Assembly (NCBI GenBank): GCA_030272155.1
Contig: CP126196.1
Location: 4,836,501 to 4,900,500, forward strand
Reading direction: 5' to 3'
From: Tetradesmus obliquus
Lineage: Eukaryota > Chlorophyta > Chlorophyceae > Sphaeropleales > Scenedesmaceae
Length of the DNA: 64,000 bases
Below the pieces are notes generated by a model that had not been told where the DNA came from, did not search any database, and saw nothing but the letters and a program-made list of their open reading frames with translations. Positions 1 through 64,000 of this stretch are shown here, piece by piece (positions within the stretch are counted from its first letter, which is position 1; every line of letters starts with the position of its first letter). The position numbers were made by a program, and so were the translations under genes.

Positions 1-210
1 GACTCAGCGTTGGCAGTTGGGCCAGGACATGCGGCTTTCACAGCGACACTGAGCTGCACTGTGTGGCAAACGGAGCTAGGGCGCTTGGGTGGTGTTGCTA
101 CTGAGCCAGCTGACAGCACGCGGCACTGGAGCACACATACATGCTGCAGTATGGTAATCTGGAGCAGCTTGCAGGACAAGCTTGCAGGACAAGCTGCCGC
201 TGCTGCTCAC

Positions 211-430
211 CTCAGGCGCTCCAGCAGGAATGGCACCTCCCCCTGCTGCAGCTCAGGGAAGTCGCCCAGCAGCAGCTGCAGCGGGTTCCAGCTGTGCTTG
301 CCTTCAGGCTGCGGCAGGTTTGCTGTGTTGCCATTTGGCAGAGCTGCCCAGCCAGGGCCCTGCAGGGCAGCAACCTCTGCTGCTGACAGCTGCGCGCCAG
401 GCTGACTGCGTTTGCTGCTGCCTACTGCTG
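211..430 (-). CDS. Internal exon of an unidentified protein (partial gene)
   Basis: The exon is bounded by a good acceptor (CCCTTTGCAG, just above 430) and a donor (GAG/GTGAGC, at 205-210). It encodes about 72 residues ending in LLLGDFPELQQGEVPFLLER. It starts and ends inside codons, so more exons must lie on both sides, and the downstream part runs off the left edge. A possible upstream exon lies around 890-1010: an open minus-strand stretch including LEGVYNGGPVGGSASVSA ends at a GGCAG/GTAATG donor whose phase would fit. I do not recognise the family. The amphipathic C-terminal part has non-repetitive, protein-like composition. Confidence 0.5.
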
Positions 431-739
431 CTGCAAAGGGGCATGCTGAGGGCTTTAATGTGATTTCTGTGTCTTCGAGAGTTGAGGAGGTGGCTGCAGC
501 GTTGCAGGTGGATGTAGGTTGTTTGTGGCGGGTGTTGGTGTGGGGCTGGGGCCTGACACGGTGCAGCCCTGCCCTGACAGCAGGAGCTGCGCTAATCTGT
601 TTAGGCTTGTTGCCTGCGGCTGCTTGGCGAGCTTCTAGCGGCCGGAGCTGCATGTTTGCTGCGGATTACACAAGAAGCACGGATGTACAGGCCCTTGGCT
701 GGTGACAGATATCGTGCCCTTTAACATCCCGGTATTGCA

Positions 740-1010
740 TCAATCATATAGCAAAGTTTCTTCCCTTTCATCCGGGTTGCGCTCAGCCGTGATTAGCAGG
801 AGCTCAGCCGGTGACACAAGACCTACGGCACAGCTCGTGTTAGGATCACTCAAGACACGCACCTGCTGCACCTGCTCACCATTACCTGCCGATACGGAGG
901 CGGAGCCACCAACAGGACCGCCATTGTATACTCCCTCCAGCACAGCAGACCTTCTGCCGGACAAAAAGCTTGCCTGCTGCCAGTTTGAACAGGCCTTGAG
1001 AACTTCACAC
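740..1010 (-). CDS. Candidate exon, unidentified
   Basis: This minus-strand open stretch of about 90 codons has protein-like composition (LEGVYNGGPVGGSASVSA, then VRVLSDPNTSCAVG and LLLITAERNPDEREE). It either ends at the TGA near 740 or splices at GGCAG/GTAATG near 890 into the 211-430 exon, which has the matching phase. No family is recognised, and it could be a chance ORF. Confidence 0.3.
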
Positions 1011-1039
1011 TGTGCAGTCACAACTGTCTGTGCTTTCAA

Positions 1040-4000
1040 TCAAATCAAGCCCCACTACCGAAATTTACGCCCTGCGATGCAGTGCTTTGTATACCGTTGC
1101 GGTTTATTTCGGAAGGCTGCGCTCGGGATTCGGATGCAGCCTTTCTGCAGCTGCTGTTTCGTGACTGCAGACCTACTGCAACGGCGTTGCTGGGTTGCCA
1201 GTTGATGCTGATTGCATGGAAAAGGGTGCACAGAATGCAGTATAAAATTGGTACAACGTGCAAGCAGGTCAATCATTTCAAGTAGATGCAGCATAATGAG
1301 TACTCACATGGCTAGAAGAGGTGCTGTTACCACCAAGGCGACAACACTGCACACATGCGAAAACGCAGCTTTAGGCATGGTACATGCACAACTGCATGCC
1401 TGGCGAAGCATCTTGATGAAGTCACATACCCCAAGCACACACAAGTTGACTGGCGGAGTCATGAGCAGTGCAGTTCAACCTACTGCAGCGAGTCTTGTCC
1501 TGTAGCAGCCACACAGCTTGCAAATCGCAGCGCAGGATTGGCGCTAGCAGCTCCTCAGCTAGTCAGTGCTGCACCAAGCACCTAACAAGTGTGAAGGAGC
1601 TGCCAAGCAACGCGCAACCCTGGCTGTAACAAGCTGGCGCTGTTGATACCAGAGACGTGTTCGGCAACAGATGAAAGGATAGACTCTGCTACCCAGGTAC
1701 CGGCAGAGCAGGCGAGTGACCCACGATCACACACACCCGCAACACGCACCTTACTTGTGCTTGACTTGTATGCATCCTAGCTGTCAGCTGCCTGTGCGCG
1801 CTGCGCAGTCGTGGGCAGCAGCACACAGCAGCAGGCACAGGTCCCCTGCATACTACGTTGCATTCCGCTACTACTATATCACGAAGCCACCCACATACAG
1901 CAGCCGCCTGAGGGCAAAACAGAAGAGCGCCGCATCAGCGCACATCCTCACATCGATCACCACAAGCAATCGATGAACCCTAGTGGGGCTGTACCCTGGC
2001 TTCAAAATGCACCAGTACCAGACTGCACAACAACAGCTATGCCAGTGTCCCGCCCCTTCTGATCAGCTATGGCAACCTCAAGAATTGGGCCACCTACTGC
2101 TCACGCATCCACGGCGGAATTTACGCGCCAAACATTCCCGGCAACAGCAGCTGGTGCTACTGTGCGGCGCGCTGACTCATCAGCGCGGTGCACAGACGAT
2201 GCAGCAAGCAGAGCAATCGAGGGGCAGGCGCTGGGCAGGGGCTGAAGCGAGCACCGAGTGCGTGGCAGCATGCACCCCCGGCCGCAGCGGCGCTGGCATG
2301 CCCTCAGCAACACCACAAACACGCAGCAGCAAACGGCTGGCCTATACTCTGCCGCACAATCCCTGAGATTTACGCAATGGCTTGAGCAGCTGCAAGAAGT
2401 GAGCCTGGCAGTGCATGCGATGCACAAGCTGCACATCTGTTGCTGCCGTGCAAGTCACACACGCGCTGCCAAATATGGCCCGCCACATCAACACTGGCAA
2501 TCTCAGAGCAATGGCAGCACAACCATCCTCAAGCTTAAGCCCAAGCTCAGGACACATGTGTGATATCATTTGCGCCAGGTGGACATAACCACCGGCAACT
2601 CGTTTTGTCGAGGCATGCACAGCAGCGGGTGCGCTGTGCACGCAGGCGTTAGTTAGGTGGGGTTGTTGCGGGTGTGAACCCCTCCGCCAAATCCAGGGTC
2701 AGTGCGAGCTGCTGCATCAGCACCAAGCCGCTCCTACCACAACAAGATGCCACTAGTCAGCACACCAGCTGTGATCAGGCGAAGCAGCAACCAAGCGATG
2801 CCACACATAGCGAGTGGTGTGAGAAACAGCAAGCACGTCAAACAGACCAGCAAACCCACACAGGCAACCGAATACTCAAGCCACAATGTTGCGCTGTAGG
2901 TGGTGTAGCTACAGCAGCGTGTGCTACATGGCCGCGTGGCGCGGGGGCCAACATGACACCAAGCAGACACACGCTGCGCGTCAGGTGAGTGGATACAGTA
3001 CTGGGGCGGCCGGCCGCGCCCGCAGCAGAGATGGTATAGCACCGTGCTTGTCACAGCAGGTATTTGTAAAACCGACATCCCTGCTGCAGGTTTGCGTGCA
3101 GCCGGCGCCGCACGCTGCCAGGCAACAAAGGCAGGGCTTGCGCGTATGTTCCAACGCCAATCCCGGTGACACTCGCCATGCAGTACAGCTCGCTCTGGTG
3201 GGAGCTATGAAGCGCTGCAGGCGCCTCTTGCAGCCACGCAAACACAGCAAGCCAGGGGCACGTGTAGCACCAGCAGAAGAGGGCTGGTGCATCAAAAGAC
3301 CCAACGTTGCCACTGGCTGCTGCATAAGCATGGAGCAAGAGACACCCACATTGCACCAAAGGAGCTGGAGTCCTGCGACGGCAAATGCACCCGTGCAAGG
3401 TGGCGGTATCGCACACTGCCTTTATTGATAGCGCACGCAGACATCAGTTTTATACAATGAAAGCAAGGGTAGTGTAAGCAACATGCAAATGAAAGCAGCG
3501 TCAGGTTTGTACCTCAGAGCACTGCAGAAACAGCAGCTTTCGTGCCCTGCCACCACACAACACTCCGTGCGCACACACCAATGGTCACCACGGACAAGAC
3601 GAGATCGCCCACGTTTACTCCCCACATCAACGCCATGCATACATACAGTCAGTATTCAACAGGGGCGCCAGCACAGCAGCACCCCAATGCAGACGCCTAC
3701 GCATCAGCAGGCATGCAAGCGATGCCAACGCAACAGCCCCCATTACCCACCATCGCTTGCTGCAAGACACCAACACCAGCAGCGCACAAGCACAAGCACT
3801 CCTGCTCCCAGCATGTACGCGTGCGTCTCAGCTGCAGCGCATTGGCAATGCATGCAGCACAGGCCGGCAACACACTTCATTGCGCAGCCAGCGCACATGC
3901 AACCATTACAGCCTGAGACACCGCACAGTGCCTAATAAATCTGCACAGCCAGCTTCAGCAGATCCAGCAGGTCACCAGCCGCGCAGACTTGCCACAACGA

Positions 4001-5650
4001 CAGATATGCGCTGCGCAAGTGCGGGCACAGCACAGCACAGGCTTGCCTTGGCAGCTGCGCACACAGCAGCCGCCTCCACATGCTCTTTCCAGCAGCACCT
4101 TCTGCGTGCATTGTCAGTGATGCATAATGCATTCATCTGCTCGCTGCTCCAGCGGCAACTGGCTGCATTGTTTGTGCAGCAATGTATGCACCCGCTGATG
4201 CCGTCACCACCTTGTGTCAGCACGCCCTGGCGCAGCCACCGGCACAGATACATGCCATGCCTGTGGCTGCCCTCCAGTAGCCTGCTGGCGCCTCATGTGC
4301 ATTCTTAAGTATAGCTGCAGCCCTGTGTGCATGTTATGTGTTGCGCTCACGCATCAACCGCCGCTGTACTATCCACATTCTGTGTCACGTGCTGTTGAGT
4401 GCGTGTGCAGTGCATAACTTCAGATGTACAAGTCTGTGCAGTGTGTGCTGACCGTGCAACTGGCAGGCAGCCTAGAAGGGCTTTCCCGGTGTTGAAACCG
4501 TAGCCTGCAGCCGTGCGCACACACGCCACACTAAACATCAGACGCAGCACTTGCAACCAAGCCAGCTAGCACCGTCCTTCATCGCCCAAAAGCAGCACCT
4601 CATGCTACTACCCGCAGCCCATATCCCGCAGAGCCTATCTGCAGCAGCATGCTTCCTGCTGCAACACAAGCAGCAGCCAGACAGCTGCCAAGCACCCTAC
4701 TACCAGCAGTGGCGTTGATGTGAGGATGGAGTGTGTTCAAGCAATGCCCGAAAGGAAGTATGAAGTGTACTATGCGGAGTGTGCAGCTTGGCAGTTGCAC
4801 AGAGAGGGAAAATTAGGATGCGTGAAAACGGATGCTACGAACGGAACAGCAACAATGCGCATGGATGCGCAGTCCTGGAATGCCGTGACATGCCAACAGG
4901 GAATCATGCATGCAAGCTGCTCACTCAAAAGACCGTACACAACGTCGCAGCCCGACAGTCGCCATCTGCAGCTGCTGCTGCTGCTGCTGCCGCCTGCCAT
5001 GCCGCAAGTATGTGGCAGGATAAGCAGCAGTAGCAGCAGCAGCAGCAGCAGCTAGCGGCTGCTGGGCGTCATTCAGCAGGGGTCGCTACAAACTCCTGAC
5101 AAACACCCACACTGTGCATGGCGCAATAGCACGCCTCAACCGCATCAACCTGTCTAGCTGCAAGATGCAATCTAGATGCCGATTATCGTCCACCCATCCA
5201 CTCCCAGCAGAGGCACAGCAGAGGTGCCGACCTGTCAGTGCGTTGTTGCTGCTGCTGCGGGTCTGCCCTCAAGCCTCCTGCTCTCTCTCTCCCTCTCGCG
5301 TCAAGGCCCGCCTCAGTCAGCCCAGGACAGCTCAAGCCCTGGCAGAGGCGGGCCAGCATTAGCAAGTCAGTGCTCCACCCAACATGTGCACAACAACTGC
5401 ACCCAACGCCACACAACAAGGCAATACGTCCACCACCTGCTGCCTGCTGCAACCCATGGGGCGCAACAACCAAAGCAAAGCACAACACAATGCTGTATGG
5501 TGCGCCCGATGCCATGGTGTACGAATGTGCACTGCATGCGTACTGCAAGTGGGCAGCATACCAGTCCATGCGCTGATCATTTACACAACCTCGCTGCATC
5601 ATCTGTCAGACAAGTATGTTGGTCTCGGGGTCATTTGCTGCTGCTGCTGC
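1040..5650. other. 4.6 kb without a recognisable gene
   Basis: Only short overlapping ORFs of Cys/His/Gln-rich shadow composition occur here. I could not assemble splice-consistent exons or recognise any domain on either strand. Short CTG/CAG runs lie at about 4970-5055. The stretch may hold the 3' untranslated region of the polyQ gene and intergenic DNA. Confidence 0.5.
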
Positions 5651-5739
5651 TCACTGGGACTGGCTGACCAATGAGGCTGTGATGGACACTTGCCTAGTGA
5701 GCCAGGGAGGCAGCTGCGCCATCAAATCAACACCAACAG

Positions 5740-5780
<41 letters not shown>

Positions 5781-7969
5781 CCGCCGCACCAGCCGTCACC
5801 AGATGCAGTGCCACCTGAGCTGCTGCTCTTGTTGCTGCCCTGGCGCTTCAGAGCAGGCAGCTCAAACGCTGCTGCTGCTGCTGCCGCCGCCAGGTCACCC
5901 CTGCTGCGCTTCTTGTTCTGATCAGGGGTCTGGCAGCCGCAGCGCATCAAGCCCGCTGCAGCCACATCTACTGCTGCAGCCCTGCCGGACTTGCTGGAGC
6001 AAGCGCTGAAGCTGCGGTGCAGCGGGCGCGGCTTGGCAAAGACAGCCCCTGCTGCTGATGGCAGCGGAGCCGAGCACGGCGTCGGCTGCTGCTGCTGCTG
6101 CTGCTGCCCGCTGCAGCCTGCGGCACCAGAGCAAGTGGCTGAGCTCACATCAAGCTGCAGCTGCGCGTACGGCGCCGGCTGCTGCTGCTGCTGCTGCTGC
6201 AGGTGCTGCAGCTGCTCGAGCTGCTGCAGCTGCTGCTGCACCTGCTGCAGGCTAGCCTGCAGCAGCAGCGGCTGCTCCTCTAGGCCCATCACTGGATCGA
6301 GCACATCATTCAGAGAATCATCTCCTAGCAGAGCATCAATCTCTTCAAAGATGTTCTCAGCGATCGGCCCAGTGCTGTCACCTCCACAGGCTGCCTCCAT
6401 GCTTGCAAAGAGCTCATCTGCACTGCTGAACTGCTGCTGCTGCTGCCACGCATCGATCGGGCCGCCGCCAGTCTGGCTGACGTCGGCCGGCGAGTGCACT
6501 AGCTGCTGCTGCTGCTGCTCGAAAGGTCCACACTCCTGCAGGCTAGGCAGGCCCAGCAGCTGAGAGGACTGCATGCTCTGGCCGCTGTAGCTTGACTGGT
6601 GGCCTGCACAGGGCTGCTGCTGCTGCTGCGCTGGTGCAGCCGAGCACTGCTGCTGCTGCTGGTGCTCTGTGTTGTGCAGCAGCTGGTGCTGCTGCTGCGG
6701 CACGGAGCCGCAGAGGCTGGGGCTGCTGCTGCTGCTGGCGCCTCCTGCTGCTGCGAATGCGGACAGCTGGTGCATCTGGTTCGCTGCGCCAACAGAGCTT
6801 GTCTGCTGCTGCTGCAGGCTTGCAGGTGCCGGTGCTGCTGCTGCAGGTGACGCAGCCAGGTTGCTGTACTGCCGCGTCCAGTTGGTGATGCCGCTGCAGT
6901 GCTCGGCAGTGCTGCCTGGCGATGACACACGCTGCTGCTGCTGCTGCTGCTGGTGGTGGTGCAGGGAGCCTGCAGTGCAGGGCAATGCCAGATTGCTGGA
7001 GTCATGGCTGAGGCCACTGTGTGCGCTGCTGAGAGGCGCTGCTGCTGCCACGCCAGCTCCTGCTGACATGAAAGAAATGAGAGCAGCCTCGTTGCTGCCA
7101 ACACTGCCGAGGGGCAGGGTGGCATGACCAGCAGGCACCTGCTGCTGCTGCTGCTGCTGGCATACTGCAGTTGCTGCTGCAACATAGCTGGCAAGTGCTG
7201 GCTTAGCATGCCTGTGGCAGTTGCAGCTGCAGCTGCAGCACCCTGTGGACGCCACTTCAGCTGCCGCCATGCCGTTGCTGGGCCTGCTGGGCACATCAGC
7301 TGCGGCAGGAGCAGCAGCAGCTGCCAGTGCCTGGGTGTCGATGCCTGCTGCTGCTGCTGCCAGGCTCAGCGACTGGATCTCCTGCAGCAGCTGCTGCTTG
7401 TGGCGCTGCACGACTGCTCCTGCAAACTGGTGGATCTCTCTCTGCAGCTCATGCTCAATTGTGCTCATCACAGCACCCAGCAGCTTGCCCGCTGCACTGA
7501 ACTGCAGCGGCTGCTGCTGCTGCGGCTGCTGGCCGCTGCAGAAGCCGTTGGGAAGTGTGGCACACAGGGGTGGAGAGTGCTGTGCCTGCCCCGTGCTGTT
7601 GGCGCCAGGGCTGGCAGTGCACTGCCGCTGCTGCTGGTGCTGCTGCTGGATGTAGCCCGCTGGCGGGGCATTGCTGCAGCCGCCTGCAGCTGGTATGTGG
7701 TGGCGCTGCTGGTAGCAGACGTCAGCACTGATAGGCTGCATGTTTGCGGTGATCCCGTGCTGGATGCTGCCTGATGAGTGCTGCTGCTGTTGGGCGCTGA
7801 TCAACCAGTCCGAGTGTGCCGAAGGCTGCTGAGGACCATACGAGCTGTACATAGATGCAGTCGACACTATGAAGTATCGCTGCTGCGATCGAGCGGGCTG
7901 TCGCGTCACTGCAGAAGCAGGGCACCAGTAGTTGTGAGCGTGGTCAGGCACGCAGGGCATCGCCAGCAA
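5651..7969 (-). CDS. Low-complexity polyglutamine protein, possible transcriptional regulator
   Basis: A single 772-codon ORF is rich in Gln runs (up to about 12), Ala and Ser runs and His clusters. Between the runs are less repetitive islands. One is a helical segment near the middle of the N-terminal half (MSTIEHELQREIHQFAGA). Another is an acidic, leucine-spaced segment (EEIDALLGDDSLNDVLD) followed by a Leu/Gln-rich coiled-coil-like stretch. A basic patch (DQNKKRSRGDLA) near the C terminus could be a nuclear signal. Acidic/hydrophobic plus polyQ composition is typical of transcriptional activators or Mediator-like proteins, but there is no DNA-binding domain, so that role is inference. The start may be the first ATG or the one at MYSSYGPQQ about 39 codons later. 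AT-rich, TATA-like sequence lies just upstream at 7988-8010. Introns cannot be excluded. Confidence 0.6.
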
Positions 7970-10890
7970 GAAAGCGATCGGTCAAATCATATATTCAGGT
8001 GATATAATTGAGTTTTCAGGCTGCACTGGCGCAGGCTTAGACGTTCTTGGAACACTGCACACGCCTGCGTTGGGGCTCACGGGTGTGCCTTCCATGCGCT
8101 TACGCTGCAAAAGCACATCTAGCAGTTTCCCAAATCACAACAAGCAGTATGTGCTGAATTACGGAACAATGTGCACGCATGCAAGGGGGCTGCCCTGACC
8201 ACACTGCCAGTCGGTCACCAAGATGACGGCCCTCACCCAAACGATCGTCTGCGCTTGTTCACGTCTGTTAGATGTAGCCCTATTGAGCTATGTTCGTGGT
8301 CCTTGACGGTCCTTGAGCAGACTTGTGATGACGCTCCTGAAGTGTGCTCCCCAACGTGAGAAGTACAACGCTAGAGGTATTCTATTAGACACAAACACTT
8401 TCAATCGGTCGACCCAGATGCAATCTACTGCAAGCTGGCTTGCCTGACAAGGGCCTTCTCTTCCCAGAACCCTCCTCTTCTGCGGTTCCCGTGCCTGGAA
8501 CATGCCTGAAGGCCCCGGGCAGATGAGCCACGGGATCCTTTCGCAGTGAGCAACGGCTTTTAAAGCGATGTTCATGCATAGTGAAAAGGTAAGCGTGAAG
8601 TACTCGCAAAGGAAGTACCCCCTCACTGCCTGCAAGGACGTAAGCCTGGTCCATTTCCACGCATGCGTGCTGCGGCTGCTGCTAGGTCAGCAATATCTCA
8701 TACGCTTCAATTAACTTTTTAAAAGCTTGTTATCAGGGTATGAGCCCCATCATCCCTGGTCCCACCCTGTTGGTCCTCCGGGTGACTCAGTCACTAGTCG
8801 ACTAGGCGGATGTTGCACAGAGTGATGAGACGTCAAAACGCGGTGTTGCAACTTTCAAAAACTTATCTGCTTTACTGGCAGTCCTGCAACCCGGGGGGTG
8901 GTGTCACCCAATAGCATCAGTCATGCGACTAGTGGTCACGTTGACGTTCTGTGAGCGGTTGGCTTTCGGCAGCTAGTACACTGCTGCAGAAGCTCTGCAC
9001 GTCAAACCAACACATATATGTTCAAGTGAGGTTTTGATTACCCCGCGGCACGAACTTTGACGGTGCTGTGCTGGCCGACAGCTCACACCGGCAGTGCTGG
9101 TCACCCTCACAACAAACTGTCCAGAATCGTCCTGCAGCCTATTACACGTTCTACTTCTGCTCAATGTACCGTCCTTGACGGGACTTCGCACACAACTTGC
9201 CTGCATGCACTAAGAGTTGCCGCAAGTCTGCTGCTGTGCATCCCTGACCAAGCTCCCAGCAAGTCGCTGCACTCCAAATGCGCCTTGCTCAAGGGTGCAC
9301 CAGCACAACGTGAGAAGACGACAACGTGCCTGCTGTGCAACAACAGCATGCATCAGAACCGAACACGTTGCACATATCCAGCTAGACGCTAGACATGCCA
9401 CAGAAAAGGTGCAGACGGATCAACCGTGCCATGACGGCAACCACACAGGAGAGCAAGCAGTACAAATCAAGTTGCCGGTTGCATTCATTACAAGCACAAG
9501 CATAAGCAGCAACACTTCAAGCACTGCTCAAGTCCTAGCAGGACACCAAAGTCCGGCACGATGCTGGGCAGGTGCCAGCTGCTTTCAAGCGTAAATAGGA
9601 CCTATTCCAACATCAGTAGCCGCCATGGCCTGTCGCACGTAACTGCAACGCCTCCGGCAGTATGTCGCACAGCATGCACCAGTGCAGACGATCTGCAAGA
9701 TACAACTTCACGCTGCTTCACGCACAATGCACAACACTCATACTTCCGATTAAAATGAAAAAAGGGAAAGGCAGCACGTTACGCACCTGGTAGGCCGTGC
9801 CGCTGCTGATACAAGCAACACCAACAACAGACAGCTGCGCGCAAATGCTGGGCGGAGAACAGCCACTCCTGCCAAACCCACGCCACGGCTGCTACATACC
9901 CATGTACACGCTGGTTCCTACGATGTGAACGCAAACAAAATGACGGGAAATGACAGATACACATGCATGTTGATTGTCAGTGAACCATGTGCCGTTGGCA
10001 TATGTGCAGTGCTGTCCATCTGAAATCGTTCGCCGCCTGCAGTGCTGCTGCTGAGCAGACGCGAGCAGCAACCCAACCCCGCCAACACGCGCAGCGCCAC
10101 TGTCAGCTGTCCATTGCAGCACAAGCTTGGTCAGCACCAACCATGATGCCTGCGAGCAGCATGAGTGCTGCACCCTGCTGCGCAGAGAGTTGCCGCTACT
10201 GCTGATAACCCCGATGCTTCTTGCAGAACACGTGCCTTGACTGCGACACTGCATCGCACTTGTAAGCTTTTGGCGCAATGTGTTGAGCACTTGCTTGCAC
10301 TCGGGCATCCTGGCTGATGCTTCGAAGCCGATGTGACGCACACAATCTGCCGCATGTGTGAGGGCGCAGCAGTGAAAGCATGCAAGGAGTCCCCACGGCC
10401 CCCAAGTCATGCGGACTGCGCAATCCATGCATCAGCAGCGGTGAAGCGCAACCCAACGCCGCACTCAAGGCAAATGCAGCACATGCATTTGACAGCCACA
10501 GCAAGAGACGACTGCCTTGCACAGTGTACGCGTTCACTGCCGTGAGAAAGCCTAGCACTGACCCTACACACAAAGAACGTCCCAGAGACACATGACACTG
10601 ATGCAGCCTGTTGACAGAGAGGGAGAGCAGCCTGTGAAACCCGCCCCTGCTGGCTCAGCCTGCTGCTGCTGCTGCTGCTGGTGCTGCTGCTGCTGACTTC
10701 AGGCCCACTCAATGTTTGCTCCGGCACCGCGCCACAGAGCTGCCGCCTTGAAAGTAGCGCTGCGCCGCCGTCACAAGCAGACAAACAAATGACGCAAAAT
10801 GCAGCCAGCCTCCAGCAGTCGGTTTTCAGAGTGCGCGCCAGCACGGCTGAGGGGCCACAAGGCAGCTCTGAGCAAACACGCCTGCAACAT
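7970..10890. other. 2.9 kb without a recognisable gene
   Basis: The proximal part should hold the promoter of the polyQ gene (TATA-like AT-rich stretch at 7988-8010). The rest contains only short ORFs with no recognisable domain. A weak inverted similarity built around ACTAGTCG/CGACTAGT lies at about 8790-8800 and 8927-8935. A CTG run sits at 10661-10695, just before the CA microsatellite. Confidence 0.45.
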
Positions 10891-10894
10891 ACAC

Positions 10895-11967
<1,073 letters not shown>

Positions 11968-12148
11968 CAAACACAGACAACAAATCTACACGACACTTCA
12001 CACATGTGAACTGCAGCAGCCGACAACTGCCACAACACACAGTGCAACCAGACGCTGCACACCCGCACAGCGCCCAAGCCAAACCAAATGCAGACACGCC
12101 AAGCGCCACATCTGTGCACCAGCCGTCAACACCCAGCCAGCGCCACAA

Positions 12149-12191
12149 TCACGCAGATGCAGCAGGCTCAGCCCCCGGCTGTGCCTCCTCC

Positions 12192-12226
<35 letters not shown>

Positions 12227-12685
12227 AGCGGCGCCGCTAGCCTGCCCCTGCTCTGCCGGCTCTGCCACTGCAGCAGGAGCAGCAGCAGCTTGTGATTCCG
12301 CCGCTATCACCGCAGCAGCAGCAGCATCCCTTGCAGCCCGCCCTTCCCTGGCCTCCTTAGCTTCCTTGCTGCTGCTGCTGTGGCCGGCTGCGCCTGCGGC
12401 AGCAGCAGCAGTGGACGCATGGTGGTGCCTGCTGCTGCTGCTGCGCGAGCCACGCCGCTCACTCCTATGCTTCTCATCGCCCGAGGCATGGCTGCTGCTG
12501 TGGTTGCTGGCGTTGCTGCTGCTGCTGACCTGGCCAGAGGCGCCTAGCAGCCGCAGATCGACCACCAGCACTGTCACATTGTCACGCGTGCCGCGCTCCA
12601 GTGCTGCTTTTGTGAGAGAGGTTGCGGCGCGCTTGGCAGCGGCAACGCCTGAGTGCCCCGACGCCTCGGCTGCCTGTGGTGCAGC

Positions 12686-12728
<43 letters not shown>

Positions 12729-15224
12729 CATCAGGCGCGAGGCATGTGTTGCATGAGAGCGCTGGGCTGGTGCAAGGTAATGGTGCAGTGCCCTGCTGCA
12801 TGGCTTGTTACTGCACCTGAATGCTGGCTGCAGGCACGCCCCATGCAAACCCCAACAACAACAAGCCTCTTCTACGTTTACAGCAGCACCAGCGGTTGCT
12901 GTTGCGCAGCACCTGCAGGCTGCGCACCGCCATATCTGTTGCCGGGTGATATGGGAGATGCGTCTGCAGAGTAATCAATTGGCTGCTGCCCCTGAATGCT
13001 CTGAGCAACGCTGCTTCAAGCAGCTACAACAGCTACAGCAGCAGCAGCAGCAGCAGTGTCACATGCTGCCGCGCCTCACCTGCAGGCTATGCACGGCCAT
13101 GTCCGCCGCCTCTTGGTTGCCGATGACGTCCCACAGCCCGTCACTGGCCATGACCAGCACCTCGTCCTCACGGCTGCGCTCCACCATCAGCACCTGCGGC
13201 AGTATCAGCATGCAAGGTTGTGTTATTTCTTGAAAAAGTCTTTTGATACCAACTGATTCTGAAGTCCATCACTGGGCATGAGCAGCAGCTGTCCTCACGC
13301 AAGCGCTCCATCAGCACACACATTTCAATGATTAGGCAAAACGTGTTGTGTTCCAACATGACTGGCCCACGTGCAGTCAGCACCTCGTCCTCACAGCGAC
13401 AGCAGCAACCGACATAGTGACAGCAAGCAGCAATGTAACACAAAGGTGCAATCAAAGTAACAACAAGTATCAGCCCACCTCGGGCTCTGGGATGACGTAG
13501 GGCCGCAGGCAGTGGTCCCGAATGGCCCTGCTCACAGCCAGCCGCCCCCACCAGCAACAGCAACATCCATGCAGTAACAACACAAGCAACGTAAATATAA
13601 CTGCTAACAACAACATAAAAGCAACTAGTGACCAGCCCACCTCAGGTTCTGGGATGACGTAGGGCCGCAGGCAGTGGTCCCCGATGGCCCTGCTCACTGC
13701 CAGCTCACCCATCACCCTGTCCCACCACACATGGCCGCCCGCAGCCTGCAGGGGAAGAGCAAACAGCAGCAACAGCATGTTGTATTTAGTGCACATCCCC
13801 GCATCAGGCCGGCCTGATAACATGGCACAGAGCGCAAGGGCTGTGTGGCTGCAGTGCATCAAGCTACAGCACGGGTGGCAATGTATATGCATGCGGGTGC
13901 TCACACAGCGCGTTACGTGACCGGATTGCAGCGTGCGAAGCACTTAAGAGTTGCGTAACAGCAGACCCTTGCCACGTCCAGCGCGGCTCTGTTGTTATCA
14001 GATGGATTGCATACGGATGCATGCAAGCAGGATAGCGATACAGCTGACAAGACCCACCAACTCGCAGACGTGTTGTGCTGCGCATGCTGACGATTACGAC
14101 GTCACATTGCTACATCATCACGCCACGTCATCTTGCGCACCTGCACCCGCTGCACCTCATCGTCGCGTGAGGCTTTGTGGTCGCTGGTCAGCACCACTGC
14201 ACTGCCCTTGCGCCCCAACACAGCCCGAGAGTCGCCTGCAGCGCAGCACATAGAAGCATAACAGCAGCAGCAGCAGCAGCAGCAGCAGAACAGGTAAGTC
14301 ACAGTCAAGAAATCAGAACACCTGCTGCCTGCAAGAGCCTGCATCGACACAGTGTGTGTTTCGAGCTGCACTATGGCAATGCCCAGACTCCACAGCATCC
14401 TGCGAGTCAACTCCTGCTGCTCCTTGGGCCAGCCAGCTGCGAGGCAGGATTGTAACATGTTACATGTCGATTTGAAAGGCAGCCACAGCCAGGCCAGGCG
14501 CATGCAGGTGCGCCACCCACAGCCGCATGCTGCTCAGCAGCACCACCACCGTGGCGCTGCCCAAATAGCTGCCCTGGGTTTGTAACATGTTACATGCCAG
14601 TTCGAAAAAGCAGCGACAGCCGGGCCAGGCTCACCTGCGTGTGCCACCCACAGCCGCATGCTGCTCAGCAGCACCACCACCGCGGTGCTGCCCACATAGC
14701 TGCCCTCACTGAGCACCCCAAACTCGCTGTCAAGCGTCACAAACGACCTGCAGGAACAATAACACGCAGGTTTAGTCGACGCCGTTGCGCATGTAGCACT
14801 TCAGCCAATGTGCTGTGCGTGCAGCTGGCTCAGCACCCCAGACTCGCTGTCCAGCGTCACACACGAGCTGCCGGGTGTCCGTTGTTTGGGCAGGCAAGGC
14901 AGGTGCTGCTGTATCTATGCCCCGAGGCGCAAGTTGCCCAGCACATGTGTGGGTGTGGCAGCCGCAGCGTCCCGCAACGCAGGTGCCGTGAACTAAAGCA
15001 CGTGTCTCGTGCTGGGAGCCCCATGACGATTCAGCAGCCTTGCAGGTTTGTCACAGCAGCTGTTGACCAATAGTAACACTCTTTGTAAGCAGGCAGCTGC
15101 CAGCCACCGCACTCACTTGCTCAGCGCCAGCAGCAGCCAGCTGCCATTTGAAGACAGTAAGCTGGCCATACTGGCAGGCTCAACAGCAGGCGCTGTGCCT
15201 GCTAGGTAAGACGACGGCGGCGCA

Positions 15225-15262
<38 letters not shown>

Positions 15263-18200
15263 GGTGGCATTTGCTGCAGCGGACTGCGGCAGCGGTTCTG
15301 CCGCTGGCGTTGGCTGCTGTAGCTGCTGCTGCTGCTCCTGTTGAGGCTGCTGCTGCTCCTGCTGCTGCTGCGCTTCTTGCGCTTGCTGTTCCTGCTGCTG
15401 CGGTTCTGCTTGCTGCGGCTGCGGTTGCTGATGCTCCTGTTCCTGCTTGTCCTGCAAGCAAGCAAGAGCGATTACGGCAGATGCTGCTGTCAGGAGCCAG
15501 TGCAAGTCCTGGGTCACATGCATCTGCGCTCCGATACTGCATGCGCGCCAACATGTGCCAGCATACCGGATGCCAACCAATTGCTAGTTCCTTCGTCTTG
15601 CAGGAATATGGCAGGGCAAGGTGCAAACTCAACCCTGCACTGCACAAGCCGTACACACACATATGCCGCTGACACGCTGAACTAGCTGCACCACTCACAG
15701 CCTCATCAAACCAGCGTGCGGCAGTTGCAGTTCCAGCAATGACGCCATCGGCCCCACACTCACCGCCTCTGCTGCTTCGCTGCTTGTGGCGCCCGCTGCT
15801 GCCGGCTGCTCAGCTAGCGACTGCTCTGAAGGAGGCAGGCCTAGCGTAGCAGCAACCTCAGGGCCCAGCATACTGCAGATGGTGTCGCGCACCGTCTGCA
15901 AGCAAAATAACGGCACAGCAGAGCCGTTCTCAGCTACGGCTACATTTGGCGCTACACACAGCGTGGCTGCGCAGCAGCCAAACAGCCAGGTCGGCAGCAG
16001 CGCTGTGCTAGTGCGTACGGGACACGGAGAGTTTGCTGCAGCAGCTGCTGTTGAGCTGGGTGCACTGATTAGGCCCGGCGGCGGCTGCTGTGACAACAAC
16101 ACGCAACCAACAGCCCACCAGCTGCTGCATACAAGCACAGCCAGCCGCGTGCAGCAGCACGGCACCACAGCAGTAAACCATTGTTCGTCACTGTTCTGCT
16201 CGGATACAGCACCCGCCGACCACTGCGCTCACACGCTTACAGGCAAAACTCAGCGTCTATGTCAACAGCCACTGCTGCATGCAGCCACCCACCTGGTGCA
16301 TGCGCTGCGCACAGTGCCACGCTGCATCTGCACCGCCATGCCCATCAAACACCCCAAAGTAGTGAATACTGTCCATATCCTGCTGCTGCGCCAAGCCGCC
16401 GCCGCTGCCGCCTGCTGCTGCTGCTGCCAGGGACGACGCAGCAGCAGCAGCCACCAGCGCTGCACCTGCAGCAGCGGAGTCCAAGTCTTCGCTGCCGTGG
16501 TGCGCAATGAGCGGTGCGCGGTCGGAGGCCTTGTCTCGCCCGCTGGGTGACACCTGCAGGGCGCGACGCATGGTAGATGCAGAGAAGATGTCAGACGATG
16601 AACGCCGGCATGCAAACTGTAAACATGAACTGTGAACTGTGAACACTAGCATGCATACTGCATCCATATGCTTTGAACCAAACAGCCAGGTGTGCGCCGT
16701 CACATCGCATCAGTGTCCCCTGTACCACCTGCAGCTCACGTTGCCCAAAGCCCACAAAATGCAGCTGCTGCTGCTGCTACTGCTGTATAAGTCACAGCAC
16801 GCCGCTCACCTTGGCCAGCACCTTGCTGGGCTTGATCATGCAGCCGCAGCCCGCCGCCTTGCTGCTGCTGCTGCTGCCCTTGCGCTGCGGCTGCGTCAGC
16901 ACCGCAGGCAGCTGCAAGAACAGACACACACACATCGGCAAACGCAGCGTCTCAGCAGCGTGTACCATGCTCTGAGCAGTGGAAAGCAGGAAGAGCACCT
17001 GACTGACTGCAATCAGGGCACAGCCAGCTGGGCAGCTTTCACACATCAGGATGTCCATGTGTGTTCTGCCTGATGCACATAAATTCACTACAACCGCGTT
17101 GTGAGCATTGCTACTGAACGGTGTGAGGCTGGGCACTGTCGCCCACTTGTCCGCCATCCCATACATAACCACTGCTGCTGAAACACTACTGAAATGTTGA
17201 TGAACACCATTTCTTTCCTCTCAATGAGCCGTACCTGTATGAGGTTAGGCACAGCCGCCCACTTGTCCTCCATCGTGTAGCGGAGCCCCCACACAGCCTT
17301 GGTTGCATACGGCGGGCACCCGCCCAAGTCCTCGTCCCGTGGAGTCCTGCTGGGCTCGGGGCCCTTGCTGCTGCTGCTGGCCACCGCCGCTGCTGCTGCA
17401 GCAGCCCTGTCAGAGTGGCGTGATGAGCGGGCTGATGTGCGATGCGCCTTTCCCTCGCCAGCAATTGCTGCACCAGCGCTGTTTTCTGCGTCTGCAGCGC
17501 CTCCTGCAGCAGCAGCTGCCTCGTCCCCTGCAGCATCTGTCTGCTGCTGGCATGGCGTGCGAGGTGAGCGAGGCGAGCTGCTGTGCGAGGTGTGCTGCTG
17601 CTGCCGGTGCTGCTGTGCTGCTGAGTTGCTGCTGTTGCAGCCTGCTGAGCTGTCAGCGGAGGCAGCATCTGGCCCACTGGCAGGGCCTACGCTAGGCATC
17701 TCGCGGGTGAGCATGCCACTGTCGCTGGTGTACCCAGGCCGGCCTGTGCCTGCTTGCAGGACAAGACAAGAGTATAGCATGACAGGAGGTGAGTGTATGG
17801 CACAACATGGCACTGTCGCTGGCATAGCCTGGGCAGCCCGCGCCTGCTTGCAGGAGATGAGGCGAGCCGCACAGCAGCACAGCAAGCGCCGACGCAAGTG
17901 AGCAGCAGCGGAGTTGGAGTTGGAACAGCTGGTCTTGCAACACACACAGTAGGCGCGTGCTTAAGCCTTGAAGTCAGAGCTAGTCGGCAAGCGGTGTATA
18001 ATAGCTCAGCAGGTACACGTAACATAGTGCTTTGACATGCCGGATGTAGCAGGCTTGGCCAACATGCTGCTGGGCAGGCAGCGTGGAACGAGGAGCATGG
18101 TTGAACGATGCATGTTGGTGTATTTTATCTTGGAGAGTTGGCATCAGCCTGCTGCTGACAGAGCAGCTGAAGCTGGTTCTTCCTGCTGCACAGGCTGCAG

Positions 18201-18681
18201 GAACTGCCAGCTGGAAAACAGCACAGCAGGCGCCGAGGTACACAGGTGCAGCACAGCAGTAACTGGCCAAGGATGGCGCGCCGCTGATCATCCTGCAGCC
18301 CTGCAAGCATGCAGGGCCCCATGCTTGCAGCCAAGCACACCCACCTGCACCTGGGGCACCTGTGCTGCGTTGGATGTCCAGCGATCCGCGCAAGCCATCT
18401 GCAAACATGACAGCAGGCACGGGACCCCCGGGGTCATTTTCATCTTAAGCACGGCGACGGTGCACGCCTGCAAACCCCCGACGGGTCCAGATCTGCAAAT
18501 TTGTTGCGTCTAAGCGGAACTCACGGGGCCTGGAGAGCGCTGTGGGAACCTTGTCGTCGCCTACAGGGCTGTCTCTCAGCAGCCTGCTGTCCGGCTCGCC
18601 TTTAGTCGACTTGCCATTTCCTTTCTTGGATTTGAACGCATCCTTGAGTTCTCGCCACTCCTTTTTCAGCTTCTTCAGCAT
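12149..18681 (-). CDS. PP2C-family (PPM) Ser/Thr protein phosphatase, 11 exons
   Basis: Exons, in gene order: 18525-18681, 17235-17749, 16810-16911, 16293-16553, 15764-15895, 15117-15451, 14635-14747, 14141-14235, 13641-13745, 13080-13193, 12149-12673. All junctions are GT-AG and phase-consistent, giving 817 residues. PP2C motifs appear in order: MEDKWAAVP (about residue 212), FGVFDGHGG (324, metal-binding Asp328), GSTAVVVLL, AGDSRAVL (about 537), ELAVSRAIGD (Asp593), ASDGLWDV (Asp623) and ERGTRDNVTVLVVDL (Asp674, Asn675). These are the residues that hold the two Mg/Mn ions in this family, so the enzyme is probably active. The N terminus is Lys-rich (MLKKLKKEWRELKDAFKSKK). Long Ala/Ser and polyQ inserts separate the motifs, and the tail after residue 685 is low complexity. 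Several exons have degenerate copies in the introns (separate entry). Substrate unknown. Confidence 0.88.
13265..17860 (-). repeat. Ghost-exon copies inside the PP2C gene
   Basis: The introns carry degenerate copies of neighbouring exons. At about 13486-13546 there is a copy of the SRAIGDH exon, reading SRAIRDH and lacking its 5' part. At about 13265-13312 and 13370-13402 are copies of the VERSREDEVLV exon start. At about 14448-14575 is a copy of the GSTAVVVLLSSMRLWVAH exon end plus flanking intron, and at about 14826-14868 a copy of its TLDSE start. At about 17100-17165 is a copy of the MEDKWAAVP segment (MADKWATVP), and at about 17785-17850 a copy of the GYTSDSG segment (GYASDSA). They keep exon-level similarity but carry frame breaks, lost splice sites or changed key residues. 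Confidence 0.8.
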
Positions 18682-20529
18682 GGTGCGGAGTTTCGATTAT
18701 CCAGTCCTGCTACGCCTCTGATCCACACACAATGTCCACTCCCGATAGGTTCAAGTTATGATCCCGGCATAATGGACTATCATAGGCAATGGAGCAGGTT
18801 GGGTGCAGGGCAAGTGAGCAGTAATGTGGTGTGTGTTTACGTTTGGGGCTCTCTGCGCTAACCTAAGCATGCAGGTTGATTGCTTGTGATTGAGTACGCG
18901 CAGAAAAGCGTACGGGGCTCGCATCAGGGGCGTCTGGCATCCTAGATGGGGTGTGTCATTCACTGACAAAACCCCGCTGAGGCGCACACCTCAGTTCATG
19001 TGATGCACTGTCATCACAGGAAGCCTGTGCCACAGTGCGCCACATGCGTCTGTGAACATCTCAGCTTGCCTGCATGCAACTGGGTGGGGAAGTGCCGGGC
19101 TGGGCTGATTCAATCTCCCAAGCTGTACCGCTCAGCGAGCAGCCTGGCAGGTTGCAGCTCCAGCTGGTTCCCAGCCATTGTTGGCCCCACAGCTACAACC
19201 GAACGGCATTCGCCAGGGGCTGCAACCAGCACTGTTGAGGAGAAATGCAGGTGCCCGCCAAATACGTTGATGTCATTTTGGAAGCCTGGTGTCCCCTGTT
19301 TAAACTGCTAAGCAGAGTGCGCAGCAAGTCTTCATGTGGGCGTCCACAGTCCCGCTCTGCATGGCATGAGCGTGCAGCCCACTGGTGCTTGCTTGCAGGA
19401 CCTCTCCAAGCATGCCGAACTTGCTTGTCGTTTATACCTGTATACCTGTGAACAAGCAGAGCAAGCTGGCAGCCAGGAGGCTTTCAGTCAGGGCCTGCAA
19501 CTGTCCCCTCCGCACATCTTTGTTTTTCCTCAAGGTGCCAGGGCCGACATGTAATTACCTGTCTCAATGCTGAAGCAGGATCTCATCGTGTTTACTGCTG
19601 GCCGTCGCACTGTGGCTGAGTAAGCGAGGAGGCCGGGGCTTCTGTTGCTTCAAGAAAGAAGGCAACTGAACCAGATTGTGGCGGGAGTTTGTCAGGAAAC
19701 AAAGTACATTTGTTACAACAGGACCGCAGCACATTTGCGCGCTGACCGTTGCTGGACCCTGCATAAGCGCCACCCCCTAGAAACTCTGCTTGAATGGTGG
19801 CGTCAGAGCAACACCATCAGCAAGAGAATCAGCTGTTATCATTAAATCGCTCTGGCAAGGCTGCTGCAGCACTGCTGCAACGGAGCAAGCTGCGGCACTG
19901 GGCACACTCCACAATATTGCTGAGCATCCGGCCTGAGGTACGTGCTGCAGCAGGCAAGACCCGCATGCATGCTTGACTCACCATATGTCACAGACTTCAA
20001 ACCCAAAGTAACAACAGGCGTCCTGGAAGATCCACATACTCTGGCGCGAGGCATGTTTCAGCCTGCCGACACTGCTTTGATTTTGCTGGCATTGCGGCCA
20101 ACATCTCAATCATCACTACACAATTTCGTGGCATCGCAGCCACACATGGTACTTGCACAGTCACACCGCAACAGGTTGGGTTTCAATGCGCTCAAGTGCT
20201 GTGTGGGGAAGGACAGGAAGGATGGCTGCGGGAGGAAGCTGGAGAGAAGATGATCACACACGTGACACCAGGCTCTTGACTGTCTGCTGCATAAGTCACC
20301 AAACACTGCTGCACAATACCTGCTCACTCTGTCTCAGTCACTACAGACGCACCTGCGCCTGACATGTACACTCAACACCTGTACACAGTAGCCGCAGTGA
20401 TACTGGCCATACAAATCTACACAACACTCACAACTGGATCGCTGTCTATTCCCTCAAACTTGCAGGGGTGCCAATCCCCTGCAGGCAGTGCTGGCACCAG
20501 CCCTAGGCCTGGGGCCACCACCTTGCCGT
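18682..20529. other. 1.85 kb intergenic, no gene seen
   Basis: This lies between the PP2C start and the end of the FAS1 gene, both on the minus strand. It should contain the PP2C promoter and FAS1 3' region. Only short ORFs without recognisable domains occur. Confidence 0.5.
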
Positions 20530-21948
20530 CTACAGCGTGACCTTGCAGCCGGTCATCTGCGCCAGCGTGGTGAGGTTGGCAGAGGGCAGCAGCACATTGT
20601 CCACGTTGTGCAGGATGCCCTTGCCGGCCACCACGTCGCGGATCTTGCCCAGCGCCGCGCTGGTGGCACCGCCCTGCACACGGATGTTGTTGCCCCTGCA
20701 GCAGCAGCAGTAGCACCAGTGGTTTGTCAGCACAAGTGCTGAAGTATTTGGCGCAGAGCCGCTGCCATACATTGCACAAGCTTATAAGGCGGAGGAGCCT
20801 CCTGCAGGCTGAGCCTGCAAGGTCTGCTCGGCAGCTGTTGATGTTTGAAGGCAATCAATACAATACAATACACTTTCGGGACTGAACTTGACCCCAGGCA
20901 CTAGCCCAGCGAGCCGCTATTCCGCTCATGGGGGATATTAGTATTTGTACCCAGTCTTTCCTTCGTTGTTTGGGCGATCGAAACCACCCGCGCAAGTCCG
21001 TCAATTCCAGTTGTTTTTTATCCCCAGCCACGGGCCAAACAAAATTGCAAGGGGAGCTATTAGGACGACATGGCAATCGGGCCATCAGCGCTGTGTTCAG
21101 CACAGTGCGTCACTCACTCGACCCTGAACTTCAGGACCTTGGCGGTTGTCTTCTTGGCGCCGTTCACGGTGCTGCTGACCACGAGCATGCTGTTCTTGCT
21201 GGTGATGGTGGCCAGCTTGGCCTGGGTCATGCTTGGGGACATGATGTGGTACTTGAGCAGCGCGTTGAGCAGGCAGGTGTTGGCCATGAGCTTGGAGGTG
21301 TCGTTGCCCAGGCCAAACTTGAAGGCAGCCTTGGCAAAAGCCTGAGGGGGCAGCAGCAGCAGCAGCAATTGAGGCAGGTGAGCCACATGAGCTGAGACTG
21401 ATGATTGTGTGAGGATGCTGCGTTGGTGTGGATGAAGGCAGCTGCTGTGAAGTATGGTGGCATTGTCACACAGTCTTTTGCTTGCAGGAATGCATATGCA
21501 AGGGCAGGGTGCTGCTGCTTAGAGATGTCCAGGCTTGGCACGCACCGCATCCGTAGGCACAAAGGCTGTGACGTTGAGGGGCAGCCTGAGCATGGCCTTG
21601 GTGGCAGCATCCTTTGCTACAGCACCCATAATCATCTTGTGGTTGGGATCCTTGCTCAAGGCCTCATAGAACGTGGCATACTTGAGGGCAGGGGCTGTCG
21701 TGGCAGCCGTTGTCGTGACAGCTGCAACAAGGCAGACAAAGACAAGTTGTTAATGAGACGGAACTGGGGTGTTTGAGCCGAGGACAGCTGCTTGTGGTTG
21801 TCAATAATGGCAGGCACTGCCACAGCTGCAGAAGACCATCATAGGTGTTGCTGCTATTCAGCTGCTTACCAAGAGGTTTGCGTGCCATTGCAGTCGCAAG
21901 GAAGCACAAGCAAAGCACCAGGCATGATGTCGCCTTGTAGGAAGCCAT
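20530..21948 (-). CDS. Secreted single-domain fasciclin (FAS1) protein, 4 exons
   Basis: Exons: 21870-21948, 21546-21721, 21118-21341, 20530-20695. All introns are GT-AG and in phase, giving 214 residues. The N terminus (MASYKATSCLVLCLCFLATA) is a clear signal peptide. The body is one FAS1 domain: TFYEALSKD, the H1 block TAFVPTDAAF, the central YHIMSPSMT, and the C-terminal H2-like block GILHNVDNVLLP. FAS1 domains mediate adhesion or matrix interactions at the cell surface, so this is probably an extracellular or wall protein. No GPI signal is obvious at the C terminus (TTLAQMTGCKVTL). The two last introns end in CTG-repeat tracts directly before the acceptor. Length is typical of small one-domain FAS1 proteins. 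Confidence 0.87.
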
Positions 21949-22528
21949 CGTGATGTCTGCGGGAGCTGTTGATGCACACGGGAGAGCTGGTGTCGCTTGT
22001 AGTAAAGAGCGCTAATCGGAGCTTCTCAACTCAACTTGGTTCAACTTGGGACTGATGAATTGTGCTTCAAATTACTGTGGCTTATATGGCGACTTTTTCA
22101 AGATGTGCGAGAAGCTAGGGCTTGGTTTTTGGCGGGTTCCGATTTGATAGGCCTCAGCCGGAGAAGCTGCCCAGAACAGCCGCCGAAGCTGGACATGAGA
22201 AGGTGGATTGACAAACAAGACCATTCGCTGCAAATCAAGCGATTCCAGCGTACGGTAGCAACCCAACACGAGGCTTGAGCTTGCACAAGTGTGTTCAGCA
22301 CTGCTGCAGCCAGCCTGGACCCTGATGTGCATCAGTTACACTTGAAGGTATACCAGGGTGCTCTGTGAAACTGAGCAAATGAAATTTTTGAACAAATTTC
22401 GTAACTTGATCAGCCTACGTACGAGGCAGTAGCAATCAGCAACTATACAGCCTCAGCCATGGATGGACAGCTGCAGCTGGCTGCACTGCACTACCATCAT
22501 CAAGATGGCAACATCACCTGCTTGCAAC
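21949..22528. other. Intergenic, FAS1 promoter side
   Basis: 580 bases lie between the FAS1 start codon and the stop of the next minus-strand gene. They presumably contain the FAS1 promoter and the hydrolase 3' region. No further feature seen. Confidence 0.5.
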
Positions 22529-23372
22529 CTATTCCTTAGGGGCATCCGTCAAACTGCTGGCGTGCTTGGAGACGAAGGGCAGCACCGCTGCTGCCAGCTC
22601 ATACAGCGCAGCGCCGCTGGTGAAGCAGTGGTCGGCGCCATCCAGGATGACCAGCTCGTGAGGCGCCTGCAAAGCACAGCAGCGCAAGAGCTTGAGCATT
22701 AAAGCCTGTTAGCAGCCATCAAGCACACATCAGGGCCTGACTGATGACTCAATGCCCAACGTGCAACTAGCCCCAGCTGCCAGTGAGCATCTTTACTATG
22801 CACCACCTTATAAGCGGCCACATCCCACGACCACATCACATGCACATGCTGCTCACCTTGATAGCTGCTGCTATCTTGTGGGCGTCCTGCACTGGCACAT
22901 CAGCATCCGCACTGCCATGCACAGTCAGCACTGCCGTCCTTGCGATGCTGCTGCAGCCCGCAGCCATGTCAGTGTCCAGCCGGTCCTGCAAGTCTTCTTT
23001 CCTCAGCTGCCAGCTGAAGGGACCCTTCCTGCTGCGGCCAGACATCTCGACCTTGCAGGAAAGGGAAAGCAGCCAGCAGTGGCCGTCAAGCAGGCGAAGC
23101 AGTGGCATAACATTTGCACTTGGTAGAGCAGGGCAAACAGGGCGTGTGCGTGTGTGCTTGTGCTTGCTAAATGTCTGAGCTGTGGGGCCACCTGACACGA
23201 CTACCGACACTACACATGAGCTGCCCAGCTGCAGCGGCCTGGGTCGTTTGCAGCTGCTGAGCCCCAGCAGGCCCCACAATCAGCAGCTTGCTCGTTCCAC
23301 ACCCCACACATGCAACTGCTGATAATGCCTGGTTGAAGCCAATGCACGTGTACATAACTCGTAACACCTGGC

Positions 23373-23421
<49 letters not shown>

Positions 23422-24550
23422 GGAGCCGCACCTGGCCTGTCTCCTCCAGCTGCTGCAGCTCAGCAGGCCCCAGCCGCTGCAGCACACCCTGCTGCAGCTC
23501 ATAGCGTGCAGCAAGGTTGACCACGCACGGCACATCATCCCACTGAGCAGCATACAGCAGCACGTCTGTTGCGCCCTTGCTGTGGCCCAGCATGCATACA
23601 ACTTGCCGCCCCAGCTGCTGCTCCAAGTGTAGCTTGGCACAGCGCAGCTCCTGCGCCTCAGACCTGTGTGTTCACGCAGCAAGAAGCGAGTGGCGAGCAG
23701 CAAGCAGCAAGCAGCAAAACCTCACTGTCGTAGGCTCATTTGCGGACGGCACTTGGCACAGCAGTTGGTGTGCAAGCTGCTGCTGGCGGCAACGCCTGGC
23801 GGGTGTCATCAGCAAATGTTCACCACAGCACCTGTGGAGTCACTTTCACACACAGTACCGGTGATAACAGCGAATTGCATTGCCACTCCACTCCACTGCG
23901 ACTACACAGTCACAGTGGAGTGCATGTCACACAGTCAGCGAGCCTGCATGAAACATACACTGCAAACTGGCTGCCTCACCCATACTGGCTGTAGCGGAAG
24001 GCGCCATCGCTGTCGCTGTTGCTGCTGAAGTCAAACCTGAAGCTGGCCAGCTTGCAGGAACCACTCCACTACTGTACAACTGCATAATGTCTCACCTGTA
24101 CTGCCCATAGCGGAACTCGCCCTCACTGTCACCATTGCCGCTGAAGTCAAACCTAAAGCTGGCCAGCTTGCAGGAACGGCCAAAAGCAGTCGCCAGCCGC
24201 ACCAGCAGCTCGCTGTTGCGGCTGGACATGTAGCCATGGGCGAGGATGACAACAGGCGCTGTGCCTGCTGCTGCTGCTGCTGCTTGATGTGGGGCTTCTG
24301 GGTCTGTGAGAGTGCCTACTAGCTTCTCTCCTCTGTGGTTGAGGAACTCTATCTGCTGCTCTGGTAGTGCCCGCATGAAAAGTTGCTTGAATCTGCTAGA
24401 AAGTGAATGCTGAATGTTATGGGACTGCACTTGTGGCAGTTGGTGGAGGGTTGGCAGTGCTGGGTGCATACAGCGGCGCTGCAGCCCAGTGTAGCAGCGC
24501 CCCTGGGGCAGGTGGTGAGCTGGTGCATGGTGCACATGGCTCGCTGCCAT
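22529..24550 (-). CDS. Alpha/beta-hydrolase fold serine hydrolase, 4 exons
   Basis: Exons: 24096-24550, 23432-23663, 22857-23051, 22529-22666. They close in frame to 339 residues. The fold is clear: strand and oxyanion region VVILAHGYMSS, then FRFDFSGNGDSEG, nucleophile elbow GHSKG (Ser180), acid HGSADADVP (Asp278) and base DGADHCF (His307). The full Ser-Asp-His triad is therefore present, as in the esterase/lipase-like family often annotated as serine aminopeptidase S33-like or BAAT-like. The substrate cannot be inferred. The first 50 or so residues are His/Pro/Gln-rich and may be a transit peptide or a mispredicted start. The acceptor of exon 3 is CAAG rather than CAG. An alternative or decayed copy of the FRFDFSGNG exon lies in intron 1 (separate entry). 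Confidence 0.87.
23975..24060 (-). repeat. Duplicate of the hydrolase FRFDFSGNG exon segment
   Basis: Directly downstream of the first hydrolase exon, intron 1 holds a second open copy. It reads FRFDFSSNSDSDGAFRYSQY where the used exon reads FRFDFSGNGDSEGEFRYGQY. It keeps an upstream CTGCAAG acceptor-like site and a GTGAGG donor. It could be a mutually exclusive exon or a decaying duplicate. Confidence 0.75.
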
Positions 24551-24937
24551 GTTGCAGATAGAAGCAAGTGCAAAGGCGTCAGCAGCTAGAGGCAGTGTCG
24601 TGTAAGAACAATAGGTTGTCTGCTGGCAGGAAGATGGTCACCCTGCAGCAACAGCAGCAACAAAGTCCTAGACCAGCAGAATTTCGGCAGGCACATGCCA
24701 CGTCACAAACCCTCGTCCGGGCTACGACTTTGAAATGCCCATCCAGCTGTCTGATTTCGTTTTTACATATGTTGAAAGTTCTAGAGCGAAACGAACCCCC
24801 ATAGTGCGATCTGTGTCGGTATCAGGCACGTTTGATTCCCCATCTGTCGACCTGGCAAACCCGGCAGTATTCTGATTACGCGTAAACTATGCAGGTCAAA
24901 GAACTCCAGTGTTTTTGCTGCTCACGCTGGTGTCCCA
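24551..24937. promoter_or_regulatory. Divergent intergenic region
   Basis: About 390 bases separate the minus-strand hydrolase start from the plus-strand PsbP-like gene, so it probably holds both promoters and perhaps the first small exon of the PsbP-like gene. No specific element identified. Confidence 0.4.
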
Positions 24938-25135
24938 GTGGCTGGCAACGGCAGTTTTGGAGGGAATAGTAGCAGATGCAGTTGCAGCTGGGCTGTCTTG
25001 AAGCACTACCAGAGTGTAAATGTTGCAGAGCTATCCCACATTGGCTTCAGCACTGCATCACAACAAGTGCAGGCCGATTTTGGTGAACATCTACAACCTA
25101 GCAGCGTGGACAACCGTAGCAGCAGTTCACTGTCA

Positions 25136-25186
<51 letters not shown>

Positions 25187-27693
25187 GCACACCAGAAACA
25201 TAGCCAAGCTGGGGTGCCTAGGCGACAGCTGCTGCTGCGGAGTACACTGGCGCCTTTCCTAGTGCAGCTGGTGTTGGGCAGTGACGATGCCACCACCATT
25301 GTCAACAGCGTGCTGTCAGCATACGGTGAGCTGGGCTGAGCACATTAGGGGATTGTGTTGCTAGCAGTGTCGCTTTCTTCATAAATCAAATATGTGCTGA
25401 ATTTGAGAAAGCCTGGCACTGTCATAATTTGCAGATGAACTGAAGTTGGTAAACGCAAGACAGAGAATGGTGTATGCGAGAACAGTTGACCAGCCCTTTG
25501 GGTTGTGGTTGCGGCCGTTCTAGCACCAGCATGCTTCAGGTCTATGCACAATGGCAGCAGCCTGGTGTGCCTTCTACAGCACATCTTGCAGCAAAGACAG
25601 CACCCTCCTTCCCAGATTGCTTCGGTCACTTCGTGATGTGCGTGGTATCCCTGCAGGCCTGCCCACGCTCAAGGCCTCTGCGGGGTTCAGGGTGTATGAT
25701 GAGTTTGAGGACGAGTTCTACTTTGAGTACCCCAAGGTGACCATGATGAGGCCATGGATACAGTGAAGGCAGCTCTTCTCTGCTGTTCTGTGCTTGGTTC
25801 TTATGATAATTTGTATTGGGTTTGAGCAGAGAGGGCAGCTTTGTCTGCCGTCTGCTGCTTGCGCAGTCTGCGCAGGCGCCCATCAGCGCATGGGCAGTAA
25901 GTCAGCTGGCCCGACAGCTGGCATGGTGTAACATGGCTTGATGCCTGGCAGGATTTATGTCTGCAGCCAGGAGGCAGCTCATTATGCGCTAAGCACCTTC
26001 CCGCTCAAGCTTCTCTGCAGGCTTGACCAGCAGCAATGCTTGAAGTTACGGTGTGTCTAATGCATTGTCAATCCTCCTCCTCCTGCTGCTGCTGCTGCTG
26101 CTGCCAGGCGTGGGTGAGCAGGCGCAACTCAATGCGCAAGGGAGTGGTCATCAGCGACTTCCAGGTGCGGGGAGGAGGCGGCAGCAGCAGCAGCAGCAGC
26201 AGCAGCACTGTGCAGGGGCAGCACGCTCATTGCTGACTTTCAGACGAAAAAAGACAGGAGGAAATAGACAGGCGCATCTTCATGGCAGCTGTGCAGCAAC
26301 AGCAGCTGTTACTCCATGCTTTTTACAGGCCAGCAGTGCAGAGCCCGCTTTTCCGGCCCTGATCACCCCCATGCATGCATGTCATTCGCTCATCTTGTGA
26401 TCAAACAACACGCCCTTCTGGCAGACTGCTTACAAGGTGTCAGTTGAGGAGCTGGAGCTGCGAGGATGGCGACATCGCTGCAGCCCACCAAACCACACAT
26501 GATCAACCATGTCAAACCCTTACATTCATATCATTTCCTCATGTTTGCAGACTGCCGACAAGGTGTCAGTTGAGGAGCTAGATCTGCCTGAGGAAGACGA
26601 CATCGCTGCAGCCCACTGAACCATACCTGGTCAACCCTGTCATACCCTTACATTGGTATTGTTTCCTCCTGCTTGCAGACTGCCGACAAGGTGTCAGTCG
26701 AGGAGCTGGAGCTGCCTGAGGACGGCGACATCGCGGCAGCAGCAGTGGCCGCTGCGGTGCTGCCAGGCGGGCGGCGGCTGGTGCAGGACGACGTGCTGAG
26801 CCTGCCTGCTGCACGGCTGGTCAAAACACACACGGAGACAATAGACGGCCAGGTGGGTAACCGTGGGATCTCCTGGATTTTCTTGAACGCTGCTGTCTGT
26901 CTGTGGTATGCGTAAGCCCGTTCTGTATAACAACAGGTTGGTGCGCAGATAGTTTTGTGTGTAGTGCATGCGCCTGTCCACAGGAGCTGCTGAACTCGTG
27001 TTTCCGTTTGAGACCATCACATGGCGCGAGACACACAGTGCCAACACAACTACATGCGCCTGCCTGCGCTTGCAGGAGCTGCGTTATCTAGAGTTCCCTT
27101 GTTAGTGGCTGTACAGTTGCCTACTGAGCTGCCCTATTGCCCAAGCATAAAAAATTGAGTCGTTGCATGCGCCTGTCTGCGACTGTAGGAGATGCTGTAC
27201 CTGGAGTTCCCCTCTGAGACGCTCACTCGCAGCGGCTACAACATCCGGCGCAAAAACTTTGCTGCGGCGGCTGTCAAGCGGGACAAGCTGTACACCATAG
27301 CAGCTAGGTGAGCCGCAGAATGCGTTTCAGGGCACTGCGAGATGAAGAGCTGTGAATGTGCGTGTCAAGCAAATGCTTTGCCAGCCCTGGGCCAGGCGTA
27401 AATAAAGAAGCTGCTGGCCCAGCGTACCACTCTGCTGCAGGTGGAAATGCTTAACAAGTGCTGCATGTGTTGGCTGGTGACACTGACATTACCAGTGTCC
27501 CCAATAAGCATGTACGAAAACTCGGGCTAAGACGTGATGAGAGTGGACTCTTCTGTCATCTACACATATCCTGCTGCTGCCGCTGCTGCTGCTGCCACTG
27601 TTGTCTATGCATTGCAGTGCTCGCAGTGACCAGTTCAATGAAGAGAAGAAGAAGCTGCTGCAACACATTGTGGAATCCTTCAGACTGCGGTGA
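24938..27693 (+). CDS. PsbP-domain protein of the thylakoid lumen, 6 exons seen
   Basis: Exons: up to 25325 (5' limit uncertain), 25657-25736, 26108-26164, 26679-26852, 27189-27307, 27618-27693. Phases agree throughout. The first exon carries a poly-Ser run and then RRQLLLRSTLAPFLVQLVLG, a twin-arginine plus hydrophobic segment typical of lumenal targeting. The mature part matches the PsbP fold: SAGFRVYDEFEDEFYFEYPK, WVSRRNSMRKGVVISDF, then late strands NFAAAAVKRDKLYTIAASA and helix EEKKKLLQHIVESFRL. PsbP-like and PPD proteins assist photosystem assembly or function in the lumen; which subgroup this is cannot be told. The first exon has no in-frame ATG, and I assume an upstream exon within 24.6-24.93 kb. 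Confidence 0.7.
26428..27105 (+). repeat. Ghost-exon copies in the PsbP-like gene
   Basis: The exon beginning TADKVSVEELELPEDGD (26679) is preceded by two degenerate copies: about 26428-26500 (TAYKVSVEELELRGW) and about 26551-26620 (TADKVSVEELDLPEEDD, then a stop). The exon beginning EMLYLEFPSE (27189) is likewise preceded by two copies of its 5' part, about 26980-27015 (ELLNSCF) and about 27076-27105 (ELRYLEFPC, then a stop). Each copy is preceded by a pyrimidine-rich TTGCAG- or CACAG-type acceptor. Confidence 0.82.
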
Positions 27694-28231
27694 TGACCAT
27701 TGCAGCCGTTAGAGAGCCGCATGGCAGCAGCGTTGGACAGTACCCAAGATCAGCATTTAATCCTGCAGTTGCAGAAGCATGCGTTACAGGTGCAGTATGT
27801 GGTTGCCACTGAAGTTGGCCACTGTTGCAGCTGCAATGCTGTGTATAGGCTGGAGTTGGTCGCGGTCAGCCGGGCAGTACTGCTGCACAGTGCACATGCA
27901 TGTGCACCTGGTGCAGTGCTGCTTACAGGCCGACCAGCAGTATGGTGTGCCTGCACTGCTATCAAAGGGTCGATTTGAGTTACATTAAATGGATTGACTG
28001 TTTTGACCGTTTCCAGGCCCAAATATGCCGCAGCGGAAGTACATCGGTAACCACCGGGGCATCCGCGTCATTACTTTGCAGAGTGCGTCAGATGCTGCCG
28101 GCGATCACAACCACCACTCGTTCTTCCTTCATAAACAGTTGCACAACAGAAGCTGACCACGATAGGTTGTCGACGCCTGTGAACACATAAGAAACAGACG
28201 ACTCCACGACCCGATCATCGACAGTGTCAAG
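27694..28231. other. Intergenic between PsbP-like and ABM genes
   Basis: The genes are in tandem orientation, so this stretch should hold the PsbP-like 3' end and the ABM promoter. No other feature seen. Confidence 0.5.
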
Positions 28232-29010
28232 ATGCGTGCTGCAGTTGTTGTTGCACTGCTGCTGGCAGCTCTGGCCGTGGCCAGCGCGGCCCGTGTGCCT
28301 GATGGCGACTTGATGGATATCAAGGACACCATCAGCGACACTGCCAGCTTCCAGGTGGGTGGAAGCTGGTTGCTGCTGTCGCTGCTCCTAGGTTTCCAAA
28401 GCTGCAGGGCCATGTGCATTAGCCACAGTTTCGAGCAGAACATGGCCGGAAGTGGATGCATCAGGGCGGATGAAGCGATTTGTTTGTGTGCAATGCGGTG
28501 CATGCTAGGTATGTGCTGTGCAGCAGACCAGAACAAGCATACGATCTGCATGATCTGCCTGCTGCCACGCTCTGCAAGCTTGCTGTGATGTGCATGCATT
28601 TCTGGGCAAGCTGCGCATTCTGCTGTGGCCAAGGCCCCACAATAGTTTTCATAGCCCTGCCTGTTTGTAGCAATGGTATCTTGTGCTGCATGCTGCTGGC
28701 CTGCAAGCAACATCAGACCTGCATGGCGCATGCAGGCGTGTTGGTAGCAAAGCGTGTCCCTCTACAGGCTGTACTGATACCAAACACGCCAGCCTGCTGC
28801 ATGTATTGCGCTGCCAAACCAACATGCCAATGCACTAGTCTGCAAGTGCATTTACATGTACATCGACTGCGCACTGCATGCCACGTAGTCTTGCTGTGCA
28901 TTGAGCCAACTGGCTGCCAGACTGTCCTGTGCTAGGTCCCCTCCGGCTGGTTCGCCCATCCATGCCCAGCATCACAAGCAACCCTGTCGTGCTGGGCCAT
29001 CCGACCAGCA

Positions 29011-29041
<31 letters not shown>

Positions 29042-32000
29042 GCACCTGTTGTATCTTGCTGCAGCGTTGGCTGGGCCTTGCGTAAGGACAAGAAGGACAA
29101 GCCCTGCACCCACTCCCTCTGCCTCTTGACTGCCATGCACACTGCATTATGCGCAGACTCTTCCTTCTAACCTGCTGCTGCTGCGGCGGCGGTTCCTGCC
29201 TCTAATGCCACAGTGCTGGCTGGGCCTGGCGCGCAAGGACAAGGGGGACAAGCCTGCCCCCTATGCCTCTCAATGCCATGCACATTGCATCATGCCCAGA
29301 CTTCTGCTGACCTCCCAACCTGCTGCTGCTGCTGCCCACTGCTGCTGCAGCGCTGGCTGGGCCTGGCGCGCAAGGGCAAGGGAGACAAGCCTGCCTACGC
29401 GGCTTTCAAGTACTACGTGCAGCCACAGCACAAGGAGGTGAGGCGCGAGTTTATAACAACCTATATTCTCAAAACATGCTGCTTGCTGCTGTTGACGACA
29501 CGGCCTCAAGTACTATGTGCAGGCCCAGCACAAGGAGGTGAGCCGAGACACGGTGCATTTGCAGGAAGATGGGCTGTGATGCCGCTGCTGCTGCCGCTAG
29601 TGCTGCTGCTGCTGTGAAGCCTTGCACAGCCTGCTGGTTGACCAACACATCGCGTAACCTTTTTCTCGCTCAATGTGGTGCTTTGTTCAAAAGTAAAGCA
29701 TGGTAAGAGCAAGGCGATGCATGCCCAGGCATTTCAAGGGATGTGTGTACTGGCTCTGCTGCTTTGAGTGGAGTATGTCACAGAACGCTTCGCGTATCAT
29801 CGTTAGCATTGCTAGCCATTGCTTTTATCGCTGCAGACTTCTCATCGTTGGCATCTACCTGCTGCTTCTGCTGCTGCTCCTCCGCTGCTTATGTGCAGGA
29901 CTTTGTGGAGGCGTGGCGCAAGATGGAGGAGTCTACCAAGGAAGAGAAGGGCCGGCGCATGTATGACCTGAAGAAGCCTATAAGGTTTAACAACTTGCTG
30001 CTGCCGCTGCTCCTGCCGCTGCTCCTGCCGCTATCATCTGCAGGACTTTGTGGAGGCCTGGCGCAAGATGGAGGAGTCCACCAAGGAAGAGAAGGGCCTG
30101 AAGATCTATGACCTGAAGAAGCCCATGATGGACAACCTGCTGTGGGTGGGCTACGGCGAGTGGGAGACCATGCGGTGAGGCAAATGATGATGTTACATAA
30201 ATGTTACAGATCTGTTGGTATATGTTACACATGCACCTGGCTGAAAACCTGCTGTGGGTTGGCTACGGTGAGTGAAGAGACCATGCGGTGAGCGGCAATG
30301 GGGTGTGATACCATCAACAAATATGTTTGTCAGGTTGACTATTGCTTGTTGCTGTGCACACACCTAGCAACAGACCACACAGTGCAACCATTGTCCTTGC
30401 ATTTGTGTGTTCGTGCAGCTGGTGCATCTGGGCTAGCTGCTAGGTTGCGACTGCTGGCTGACACGCTGTGAGAGGCACAACTGCCGCCACTGCAGACATC
30501 CAACAGACCAGCTTGCGGTCTGCACTGCTGAAGCATGGTGTTGAAAATTTGCATCACCACGGAGTGCCATGCCCGACACCCCATACAACTGCCCCCTGTG
30601 TGACTCGGGCATGGCGCACCTTGGTAGTGGCAGTAGCACGGAGCATGTTCCCGAGGCGTATGATCTCGACTGTGTCACTGCTGACGCCAGATTGCTGCCG
30701 CTGCGGCTGCCGCTGTTGCTGCTGCCGCTGCCGCCGCTGCTGCTGCTGCCACCCAGCGACTGCCAGGAGCACTTTGTGTCTGACTTTGTTCAGGAGTTCC
30801 TGGACATCCCTGCCTATCTTGCTGCTGCCGCTACTGCTGCTGCTGCCACCACGCAGTGACTACCTGGAGCACTTTGAGTCCAACTATGTGCAGGCGTTCC
30901 TGGACACCCTGGCTGAACATGATGTGCCCTGGAGCATCACCCCCCTGTACAAGCCTGACGTGGCTGAGCTGGTGAGGGGCTTGGCATACCAATTGCTGTC
31001 TTGCATGCGACACACGGTTATAGATTAGCACTGGCTGAGCATGATGTGCCCTGGAGCATCACCCCTCCTTACAAGCCTGATGTTGCTGAGCTTGTAAGCA
31101 CTTTTCAGGTTGCTGCTGCTTGCTGTGTCCACACAGTTGTAAGCTAAAGCTGGCTGTGCACAGTATGCCCTGGTTGGTTTTTTCTCACTACAAGCCTGGC
31201 GCGGCTAACCTGGTGAGAGGATTGGCACACCAGCTTCACAGGTCCCCACACAACTGTATACTGACACGTGGCTGAGCTCCACTGTCACCTTCCAGATTGA
31301 CAAGCAGCAGTGCACACAGCATGGTGCCGCATGGCATCACCAACATGTTGCCAACAGCGCATCTGACCTTGGCTTACCTTGTTGCTACTGCTACTGCCGC
31401 TTTCACCCCTGCTGCTGCATCTGCACCCCCAGCACTCATCCAACAAGGGCAAGACTGACAAGCAGCAGGCGCACGTGCTCATCCGCTACACTGTGCCCCC
31501 CAGCAAGCAGGAGGCCTTCAAGGACGCATGGAACGAGGCAGAGAAGGGCACAGAGGGAGAGAAGGGTGGGTGTATCAGCGTACGCTTTGGCGTTGTTGCC
31601 TTGCGGCACGTCAGTTGATGACACCATGTGCTAGCACTTGGGTGCTAGCACTCGGGTCACAGCTCCGCAGCATTACTCTCCACAAGTGTGTTGTGTTTTC
31701 AGTCGTATTTAATTGCATTGGTTTGCAATCCGCTGACTACAGTTGCTACTTCTTGTGCCTGTCATACTGCTGTTTGCTTCATGCTGGTTTGATGACTGTG
31801 CAGGTGCCCACATCTACAGCCTGCGCAAGGTGCTGGGTTAAACACCATGAATTGTGTTTTTCTGTGTCGCCGGTGTTGTCTCATGTCTTAATGCTGGCTT
31901 GCTGCTGGCTGCTTGTTGTGCAGGTGCCCACATCTACAGCCTGCGCAAGGTGCTGGGCGACAACATGCACTTCATTGCCTATGGCACATGGGAGACCATG

Positions 32001-33658
32001 CAGGACTACGAGGAGCACTTCAAGTGAGGGCTTATTGATGCTGCTGTGAAAGTGTCGATGATTGCCAGAGAGTGTGCATGATGCTGTATATTTTGTGGTA
32101 TCACGCAAATGGCACCTGGGAGTCGATGGAGGACGAGGTGCACTTGGCAAGTGAGGGCTTTGTGTTGGGGTTCGGGCAGGGTTGAGTGCAGGGTACAGGG
32201 TTGTGGTTCAGTGATAGGTGCATGGTTTGGGCTGTGAAGCAGCAGAGGGGGACAACGTGCACTGTATTGCGTACGGCACCTTGCGAAGTGCGGCCCGTAG
32301 TCCTCCATTGCTTTTGTATCGCACACGGCACGGAAACTATGGAGGACTACGAGGAGCACTGCAAGTGAGGATTCCGGTAGAAGGGGTTGACTACAGGTTT
32401 TGTGGTGTAGATGTAGTCCTTGGCAGTTTGGGGTTGAAGTAGCAGAGGCTAATCACGGCGATGCCACTTTGCACTGCAATTGAGAGAGAACAGCAGGCCA
32501 CAAAGATTGTTGCAGATGATTGAGGTGCACCTAGTATAAGAATAACTGTGCTGCCAGCTCCTTGACACCCATCACCATGCCAGCAAATGGCAGCAGGTGC
32601 AGCACCTCATTGCCATGTGCTCCCACAAATTTCAAGGGTGCAACAATAAGGGCCGCTACAGCCGTGTGTGGTGATGGTCGCGTTGGTGTTTTGGTTGCCT
32701 GGCTGCCAGCGTCACTTTCTGGATGCAGCAGAGCGTTTGATGCTCCTGCAGAGTTGCGTTGAAGAAGCAGATCTCGATGCAGGTTCGGATTTCTCCAACG
32801 CATCTCTGAGGGTGCACTACACTGTGGTGCATGCGCACACATGCGTCTGCATGCATTTTTGTTTGTTGTGGTCTGGAGAAGGCGATGCACATCTTGCAGC
32901 TGCCCCGCGTTGTTGGACAGCCAGTAGACTAACTGATGTCAAACTAGTCCTCATGTCACCGAGGGCCTCAAACACCACAGCCATCAGTTTATTGTTGCTG
33001 TCCATACCTTCCCTAAAGCGTAATGGTCGATGTTGGGTTTACTTGGGAGGTGGTATTGTTGGGGCTGGGCTGCAAACATGGCTGCAACTTCTGGTTTGTG
33101 AAAGAAGTTGTTATGACACATTTGGCAGCAGCATGCCGACCTCGCGGCCATAGCGCCATCTTCACATCACTATGCTGGCTGCAACGCAACACCGCCTGTG
33201 TGTATGCACACACGCATATCTCTGAAGCAGCTGATCAACTCACACAGCTGTAGTGTGGTGCTGCTGCTGCTGCTGCTGCTGCCACACTGCTGCCATACTG
33301 CTGTTACTGCTGCTGCTGCTGCAGGCTGGCCACGTGAAGCAGTCGTGCAAGGTGCTACATGAGCACGGCATCATCTGGCAGCTGCCTGCCACCTGACACA
33401 CTTCCGACTCGCTGGTGCTGCTGCTGCTGTTACTGTTTGCTGCAGGTCAAGCAGCTGCGCAAGGCCCCGGATGAGCACGGCATCATCTGGCAGCTGCTGA
33501 CTAAGTGCTCACCCCAACTTGCTGCTGCTGCTGCTGCTGCTGCCATCGTGATGTCTCACAGGTCTGGCCATGTGAAGCAGCTGCGCAAGGCACTGGACGA
33601 GCATGACATCATCTGGCAGCTGTCCCCCCTGATCAAGATCGGCGACCAGCCCGAGTAA
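28232..33658 (+). CDS. Secreted protein with two ABM (dimeric alpha/beta barrel) domains, 7 exons
   Basis: Exons: 28232-28354, 29351-29437, 30044-30174, 30857-30971, 31433-31565, 31924-32023, 33562-33658. All are GT-AG and phase-consistent, giving 261 residues. The N terminus (MRAAVVVALLLAALAVASAA) is a signal peptide. Two homologous domains follow. Domain 1, about residues 55-150, includes FKYYVQPQHKEDFVEAWRKM and GYGEWETMRDYLEHF. Domain 2, about 163-255, includes VLIRYTVPPSKQEAFKDAWN and AYGTWETMQDYEEHFKSGHV. The pattern of strand, VPPxxxxxFxxAW, then WETxxDYxEHFxS, matches antibiotic-biosynthesis-monooxygenase-like domains. These act as cofactor-less oxygenases or as binding barrels; no catalytic assignment is possible here. 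Almost every exon has degenerate copies nearby (separate entry), so introns are long for so small a protein. Confidence 0.86.
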
Positions 33659-33760
33659 ACATCCACTCCATCCACGCTGCTGCAGCAGCAGCATGCTGCT
33701 GCAGGGTGGCCAACCCGCAGCCCTCGCTCTTCTCAAGATGGGTGACCAGCCCCAAACAGC
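29061..33760 (+). repeat. Ghost-exon ladder through the ABM gene
   Basis: Copies by exon. Exon 2 (WLGLARKGKGDKP): about 29061-29106, 29211-29271, and its 3' half at 29497-29537. Exon 3 (DFVEAWRKMEESTKEEKG): about 29899-29982, and its 3' end at 30242-30291 with an internal stop. Exon 4: its 5' half at about 30758-30812, its 3' half at about 31031-31094 and 31148-31213. Exon 5: a short piece at about 31290-31315. Exon 6 (AHIYSLRKVLG): about 31804-31839, with later pieces at 32103-32153, 32255-32290 and 32325-32366. Exon 7 (HVKQLRKALDEHDIIWQL): about 33323-33395 and 33446-33500. A piece of the last-exon tail (LIKIGDQPE, as LLKMGDQPQ) follows the stop at about 33725-33755. Many retain GT donors or AG acceptors. 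Confidence 0.85.
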
Positions 33761-35427
33761 AGCTCAAGCGAGCAGAGGGGACTGTTGCTTTGTACAATCC
33801 CTGTTGGGTGCAGCTTGTACATTAAAGGAACATGATGGGCAGCATCAACCAAGGCTGGCCTGCAGCACGTGCGCTGCTTTGCAGTTGTGCTAGCCATGTT
33901 ATGCGAAGGGCTGATGATAGGCCTACTGCACAAGATGCTATGCTCCATCTGCTACACCTGTCGTTCTGCCAGACGTGTGGAGTCATGTGCATGTAAGTGC
34001 ACGTTGTGAAGATCCTAGGTCACGTTTTGATGGGTTCAGGCGGTCTGTAAAGTTGCTGGGTATGAGTGTGAACTTGTTTGGTCCCGTTGCGAAGATGTTG
34101 GTTAGAGTTGTGAGGACCTCAGGCCATACATGTTGGTGTGGCTGCCCTGGAAGCATGAGGCTGGCCCACCAGATGGTGCTAGCTTAGTTGTCTAGCATTA
34201 CGCTGCTCTAGTTGTGTGTGCATGGCTGTGCATTTGCATGGTGCAACCATTTACAGCTGGCCTGCAGCCACGTGCACTTCTCAGGCAGCTGCTATGCCGA
34301 CAGCATGTGGAATATATGTTGGTGATGCCCTGTCAAGCTCCGGCACTGCGGCACCACGTGCTCACTAGTGCTGTCATGCTGGAAATGGTGGTAAAGGCGT
34401 CATGCTGGAAATGGTGGTAAAGGCGTTGCAGTTTGCATGTGACGATGGTTGTGGCCATGTTGAGGCTTCGTTGTGGCTGCGTATAGGTGCGCAGGACTGG
34501 AGTTGTAACAAAGTTGCCAACCATGAGCGCAAAAGGTGACAGTCACTGGCAATGCACAGCTGTCCTTTGGCTGCAGAACTATGTCACATGTAGAACCAAC
34601 CATGTGTCCAGGCATGACAAGTGACCGGCATTATAAAATTCCTGATAATGTTGGCAACCGACCTCCCGAGGGAAAAGGTAACTTCTGTTACATGTAACAG
34701 AGGTTACATGAACTGCAGCGCAAGCAACGGCATTGTATGCATAGCATATGGTTGCCTCAACAGTGCAACACATGATGCCCTTGTATCATACATTCAGCTG
34801 GGCACATACACCGCTGCTAGCCGGCACCGTAGTAGAACACAGCCAGTGCAGTGCTGCAGGGCAAAGCAGCCGCAGGGTGGACCCTAAACAGCAGCTGAAT
34901 ACAACAGCAGCCACGCAGCTGGCATGCCTGGCGTGTGCCAGTAGCGCTGATGCAGCAGTGTGCTGCAACTGCGTGTTTCAGCAGCTGCTGCGCTGCACTT
35001 TGCTGTTAGCCAGATCTGTTGCCTGATGCTACATGCTGCTGCAGCCAACACATGCAGCGGCAAGCTGCATCAGCAATACGTATTGACATCAACACTCTGG
35101 GACGCTTTTCAGCATTACTCTCGCTTGCATCATCACCGCACACATACAACAGGACAACACACTTGACATGCTAAGCCTCTACTGGCATGCAGCATGTAAC
35201 GTGGACTGCGCAACATGGATTGAGCTCCGTTTGACCGGCTTCAAGACCTACCTAAAATCATTCAGACGTATCAGTACTGATGAAGTAAATCACTTCAGGC
35301 CCAGATTGTAAAACATGCTGATGGGCACCAGCATAAGTCTGCCTGACTGAGGAAACTTTCAATCTATACAACAGTCTGGTCTTGTAACCCCTGCAGCACG
35401 AAGTGGGTGCAGCAATGGCAGCAAGGT
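33659..35427. other. 1.77 kb between convergent genes, no gene seen
   Basis: This lies between the ABM stop (plus) and the FkbM stop (minus), so it should hold both 3' untranslated regions. A 26-base exact tandem duplication spans 34373-34424. A perfect 16-base palindrome, CTGTTACATGTAACAG, sits at 34685-34700. Confidence 0.55.
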
Positions 35428-38054
35428 CTAAATGTATCTGCCTGCGCAAGGTGCTAGACTGTATGCACGAAGCACTGCCTGCAGCGGCTTGGTTGATGCC
35501 ACACACACCACGTTTGACCAGGCCTTGAACTCAAAAGTATCGTTCCAACAGCCAGTGAGGCGAGTCAGCAGCTGTCCTTCAAGGTAGCAGATGTACCCTA
35601 GCATCTCCATGTCTTCTGTCACAGCCTGCGCACAGCAGCACAGACAGCAGGGGTGCGTCAGCAGCAGCGGCAATGCACCTGTTGTGATCACATATGTTGA
35701 CACCAGAGGAGAAGAGTTGTTAGGACGCGCTCGAGTTGTTTTTGCTGTGACACGCATGGAGCCGGAGTGCCCTGCTCCTTCATCAGGCCCAGCAGCAGGG
35801 CTGCCACAAAACATGTGCCGCTTGGTGGCGGCTGTGAGGCCATGCCATGCCTTGGAATTCCGTGCAAAATGATGCTAATACCCACGCCAGTAACGCATCA
35901 AGGGTACACATATCATACATGAAGATGGTAGCAGCAGCCTTGCAAGGTCAACGCAGAAGTGCAACCGCGCACCTTCAGTGTGAACGCCGGCGATGTCCCC
36001 CACAGGCCAATGCCGTGATATTCAAACAGCACGATGTCAATCTTGTGTGCGGCAAGCGCTTTTCTCGCGCCTTGCAGCACCAGCACATCGAAGCCCTCTG
36101 TGTCTATCTTCAGCATGAACAGCCGCTGCAGGCCGAGCTGCTCCATCATGGCATCAACTGTTGTCAAAGGCACTGCATTGGCACTGCCAGCTGCAGCGCT
36201 GCCCTTGTTCAGCGGGAGCTGCAGCACAGCACAGCAGAGTCAGCGCCGTACACTTTTCTACCGACGCGTTACATATAACAAGTGCTGTGCATGGGCATTG
36301 TGCTGCACTGCGCGATCGCACAACTGCAAACAGCGGCTGCCTGTTGATGCTGCTGCTGCAAGCAAACAATAGGTGCACACACTGTGCAGTGGCATGTGAG
36401 CAGGCTGTACCAAACCAAAACTGGTGGATCTTGCCCCGCAAATGCACTGAAGTTACGCTAGCTTGTGGCAGCCGAGTTTGCTCAGAAGCAGATCACCCAC
36501 CTGGCACAGCTCATCACAATCAGAAGGGAAGTCAGCAGTGCCCGAGTAGTTGGACATGGCAATCCTGTGCAGCTGCAGCTCATTGCCAGCGGACGTCTTG
36601 TTGTAACTGCCAAAGAAGCGCTCGTGCATCTTTGTCAGCACGTAATAGTTTGATGCAGATGGCTCAAAGCAGTGAACCTGCAGCTTGCGGCCTTGCACCA
36701 GAGGATGAGCTGCAGGCCGTTTGTAGCTGCTGTCCTTCAGGAATGATTCTTTGCAGTCCTTGCATGCGCCACAGACGTCAGTCTTTGTTACTTTCACTAT
36801 GCTGCTCCTCAGTTCCTCATTCGCCTCGTAAAACCTCCCCAACACTATCCTGCTGAACTCCTCCTGCATTGCAAGGAGATACATGCAGTTGTCAGCAGCG
36901 ACAGCAAAGCAGGCACTTGCCAACTGTAGCAGGCACTGTATTCGAGAGCACAGTGAAATGAGCGGCCGTATTGTACATGGCCCTTGGCCAAATTTCCACT
37001 AAGGAAGGCTTCCGCCCTTCTATCTCTCTGTTTGACTGATGACCTGCGCAGGTCAGGCATGCCTGCAGGCATTGCACTACGCGCCTGCTGCAAAAAAGTA
37101 TATTGCATGGCCAAGCTCTGCCGCAGGTGTGCAGCAGATGGACTCGAGCTCGTGCTGATACCATATGTGTATGTCCAGTGCATCTCCTGCTGTGTCCCGT
37201 TCTCAGCAGTGAACCCTGCTTGTGCATGACAGCTGGCAGTACAAGTACTGTGCATGGCAGCTGGCAGTACAAGTACTGTGCATGACAGCTGGCAGTACAT
37301 GTACTGTGCATGACAGCTGGCAGTACATGTACTGTGCATGACAGCTGGCAGTACAACAACGGCAATCCTGTCACCTCACCTGAGGCGCAAAGGCCTCAAA
37401 CAGCATTGCTGAATCGTAGGCCTTGTTGCAGCCGATGTCAAAAACTACAGGGTCCGGGCCAACGAATGGCTCCAGGTCAGGGATGTAGCTGAAGTCAGGG
37501 CAGCTGCAGCAGAGATTGCAAGAGCAGCCCAGCAGTTACTTGCGCGATGAGTGCATGGGTTGAATATCACATATATAGGCATGAATGGGGGCTGTACGAG
37601 GAGCTCTTATGCAGCTGCAGCGGCAGCAGCAGCCCATTGTCACAGTGTCAGGACTTGTGCCTGAGCCTCCACTTCACTGCTGCTGCACTGTGCTGCGTCA
37701 GCATGCTATGCCTCACCTGCTTTTCCCGTTGCTGGTAGCAACCTTGAAGAATGCTACCTGCTGCTGGTTCTCTTCAGGAGAGCAGCACTCAGCCACCCCT
37801 GCGGGATGCCAGGCGCTGTTGCTGCTGCTGCAGTTGCTTGCCACTGTCCCCAGGTGCAAGCCGTTGCCGTGTCGATGTATAATGGCAGACACGTTGGAGT
37901 TGCTACTATGCGAAAAGTTAAAGATCGTTAAGCCGAGCGTAAATGCCGCCAGGCACAGCAGCCCTGCAACTACTGGTCTAATGCCATGCACGCCATGGCT
38001 CGTGATCGCTGTGGTCCGAAATTGCTGAAACATGGTGCTTGATGCCTTCAGCAT
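35428..38054 (-). CDS. FkbM-family methyltransferase, type II membrane protein, 5 exons
   Basis: Exons: 37717-38054, 37380-37503, 36501-36863, 35973-36218, 35428-35625. Phases agree and give 422 residues. Residues about 25-47 (PVVAGLLCLAAFTLGLTIFN) form a signal anchor, so the catalytic part probably faces the Golgi/ER lumen. The SAM-binding start is DPVVFDIGCNKAYDS. A Cys-rich insert (CGACKDCKES) follows, then VHCFEPSASNYYVLTK, the middle block RIAMSNYSGTADF, and the FkbM signature LTTVDAMMEQLGLQRLFMLK with IDTEGFDVLVLQGA and IVLFEYHGIG. FkbM enzymes O-methylate sugars or other small acceptors; the acceptor is unknown. The intron between exons 2 and 3 carries a 28-bp palindromic minisatellite. 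Confidence 0.88.
37221..37355. repeat. 28-bp intronic minisatellite with palindromic core
   Basis: Nearly five copies of a 28-base unit lie in the FkbM intron 2. Each copy contains CAGTACAAGTACTG or the perfect palindrome CAGTACATGTACTG. Confidence 0.9.
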
Positions 38055-38590
38055 CGATATTGTCAGCTGCGAATTGTCTCAGCGCTAACGGGCAGCGATA
38101 TCATGACAACGGGTGGAGAGGTCGAAGGAGAAGGGCGGAGACTTGCCACACTGCCCTATTACTTGCTTGTCTTGAATGTTGCTGACGAGCCAACCTGTTA
38201 ATTCTTTGAATATGCGTCATGCCATGCCATGGGTACTACCACCTGACCTCGGCTGCTACCTTGGACCAGGGTCCTTGGCTTCTACCCTGGATGTCACCTT
38301 GGCTTTCTTGTACGCCTCGATACCTCCGCACGCGAGCACTCAAATCACGTTTGGAGTCACGCGAAATCATGTCGATCGATCGACACCATCAAGTAGTAAT
38401 GGGTGTCGGTTGACTGTGTGTTGTGCTGCTGCTGTACTGCCTGTGGGCGCAGTGCTACTGGCATGCCTGGTGGCAAGTGGATGGGCATGCTGCTATCAGC
38501 ATATTTGACAATCACTTCAAGTGGCACACGAAGCAAATAAAACGTGTTACTGCCCAGCAAACAAGGAATTGCAGTTACCCGGCGCAATGC
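38055..38590. promoter_or_regulatory. FkbM upstream region
   Basis: About 535 bases lie upstream of the FkbM start and downstream of the next minus-strand gene. They presumably contain the FkbM promoter. No clear element recognised. Confidence 0.35.
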
Positions 38591-40311
38591 TCATGGCAAA
38601 GGGGCCCAGGGGGGTTCTGACAGGGCTGCAGACACCTGTACTACTAGTAGCAGCAGTAGCAGGCCCCAAGGCGCTGCTGCTGTCGCACCAGCACCTGTCT
38701 AAAGAACTTCAGGCTACACAAATGTGCAAGGCATAATGCGACGTAATGCTCACTCGCATGTCTAGCTGACCTGCAACTCACAATACTCCTTCAGCAACAC
38801 CACCACCCGAACTGGGAAGCTTTCCTTGTGCAGGAAATGACACCTTTTCTGGATGCCTTCCAGGGCATCAGTGAAGCCCAGCAATATCACAACGCAGGCA
38901 ACAGCCTCAACTCAGCATGCCCAGTCACTGCTACGGTAGCCACTGCTTGGCATCCTGTTCGCGCATCCTCAGGATGCACGCGCATTTGCGTCGCATGGCC
39001 CCAGGCTGCAGCATAAACATGTGCTGATGTCTTCATTCATGTCAAGCTTGTGCTGCTCCTGTGGCGTGGCTGCTGCCGCCACCGCTGCTGCTCTGCTGCT
39101 GCTGCACTGCTGCCGCACCATCAATTGCAGAGTGGCAGCAATCACCGGTGGACAATGAATGCAAGCATCACTGCTACCTGCGCAGCAGCATGTAGCGGCG
39201 GCACAGTGCCGGCAGTGGTCAGCATCTATTGCTGATCTGCCGACCGACCTAATCTCAACATGTAACACCCTGTGCATGGGAAACCCTCAGATAGTGCAGC
39301 ACAATGTAAGAGCTCACTGGACTGGCTTGCGTTGTTGCTTGGCAACACTGCAGCGCCTCACAAGGCATTTCGCTGTTACCACCATGTTCTTCATGTACTA
39401 CATGCCGTGGCGGACTGTCACTGCTGCCAAAACTCAGCCCATTCAAGGCATCAAGTGCAGGGTGCATCCTGGCGCAACTGCCAGCTGCCGCCTGCCTGCT
39501 GCCACGCACCAGCAGCACATGCGTAGGGTTGGGCACAAACTTGTAGGCAGGCCTGCAGGGCATATGTCAAGCAGAGTACTACCGATTGTGACAGGTACGA
39601 AGCTGAAGTATTGCGCATTATTTGCATGGCATGCGTACAGTGGCTGCCTGCGCTGTACACGTTGGCCTCATGTGCAATGCCTGGCTGGCAGCACAGAAGT
39701 GGCATTTGCCAGCTTGCAAGCGTCCTGTCACACTGTTGCGGCGGTGGTGAAGAGCAGAACCACAAACAAGCACGCCCAGAACATTGTTTTTGCGCTGCGT
39801 GCAGTGCTGCAAGCAGGAGTCTGTTTTCTGCTGCTTGCCATGCATCTGCAGGAATACATTCGCTCAAACTGTTCGGAGTGTTGCCAGTGGAGCCACTGCT
39901 GCCATGCATGCAGCATATGCTGCAGCCAACCTCACCCAAAGATGGACTCCAGGTATTTGACAAAGGCTTTTAGCACTGCAAATCAAACAGCAGTTGCAAA
40001 ACAGAGTTTGAGTGCTGCAGCTTGCTGCTTGTTATGTGAGTGCTGCTCTTCGCAGCTAGACCTGCTGTGCACAGTGAGTGCATGCTGCTGTGTCGGCCGC
40101 AATCTGTGCCGTTCACGTCAGGACCTACTCCTTGCGAGCCATACAGCCACCTACGTGGTGCCAGGGCTTCTAGTGCAGGCGTTTTCTGCATGTGGAACGC
40201 CAGGGAGCTGATTCCATTGAAGATCAAGTTGAACTGAGCCAGCGCGCAGCAAGACAGCACTATGTACAGGCTAGGCGCAAACACCAGCGTCAGGATCTGC
40301 GGTAGGTTCAT
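38591..40311 (-). CDS. Possible small secreted or membrane protein, 5 exons, unknown function
   Basis: A splice-consistent model joins 40155-40311, 39936-39975, 39510-39552, 38782-38824 and 38591-38694 into 128 codons. The N terminus (MNLPQILTLVFAPSLYIVLS) looks like a signal peptide or signal anchor. The middle reads LLKAFVKYLESIFGPAYKFV. The end has a hydrophobic APWGLLLLLLVQVSAALSE segment that could be a second membrane helix or a GPI-type tail. The phases of all four junctions agree, which is the main support; one acceptor is CAAG. No family recognised, and the last two small exons are the weakest part. Confidence 0.38.
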
Positions 40312-40787
40312 GATAAGTGATGCTAGGGGTCGGAATGAAAATATAGTTTGCTAGGATGCAGTAGATGATGGAGACAAAGAGCGGGGAAGTCGCAACCCAA
40401 AAGCAACTGACTGTTCACTGGCCACTGGCCACACGTAGAGCAACCGAGCAGGTGCTATGATCAGGGACAAAGCATCAGCGGGAAACTGTGTTCTTTGTAT
40501 GCTTGAGGGGCACTGATAGTAAGAGCGGAGGGGCTAGTATTACTCAGCAAGGGCTTGAGGCTTTGAACTGACAGGTCTCGATCGCAGCCCACCAAGTGAG
40601 CTGCAGTGCAGCATACGTCACGTTCTTGTCCATATGAGATTGCTTCTGGGTTGTTTGTTTTGCTCGATAATGTATGACGCCGAGAGCAGTAGTCCCGTCA
40701 TAAACTTGACCTGTTGACACCTGCTGCTGCACCGTACAGAACGCAACTTGGCCTTGCATTTTACAAGTATTATATAATGCATTTGGG
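40312..40787. promoter_or_regulatory. Divergent intergenic region
   Basis: 476 bases separate the minus-strand small gene from the plus-strand IQ gene. AT-rich TATATAATGC at 40771-40780 lies close upstream of the IQ-gene ATG. Confidence 0.35.
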
Positions 40788-41072
40788 ATGAATAGTCTCG
40801 AGGCGCAAAGGGTGCTGGCAGTGCTAGATGATGCTGTGGACAGCCTGAGGCAAGTACCTGCTGCCAGCCATGTCAGGGCTGGTGCCAAACGACACAACCA
40901 ACACCAATGAATCCTGGATCCGCAGGCTTGTGTCTTTCATAACTCCTGAAGTTGTTGCTGCTGCGAACCAGCTAGGTGGCGTGCTGGGGCAGGTGTGACA
41001 CTAGCAAATACCAGGGGCTGGCAACAGCAGAGCCTGTGTCCCATGGTGTACGCAGTGCTTGCCATGCACCAG

Positions 41073-41108
<36 letters not shown>

Positions 41109-43699
41109 GATGTGAGCTCATAGCTTGACAAGGTCAAGCGTTAGCCAAGCGCTGCTGCCATCAACATGCAGACGCCGTGTGCGCAGCAGCAGCTGCCAGG
41201 TGGATGGCAGCAGCAGCTGGTACTCACACAGCGTCCGCATGTTGCATGGCAGCAGAACCAACAGCTCTCTGCACTACAGTACACTTGGCACACGTGACTG
41301 TCGTATGTCCTGTATGGCACACACGACTGGCTCACCTGCTGTATGCTGCGCTGCAGGACGTGGCTGACAGCTTGCAGCAGCATGCAGCAGATGTGGCCGA
41401 CCTGCAGCCAGACTTCCAGCCTCACCAGCTGCTGCCCACAGCCTCCTCACTGCTGCGCGTGCTCAAGGTTGGCAGTGCAATGGCTTCTGTTGAGCAGCGC
41501 AAGGTGCCTACCCAAGCAGCTGTGCACAGCAAGTCGAAGTGCAGTCAGTGCAGGCGCACATGCTGTTATTATTCGTCCTGCAATCAGCGCAACATGGTGC
41601 ACATGCCTACAAACGCTTGCAGGACACACATACACATACAGTTCTGCATATAAACAGCCATGGTTCTAGTGGGTCGAAGACTAGACGGGCAGCTGAGCTG
41701 TGGTGCCCTGCCTGTCCTGCTATGCCCTGCCTGTTTCTGAGCTGCCTGCAGAAGTCCCCCAACATTGATGAGGCGTTGGCCAGCCTGCAGTGCGACAGGT
41801 CGCCAGGCATGATGCAGCTGCTTAGCTACTTTGAGCGGGTGAGCAACCAGTGCAGCAGCAGCAGCAGCAGCACCAGCAGCAGCAGCAGCTCAAAGAGAAG
41901 GAGAAGCAGCACTTCCATATCCTGTGCAGCAGCATGCAGCAACGGGTGCAGCCTGAGCAGCTGCATCCGCTTCTCGTTGGTCTTGTCACCATCATGCTAA
42001 CTCGACACAACAGCTTCTGCACAGCCAAGCGCAGCAGTTACACCTGCATCCAGGCGCATCATCACGCCCTGCACCCCGCACAGCATCTGACGTGTCTTTC
42101 CATGCACATGCGCATGCACGCCTCATCAAACACTCTGCAGTACCGCGCCCAGATGCACAAGCGGCTGACCACCACAGTGGAGGAGGACGCCACGGCGCGC
42201 GACAACTTTGCGGCCCTGGCGGAGCGCCGCGAGCGCGCTGCTGGCGAGAAGCTGACGCTGGAGCACAAGCTGCGGCTGCAGCGGCTGGAGATGGCCAAGG
42301 CGCTGGGGACGCTGCAGGTGAGTTGTCAGGGTTCCTTGCTCCCTGGGGAAAGAGCAGCGTTTGTAAAAGGACAAATGCATACATGGCTCCTGCGTTTCAA
42401 AGAACCCATGTACCTGAGCACCTTCATGTGCTGCGGTGCATGCTGCTGCACTGAGGAGTGCATGCAGATGCGTGTTGACCTGGCCTGGCGGGTAGTCAGC
42501 ATGAAAGGATGCTGTGCGACGTGTTGGTGTTCGGACAACACAAACAAGTGTGCACATTGTTGCCTTGACTATTTGTCTGCCAATGCTGATTTGACCTGCT
42601 GATTTGACCTGCTGCCATGTCTCGTGCCTGTGCCTGTTGCTGCCTAGGCGGCGCACGATGCGGCAGCAGCAGAGCTGGCGGAGCTGCGGCGCAGCGCAGC
42701 AGCAGGCCAGGCAGCCACGCAGGGCGAGGCGGCTTCAGTCAAGGCGGCAGATGAGGCGGCGTATGCAGCAGAGCATGCTGAGCTGGCAAAGCAGGTGCGC
42801 TGCCATGCTGTTTGATGGCTAGCAGCACCGTTGCACACCTCAAAACACCGTACAACTGCTGCAGTGCAGCATGCAGCAACTGTTGTGTAGCTGTTGTGGA
42901 ACGTATGCTTTCCTGCTTGAATGCAAGCAGCAGCCCAACCAGCAACCGTAAGATGATGTGGCAGCTCCCTGCCTGCCGGCCAGCCCCTGACATGTGCACT
43001 GCCGCAAACATGTCGTATTGTGCCGCGCATGCACATGCAGCTGGAGGCCATGCACCTGGAGCTCAGCACGCTGCGTGCTGACAACCGCGAGGGGGCAGCG
43101 GCAGCGCGCAAGGCCCGCAAGCGCGCGCAGCAGGACTGTGAGGCTGCCATTGGCGAGTTTGATGCGGAGATGGGCGCGCGGCACAAGGAGTATGAGCAGG
43201 CGCTGACTGCGTACAATGAGCTGCAGGAGCAGATCAAGGTGGGGTGGGGTGCAGGGGTGGCACTTTGAGAAGCTTTGTGGCGCAGTTTGAGCAGCTGGGG
43301 GTGGCATGTGGGAGGGTGCAGGGTGTACAACGAGCTGCAGGAGCAGACCAAGGTGGGCGCATGGCGGGAGGGGATGGCAGTCCTGCTGGCGTGTACGGCA
43401 CGAACGCAGCAATATATGCACGCCCATGAGTTGCGTTTGAGCAGGCGCTGACTGCGTACAACGAGCTGCAGGAGCACATCAACAGGGACGCAGTAGGCAG
43501 TCCTGCAAGCCTATGCTGTGCCTGTCATCATTTATGATGCGACAGCTGGATGCCAGCCACCGTTGACAAATGTCGCAGGCTTGGTTATCCTGTCAGGGCT
43601 GCTGCACGTGCAGCTTGCAGACAGACGGCTTCCTGCAGCATTCACGCGCACCGCGCAGTGCGGCACGGCGCTGCACCGTTCATACAGAGGCTGTGTCCT

Positions 43700-43756
<57 letters not shown>

Positions 43757-44348
43757 AGAAGCACACTGCCGAGGCTGACGCGCTGCGAGCGGAGCGGCTG
43801 GCGCACGAGGAGGCGCTGCGGGCAGCAGCGGAGGCCAAGCGCAAGGCGGAGCTGCAGCAGCTGCGGCTGGAGGCGGCAGCCTACGCCATACAGAACGCAT
43901 GGAAGGTGCGGTAGTAGCAGCAGCTGCACCTGTGATTGATGCAGCTGTGGTGTGTTTGCGTGGGTTATGGCTGAAGCACAGGATGCTGGCTAGCCTCGAC
44001 ATGCTGTTTGGCCTTGCAGCAAGTGCGAGAACATGCCACAGTGAGGTTCACGCGAGGCCTGTTGATCAGCAAAAGATGTCACTGCGCAAGCGTAGTTGCA
44101 AGGATTTACAACCTGCACTGGATCGTGAGCTGCATGCATGATGCAGGTGATCAGCGGGTCTCCTGGCTATAGCATACTTGCTCGTGTACTGTGTTACCAA
44201 GCCGTATTATGTGCCGCTACATGCGGCCTGCCTGTGTTGCTGCCAGGTGTGGAGGAAGAAGAAGGCAGCAGAAGCAAAGAAGGCTGCAGGGAAGGGCAAG
44301 GGCGGGAAGGCGGCAGCAGGCAAGGCTGCTGCCAAAGGCAAGAAGTAG
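40788..44348 (+). CDS. IQ-motif coiled-coil protein, resembling axonemal DRC10/IQCD-type proteins, 9 exons
   Basis: Exons: 40788-40849, 40926-40992, 41357-41467, 41752-41838, 42141-42317, 42648-42794, 43041-43238, 43759-43905, 44247-44348. They give 365 residues in frame. Intron 1 uses a GC donor (CTGAG/GCAAGT). After an N-terminal helical part, long coiled-coil segments follow (EEDATARDNFAALAERRERA, ARKARKRAQQDCEAA, EADALRAERLAHEEALRAAA). Then comes an IQ calmodulin-binding motif, AYAIQNAWKVWRKKK (about residues 324-338), and a Lys/Ala/Gly-rich basic tail. Coiled coils plus one late IQ motif fit nexin-dynein regulatory complex subunits 9/10, an assignment from architecture only. An additional small exon around 41890-41990 is possible. 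Ghost copies of the NELQEQIK segment lie in intron 7. Confidence 0.78.
43322..43486 (+). repeat. Ghost copies of the IQ-gene exon 7 end
   Basis: Two degenerate copies of the TAYNELQEQIK end of exon 7 follow it within the intron: about 43322-43352 (YNELQEQTK, then a GTGGGC donor) and about 43439-43486 (QALTAYNELQEHIN, donor lost). Confidence 0.8.
43701..43757. repeat. (CTG)18-19 tract abutting a splice acceptor
   Basis: An uninterrupted CTG run forms the 3' end of IQ-gene intron 7 and ends in the CAG acceptor at 43756-43758. Confidence 0.92.
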
Positions 44349-44826
44349 GCCTGCAGGCAAGCACTATGGTAACTCGCTGTTGGGATTCGTTCGTGAGCTG
44401 CTAATGGCCCGTCTCTGGAAAGCCCAACGATATGTCACAAAACAGTGCAGTACACCAGTGCAGTACACCAGTACTGCAGCAGGGCAGGGAACTGTGTACA
44501 TTGATTGCGGGAAGATGAAATTCGCATTGCGATGTACAGTTCAAAGTGTATGGCTGCCTTACAATCGGGTGCATTCACAGAGCATCACGAGAACACTGCA
44601 GCTGCACGCTGGGTATTGCATGATGTTATAATTTGCAGGCCACACTGCATGAGGTCGATGCATTAAATCAAAGCGTAACGCGAGATTGGACAACGAACCT
44701 ACACCACGCTGTCGCTGAGCTGCTGTTCGCCTGGCAACACGCTACCTTGGACGTGCTGCACTATGCTGTATGCTCTTAAGGTTCGCTGAGGGTTGATTAA
44801 GCAACGTGAAGTGCTGTTTTTGCGTA
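44349..44826. promoter_or_regulatory. Intergenic, upstream of the MYND gene
   Basis: 478 bases lie between tandem plus-strand genes. A short direct repeat (GTGCAGTACACCA twice) lies at about 44444-44470. This should contain the IQ-gene 3' end and the MYND promoter. Confidence 0.4.
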
Positions 44827-45888
44827 ATGGATCAAGCAGCTGCCGCTGCAACGGCCTGGGCGGACGCTGCAGAGCAGCTCAGGAACAGGAATCAGCTGGA
44901 GGCAGCTTGCAAGACCATTCTTGACCTAGCTGAGCAGCCCGCAGCAAGCACTGCTACTGTGAAGCAATTGATCAAACAGAAGGTACTAACAGCATTGTTT
45001 GAAGCCACAGCATCAGTGCTGGGTGAGCGCAAGCGGCAGCGCGACTGGCGCACTGAAGCCTATGCAGTGCGTGTGCAGCGTGTGATTTCAGCACTCACTG
45101 CAGTACTGAAGGTGGCGACTGAGAAGGCACAGCAGCAAAAGCCATCATCAGCTGCAGGCGGACCGCACAGCGCTAGCAAGGGAGCAGAGGGCAGCAGCAG
45201 GGACGCCCCTGCTGGCAGCAGCAGCAGCAGCAGCACAGCAAGGGCACCAACTGTAGCCACTGCACGCCCTGCTAAGGCAGCTGGCTGGGTGCTGAACGGA
45301 CCAGCGTGGGACAGTATGCAGCGAAAGCTTGTAGTGGCCATGCAGGATGTGACAGCAGTGTTTGAACAGGCCAGCAGCAGCAGCAGCTCCACAGCAACAT
45401 CAGCGCTGCTGCCTGCTGCCACCCTCGCCTTGCCTGTTGAGCTAGCCTTGCTTACATCAGCAGTCAACAGCACACAGCCAGAAGGACTTTTCAGTTCAGC
45501 AGGAACAGCAGTCTTGGCTGTGCCAGCAGCACAGCTGGCTGTGGCAACCCTGAGAGCAGCAGCAGCAGCAGCGAGGCACACTGCTGATTCAGCAGTTGCT
45601 GCGCCTGCTGCTGACGTAGTAATTGTGGACGGAGTCGCAGCATGCATTCACATTGGGCGCCTGCTGTCGCACAGCTGCCAGCTGATGAGTCTTGCTGACA
45701 GTCGCCGGATGAATGCAGCGGGCGGGCCCATGGTGGTTGCAGAGCGCTCAGCAGCTCTGCTGAGGTCGCGCCACTTTGGGCAGCTGATGCTGGTCATGCT
45801 GGCCGTGCTCACACAGCTGCTGCTGCAGGAAAAGTGCCCAGCAGGCTGCAGCAGCAGCAACAATAGCAGCAGCAGCAGCGTTCAGCAC

Positions 45889-45936
<48 letters not shown>

Positions 45937-46308
45937 CTGCCTGCTGTGCCGTACCACAAGCAGCTGTGGCAGGACCTAGGGCTGCCTGCAGACCTCCTGG
46001 ACCATGCAGCAGCAGCAGCAGCATGCCAGCCCACAGGTGGCACCACATGCACAGCCTTTAAAAAATCTGTGGAAGCAGCTTGCTTGACAATCGAGCTGCT
46101 CGGCGAAGCAGCAACTCCTGGCAGGCCGCTGCTGACATGCTCGGACCTGTCCCCGCATCAGCTGCAGCTGGCGACCATGTCAATGCGGGTGCCGCTGCTG
46201 CTGATGGACGTGGCTGAGCAAGCCAGCAGCAGCAGCAGCCTCAGCAGCGGCAGCAGCAGCAGCAGCAGCAGCGGCAGCAGCAGCAGCAGCGCAAATAGAA
46301 GCGGCGGC

Positions 46309-46345
<37 letters not shown>

Positions 46346-47339
46346 GCGGCAGCATAGCCTGCAGTGAAGGCTTTGACAAGCAGCTTGCGGTGGATATACT
46401 GGAGGTACTGCCAGAGCCTTTGAGCTGCTGGCGGCTGCTTGGCACAGCCAGCAGCAGCAGCACAATAGCAGGTAGCTCCTCTGGCAGCAGTGGTGCAGTT
46501 TCATCTCCTCAGGAAAGTTTCCCTGCACTGCATGCTCAGTTCAGGCAATGCTGGCGCACGCTGCTGCAGCAGCTGGTGCGGACAACGCGCAGCATGCTTG
46601 CTCCTCTGCCAGCAGGCGGTTCAAACCTAGCAGCAGCGCCAACAGCAACAGCAGCAACAGCAGCAACCGTGGAGTTGCAAGCCACGCAGGAGGATGGCAG
46701 TGCATCACCGGGCGCTGCACAGCGCAGCAGCATCAGCAGCAGCAGCAGCAGCAGCAGCAGCATCTCACCAGGCGGACAGGAGCCTCCCGGCGCCTCAGTG
46801 CGTATCCTCTCCTCCTGGTCAGCTCGGCTGGCTGTTGTTGGCGGCTGTGTCAACGTCCTCAACCGTGCAGCAGAGCAACTGCAACAGCAGCAGCAGCAGG
46901 AGCATGCTCTCAGGCATGCAGCAGCAGTGATGGCGCAGCAGCTGCAGCAGCACCTGCGCACTGTTCTGCTGCCGCTGCTGCGCTCGCCTACCTGTGAGGT
47001 CGATGTGGTGATCAAGGGGGGTGCCGTGTGGGCGCAGTTTTGCAAGGTGCTTGCAGGCCTGTGCTTGAAGGACAGCAACTCCATCCCAGTACTGCCTTCT
47101 CTGCTGCTGGATGTCACTACTAGCACAACTGCTGGACGCCTGCAGCAGCAGTGGCAGCTATTTGGGCTGCTGCTGTCCTTCACCAAGGCGGTTGTGCTTG
47201 TGAGTGGCCTCCCGTCAACGAATGTCATCCAGGTACCACACACGCCGTGCCCAAGCAGCGTGCTGCGCATGCAGGCTTGGATGGAGGGTCGAAAGGGCCT
47301 GGCTGTTGCAGCTGGCGTTGCAGGCCGGCTAGCACAGCC

Positions 47340-47379
<40 letters not shown>

Positions 47380-48060
47380 GAGGAGGGTGCCAGCAGCGCT
47401 GCGGTGCCCTGGCTGCTGCTGCTGGTGCATATGCTCTTTGCTGGCAGCAAGCTGGCAGCGGGGCTGACTGCAGCGTATACAGCAGAGGAGGAGGTTGAGC
47501 ACACAGCACTGCTGGAGCTGCAGGGGTGCTTGACGATGCTGAGTATAGCTGCTGCAAACTGTGTATCAGCGATGGAGGGCAGCACAGCAGCAGCAGGAGC
47601 AGGAGCAGCAGGTGGCGGAAGCAATTTGCTGGTGCGCCTGCGTCAGCAGCTTGAGCAGCTGGGGCCAGCCCTGATTGCAGCTGCATCGAGCATTGAAGAG
47701 ATGCCATGGTCCTGTCCAGAGACTGGCACCGGCATCAGCATAAACATGAACTGCATGGAGAGTTTGCCTGAGCTCATGCAGCAGCTGCAGCAGTGGTGCC
47801 TGGCCTTCTGCGGCCACTTTGGGTCCAGCTGCTGCTGCAACAACCCCGCCTGCACCAACCTGGGCAGCAGCAGTGAGGCGTCACTGGTGGGTGGCAAGGC
47901 CTGTGTGTGCAGCGGCTGCATGGGGGCGAGGTTCTGCAGCAGGGAGTGCATTGCCGCGATGTGGCCACACCACAAGGTGACATGCCGTGCTGTGAAGCGG
48001 GAACAGCAGCAGCAGCAGCAGCAGCAGCAGGATGTGCAGCAGCAGCAGGATATAGAGTAA
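44827..48060 (+). CDS. Large intronless protein with a C-terminal MYND zinc finger
   Basis: A single open frame of 1077 codons starts at ATG 44827 (MDQAAAAATAWADAAEQL). Most of the protein is alpha-helical in character (for example LTALFEATASVLGERKRQ and RVQRVISALTAVLKVATEKA) and is broken by long Ser, Ala and Gln runs from CAG-type repeats. The last 75 or so residues hold the MYND finger (about 1001-1056): CCCNNPACTNLG, then ACVCSGCMGARFCSRECIAA and HHKVTC, with the Cys/His ligands in the expected order. A polyQ tail ends the protein. MYND fingers bind Pro-rich peptides in partners, and in algae they occur in large families of otherwise uncharacterised proteins. There is no SET domain. Lack of introns contrasts sharply with its neighbours and suggests retroposition or simply family style. 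The function beyond peptide binding is unknown. Confidence 0.87.
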
Positions 48061-48502
48061 GCAATGGCAGCGGCAGCAGCAGCAGGTTCAGGAATTTGTG
48101 GACGGAAGCAGCATTTGTGGGTGTGTGTGCCAGTAGTGGTTTCTTGAAGTGGAGGTTGTGCAGCAGTATATGCCTGGCACGCTTGCAAGTTGCTATTGGT
48201 GCTTGCTAAACCCATATGATTCAAATGTTGTGAATGAATGTGGTTATATATGCAGAGCTGACGTTTGCTGCATGGTTGTGCTGCAAACCTTGGCATGTGT
48301 GAGCCCTAGACCCTGGTGCCGCCTTACCAAGCAGCAAGCACTCCAGCCCATATTGTCGCGTCTACGGTGCATCACCTGCAGAAGTTTGCAACTATATGTG
48401 GCGGTGGTGTGTGGGTGTGGGTTGTCTCAAGAAGTGCAGGGAGTGCAGCACAAGTGCAGCAGCAGCACCTGCATGGCTCTTCGCGAGACAGAATGTTGAG
48501 GC
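48061..48502. promoter_or_regulatory. Intergenic, upstream of the APE2-like gene
   Basis: 442 bases lie between tandem genes; they presumably contain the APE2-like promoter. AT-rich TTATATATGC at 48243-48252 is the only TATA-like element noticed. Confidence 0.4.
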
Positions 48503-49031
48503 ATGAGCTGCAACAACGAGATTCCACTAAAGTTTGCCACGCTGAATGTAAACGGGTTGAAGCAGGGCTGCCAGAAGGTCTGGGACGCAAAGTACGATGC
48601 CGCAAACGTGCTGCACCTGCTGGAGCACCTGGACTGCGGTAAGTTGTAAGAAGGGTGTCCGAGCTGCGTAGAATATGTAAATAGTCGTGTGTTGATTTAT
48701 TTGTCACCGCTTACGTCGCGCCTTGACTGCTTGCATGGCCGCAACGCTTCCAGATCAGCAGCAGTACAGCCTGGGCTCCATGACCCTGCATGCACTTCTG
48801 GCAGTGGCAGCAGCACTGCTGCTCGTGCCTTGATAACCTGCGGATGCCTTTCTTCAGCATGACAGGCGTTGCAGCATTTGAGGACCAGCGACGATGCTCC
48901 ACGTGCTTGTGAAGCAGCAGTAAGTGATGCAGCAATGAAGCGTCTGCTGCTCCTGCTGCTGCTGCTTCCTGCTGCTGGAACGTGACACGCTCTGTCCTGC
49001 TGCATCTCTGCTGCTGCATCTTTTGCTGCAT

Positions 49032-49088
<57 letters not shown>

Positions 49089-51517
49089 CTAGACATTGTG
49101 TGCCTGCAGGAAGTGAAGCTGTCTGTTGCTGACTATGCTGAGTTCGGGCGCCTGGTGAAGGCAGCAGGCTGGTGAGCGCAACCAGGGCTGTTGAGAAGGT
49201 GTCCCTGCCTACTACTAGTCCCTAAGGGACGCGTGATCTAGCCCCAACCGCACCCTCCTCAGCTGCAATGGCTTAGCCATTCTGAGCAAGACACCCATCA
49301 GCCGATGTGTTGCGCATGTTGCTGCAAGAGGATAGGATGATTGTTGTTGGCTTTCAGACTTGCAACCCGTGCTGTTGCTGGGATGCCTACTTCAGCTTTG
49401 CCCGCACTTTCCCCAGCTACAGCAGCGTGGCTACGTGTTTGTTTCATAGACGTGTTATGCGTGCCGTTACCTCTTGTTATGTGTGCGGCGGCAGGGATGC
49501 CTACTTCAGCTTTGCCCGCACCTTCCCCAGTTATAGCGGCGTGGCCACCTGTGCATCACACAGACGTGTCACATGTACCGTTGCCATTTGTTGTATGTTT
49601 CATGTGCCGCGGCAGGGACGCCTACTTCAGCTTCGCCCGCACCTTCCCCAGCTACAGCGGCGTCGCCACATTCTGCAGGGCAGCCCTCAGCCCGTCAGCA
49701 GCAGAGGAGGGGCTGTTCAGGGTGCTGCCGCCACAGAATGCAGCAGCAGCAGCGGCAGATGCAGTAGCAGCAGCAGCAGCAGAGCCTGGCGGCGGGGCCT
49801 GTGGTGGCGGCACAGCAGTAGAAGATGGTGGTGCTGCCAGCAGCAGTGCTGCTGCTGCCGCTGCTGCCTTGTGGGGCATTGCTGCTCCTTGGATGAGTGA
49901 CATCCCCTTTCCTGCAGCTGAGCTGGCCGAGCTGTGAGTGACAGTGATAGGTGTTTGTGATATGAAGTTGCTTTAGTGTCAGGCTCTTTTCAAGAGGCTA
50001 TTGTACCTAGTTTACGCTGCACCCACCGGGCTTGGCATTCGGGCAGATGCCACCACAAGATACCTAATGCTGGTCCATCTGCCATATGCTGACGGTGGTT
50101 TTCCATGCTGTTGCTGCTGCTGCTGCTGTCACCAGGGGCACTGTCGAGGAGGCTGCTCACCTCGACGGCCAAGGCCGCTGCGTCATCACCGACCATGGGC
50201 TGTTTGTGCTGCTCAATGTGTACCTGCCCGCCTGCAGCAACGTGATCGAGCAGAACAGGCGCGCTCAGTTCAAGGTGTGTGGGGTACATGGAAACGTATA
50301 TGTCGGTATGGCGCAGCAGCGGCACTTGAGGAAGCGTAGGAATGTGGCAGCAGGCATGTGTCACAGGGCTTCTGCTGCACAGTATTTTTGATGTACAACA
50401 GCGGCAGCAAGGGCAGCTGATGCACAACAAGAGCTCAGTGGATGCCAGCGAGGCCAGATCCATCCCCACCAACAGCATGCACGGCTGCTGGTGAAACATA
50501 TCATTTGTAACTCATCCTGTCCCACTGCAGATGAAGTGTGCCATGTGCAAGGTGCTCGAAGCCCGGACGCGCTGCCTGCTGGCTGCCGGCCGCCACGTGC
50601 TGCTGGCAGGCGACTTGAACTGCCTGGCATGGCCCCAGGACTGCGCTGCCTTCGCTGCCGCGCCGCATGCACAGCAGGTGGGAGGTTGTATGTAACACAC
50701 CACCAGCATGTCACCCAAGGTTTGTAACATAGTGACGAGTTGGCGGCCGCAGCAGGACTGACCCCAAGACTGCGCGGCCTTTGCTGCCGCGCCGCATGCA
50801 CAGCAGGTGAGAGACCTCAACATGTCCCTGGAATGTTATACATTAATTTTTGAGTCAGAATGACCTCAACTGCCTGGCATGGCCCCAGGACTGCGCTGCC
50901 TTCACTGCTGCACCTCATGCACAGCAGGTGGGACAATGTGTGCAGCACACCACCAGCAACTTGATTGAAACGTCTGTAGCATGGTGGCGGGTTGGGTGCC
51001 TTTGCTGCTGCGCCGCATGCACAGCAGGTGAGCTTCACCAGCATGCTGTCTCCAGCATCTTTTGACATGAGATGTAGCAGAGCGATAAGTTGTGGTACTT
51101 GCTGGAGTATGCTGTGCAAGTTGTTGGCTGCCATTGCACAATGCCAGACACCGCTTCTGCTAGTAGTGCGTGGCGTGCCATTGGTTGCACCGCAGCGATC
51201 AACGGCATTGTTGCTGCTGCTGCTGCTGCTGCCGCAGGTTCGCTTTTATGACGGCTCCCCCTGCTGGGCCTGGCTGCGCAGCATGCTGACGTCACCACCA
51301 CCACCAGCAACAGCAGCAGCAGTCCCAGACTGTGCTGCCGCTGCCAGTGCTGCTGCAGGTGGCACTGCTGCTGAGGCCGCAGCTGCTGCAGCTACTGCAG
51401 CGCTCGCACAGTCACTTGCTTGGCCCCAGCAGCAGCAGCCAGCGCAGCATCACTCCTACAACAAGCGCATGCACAGCCACAAGCCAGACCACCGGCCCGA
51501 CCTGCAGCACCAGACCA

Positions 51518-51562
<45 letters not shown>

Positions 51563-53755
51563 GCTCGAGCTTTGATGCAGGTGCATTGGCCGAGGCTGCT
51601 GCAGCGTACAGCGGCTGCCTCATCGACACCCTACGGCACTTCCACCCTACTGGCACAGCGCTGTTTGAGGATTCAAGAAGGCCTGGGCGCTTCAAGCAGC
51701 GCTGCTGCTTCACTGTGTGGGACCCTCAATACACAAAAGGCAACAGGGTGGACAATTACGGCTGCAGGTGAGGTCCAAGGTCAAGTGTTCATGGTTACGA
51801 TGTTAGGATATGCAGGCAGGCTTAGTTTAGGGGTGTATGAAGGGACCCGCAGTTCACCAAGGGCAACAGGGTGGACAAGTATGGCTGCAGGTGATGGAAG
51901 TGTTGTTTGGCGATATGAGGTTGTTGGGGTTTTACATGTAGGGTTCATGTGTCGTGTGAGAGTCCCAGGTGCGCCAGGGGCAGGGGCGTGGCATGGCTGT
52001 AAGTAGTAGCATGTCATCAGGCGTCATCGGCAGGTGACAGGGCAGCTGTAGTAGACACCAAGTACTGCTGCTGCTGCTGCTGCTGCTTGCAGGGCTGACT
52101 TCATCTTGCTTGGCGATGCCGCACAGTACCAGAAAAGGCAGCAGCAGCAGCAGAAGCAGCAGCAACAGCAGCAGTGTAGCAGCACATCAGCTGGCACAAG
52201 TAGACAGCATGCACAGCGACAAGATGGAGCAGCGAAAGGTGCTGCCAGCAGCATCATCCTGCCGTTCAGCAGTTACATGGCAGGTGCCCGTGTGCACAGG
52301 TACAGCCTGCTGTCTGACCATGCAGCAGTAGAGCTGCAGCTGCGCCTGCCGCCTGAAGCAGCAGCACTGCTCACAGCAGCGCGCAGCAATGCGGCTGCTG
52401 CAGCCAGCAGGATCAACTGCAGCTGCAGCACAGCCGTTGCAGTTGACAGCAACAGCCACCACGGCAGCAGCAGCAGCAGTTGTGTTGTGCCTACTGGCCG
52501 TCGCATCTGCCCACCGCCTCTGAGCGCCACCTACCTACTGGACCACACAGTTGCTGCTGCATCTGCTGAGGCAATCATTGCACAGCTCTCCAGCCTAGCA
52601 CACAAGTTTGATGCTCCCACAGGCAACAGTGGTGGGGCCCTGAATACCGCAGCATATGTAACTGCAGCAGCAGCAGAGGTTGCCGCAGCCACATCAGCAG
52701 CGGCAGCGCCTGTGCTTGCTGCACTGCAGCGCTGCTGCAGTGCTGATGTGCTGACGTGCAACATTGTCAATGAGCTGCAGCGCAAAGGCGCACACTGCAA
52801 GCGCTTCAGCAGAAAGGCAGCAGCAGAGGCAGCAGCTGCCGCCGCTGCTGCAGAGGCTGCTGCTGCAGCAACAGCAGCAGCAGATACCGGCATGGACTGC
52901 AGGCGGGGAGTAACAGGGACAAGTCAACCCCCACAAGAGCAGCAGCAGCGGCAGCAGCAGAGTCCGCACAGTCGCGTCGAGTGGGGTTCAGCCATGCAGC
53001 AAACCCTAGCCAGGGCTGCACTGACCTACCCCCAGCAGCTGCCCTCTAGGCCAAACCCTAGACCCCAACTGGAGGCGGCACTACAGCAGGCCCTACAGCA
53101 AACTATGGCAGCAGCAGGAAGTTCTGCAGCAGATCTGGCAGGGCAAGTACCAGTAGCAGCAGCAGCAGCGCATGGGGAGGTAGGGCGCCTGGCAGCAGCG
53201 CTGATATCAGCGAGGCTGGATGAGGCTTCTGAGCCTGAGCTGGTGACTGCGCCAGCAGCTATGTCACGGGAGCTGCTGCTGGCAGATGACGATGGCGCTG
53301 CTGCTGCTGCTGCTGCTGACGGTGATGATGGTGTGCATGCAATGGAAGAACAATATGCACCAGCAGGCAACGCTGCAGCAGCCATGTCACCGCAGCTTGT
53401 GTTCGCGGACAACGACAACGCTGCTGTTGATGACGGGGATGTTGACATGATCGAGGCAGGGGTTTTGACAGCAGCAGCAGCAGCAGCAGCTTCAGCAGCA
53501 GCACCTTTGGCAAGGGCTGCTGCTGCTGCTGTTTCAGGCCGCAAGCGGCATGTTAGTACAGAGCCACTGCTTCCTCCTGGCCAACAGCTGCCACCTGCTC
53601 AGCGCAACAGGGCTGCAAGCAGCGCTCGTACCGGTGGCAGTGCAGAGACAGCAAGTGCAGCAGCTGTGGTGGTTGGTGGCGCAGCAGGCATGACGGCAGT
53701 TGTGGCAGCAGCGGAGGTGACAGTGACGCACACAGCAGGTGCACGTAGTGTCTAG
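48503..53755 (+). CDS. APE2-type apurinic/apyrimidinic endonuclease (exonuclease III family), 7 exons
   Basis: Exons: 48503-48638, 49093-49171, 49616-49933, 50136-50274, 50531-50677, 51238-51767, 52093-53755, giving 1003 residues in frame. Conserved catalytic blocks appear in order: FATLNVNGLK (Asn17), IVCLQEVK (Glu52), YFSFARTFPSYSGVATF (the APE2-like SGVAT block), NVYLP (Tyr207), LLAGDLNC (Asp252, Asn254), FHPTGTALFEDS, NYGCRADFILLGD, and LLSDHAAVEL (Asp525, His526). The family cuts DNA 5' to abasic sites and has 3'-5' exonuclease or phosphodiesterase activity in base-excision repair, in nucleus or organelle. Ala/Gln-rich inserts expand the domain. The roughly 470-residue C-terminal extension is Ala/Gln-rich, and I see no GRF zinc finger, which many APE2 proteins carry. 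Ghost copies surround exons 3, 5 and 6. Confidence 0.86.
49383..51892 (+). repeat. Ghost-exon copies in the APE2-like gene
   Basis: Two copies of the start of exon 3 (DAYFSFARTFPSYSGVAT) precede it at about 49383-49432 and 49496-49553, spaced about 112-119 bases, each with an acceptor-like GGCAG or TGG context. Exon 5's end (DLNCLAWPQDCAAFAAAPHA) recurs after the real exon at about 50767-50808, 50850-50929 and 50995-51029, each followed by a GT donor (GTGAGA, GTGGGA, GTGAGC). Exon 6's end (YTKGNRVDNYGC) recurs at about 51850-51890 as FTKGNRVDKYGC. Confidence 0.85.
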
Positions 53756-54358
53756 CCCCTGTTGGCTCTTCACCAGCTGACAGGAACCTGAACTGCTGCA
53801 GCAGTAGTCAGCAGCACGCCAACCACCACCGCATACGTCATCACAAAGCGCAGTTTCGCTCGCGGTGAGAGACGTGTGTTACTATGTTCGATCGGGTGCT
53901 GCTTGCAGCACTGCAATGGAGTGGCGTAAGAACCTTGAACCCCATGTGAATTGATCAAATACTTTATCCCGTGTAGCACTTCACAGTCAAATGGTCAAGG
54001 ACACCCGTGGTTCAACAAATGGGGGCCCGTGGCACGTTGTTGCGCGTGCAACACGACGCTATGATGGATCAGCCACTCTACATTGCCGCCCATATTGCCT
54101 GTAACTCTTGGCACATGGTTGCACGCAGCCCGTGTTGCGCGATGTCGTTCGCTTGCAATGCAGCTAGATGTCCTTGATCGCCACGTGCCGTCGCACAGGC
54201 TGCGGCTGTTGCATGTCACTGGTGAATGACAAACAAAATTGCACCTGCTCAGTGGTCTGAGCTTTGCATGGGTTCAGTTCCCATCGGAGCCACGCTCTGG
54301 GTGGCTGTGTTCATTTTGATGCACTAATAATTTAGGGCACACTGTAGTACAGATACAC
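53756..54358. other. Gap between the APE2-like gene and the TV-Pol unit
   Basis: The stretch holds a minus-strand ORF (53770-53979) with one hydrophobic segment (FVMTYAVVVGVLLTTAAAVQ) that could be the last exon of a small membrane protein. At 54247-54292 there is a tRNA-like D-arm plus T-arm fragment. The left edge of the TV-Pol unit, if mobile, should lie here, but I found no terminal inverted repeat. Confidence 0.4.
53770..53979 (-). CDS. Possible small tail-anchored peptide or terminal exon
   Basis: The 69-codon ORF has a basic stretch (RLSPRAKLRF) followed by a roughly 20-residue hydrophobic helix and a short end (VQVPVSW). It converges on the APE2-like gene 15 bases away. No family recognised; it may be a chance ORF. 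Confidence 0.25.
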   Translation of the reverse strand: MLHGIKYLINSHGVQGSYATPLQCCKQHPIEHSNTRLSPRAKLRFVMTYAVVVGVLLTTAAAVQVPVSW

Positions 54359-54652
54359 ATGGATCACCAGACTGCTGCATCACCACCAAGTCGCAAGGAG
54401 GCCGGCAGCCTATACTACAGAAACAGGTACAACACAGACCCTGCTTTTCGTGAGAAAGAACGCCAAAGGGCAGCTGCTTATATTGACCTCCGGCGTGAAC
54501 ACTACAAGAAGCTCTGGCAAGCAAGGCATGCTGCCAAAAAGGCTGCTGCAGCGGCTGCAGTAGCGGCTGCAGCACCTGAGCACAACACAGCCTGTGATGC
54601 GAGCTGCAGATCACATGCGCGGCTTAAAGCCACAGAAATGCTGGTACGCTAG
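54359..54652 (+). CDS. Small basic protein upstream of TV-Pol gene
   Basis: A 97-codon ORF ends only 23 bases before the TV-Pol start. It is highly charged and aromatic at the N-terminal half (SLYYRNRYNTDPAFREKERQ, then REHYKKLWQARHAAKKAA) and turns Ala-rich. Arg/Lys/Tyr-rich YYRNRYN-type segments occur in small DNA-binding-like proteins of large DNA viruses and related elements. The tight, same-strand spacing suggests it belongs to the same unit. No specific family can be claimed. Confidence 0.48.
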   Translation: MDHQTAASPPSRKEAGSLYYRNRYNTDPAFREKERQRAAAYIDLRREHYKKLWQARHAAKKAAAAAAVAAAAPEHNTACDASCRSHARLKATEMLVR

Positions 54653-54675
54653 GATAGGACACGACCCAGCACAGT

Positions 54676-57105
54676 ATGAGCTCAGCACAACAGCAGCCTA
54701 CTCTGACCACTGCCAACAACCTTCGTGCCACACTCAGCCAGCCTGGCGTGGAATGGTGCTTGAAGGAGCACTTTGATTACGACAGGGCGGAGCGCCTGCT
54801 GCAGGCACCAGAAGAGATACTGTGTGACGATCACAGGAAGAAGCTGAAGAGATTTATAAGGGCCGCAAAGATGGACGCAGACGGCCGCTGGTTTGTGAAC
54901 GCCCATTATGATTTCAGCACCAGGAAAAATCCAGTGTGCAAGCAGCAGGGACTAGGCCGACTGTACGCCGACGTCACGCTGGGCACACTGCCAACACACA
55001 TTCGCACCTACATTGTGACCGACTGCTTGGATGTCGACATCAGCAATTCTCACCCAACGTGCCTGCTCCACGCCTGCAAAGAAGCTGGCATTGAGCAGCA
55101 GACCCCCTTCCTGGCCCAGTACGTGTCTCAGCGCAGCAGCGTGCTGGCAGGCCTGGAAGCCGACTATGGTCTCAAGACACGGCAGGAGCAAAAGGACGCT
55201 GTGATAGCCGTGCTCAACGGCGGTGCCCCCCCTGGTGCAGGATCTGGCAAGTGGTTCCTGCACAACATGCAACGGGAGGCAGCTGCAATCTCCACGTGGC
55301 TGATGGCTGAACCACGCTACAAGAATGAAGTAGCGGCAGCACAGAAGCTCAAGGGCAAGGTTTCCTTCCTGCACTACTTGATGACAAGGATTGAGCTGGA
55401 CGTGCTCATCAGCATAGCATCATACCTGCAGGGCCGCAAGCTCACCATCAGATGCCTGATCTATGATGGCTTGCTGGTGCAGGCACCACCTAAGCAGGAG
55501 GACCAGCGTGCATGGCAGGCTGACCTGCTGCAAGGCGCAGAGGCACACGTGCTTGCAGAGACGAGCTGCAGCATCAGCCTAGCCATCAAACCAATGCAGT
55601 CGTGCTATGTGGAGACCCTCAAAAACGTGCCTGACTTCCTGTTCGATGATGACTACGCGGCAGGCAATTTTGTGAGCTTGTATGGGAAGTACAACTTTGT
55701 GCACACAAAGGGGAGCACACACATATTCAACAAAAGCACAGGGCTTTGGGGGGACTCAGAGCGGACCATGCGGGCAGCCGTGCATGCACTCAAGGAGAAG
55801 CTGGTGTTCAAAGTGGGGAAAACCAAGCTCAACTACGGCGGCTATGCAACGCATATTAGCAAGATGCTCAGCATGGTGCCAAACTACATCGATGTTGATG
55901 ACAACTTCTACACTGACCAGTTGGACAGCAGTCGAGGCAAGCTGCTCTTTGCAGACGGCATATATGATTTTGACACTGACAGCTTCACACCCAGCTTTGA
56001 CCATCAGGTGGTTTTTGCTGGACGCATAGACCGCAACTTTGACCGCCACGGCACAGCCGATGCCAAACAGCATGTGACAAAAGTTATGTGGGCGGACCCA
56101 TACACCTCAAAGCAGATCAAAGACGGCGTGCCACTCTGCGAGTGCATCGCCCTGGCCAGGGCACTCTATGGAGACTACAGAGCTCGCAAGGCATACATAC
56201 TGGTGGGCAACACTGGCACTGGCAAGGGTCTGAAGACCACAGCACTGGAGAAGAGCTGCGGCTCTTTTGTGAGCACCTTTGACATCAACAACTTTGTTCA
56301 CAACCCCAACAGTGGTGCAGACCAGGCCAAGCAACTCAGCTGGCTGAAGCAGATTGTTGACAAACGCATCGCATTGTCCAGTGAAGCTCGCACCAACACT
56401 GTTCTGGACGGCATGCTTCTGAAAATGGTGGTGAGCGGCGGGGACACCATCACACTGCGCACCAACCACAAGGATGAGAGCCAGCACATAAACCGCAGCA
56501 CACTGTTCATGATGTGCAACGATGTACCAAAGATCCAGCCATGTGACGATGCTGTTCAAGACAGAATCGGCGGGGTGTTTGACATGCAGGTGGAGTTCAA
56601 GGAGAAGCCCAACTTCTTCAGGCCTGACCATGAGAAGCCCAGAGACCCCAGCCTGAAGGACATGATGAACAAGCCTGAGTACCAGGCTGCCTTCCTCAGC
56701 ACACTGTTGGATGCCTACCAACAATACAAACAAACAGCTCACACAATTCCTGCAAGCGTGTCAGCAGCCATAGATGAATGGCTCACTAATGATTGTGGCC
56801 TGGAAAGCCTCTTGGCAGAAGTCTGCGAGTCCCAGCTTGACCCATGCACCATGCAACCCCTGCATGACAGCTATGTGCCCTTCGATTACCTCTACCAAGT
56901 CCTTGTTGTGGAGGGCGTAGGACCTCAGCGCAACAAAGTGTGCATGACCAAGACAAAATTAGGCAGGCAGCTAGCATTGCTAGGATATCAAAGCGACACG
57001 AGGCGAGTGCAGGGCAAGAATGTTCGCGTCAGGCTGGGCCTCACTGTGAAGCAGGGGCAAATAAATACATGCGCCCTTGAGGAGTATGGAGGTGCTGACT
57101 TCTAG
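54676..57105 (+). CDS. TV-Pol (family A-related polymerase) fused to SF3 helicase; transposon/viral replication protein
   Basis: One intronless 809-codon ORF. The N-terminal half matches transposon/viral polymerases related to family A DNA polymerases: GLGRLYADV, motif A DVDISNSHP (residues 119-127), a motif-B-like helix QEQKDAVIAVLNGGAP (about 170) and motif C IYDGLLV (262-268). The C-terminal half is a D5/SF3 helicase: Walker A GNTGTGKG (511-518), Walker B DKRIALSSEA (562-571), sensor block LFMMCNDVPKI (Asn615) then QDRIGGVF, and a C-terminal winged-helix-like region. TV-Pol/SF3 fusions are known from eukaryotic transposons, virophages and Polinton-like viruses, where they replicate the element. 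All key residues seem intact and the frame is unbroken, so it may be recent or selected. It lacks the CAG-coded runs of all neighbours, consistent with foreign origin. No capsid, integrase or packaging ATPase is visible nearby. Confidence 0.9.
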   Translation: MSSAQQQPTLTTANNLRATLSQPGVEWCLKEHFDYDRAERLLQAPEEILCDDHRKKLKRFIRAAKMDADGRWFVNAHYDFSTRKNPVCKQQGLGRLYADVTLGTLPTHIRTYIVTDCLDVDISNSHPTCLLHACKEAGIEQQTPFLAQYVSQRSSVLAGLEADYGLKTRQEQKDAVIAVLNGGAPPGAGSGKWFLHNMQREAAAISTWLMAEPRYKNEVAAAQKLKGKVSFLHYLMTRIELDVLISIASYLQGRKLTIRCLIYDGLLVQAPPKQEDQRAWQADLLQGAEAHVLAETSCSISLAIKPMQSCYVETLKNVPDFLFDDDYAAGNFVSLYGKYNFVHTKGSTHIFNKSTGLWGDSERTMRAAVHALKEKLVFKVGKTKLNYGGYATHISKMLSMVPNYIDVDDNFYTDQLDSSRGKLLFADGIYDFDTDSFTPSFDHQVVFAGRIDRNFDRHGTADAKQHVTKVMWADPYTSKQIKDGVPLCECIALARALYGDYRARKAYILVGNTGTGKGLKTTALEKSCGSFVSTFDINNFVHNPNSGADQAKQLSWLKQIVDKRIALSSEARTNTVLDGMLLKMVVSGGDTITLRTNHKDESQHINRSTLFMMCNDVPKIQPCDDAVQDRIGGVFDMQVEFKEKPNFFRPDHEKPRDPSLKDMMNKPEYQAAFLSTLLDAYQQYKQTAHTIPASVSAAIDEWLTNDCGLESLLAEVCESQLDPCTMQPLHDSYVPFDYLYQVLVVEGVGPQRNKVCMTKTKLGRQLALLGYQSDTRRVQGKNVRVRLGLTVKQGQINTCALEEYGGADF

Positions 57106-57250
57106 TCATCTGTCCAGAGTGCACAGCAGACACTTTGCCATGGCACAGCAGGCAAGGCAAATGCGGCACCAGTTTGTGTTGCTATGTGTGGCTCAAATGG
57201 TTCATTTGCTGTGGAGAGGATCCGCCCACAATTCTGCACTCAACCCCCAA

Positions 57251-60200
57251 TGGACTAGGTACTAGTTGCTTGCCACAGGTTGCTCACCAACCTGTGGCAA
57301 ACCTGTTACGGTGTGCTGATGACTTCACAAACCTCAATCATATTGTGAGAACAGGTTCTACAGGTACAGGTTTTGTAAGTTTGTGGATGGCAGCTGATGC
57401 TTGTATTTATTTCATTTGGCGTGCAATGTGCCACAGCATCACAAGGTTCGGCAACCTGTACCTGTGGCACCTGTTTCATCAAATCAACTGGAGCGGCTGG
57501 TTTGTAGCAACATCACATGTCTGTTGTCAAAGGAACTAAGTACCAATTGCGTGCCACAGGTTGCTCACCAACCTGTGGCAAATCTGTTACGGTGTTGCTG
57601 ATGACTTCACAAACCTCAATCATATTGTGAGAACAGGTTCTACAGGTACAGGTTTTGTAAGTTTGTGGATGGCAGCTGATGCTTGTATTTATTTCATTTG
57701 GCGTGCAATGTGCCACAGCATCACAAGGGTCGGCAACCTGTACCTGTGGCACCTGTTTCATCAAATCAACTGGAGCGGCTGGTTTGTAGCAACATCACAT
57801 GTCTGTTGTCAAAGGAACTAAGCACCAGTTGCTTGCCACAGGTTGCTCACCAACCTGTGGCAAACCTGTTACGGTGTTGCTGATGACTTCACAAACCTCA
57901 ATCATATTGTGAGAACAGGTTCTACAGGTACAGGTTTTGTAAGTTCGTGGATGGCAGCTGATGCTTGTATTTATTTCATTTGGCGTGCAATGTGCCACAG
58001 CATCACAAGGGTCGGCAACCTGTACCTGTGGCACCTGTTTCATCAAATCAACTGGAGCGGCTGGTTTGTAGCAACATCACATGTCTGTTGTCAAAGGAAC
58101 TAAGTCCCAGTTGCTTGCCACAGGTTGCTCACCAACCTGTGGCAAACCTGTTACGGTGTTGCTGATGACTTCACAAACCTCAATCATATTGTGAGAACAG
58201 GTTTTACAGGTACAGGTTTTGTAAGTTTGTGGATGGCAGCTGATGCTTGTATTTATTTCATTTGGCGTGCAATGTGCCACAGCATCACAAGGGTCGGCAA
58301 CCTGTACCTGTGGCACCTGTTTCATCAAATCAACTGGAGCGGCTGGTTTGTAGCAACATCACATGTCTGTTGTCAAAGGAACTAAGTACCAGTTGCGTGC
58401 CACAGGTTGCTCACCAACCTGTGGCAAACCTGTTACGGTGTTGCTGATGACTTCACAAACCTCAATCATTTTGTGAGAACAGGTTCTACAGGTACAGGTT
58501 TTGTAAGTTTGTGGATGGCAGCTGATGCTTGTATTTATTTCATTTGGCGTGCAATGTGCCACAGCATCACAAGGGTCGGCAACCTGTACCTGTGGCACCT
58601 GTTTCATCAAATCAACTGGAGCGGCTGGTTTGTAGCAACATCACATGTCTGTTGTCAAAGTAACTAAGTACCAGTTGCTTGCCACAGGTTGCTCACCAAC
58701 CTGTGGCAAACCTGTTACGGTGTTGCTGATGACTTCACAAACCTCAATCATATCGTGAGAACAGGTTCTACAGGTACAGATTTTGTAAGTTTGTGGATGG
58801 CAGCTGATGCTTGTATTTATTTCATTTGGCGTGCAATGTGCCACAGCATCACAAGGGTCGGCAACCTGTACCTGTGGCACCTGTTTCATCAAATCAACTG
58901 GAGCGGCTGGTTTGTAGCAACATCACATGTCTGTTGTCAAAGGAACTAAGTACCAATTGCGTGCCACAGGTTGCTCACCAACCTGTGGCAAACCTGTTAC
59001 GGTGTTGCTGATGACTTCACAAACCTCAATCATATTGTGAGAACAGGTTTTACAGGTACAGGTTTTGTAAGTTTGTGGATGGCAGCTGATGCTTGTCTTT
59101 ATTTCATTTGGCGTGCAATGTGCCACAGCATCACAAGGGTCGGCAACCTGTACCTGTGGCACCTGTTTCATCAAATCAACTGGAGCGGCTGGTTTGTAGC
59201 AACATCACATGTCTGTTGTCAAAGGAACTAAGCACCAGTTGCTTGCCACAGGTTGCTCACCAACCTGTGGCAAACCTGTTACGGTGTTGCTGATGACTTC
59301 ACAAACCTCAATCATATTGTGAGAACAGGTTTTACAGGTACAGGTTTTGTAAGTTTGTGGATGGCAGCTGATGCTTGTATTTATTTCATTTGGCGTGCAA
59401 TGTGCCACAGCATCACAAGGGTCGGCAACCTGTACCTGTGGCACCTGTTTCATCAAATCAACTGGAGCGGCTGGTTTGTAGCAACATCACATGTCTGTTG
59501 TCAAAGGAACTAAGCACCAGTTGCTTGCCACAGGTTGCTCACCAACCTGTGGCAAACCTGTTACGGTGTTGCTGATGACTTCACAAACCTCAATCATATT
59601 GTGAGAACAGGTTCTACAGGTACAGGTTTTGTAAGTTTGTGGATGGCAGCTGATGCTTGTATTTATTTCATTTGGCGTGCAATGTGCCACAGCATCACAA
59701 GGGTCGGCAACCTGTACCTGTGGCACCTGTTTCATCAAATCAACTGGAGCGGCTGGTTTGTAGCAACATCACATGTCTGTTGTCAAAGGAACTAAGTACC
59801 AATTGCGTGCCACAGGTTGCTCACCAACCTGTGGCAAACCTGTTACGGTGTTGCTGATGACTTCACAAACCTCAATCATATTGTGAGAACAGGTTCTACA
59901 GGTACAGGTTTTGTAAGTTTGTGGATGGCAGCTGATGCTTGTCTTTATTTCATTTGGCGTGCAATGTGCCACAGCATCACAAGGGTCGGCAACCTGTACC
60001 TGTGGCACCTGTTTCATCAAATCAACTGGAGCGGCTGGTTTGTAGCAACATCACATGTCTGTTGTCAAAGGAACTAAGCACCAGTTGCTTGCCACAGGTT
60101 GCTCACCAACCTGTGGCAAATCTGTTACGGTGTTGCTGATGACTTCACAAACCTCAATCATATTGTGAGAACAGGTTCTACAGGTACAGGTTTTGTAAGT

Positions 60201-62098
60201 TTGTGGATGGCAGCTGATGCTTGTATTTATTTCATTTGGCGTGCAATGTGCCACAGCATCACAAGGGTCGGCAACCTGTACCTGTGGCACCTGTTTCACC
60301 AAATCAACTGGAGCGGCTGGTTTATAGCAACATCACATGTCTGTTGTCAAAGGAACTAAGTCCCAGTTGCTTGCCACAGGTTGCTCACCAACCTGTGGCA
60401 AACCTGTTACGGTGTTGCTGATGACTTCATAAACCTCAATCATATTGTGAGAACAGGTTCTACAGGTACAGGTATTGTAAGTTTGTGGATGGCAGCTGAT
60501 GCTTGTATTTATTTCATTTGGCGTGCAATGTGCCACAGCATCACAAGGGTCGGCAACCTGTACCTGTGGCACCTGTTTCATCAAATCAACTGGAGCGGCT
60601 GGTTTGTAGCAACATCACATGTCTGTTGTCAAAGGAACTAAGTACCAGTTGCGTGCCACAGGTTGCTCACCAACCTGTGGCAAACCTGTTACGGTGTTGC
60701 TGATGACTTCACAAACCTCAATCATTTTGTGAGAACAGGTTCTACAGGTACAGGTTTTGTAAGTTTGTGGATGGCAGCTGATGCTTGTATTTATTTCATT
60801 TGGCGTGCAATGTGCCACAGCATCACAAGGGTCGGCAACCTGTACCTGTGGCACCTGTTTCATCAAATCAACTGGAGCGGCTGGTTTGTAGCAACATCAC
60901 ATGTCTGTTGTCAAAGGAACTAAGTACCAGTTGCGTGCCACAGGTTGCTCACCAACCTGTGGCAAACCTGTTACGGTGTTGCTGATGACTTCACAAACCT
61001 CAATCATTTTGTGAGAACAGGTTCTACAGGTACAGGTTTTGTAAGTTTGTGGATGGCAGCTGATGCTTGTATTTATTTCATTTGGCGTGCAATGTGCCAC
61101 AGCATCACAAGGGTCGGCAACCTGTACCTGTGGCACCTGTTTCATCAAATCAACTGGAGCGGCTGGTTTGTAGCAACATCACATGTCTGTTGTCAAAGTA
61201 ACTAAGTACCAGTTGCTTGCCACAGGTTGCTCACCAACCTGTGGCAAACCTGTTACGGTGTTGCTGATGACTTCACAAACCTCAATCATAACGTGAGAAC
61301 AGGTTCTACAGGTACAGGTTTTGTAAGTTTGTGGATGGCAGCTGATGCTTGTATTTATTTCATTTGGCGTGCAATGTGCCACAGCATCACAAGGGTCGGC
61401 AACCTGTACCTGTGGCACCTGTTTCATCAAATCAACTGGAGCGGCTGGTTTGTAGCAACATCACATGTCTGTTGTCAAAGTAACTAAGTACCAGTTGCTT
61501 GCCACAGGTTGCTCACCAACCTGTGGCAAACCTGTTACGGTGTTGCTGATGACTTCACAAACCTCAATCATATCGTGAGAACAGGTTCTACAGGTACAGG
61601 TTTTGTAAGTTTGTGGATGGCAGCTGATGCTTGTATTTATTTCATTTGGCGTGCAATGTGCCACAGCATCACAAGGGTCGGCAACCTGTACCTGTGGCAC
61701 CTGTTTCATCAAATCAACTGGAGCGGCTGGTTTGTAGCAACATCACATGTCTGTTGTCAAAGGAACTAAGTACCAGTTGCTTGCCACAGGTTGGTGAGCA
61801 ACCTGTGGCAAACCTGTTACGGTGTTGCTGATGACTTCACAAACCTCAATCATATTGTGAGAACAGGTTCTACAGGTACAGGTTTTGTAAGTTTGTGGAT
61901 GGCAGCTGATGCTTGTCTTTATTTCATTTGGCGTGCAATGTGCCACAGCATCACAAGGGTCGGCAACCTGTACCTGTGGCACCTGTTTCATTAAATCAAC
62001 TGGAGCGGCTGGTTTGTAGCAACATCACATGTCTGTTGTCAAAGGAACTAAGCACCAGTTGCGTGCCACAGGTTGCTCACCAACCTGTGGCAAACCTG
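57251..62098. repeat. 282-bp tandem satellite, about 17 units, with hairpin and iterated hexamers
   Basis: The unit length is 282 bases (the first unit is one base shorter) and identity between units is very high. Each unit begins near a hairpin with arms TTGCCACAGGTTG and CAACCTGTGGCAA around a 5-base loop (CTCAC); the first is at 57270-57300. Each unit has about nine ACAGGT or ACCTGT hexamers in dyad order. The unit is AT-richer than the surrounding genes and starts 145 bases after the TV-Pol stop. It contains short open frames on both strands because the length is a multiple of three; I regard these as non-coding. The array ends at a partial 18th hairpin, fused to a different repeat. Confidence 0.97.
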
Positions 62099-62755
62099 CT
62101 GCGTGCCCTGCCAGGCTGGCGATGCAAAGGGCTGGCGACCGCTGGGTGCCCTGCTACCCTGGCGATGCAAAGGGCTGGCGACCGCTGCATACAGCACATC
62201 AACTTCTCCATTCTCACATGCCAAGTTGCGGAATAATCTGTGTCAGCTGAGTGCCCTGCTAGCCTGGCGATGCAAAGGGCTGGCAACCGTTGTGTGCCCT
62301 GCTAGCCTGGTGATGCAAAGGGCTGGCGACCGCTGCATGGAGCACATCAACTTCTCTATTCTCACATGACAAGTTGCGGAAAAATCTGTGTCAGCTGCGT
62401 GCCCTGCTAGCCTTGCGATGCAAAGGGCTGGCAACCGCTGCGTGCCCTGCCAGGCTGGCGATGCAAAGGGCTGGCGACCGCTGCATGGAGCACATCAACT
62501 TCTCCATTCTCACATGCCAAGTTGCGAAAAAATCTGTGTCAGCTGCGTGCCCTGCTAGCCTGGCGATGCCAAGAGCTGGCAACCGCTGTGTGCCCTGCCA
62601 GGCTGGCGATGCAAAGGGCTGGCGACCGCTGGGTGCCCTGCTAGCCTGGCGATGCAAAGGGCTGGCTACCGCTGCATGGAGCACATCAACTTCTCCATTC
62701 TCGTATGCCAAGTTGTGGAAAAATCTGTGTCAGCTGCGTGCCCTGCTACGCTGGT
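62099..62755. repeat. 42-bp/65-bp compound satellite
   Basis: A roughly 42-base module (GATGCAAAGGGCTGGCGACC core) occurs in runs of two or three. The runs are separated by a 65-base module with core AGCACATCAACTTCTCCATT. The AGCACATCAAC landmark recurs at 62193, 62341, 62489 and 62680, spacings of 148, 148 and 191, so the larger period differs by one small module. Confidence 0.93.
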
Positions 62756-64000
62756 CGCTTGCCTGCCACGCTGGGGGGCACCCATCACATTAACTTGCCC
62801 AGCATGTGATGGCATCACAGCGTGTGCATTGTCAAATCACGCCAACCTGAGGAATAATCTGTGTCGAAATGCACAGCAGTGTGCCTGCCGGGCACACCGG
62901 CGCTGTGTGGTCGCTTGCTTGCCACGCAAGAGGGGCACCCATCACATTAACTTACCCAGCATGTGATGGCATCACAGCGTGTGCATCGTCAAATCACGCC
63001 AACCTGAGGAAATATCTGTGTCGAAATGCACAGCGGCGCTGTGTGGTCGCTGGCCTGCCACGCTGGGGGCCCACCCATCACATTAACTTGCCCAGCATGT
63101 GATGGCATCACAGCGTCTGCATCGGCAACTCACGCCAACCTGAGGAATTATCTGTGTCGAAATGCACAGCGGCGCTATGTGGTCGCTTGCCAGCCACGCT
63201 GTGTGGGGCCACTCATCACATTAACTTGCCCAGCATGTGATGGCATCACAGGGTGTGCAACGGCAACTCACGCCAACCTGAGGAAATATCTGTGTCGAAA
63301 TGCATAGCTGTGTGCCTGCCGGGCACAGCGCCGCTGTGTGGTCGCTTGCCTGCCAGCTGTGGGGGGCCACCCATCACATTAACTTGCCTAGCATGTGATG
63401 GCATCACAGCGTGTGCATCATCAAATCACGCCAACCTGAGGAAAAATCTGTGTCGGGCACAGCGGCGCTGTGTGGTCGCTTGCCTGCCGGGCTGACCCCA
63501 CACAGCGGCGCTGCGTGGTCGCTGGCCTGCCACGCTGTGAGGGGCCACTCATCACATTAACTTGCCCAGCATGTGACGGCATCACAGCGTGTGCATCGGC
63601 AACTCACGCCAACCTGAGGAAAAATCTGTGTCGGGCACAGCGGCGCTGTGTGGTCGCTTGCCTGCCGGGCTGACCCCACACAGCAGCGCTGCGTGGTCGC
63701 TGGCCTGCCACGCTGTGAGGGGCCACTCATCACATCAACTTGCCCAGCATGTGATGGCATCACAGCGTGTGCATCGGCAACTCACGCCAACCTGAGGAAA
63801 AATCTGTGTCCGGCACAGCGGCGCTGTGTGGTCGCTTGCCTGCTGGGCTGACCCCACACAGCAGCGCTGCGTGATCGCTGGCCTGCCACGATGTGAGGGG
63901 CCACTCATCACATTAACTTGCCCAGCATGTGATGGCATCACAGCGTGTGCATCGGCAACTCACGCCAACCTGAGGAAATATCTGTGTCGAAATGCACAGC
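62756..64000. repeat. Variable-period satellite (136-178 bp) with palindromic core, runs off window
   Basis: Eight copies of a palindromic landmark TGTGATGGCATCACA (one with a C change) start at 62805, 62962, 63098, 63236, 63394, 63572, 63750 and 63928. Spacings are 157, 136, 138, 158, 178, 178 and 178, that is, about 137 plus multiples of about 20. The variable part is a 20-base module around GTGTGGTCGCTTGCCTGCC. The array is cut by the window end. Confidence 0.95.

Follow-up and report, generated by a model that had tools for sequence, protein, structure and literature searches.

In the green alga Tetradesmus obliquus, a gene for a virus-type replication protein lies immediately upstream of a long tandem array. 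The locus raises the question of whether gene and array belong to one replicating element or are neighbors by chance. The window, meaning the whole stretch of DNA analyzed, comprises 64,000 nucleotides (assembly GCA_030272155.1, contig CP126196.1, positions 4,836,501 to 4,900,500 of the forward strand), and its features are given here in window coordinates.

54247-54292, plus strand: 46-bp block conserved 5' of ORF97, with D-arm and T-arm letters that look tRNA-like by eye
54359-54652, plus strand: ORF97, open, 97 residues, basic (pI 10.0), the gene common to the element family
54676-57105, plus strand: replicase gene, open, 809 residues, TV-Pol fused to a D5/SF3 helicase and a C-terminal winged helix
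54706-55602, plus strand: TV-Pol domain (family-A polymerase fold), residues 11-309
55639-56799, plus strand: D5_N and SF3/AAA+ helicase domain, residues 322-708
56779-57057, plus strand: predicted winged helix, candidate origin-binding domain, residues about 702-794
57254-62098, plus strand: tandem array of 17.2 units of 282 bp (98% matches) with 18 hairpins and 152 hexamers, candidate terminal or origin array
61781-61811, plus strand: odd hairpin, its 5-nt loop inverted relative to the other 17
62098-64000, no strand assigned: more tandem arrays, directly adjoining the 282-bp one, their units measuring about 148 bp and 136-178 bp

A preliminary description of this DNA had called the TV-Pol/SF3 fusion intact, and it is: the reading frame is open and the 809-residue protein was modeled as a family-A polymerase followed by a D5 helicase. 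The polymerase part has the family-A fold, the conserved hairpin arginine, the two catalytic aspartates and the RxxxK fingers motif, the hallmarks by which TV-Pol has been described (PMC2579912). The helicase part belongs with the D5-like SF3 helicases, combining D5_N with an AAA+ SF3 core that carries Walker A, Walker B and motif C. The proposal of a mobile or viral-derived replication module is supported. The resemblance of the C-terminal domain to the origin-binding domain of P4 is weak, a point against the origin reading. A search of the genome (104.66 Mb) returned one TV-Pol replicase, at the window locus, and no second copy, which counts against the mobile-element reading; mobility of the window copy is something that we infer. 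In favor of that reading, longer and shorter members of the replicase family occur in other data sets on separate long contigs. A replicase tree was built from 36 rows, namely the window protein and the 35 of 41 proteins found that have at least 430 residues.

The array had been described as 17 units within 145 bases of the gene; the unit number stands (17.2 copies), whereas the distance from the replicase stop is 148 bases. Hairpins recur at 18 sites with a period of 282 bp, the first spacing being 281. The claim of a perfect hairpin in every unit is correct for 11-bp arms (GCCACAGGTTG/CAACCTGTGGC, perfect at 18 of 18 sites) but not for 13-bp arms, since the complete 13-base left arm is present at 11 of the 18 sites and only these carry a perfect 13-bp hairpin. 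The dense ACAGGT/ACCTGT hexamers were confirmed: the array contains 152 of them, a density of 31.4 per kb, and the remainder of the window 37, or 0.63 per kb. Each unit holds 9 copies of one canonical hexamer, compared with a maximum of 7, reached once, in 2000 dinucleotide shuffles; the 13-bp hairpin arm compares with a maximum of 12, also reached once, in 1000 shuffles; and one unit folded as single-stranded DNA gives a z of -4.4. Counting against an origin, the hexamer positions hold 2 of the 26 variable columns, a depletion that is not significant (P 0.09). The array is not a coding repeat, as its variable columns are spread evenly over the three frames (8, 9 and 9), and derivation from the replicase 3' region, or a relation to upstream DNA, was rejected because no alignment rose above shuffles. 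In Rfam the hairpin matched mir-552 with 21.8 bits, where the gathering score is 100, and an E of 0.13; this was taken as chance.

The preliminary description had named many 282-bp arrays at gene-free loci, together with gene copies that lack such arrays, as findings that would count against it. Arrays at gene-free loci were not found: every one of the 66 genome pieces that match the unit falls at the window locus, as do the hairpin sites (18 of 18), these counts being lower bounds. On this result a dispersed host satellite was rejected. In 104.66 Mb, replicase gene and array were each located at a single place, where 148 bp separate them.

The small gene upstream of the replicase is present elsewhere. 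Two further genome copies of ORF97 were found, of which the one at locus C2 is 76% identical and the one at locus C7 70%; both contain a single in-frame TGA. Its substitutions show an excess at third codon positions (27/52, 31/68 and 29/55), and this excess, together with the further copies, suggests a gene of the family; codon usage lends this no support, as 137 of 226 background ORFs score equally well. The 46-bp block at 54247-54292 has a counterpart of 85% identity upstream of the C2 copy and no alignable counterpart at C7. A tRNA gene in this block was considered and rejected, with no tRNA in Rfam at E <= 5 and only a poor Leu-like fold (54198-54293) from ARAGORN at a low threshold.

DNA homology to the window stops at 54659 for C2 and at 54667 for C7, just before the replicase ATG at 54676, and from there on the replicase module has been exchanged: a TV-Pol/D5 helicase occupies the window copy and a UL9-like (Herpes_ori_bp) helicase protein occupies C2 and C7. 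Herpes_ori_bp scored above the Pfam cut-off in three of the eight ORFs scanned at these two loci (two at C2, one at C7), whose internal regions are 84-86% identical to one another; the 426-residue ORF that immediately follows ORF97 at C2 gave neither a Pfam match nor a convincing PDB match. Arrays surround ORF97 and the replicase on both sides at C2 and C7, and where both are kept they are mutually inverted (93.8% over 406 columns at C2, 67.7% over 405 columns at C7). At a third locus, C10, C2-type arrays lie in both orientations around helicase remnants, as judged from search coordinates, which also indicate a further array locus, C5. The array follows the replicase closely both in the window (148 bp) and at C2 (about 265 bp). 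At C7 the distances are 1.9 kb from the replicase to the array behind it and 1.3 kb from ORF97 to the array before it, which we counted against the mobile-element reading.

We consider it probable that the window locus represents an incompletely preserved member of a small mobile-element family, in which ORF97 and a replicase behind it on the same strand are flanked by arrays and the replicase is exchanged between copies. The tandem-repeat blocks may mark the element's ends or the site at which its copying starts. The interpretation originally given for this DNA is partly supported by these results.

The array could also be a satellite born locally in a repeat-rich stretch that abuts a stranded replicase gene by chance and has nothing to do with it. 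Other tandem arrays follow directly, so the 282-bp array may simply form part of a larger region rich in satellites. The 148-bp-type array, like the 282-bp unit, was found at the window locus only. The 282-bp array also evolves as satellites do, in that blocks recur along it and three of its units are identical. No array lies upstream of the genes at the window copy, and terminal repeats, which the preliminary description had proposed to look for, are absent there as judged from a comparison of 48001-54675 with 57106-64000, which have no repeat in common. Moreover, the 282-bp unit shows no alignment above shuffles to the C2 and C7 units (the score was reached by 11/200 shuffles for C2, by 9/200 for the 52-bp unit of C7 and by more for the rest), whose exact hairpins are no longer than in shuffles. 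The right-hand satellite aligned above its shuffles at 62099-62500 (0/200 reached the score) and nearly so at 62099-62400 (1/200); this may point to remote kinship or to letters shared at the junction, and we build nothing on it. Against a chance neighbor stand the arrays beside the replicase at both other ORF97 loci, the C2-type arrays around replicase remnants at C10, and a base rate of one array (at least 400 bp, period at least 40) in 101 kb of control stretches, which were local to the loci rather than random and left out the 40 kb to the right of the window, since the satellite block extends there. Those 40 kb contain the remainder of the block and one more separate array. On balance, we regard a purely local satellite as unlikely.

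Another explanation holds that the locus descends from a Polinton-like virus (PLV) or virophage with a TVpol-S3H replicase and has since eroded, losing its capsid and integrase genes, and that the array is a late by-product. Among viral folds, the window replicase is best matched by the replication protein of the Zamilon virophage, over 830 alignment columns. The PLV literature reports TVpol-S3H fusions in PLVs and virophages, also in algae; for PLVs it further reports that polymerase genes have been replaced and that a replicase of the primase-SF2-helicase kind occurs. Capsid genes had been suggested as something to seek near the replicase, but Pfam recognized neither capsid nor integrase in 26 scanned window ORFs, including the two element ORFs, or in 8 ORFs at C2 and C7; the argument is weak, as Pfam may cover PLV capsids incompletely. 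Frame scans of 39501-54352 in four of six frames, which were insensitive, likewise returned no rve or tyrosine recombinase integrase; their insensitivity is evident from a MYND domain that is present in the window at the ORF level and that they missed. Also difficult for a virus remnant is the distance of about 6.7 kb between the inverted arrays of C2, into which a virion module would hardly fit, and we judge this explanation improbable.

A domesticated host gene, one TV-Pol/helicase copy kept for host use beside an irrelevant array, is very hard to credit: the gene is intact, uninterrupted and found in one copy, and JGI data hold a relative that is 99% identical across its local match, but relatives in other assemblies are longer and shorter copies on several separate long contigs, and the adjoining ORF97 is multi-copy.

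For the mobile-element family that we favor, a mechanism can be proposed. Using a DNA-binding domain (in the window protein, the C-terminal winged helix), the replicase would attach to repeat units close to the gene that encodes it, load its hexameric helicase there, and then prime and extend, so that the element would be copied either extrachromosomally or during transposition. The arrays would expand by slippage or unequal exchange and, with every replicase recognizing sites of its own, would differ in sequence from copy to copy. Tentatively, we put forward the possibility that these loci represent capsid-less self-replicating eukaryotic elements in which the small basic protein is conserved and the virus-type replicase that accompanies it can be exchanged (TV-Pol/D5 or UL9-like). 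For each replicase, a particular terminal tandem array would serve as the origin that it binds as initiator. An element of this kind would amount to a plasmid-like replicon resident in a chromosome and, if the reading is right, would suggest one step by which capsid-bearing elements could become plain replicons or the reverse. The family would also provide a natural swap experiment, with one small gene, two replicases and different arrays, in which to ask whether replicase and array co-evolve. Among the publication titles listed we found none that describes this arrangement, a title-level result that makes no claim of its absence from print.

The window protein shares its two-domain architecture and fold with TVpol-S3H replicases of the Sputnik, Zamilon and OLV type. 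It differs from virophages and PLVs in its setting, where Pfam recognizes no capsid or integrase nearby and an array stands beside the replicase gene, an arrangement that goes unmentioned in the portions of the PLV literature examined. The terminal inverted repeats characteristic of PLVs and virophages are lacking at the window copy and take the form of arrays at C2 and C7. The Herpes_ori_bp helicases that fill the same slot behind ORF97 at these two loci belong to a different family from the window D5 protein.

Foldback (FB)-type and Tlr elements carry tandem repeats inside inverted termini. C2 and C7, with mutually inverted arrays on both sides, resemble them, as does C10 by search coordinates; unlike those elements, the present family has a virus-type replicase between the arrays, exchanged among copies. 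Because the window copy has one array rather than inverted arrays at both ends, we file it as a relative of the foldback type and not as a complete member. P4/SaPI-type replicons pair iterons with primase-helicase initiators, whereas the window locus apparently lies in a eukaryotic chromosome, uses TV-Pol where those replicons have another primase, and has an array of 282-bp units that extends over 4.8 kb and to which binding is proposed. If our reading is correct, the family joins virophage and PLV replicases, foldback-type terminal tandem arrays and iteron-type origins, which are usually treated separately.

The stretch of the window analyzed here contains two ORFs followed by a tandem array:

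54359-54652, ORF97, a basic ORF of 97 aa
54676-57105, an intact 809-aa ORF, the replicase (a TV-Pol/SF3 helicase fusion)
57254-62098, a tandem array of 17.2 units of 282 bp

The array carries 18 hairpins at a spacing of 282 bp (281 bp for the first), with 11-bp core arms that are perfect at all 18 sites and a 13-base left arm that is complete at 11. The array has 152 ACAGGT/ACCTGT hexamers (31.4 per kb), against 37 in the remaining window (0.63 per kb). The consensus unit has four ACAGGT and five ACCTGT sites, with two hexamers per unit in the hairpin and six divided between the two arms of a larger imperfect palindrome, whose arms in the first unit (57350-57385 and 57440-57475) are 78% complementary. 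Nine copies of one hexamer per unit exceed the count in any of 2000 shuffles (maximum 7); in 1000 shuffles, no arm reaches the 13 bp of the hairpin (maximum 12). The units vary at 26 of 282 columns, with 0-10 pairwise differences, and the hexamer positions are only weakly depleted of variation (2 of the 26 variable columns, P 0.09). Unit types recur in blocks, a pattern expected from slippage or unequal exchange; no differences separate the units at 58379, 60635 and 60917. In one of the 18 hairpins (61781-61811, in the unit at 61763), the 5-nt loop is reverse-complemented. The simplest account of the inverted loop is that template switching occurred at the palindrome or a cruciform was resolved there; the hairpin would then form at least occasionally. 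Further tandem arrays lie directly behind, at 62098-66022, past the window end; among these, the 148-bp type was found only at this locus in a genome search.

The preliminary description had joined the replication gene and the array into a candidate mobile or viral-derived replicon, a proposal that many 282-bp arrays at loci without the gene, together with gene copies that lack arrays, would refute. In the genome searched (104.66 Mb in 17 contigs; the window is C6:4836501-4900500), where all counts are lower bounds, the 809-aa protein has at least one match, and the 282-bp unit has at least 66 matching pieces, all inside the array at C6:4893754-4898598. The hairpin pattern gave at least 18 sites, likewise all in this array, with 0 for the reversed control. 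Because unit and hairpin matches all fall at this locus, no such gene-free arrays were found and the proposal is not refuted on this point.

ORF97 is the key to the locus. Strong further matches are present on two other contigs, at C2:2578091-2578372 (76%) and C7:2085883-2086131 (70%), and a single in-frame TGA interrupts both; the remaining 8 of 11 genome matches have E values of 0.01 or worse. In each of the three comparisons, substitutions favour third codon positions (27 of 52, P 0.004; 31 of 68, P 0.02; 29 of 55, P 0.002), which suggests that ORF97 evolved as a gene. Its codon usage is unremarkable, with 137 of 226 background ORFs scoring equally well. DNA homology to the window covers 54247-54292 (85%) and 54357-54659 (81%) for C2, and 54381-54569 and 54623-54667 for C7, stopping 8-16 bp short of the replicase ATG at 54676. 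The block at 54247-54292, which is kept at C2, resembles the D-arm and T-arm of a tRNA in direct succession, with the anticodon arm missing, and is possibly an integration-site remnant or a promoter box. A separate repeat at 53756-53915, with a 98% identical copy 57 kb downstream (C6:4947674-4947833), probably marks the element's left boundary. The window copy has neither an upstream array nor a terminal inverted repeat, which sits poorly with the proposed element, as do the other tandem arrays immediately behind the 282-bp array and the weakness of the depletion at the hexamers. Elsewhere in the window, a CAG-repeat-rich 1084-aa ORF at 44806-48060, with a MYND finger above the Pfam cut-off, is probably a host gene, and 10887-11979 is an AC dinucleotide repeat of 1.1 kb, with 547.5 units and 98% matches.

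A search for TV-Pol in 30 kb around each of the C2 and C7 loci returned only a chance-level match at C7 (E 0.49). These loci have another coding region in common (1772 and 1707 aligned columns, 86% and 84%), and Herpes_ori_bp, the domain of a UL9-like helicase, is above the Pfam cut-off in three of eight ORFs scanned (E 3.9e-13 and 2.8e-5 at C2, 1.4e-5 at C7). Directly behind ORF97 at C2 is a 426-aa ORF that has no Pfam match and no convincing match in a PDB search; at E <= 1e-5, the genome search finds it at the C2 and C7 loci only.

Both loci also carry arrays. At C2, 151-bp units lie at 2574019-2574420, ~265 bp past the replicase end, and another such array lies on the opposite side (2581097-2582076); the two are mutually inverted (93.8% over 406 columns). 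The C7 arrays, of 49-bp (2078896-2080364) and 52-bp (2087411-2088020) units, are also mutually inverted (67.7% over 405 columns), and C5:5094849-5095250 is a 94% copy of a piece of the 52-bp-unit array. A local, rather than random, control of 101 kb of nearby sequence contained one array of comparable size. It also sits poorly with the proposed element that the 282-bp unit is no more related to the C2 and C7 units than shuffles are, and that the exact hairpins of the C2 and C7 units do not exceed those of shuffles in length; by eye, the C2 unit has a long imperfect palindrome. Judged by search coordinates, C2-type array also occurs on contig C10, as a plus-strand piece (4048526-4048796) and minus-strand pieces (4051298-4052827, with further pieces at 4055045 and 4037341); between them are fragments of the same Herpes_ori_bp helicase (residues 1-74 and 449-621). 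By these coordinates, the C2-type arrays spread over C10:4037341-4055451 run in both directions and surround a helicase gene with an internal deletion. C2-type arrays thus have two occurrences, each around this helicase replicase or its remnants.

Relatives of the window replicase numbered 32 proteins in a first search, 31 of them spanning 48-97% of the query, and 36 in a profile search. In the tree (36 rows: the window protein and 35 of 41 proteins, those of >=430 aa), the window protein and three JGI proteins form a group (100/99) within an 18-row clade (99/99). P0004, P0005, P0015 and P0033, all members of this clade, are 87-98% identical and come from four contigs of 162-521 kb; the P0015-P0033 pair overlaps by only 61 residues, and these two are shorter (498 and 443 aa). 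The natural reading is a multi-copy family. Another relative, P0001, is 99% identical locally and 95% over the alignment, with differing residues before about position 190 of the window protein.

Tandem arrays within inverted termini are reminiscent of foldback and Tlr elements, and the placing of iterons next to a primase-helicase resembles P4 and SaPI. Foldback elements have two mutually inverted arrays, a feature that the window copy lacks, and it likewise lacks the terminal inverted repeats of PLVs. As to the other PLV features, Pfam scans of 26 window ORFs gave no capsid or integrase match. Passages in PMC3671162, PMC10675990 and PMC12220804 describe TVpol-S3H fusions as established in virophages, PLVs and algal PLVs, and passages in PMC12220804 report polymerase-gene replacement and a primase-SF2-helicase replicase in PLVs. 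We file the window copy as a replicase-swapped, array-bearing mobile element, neither a PLV nor a foldback element.
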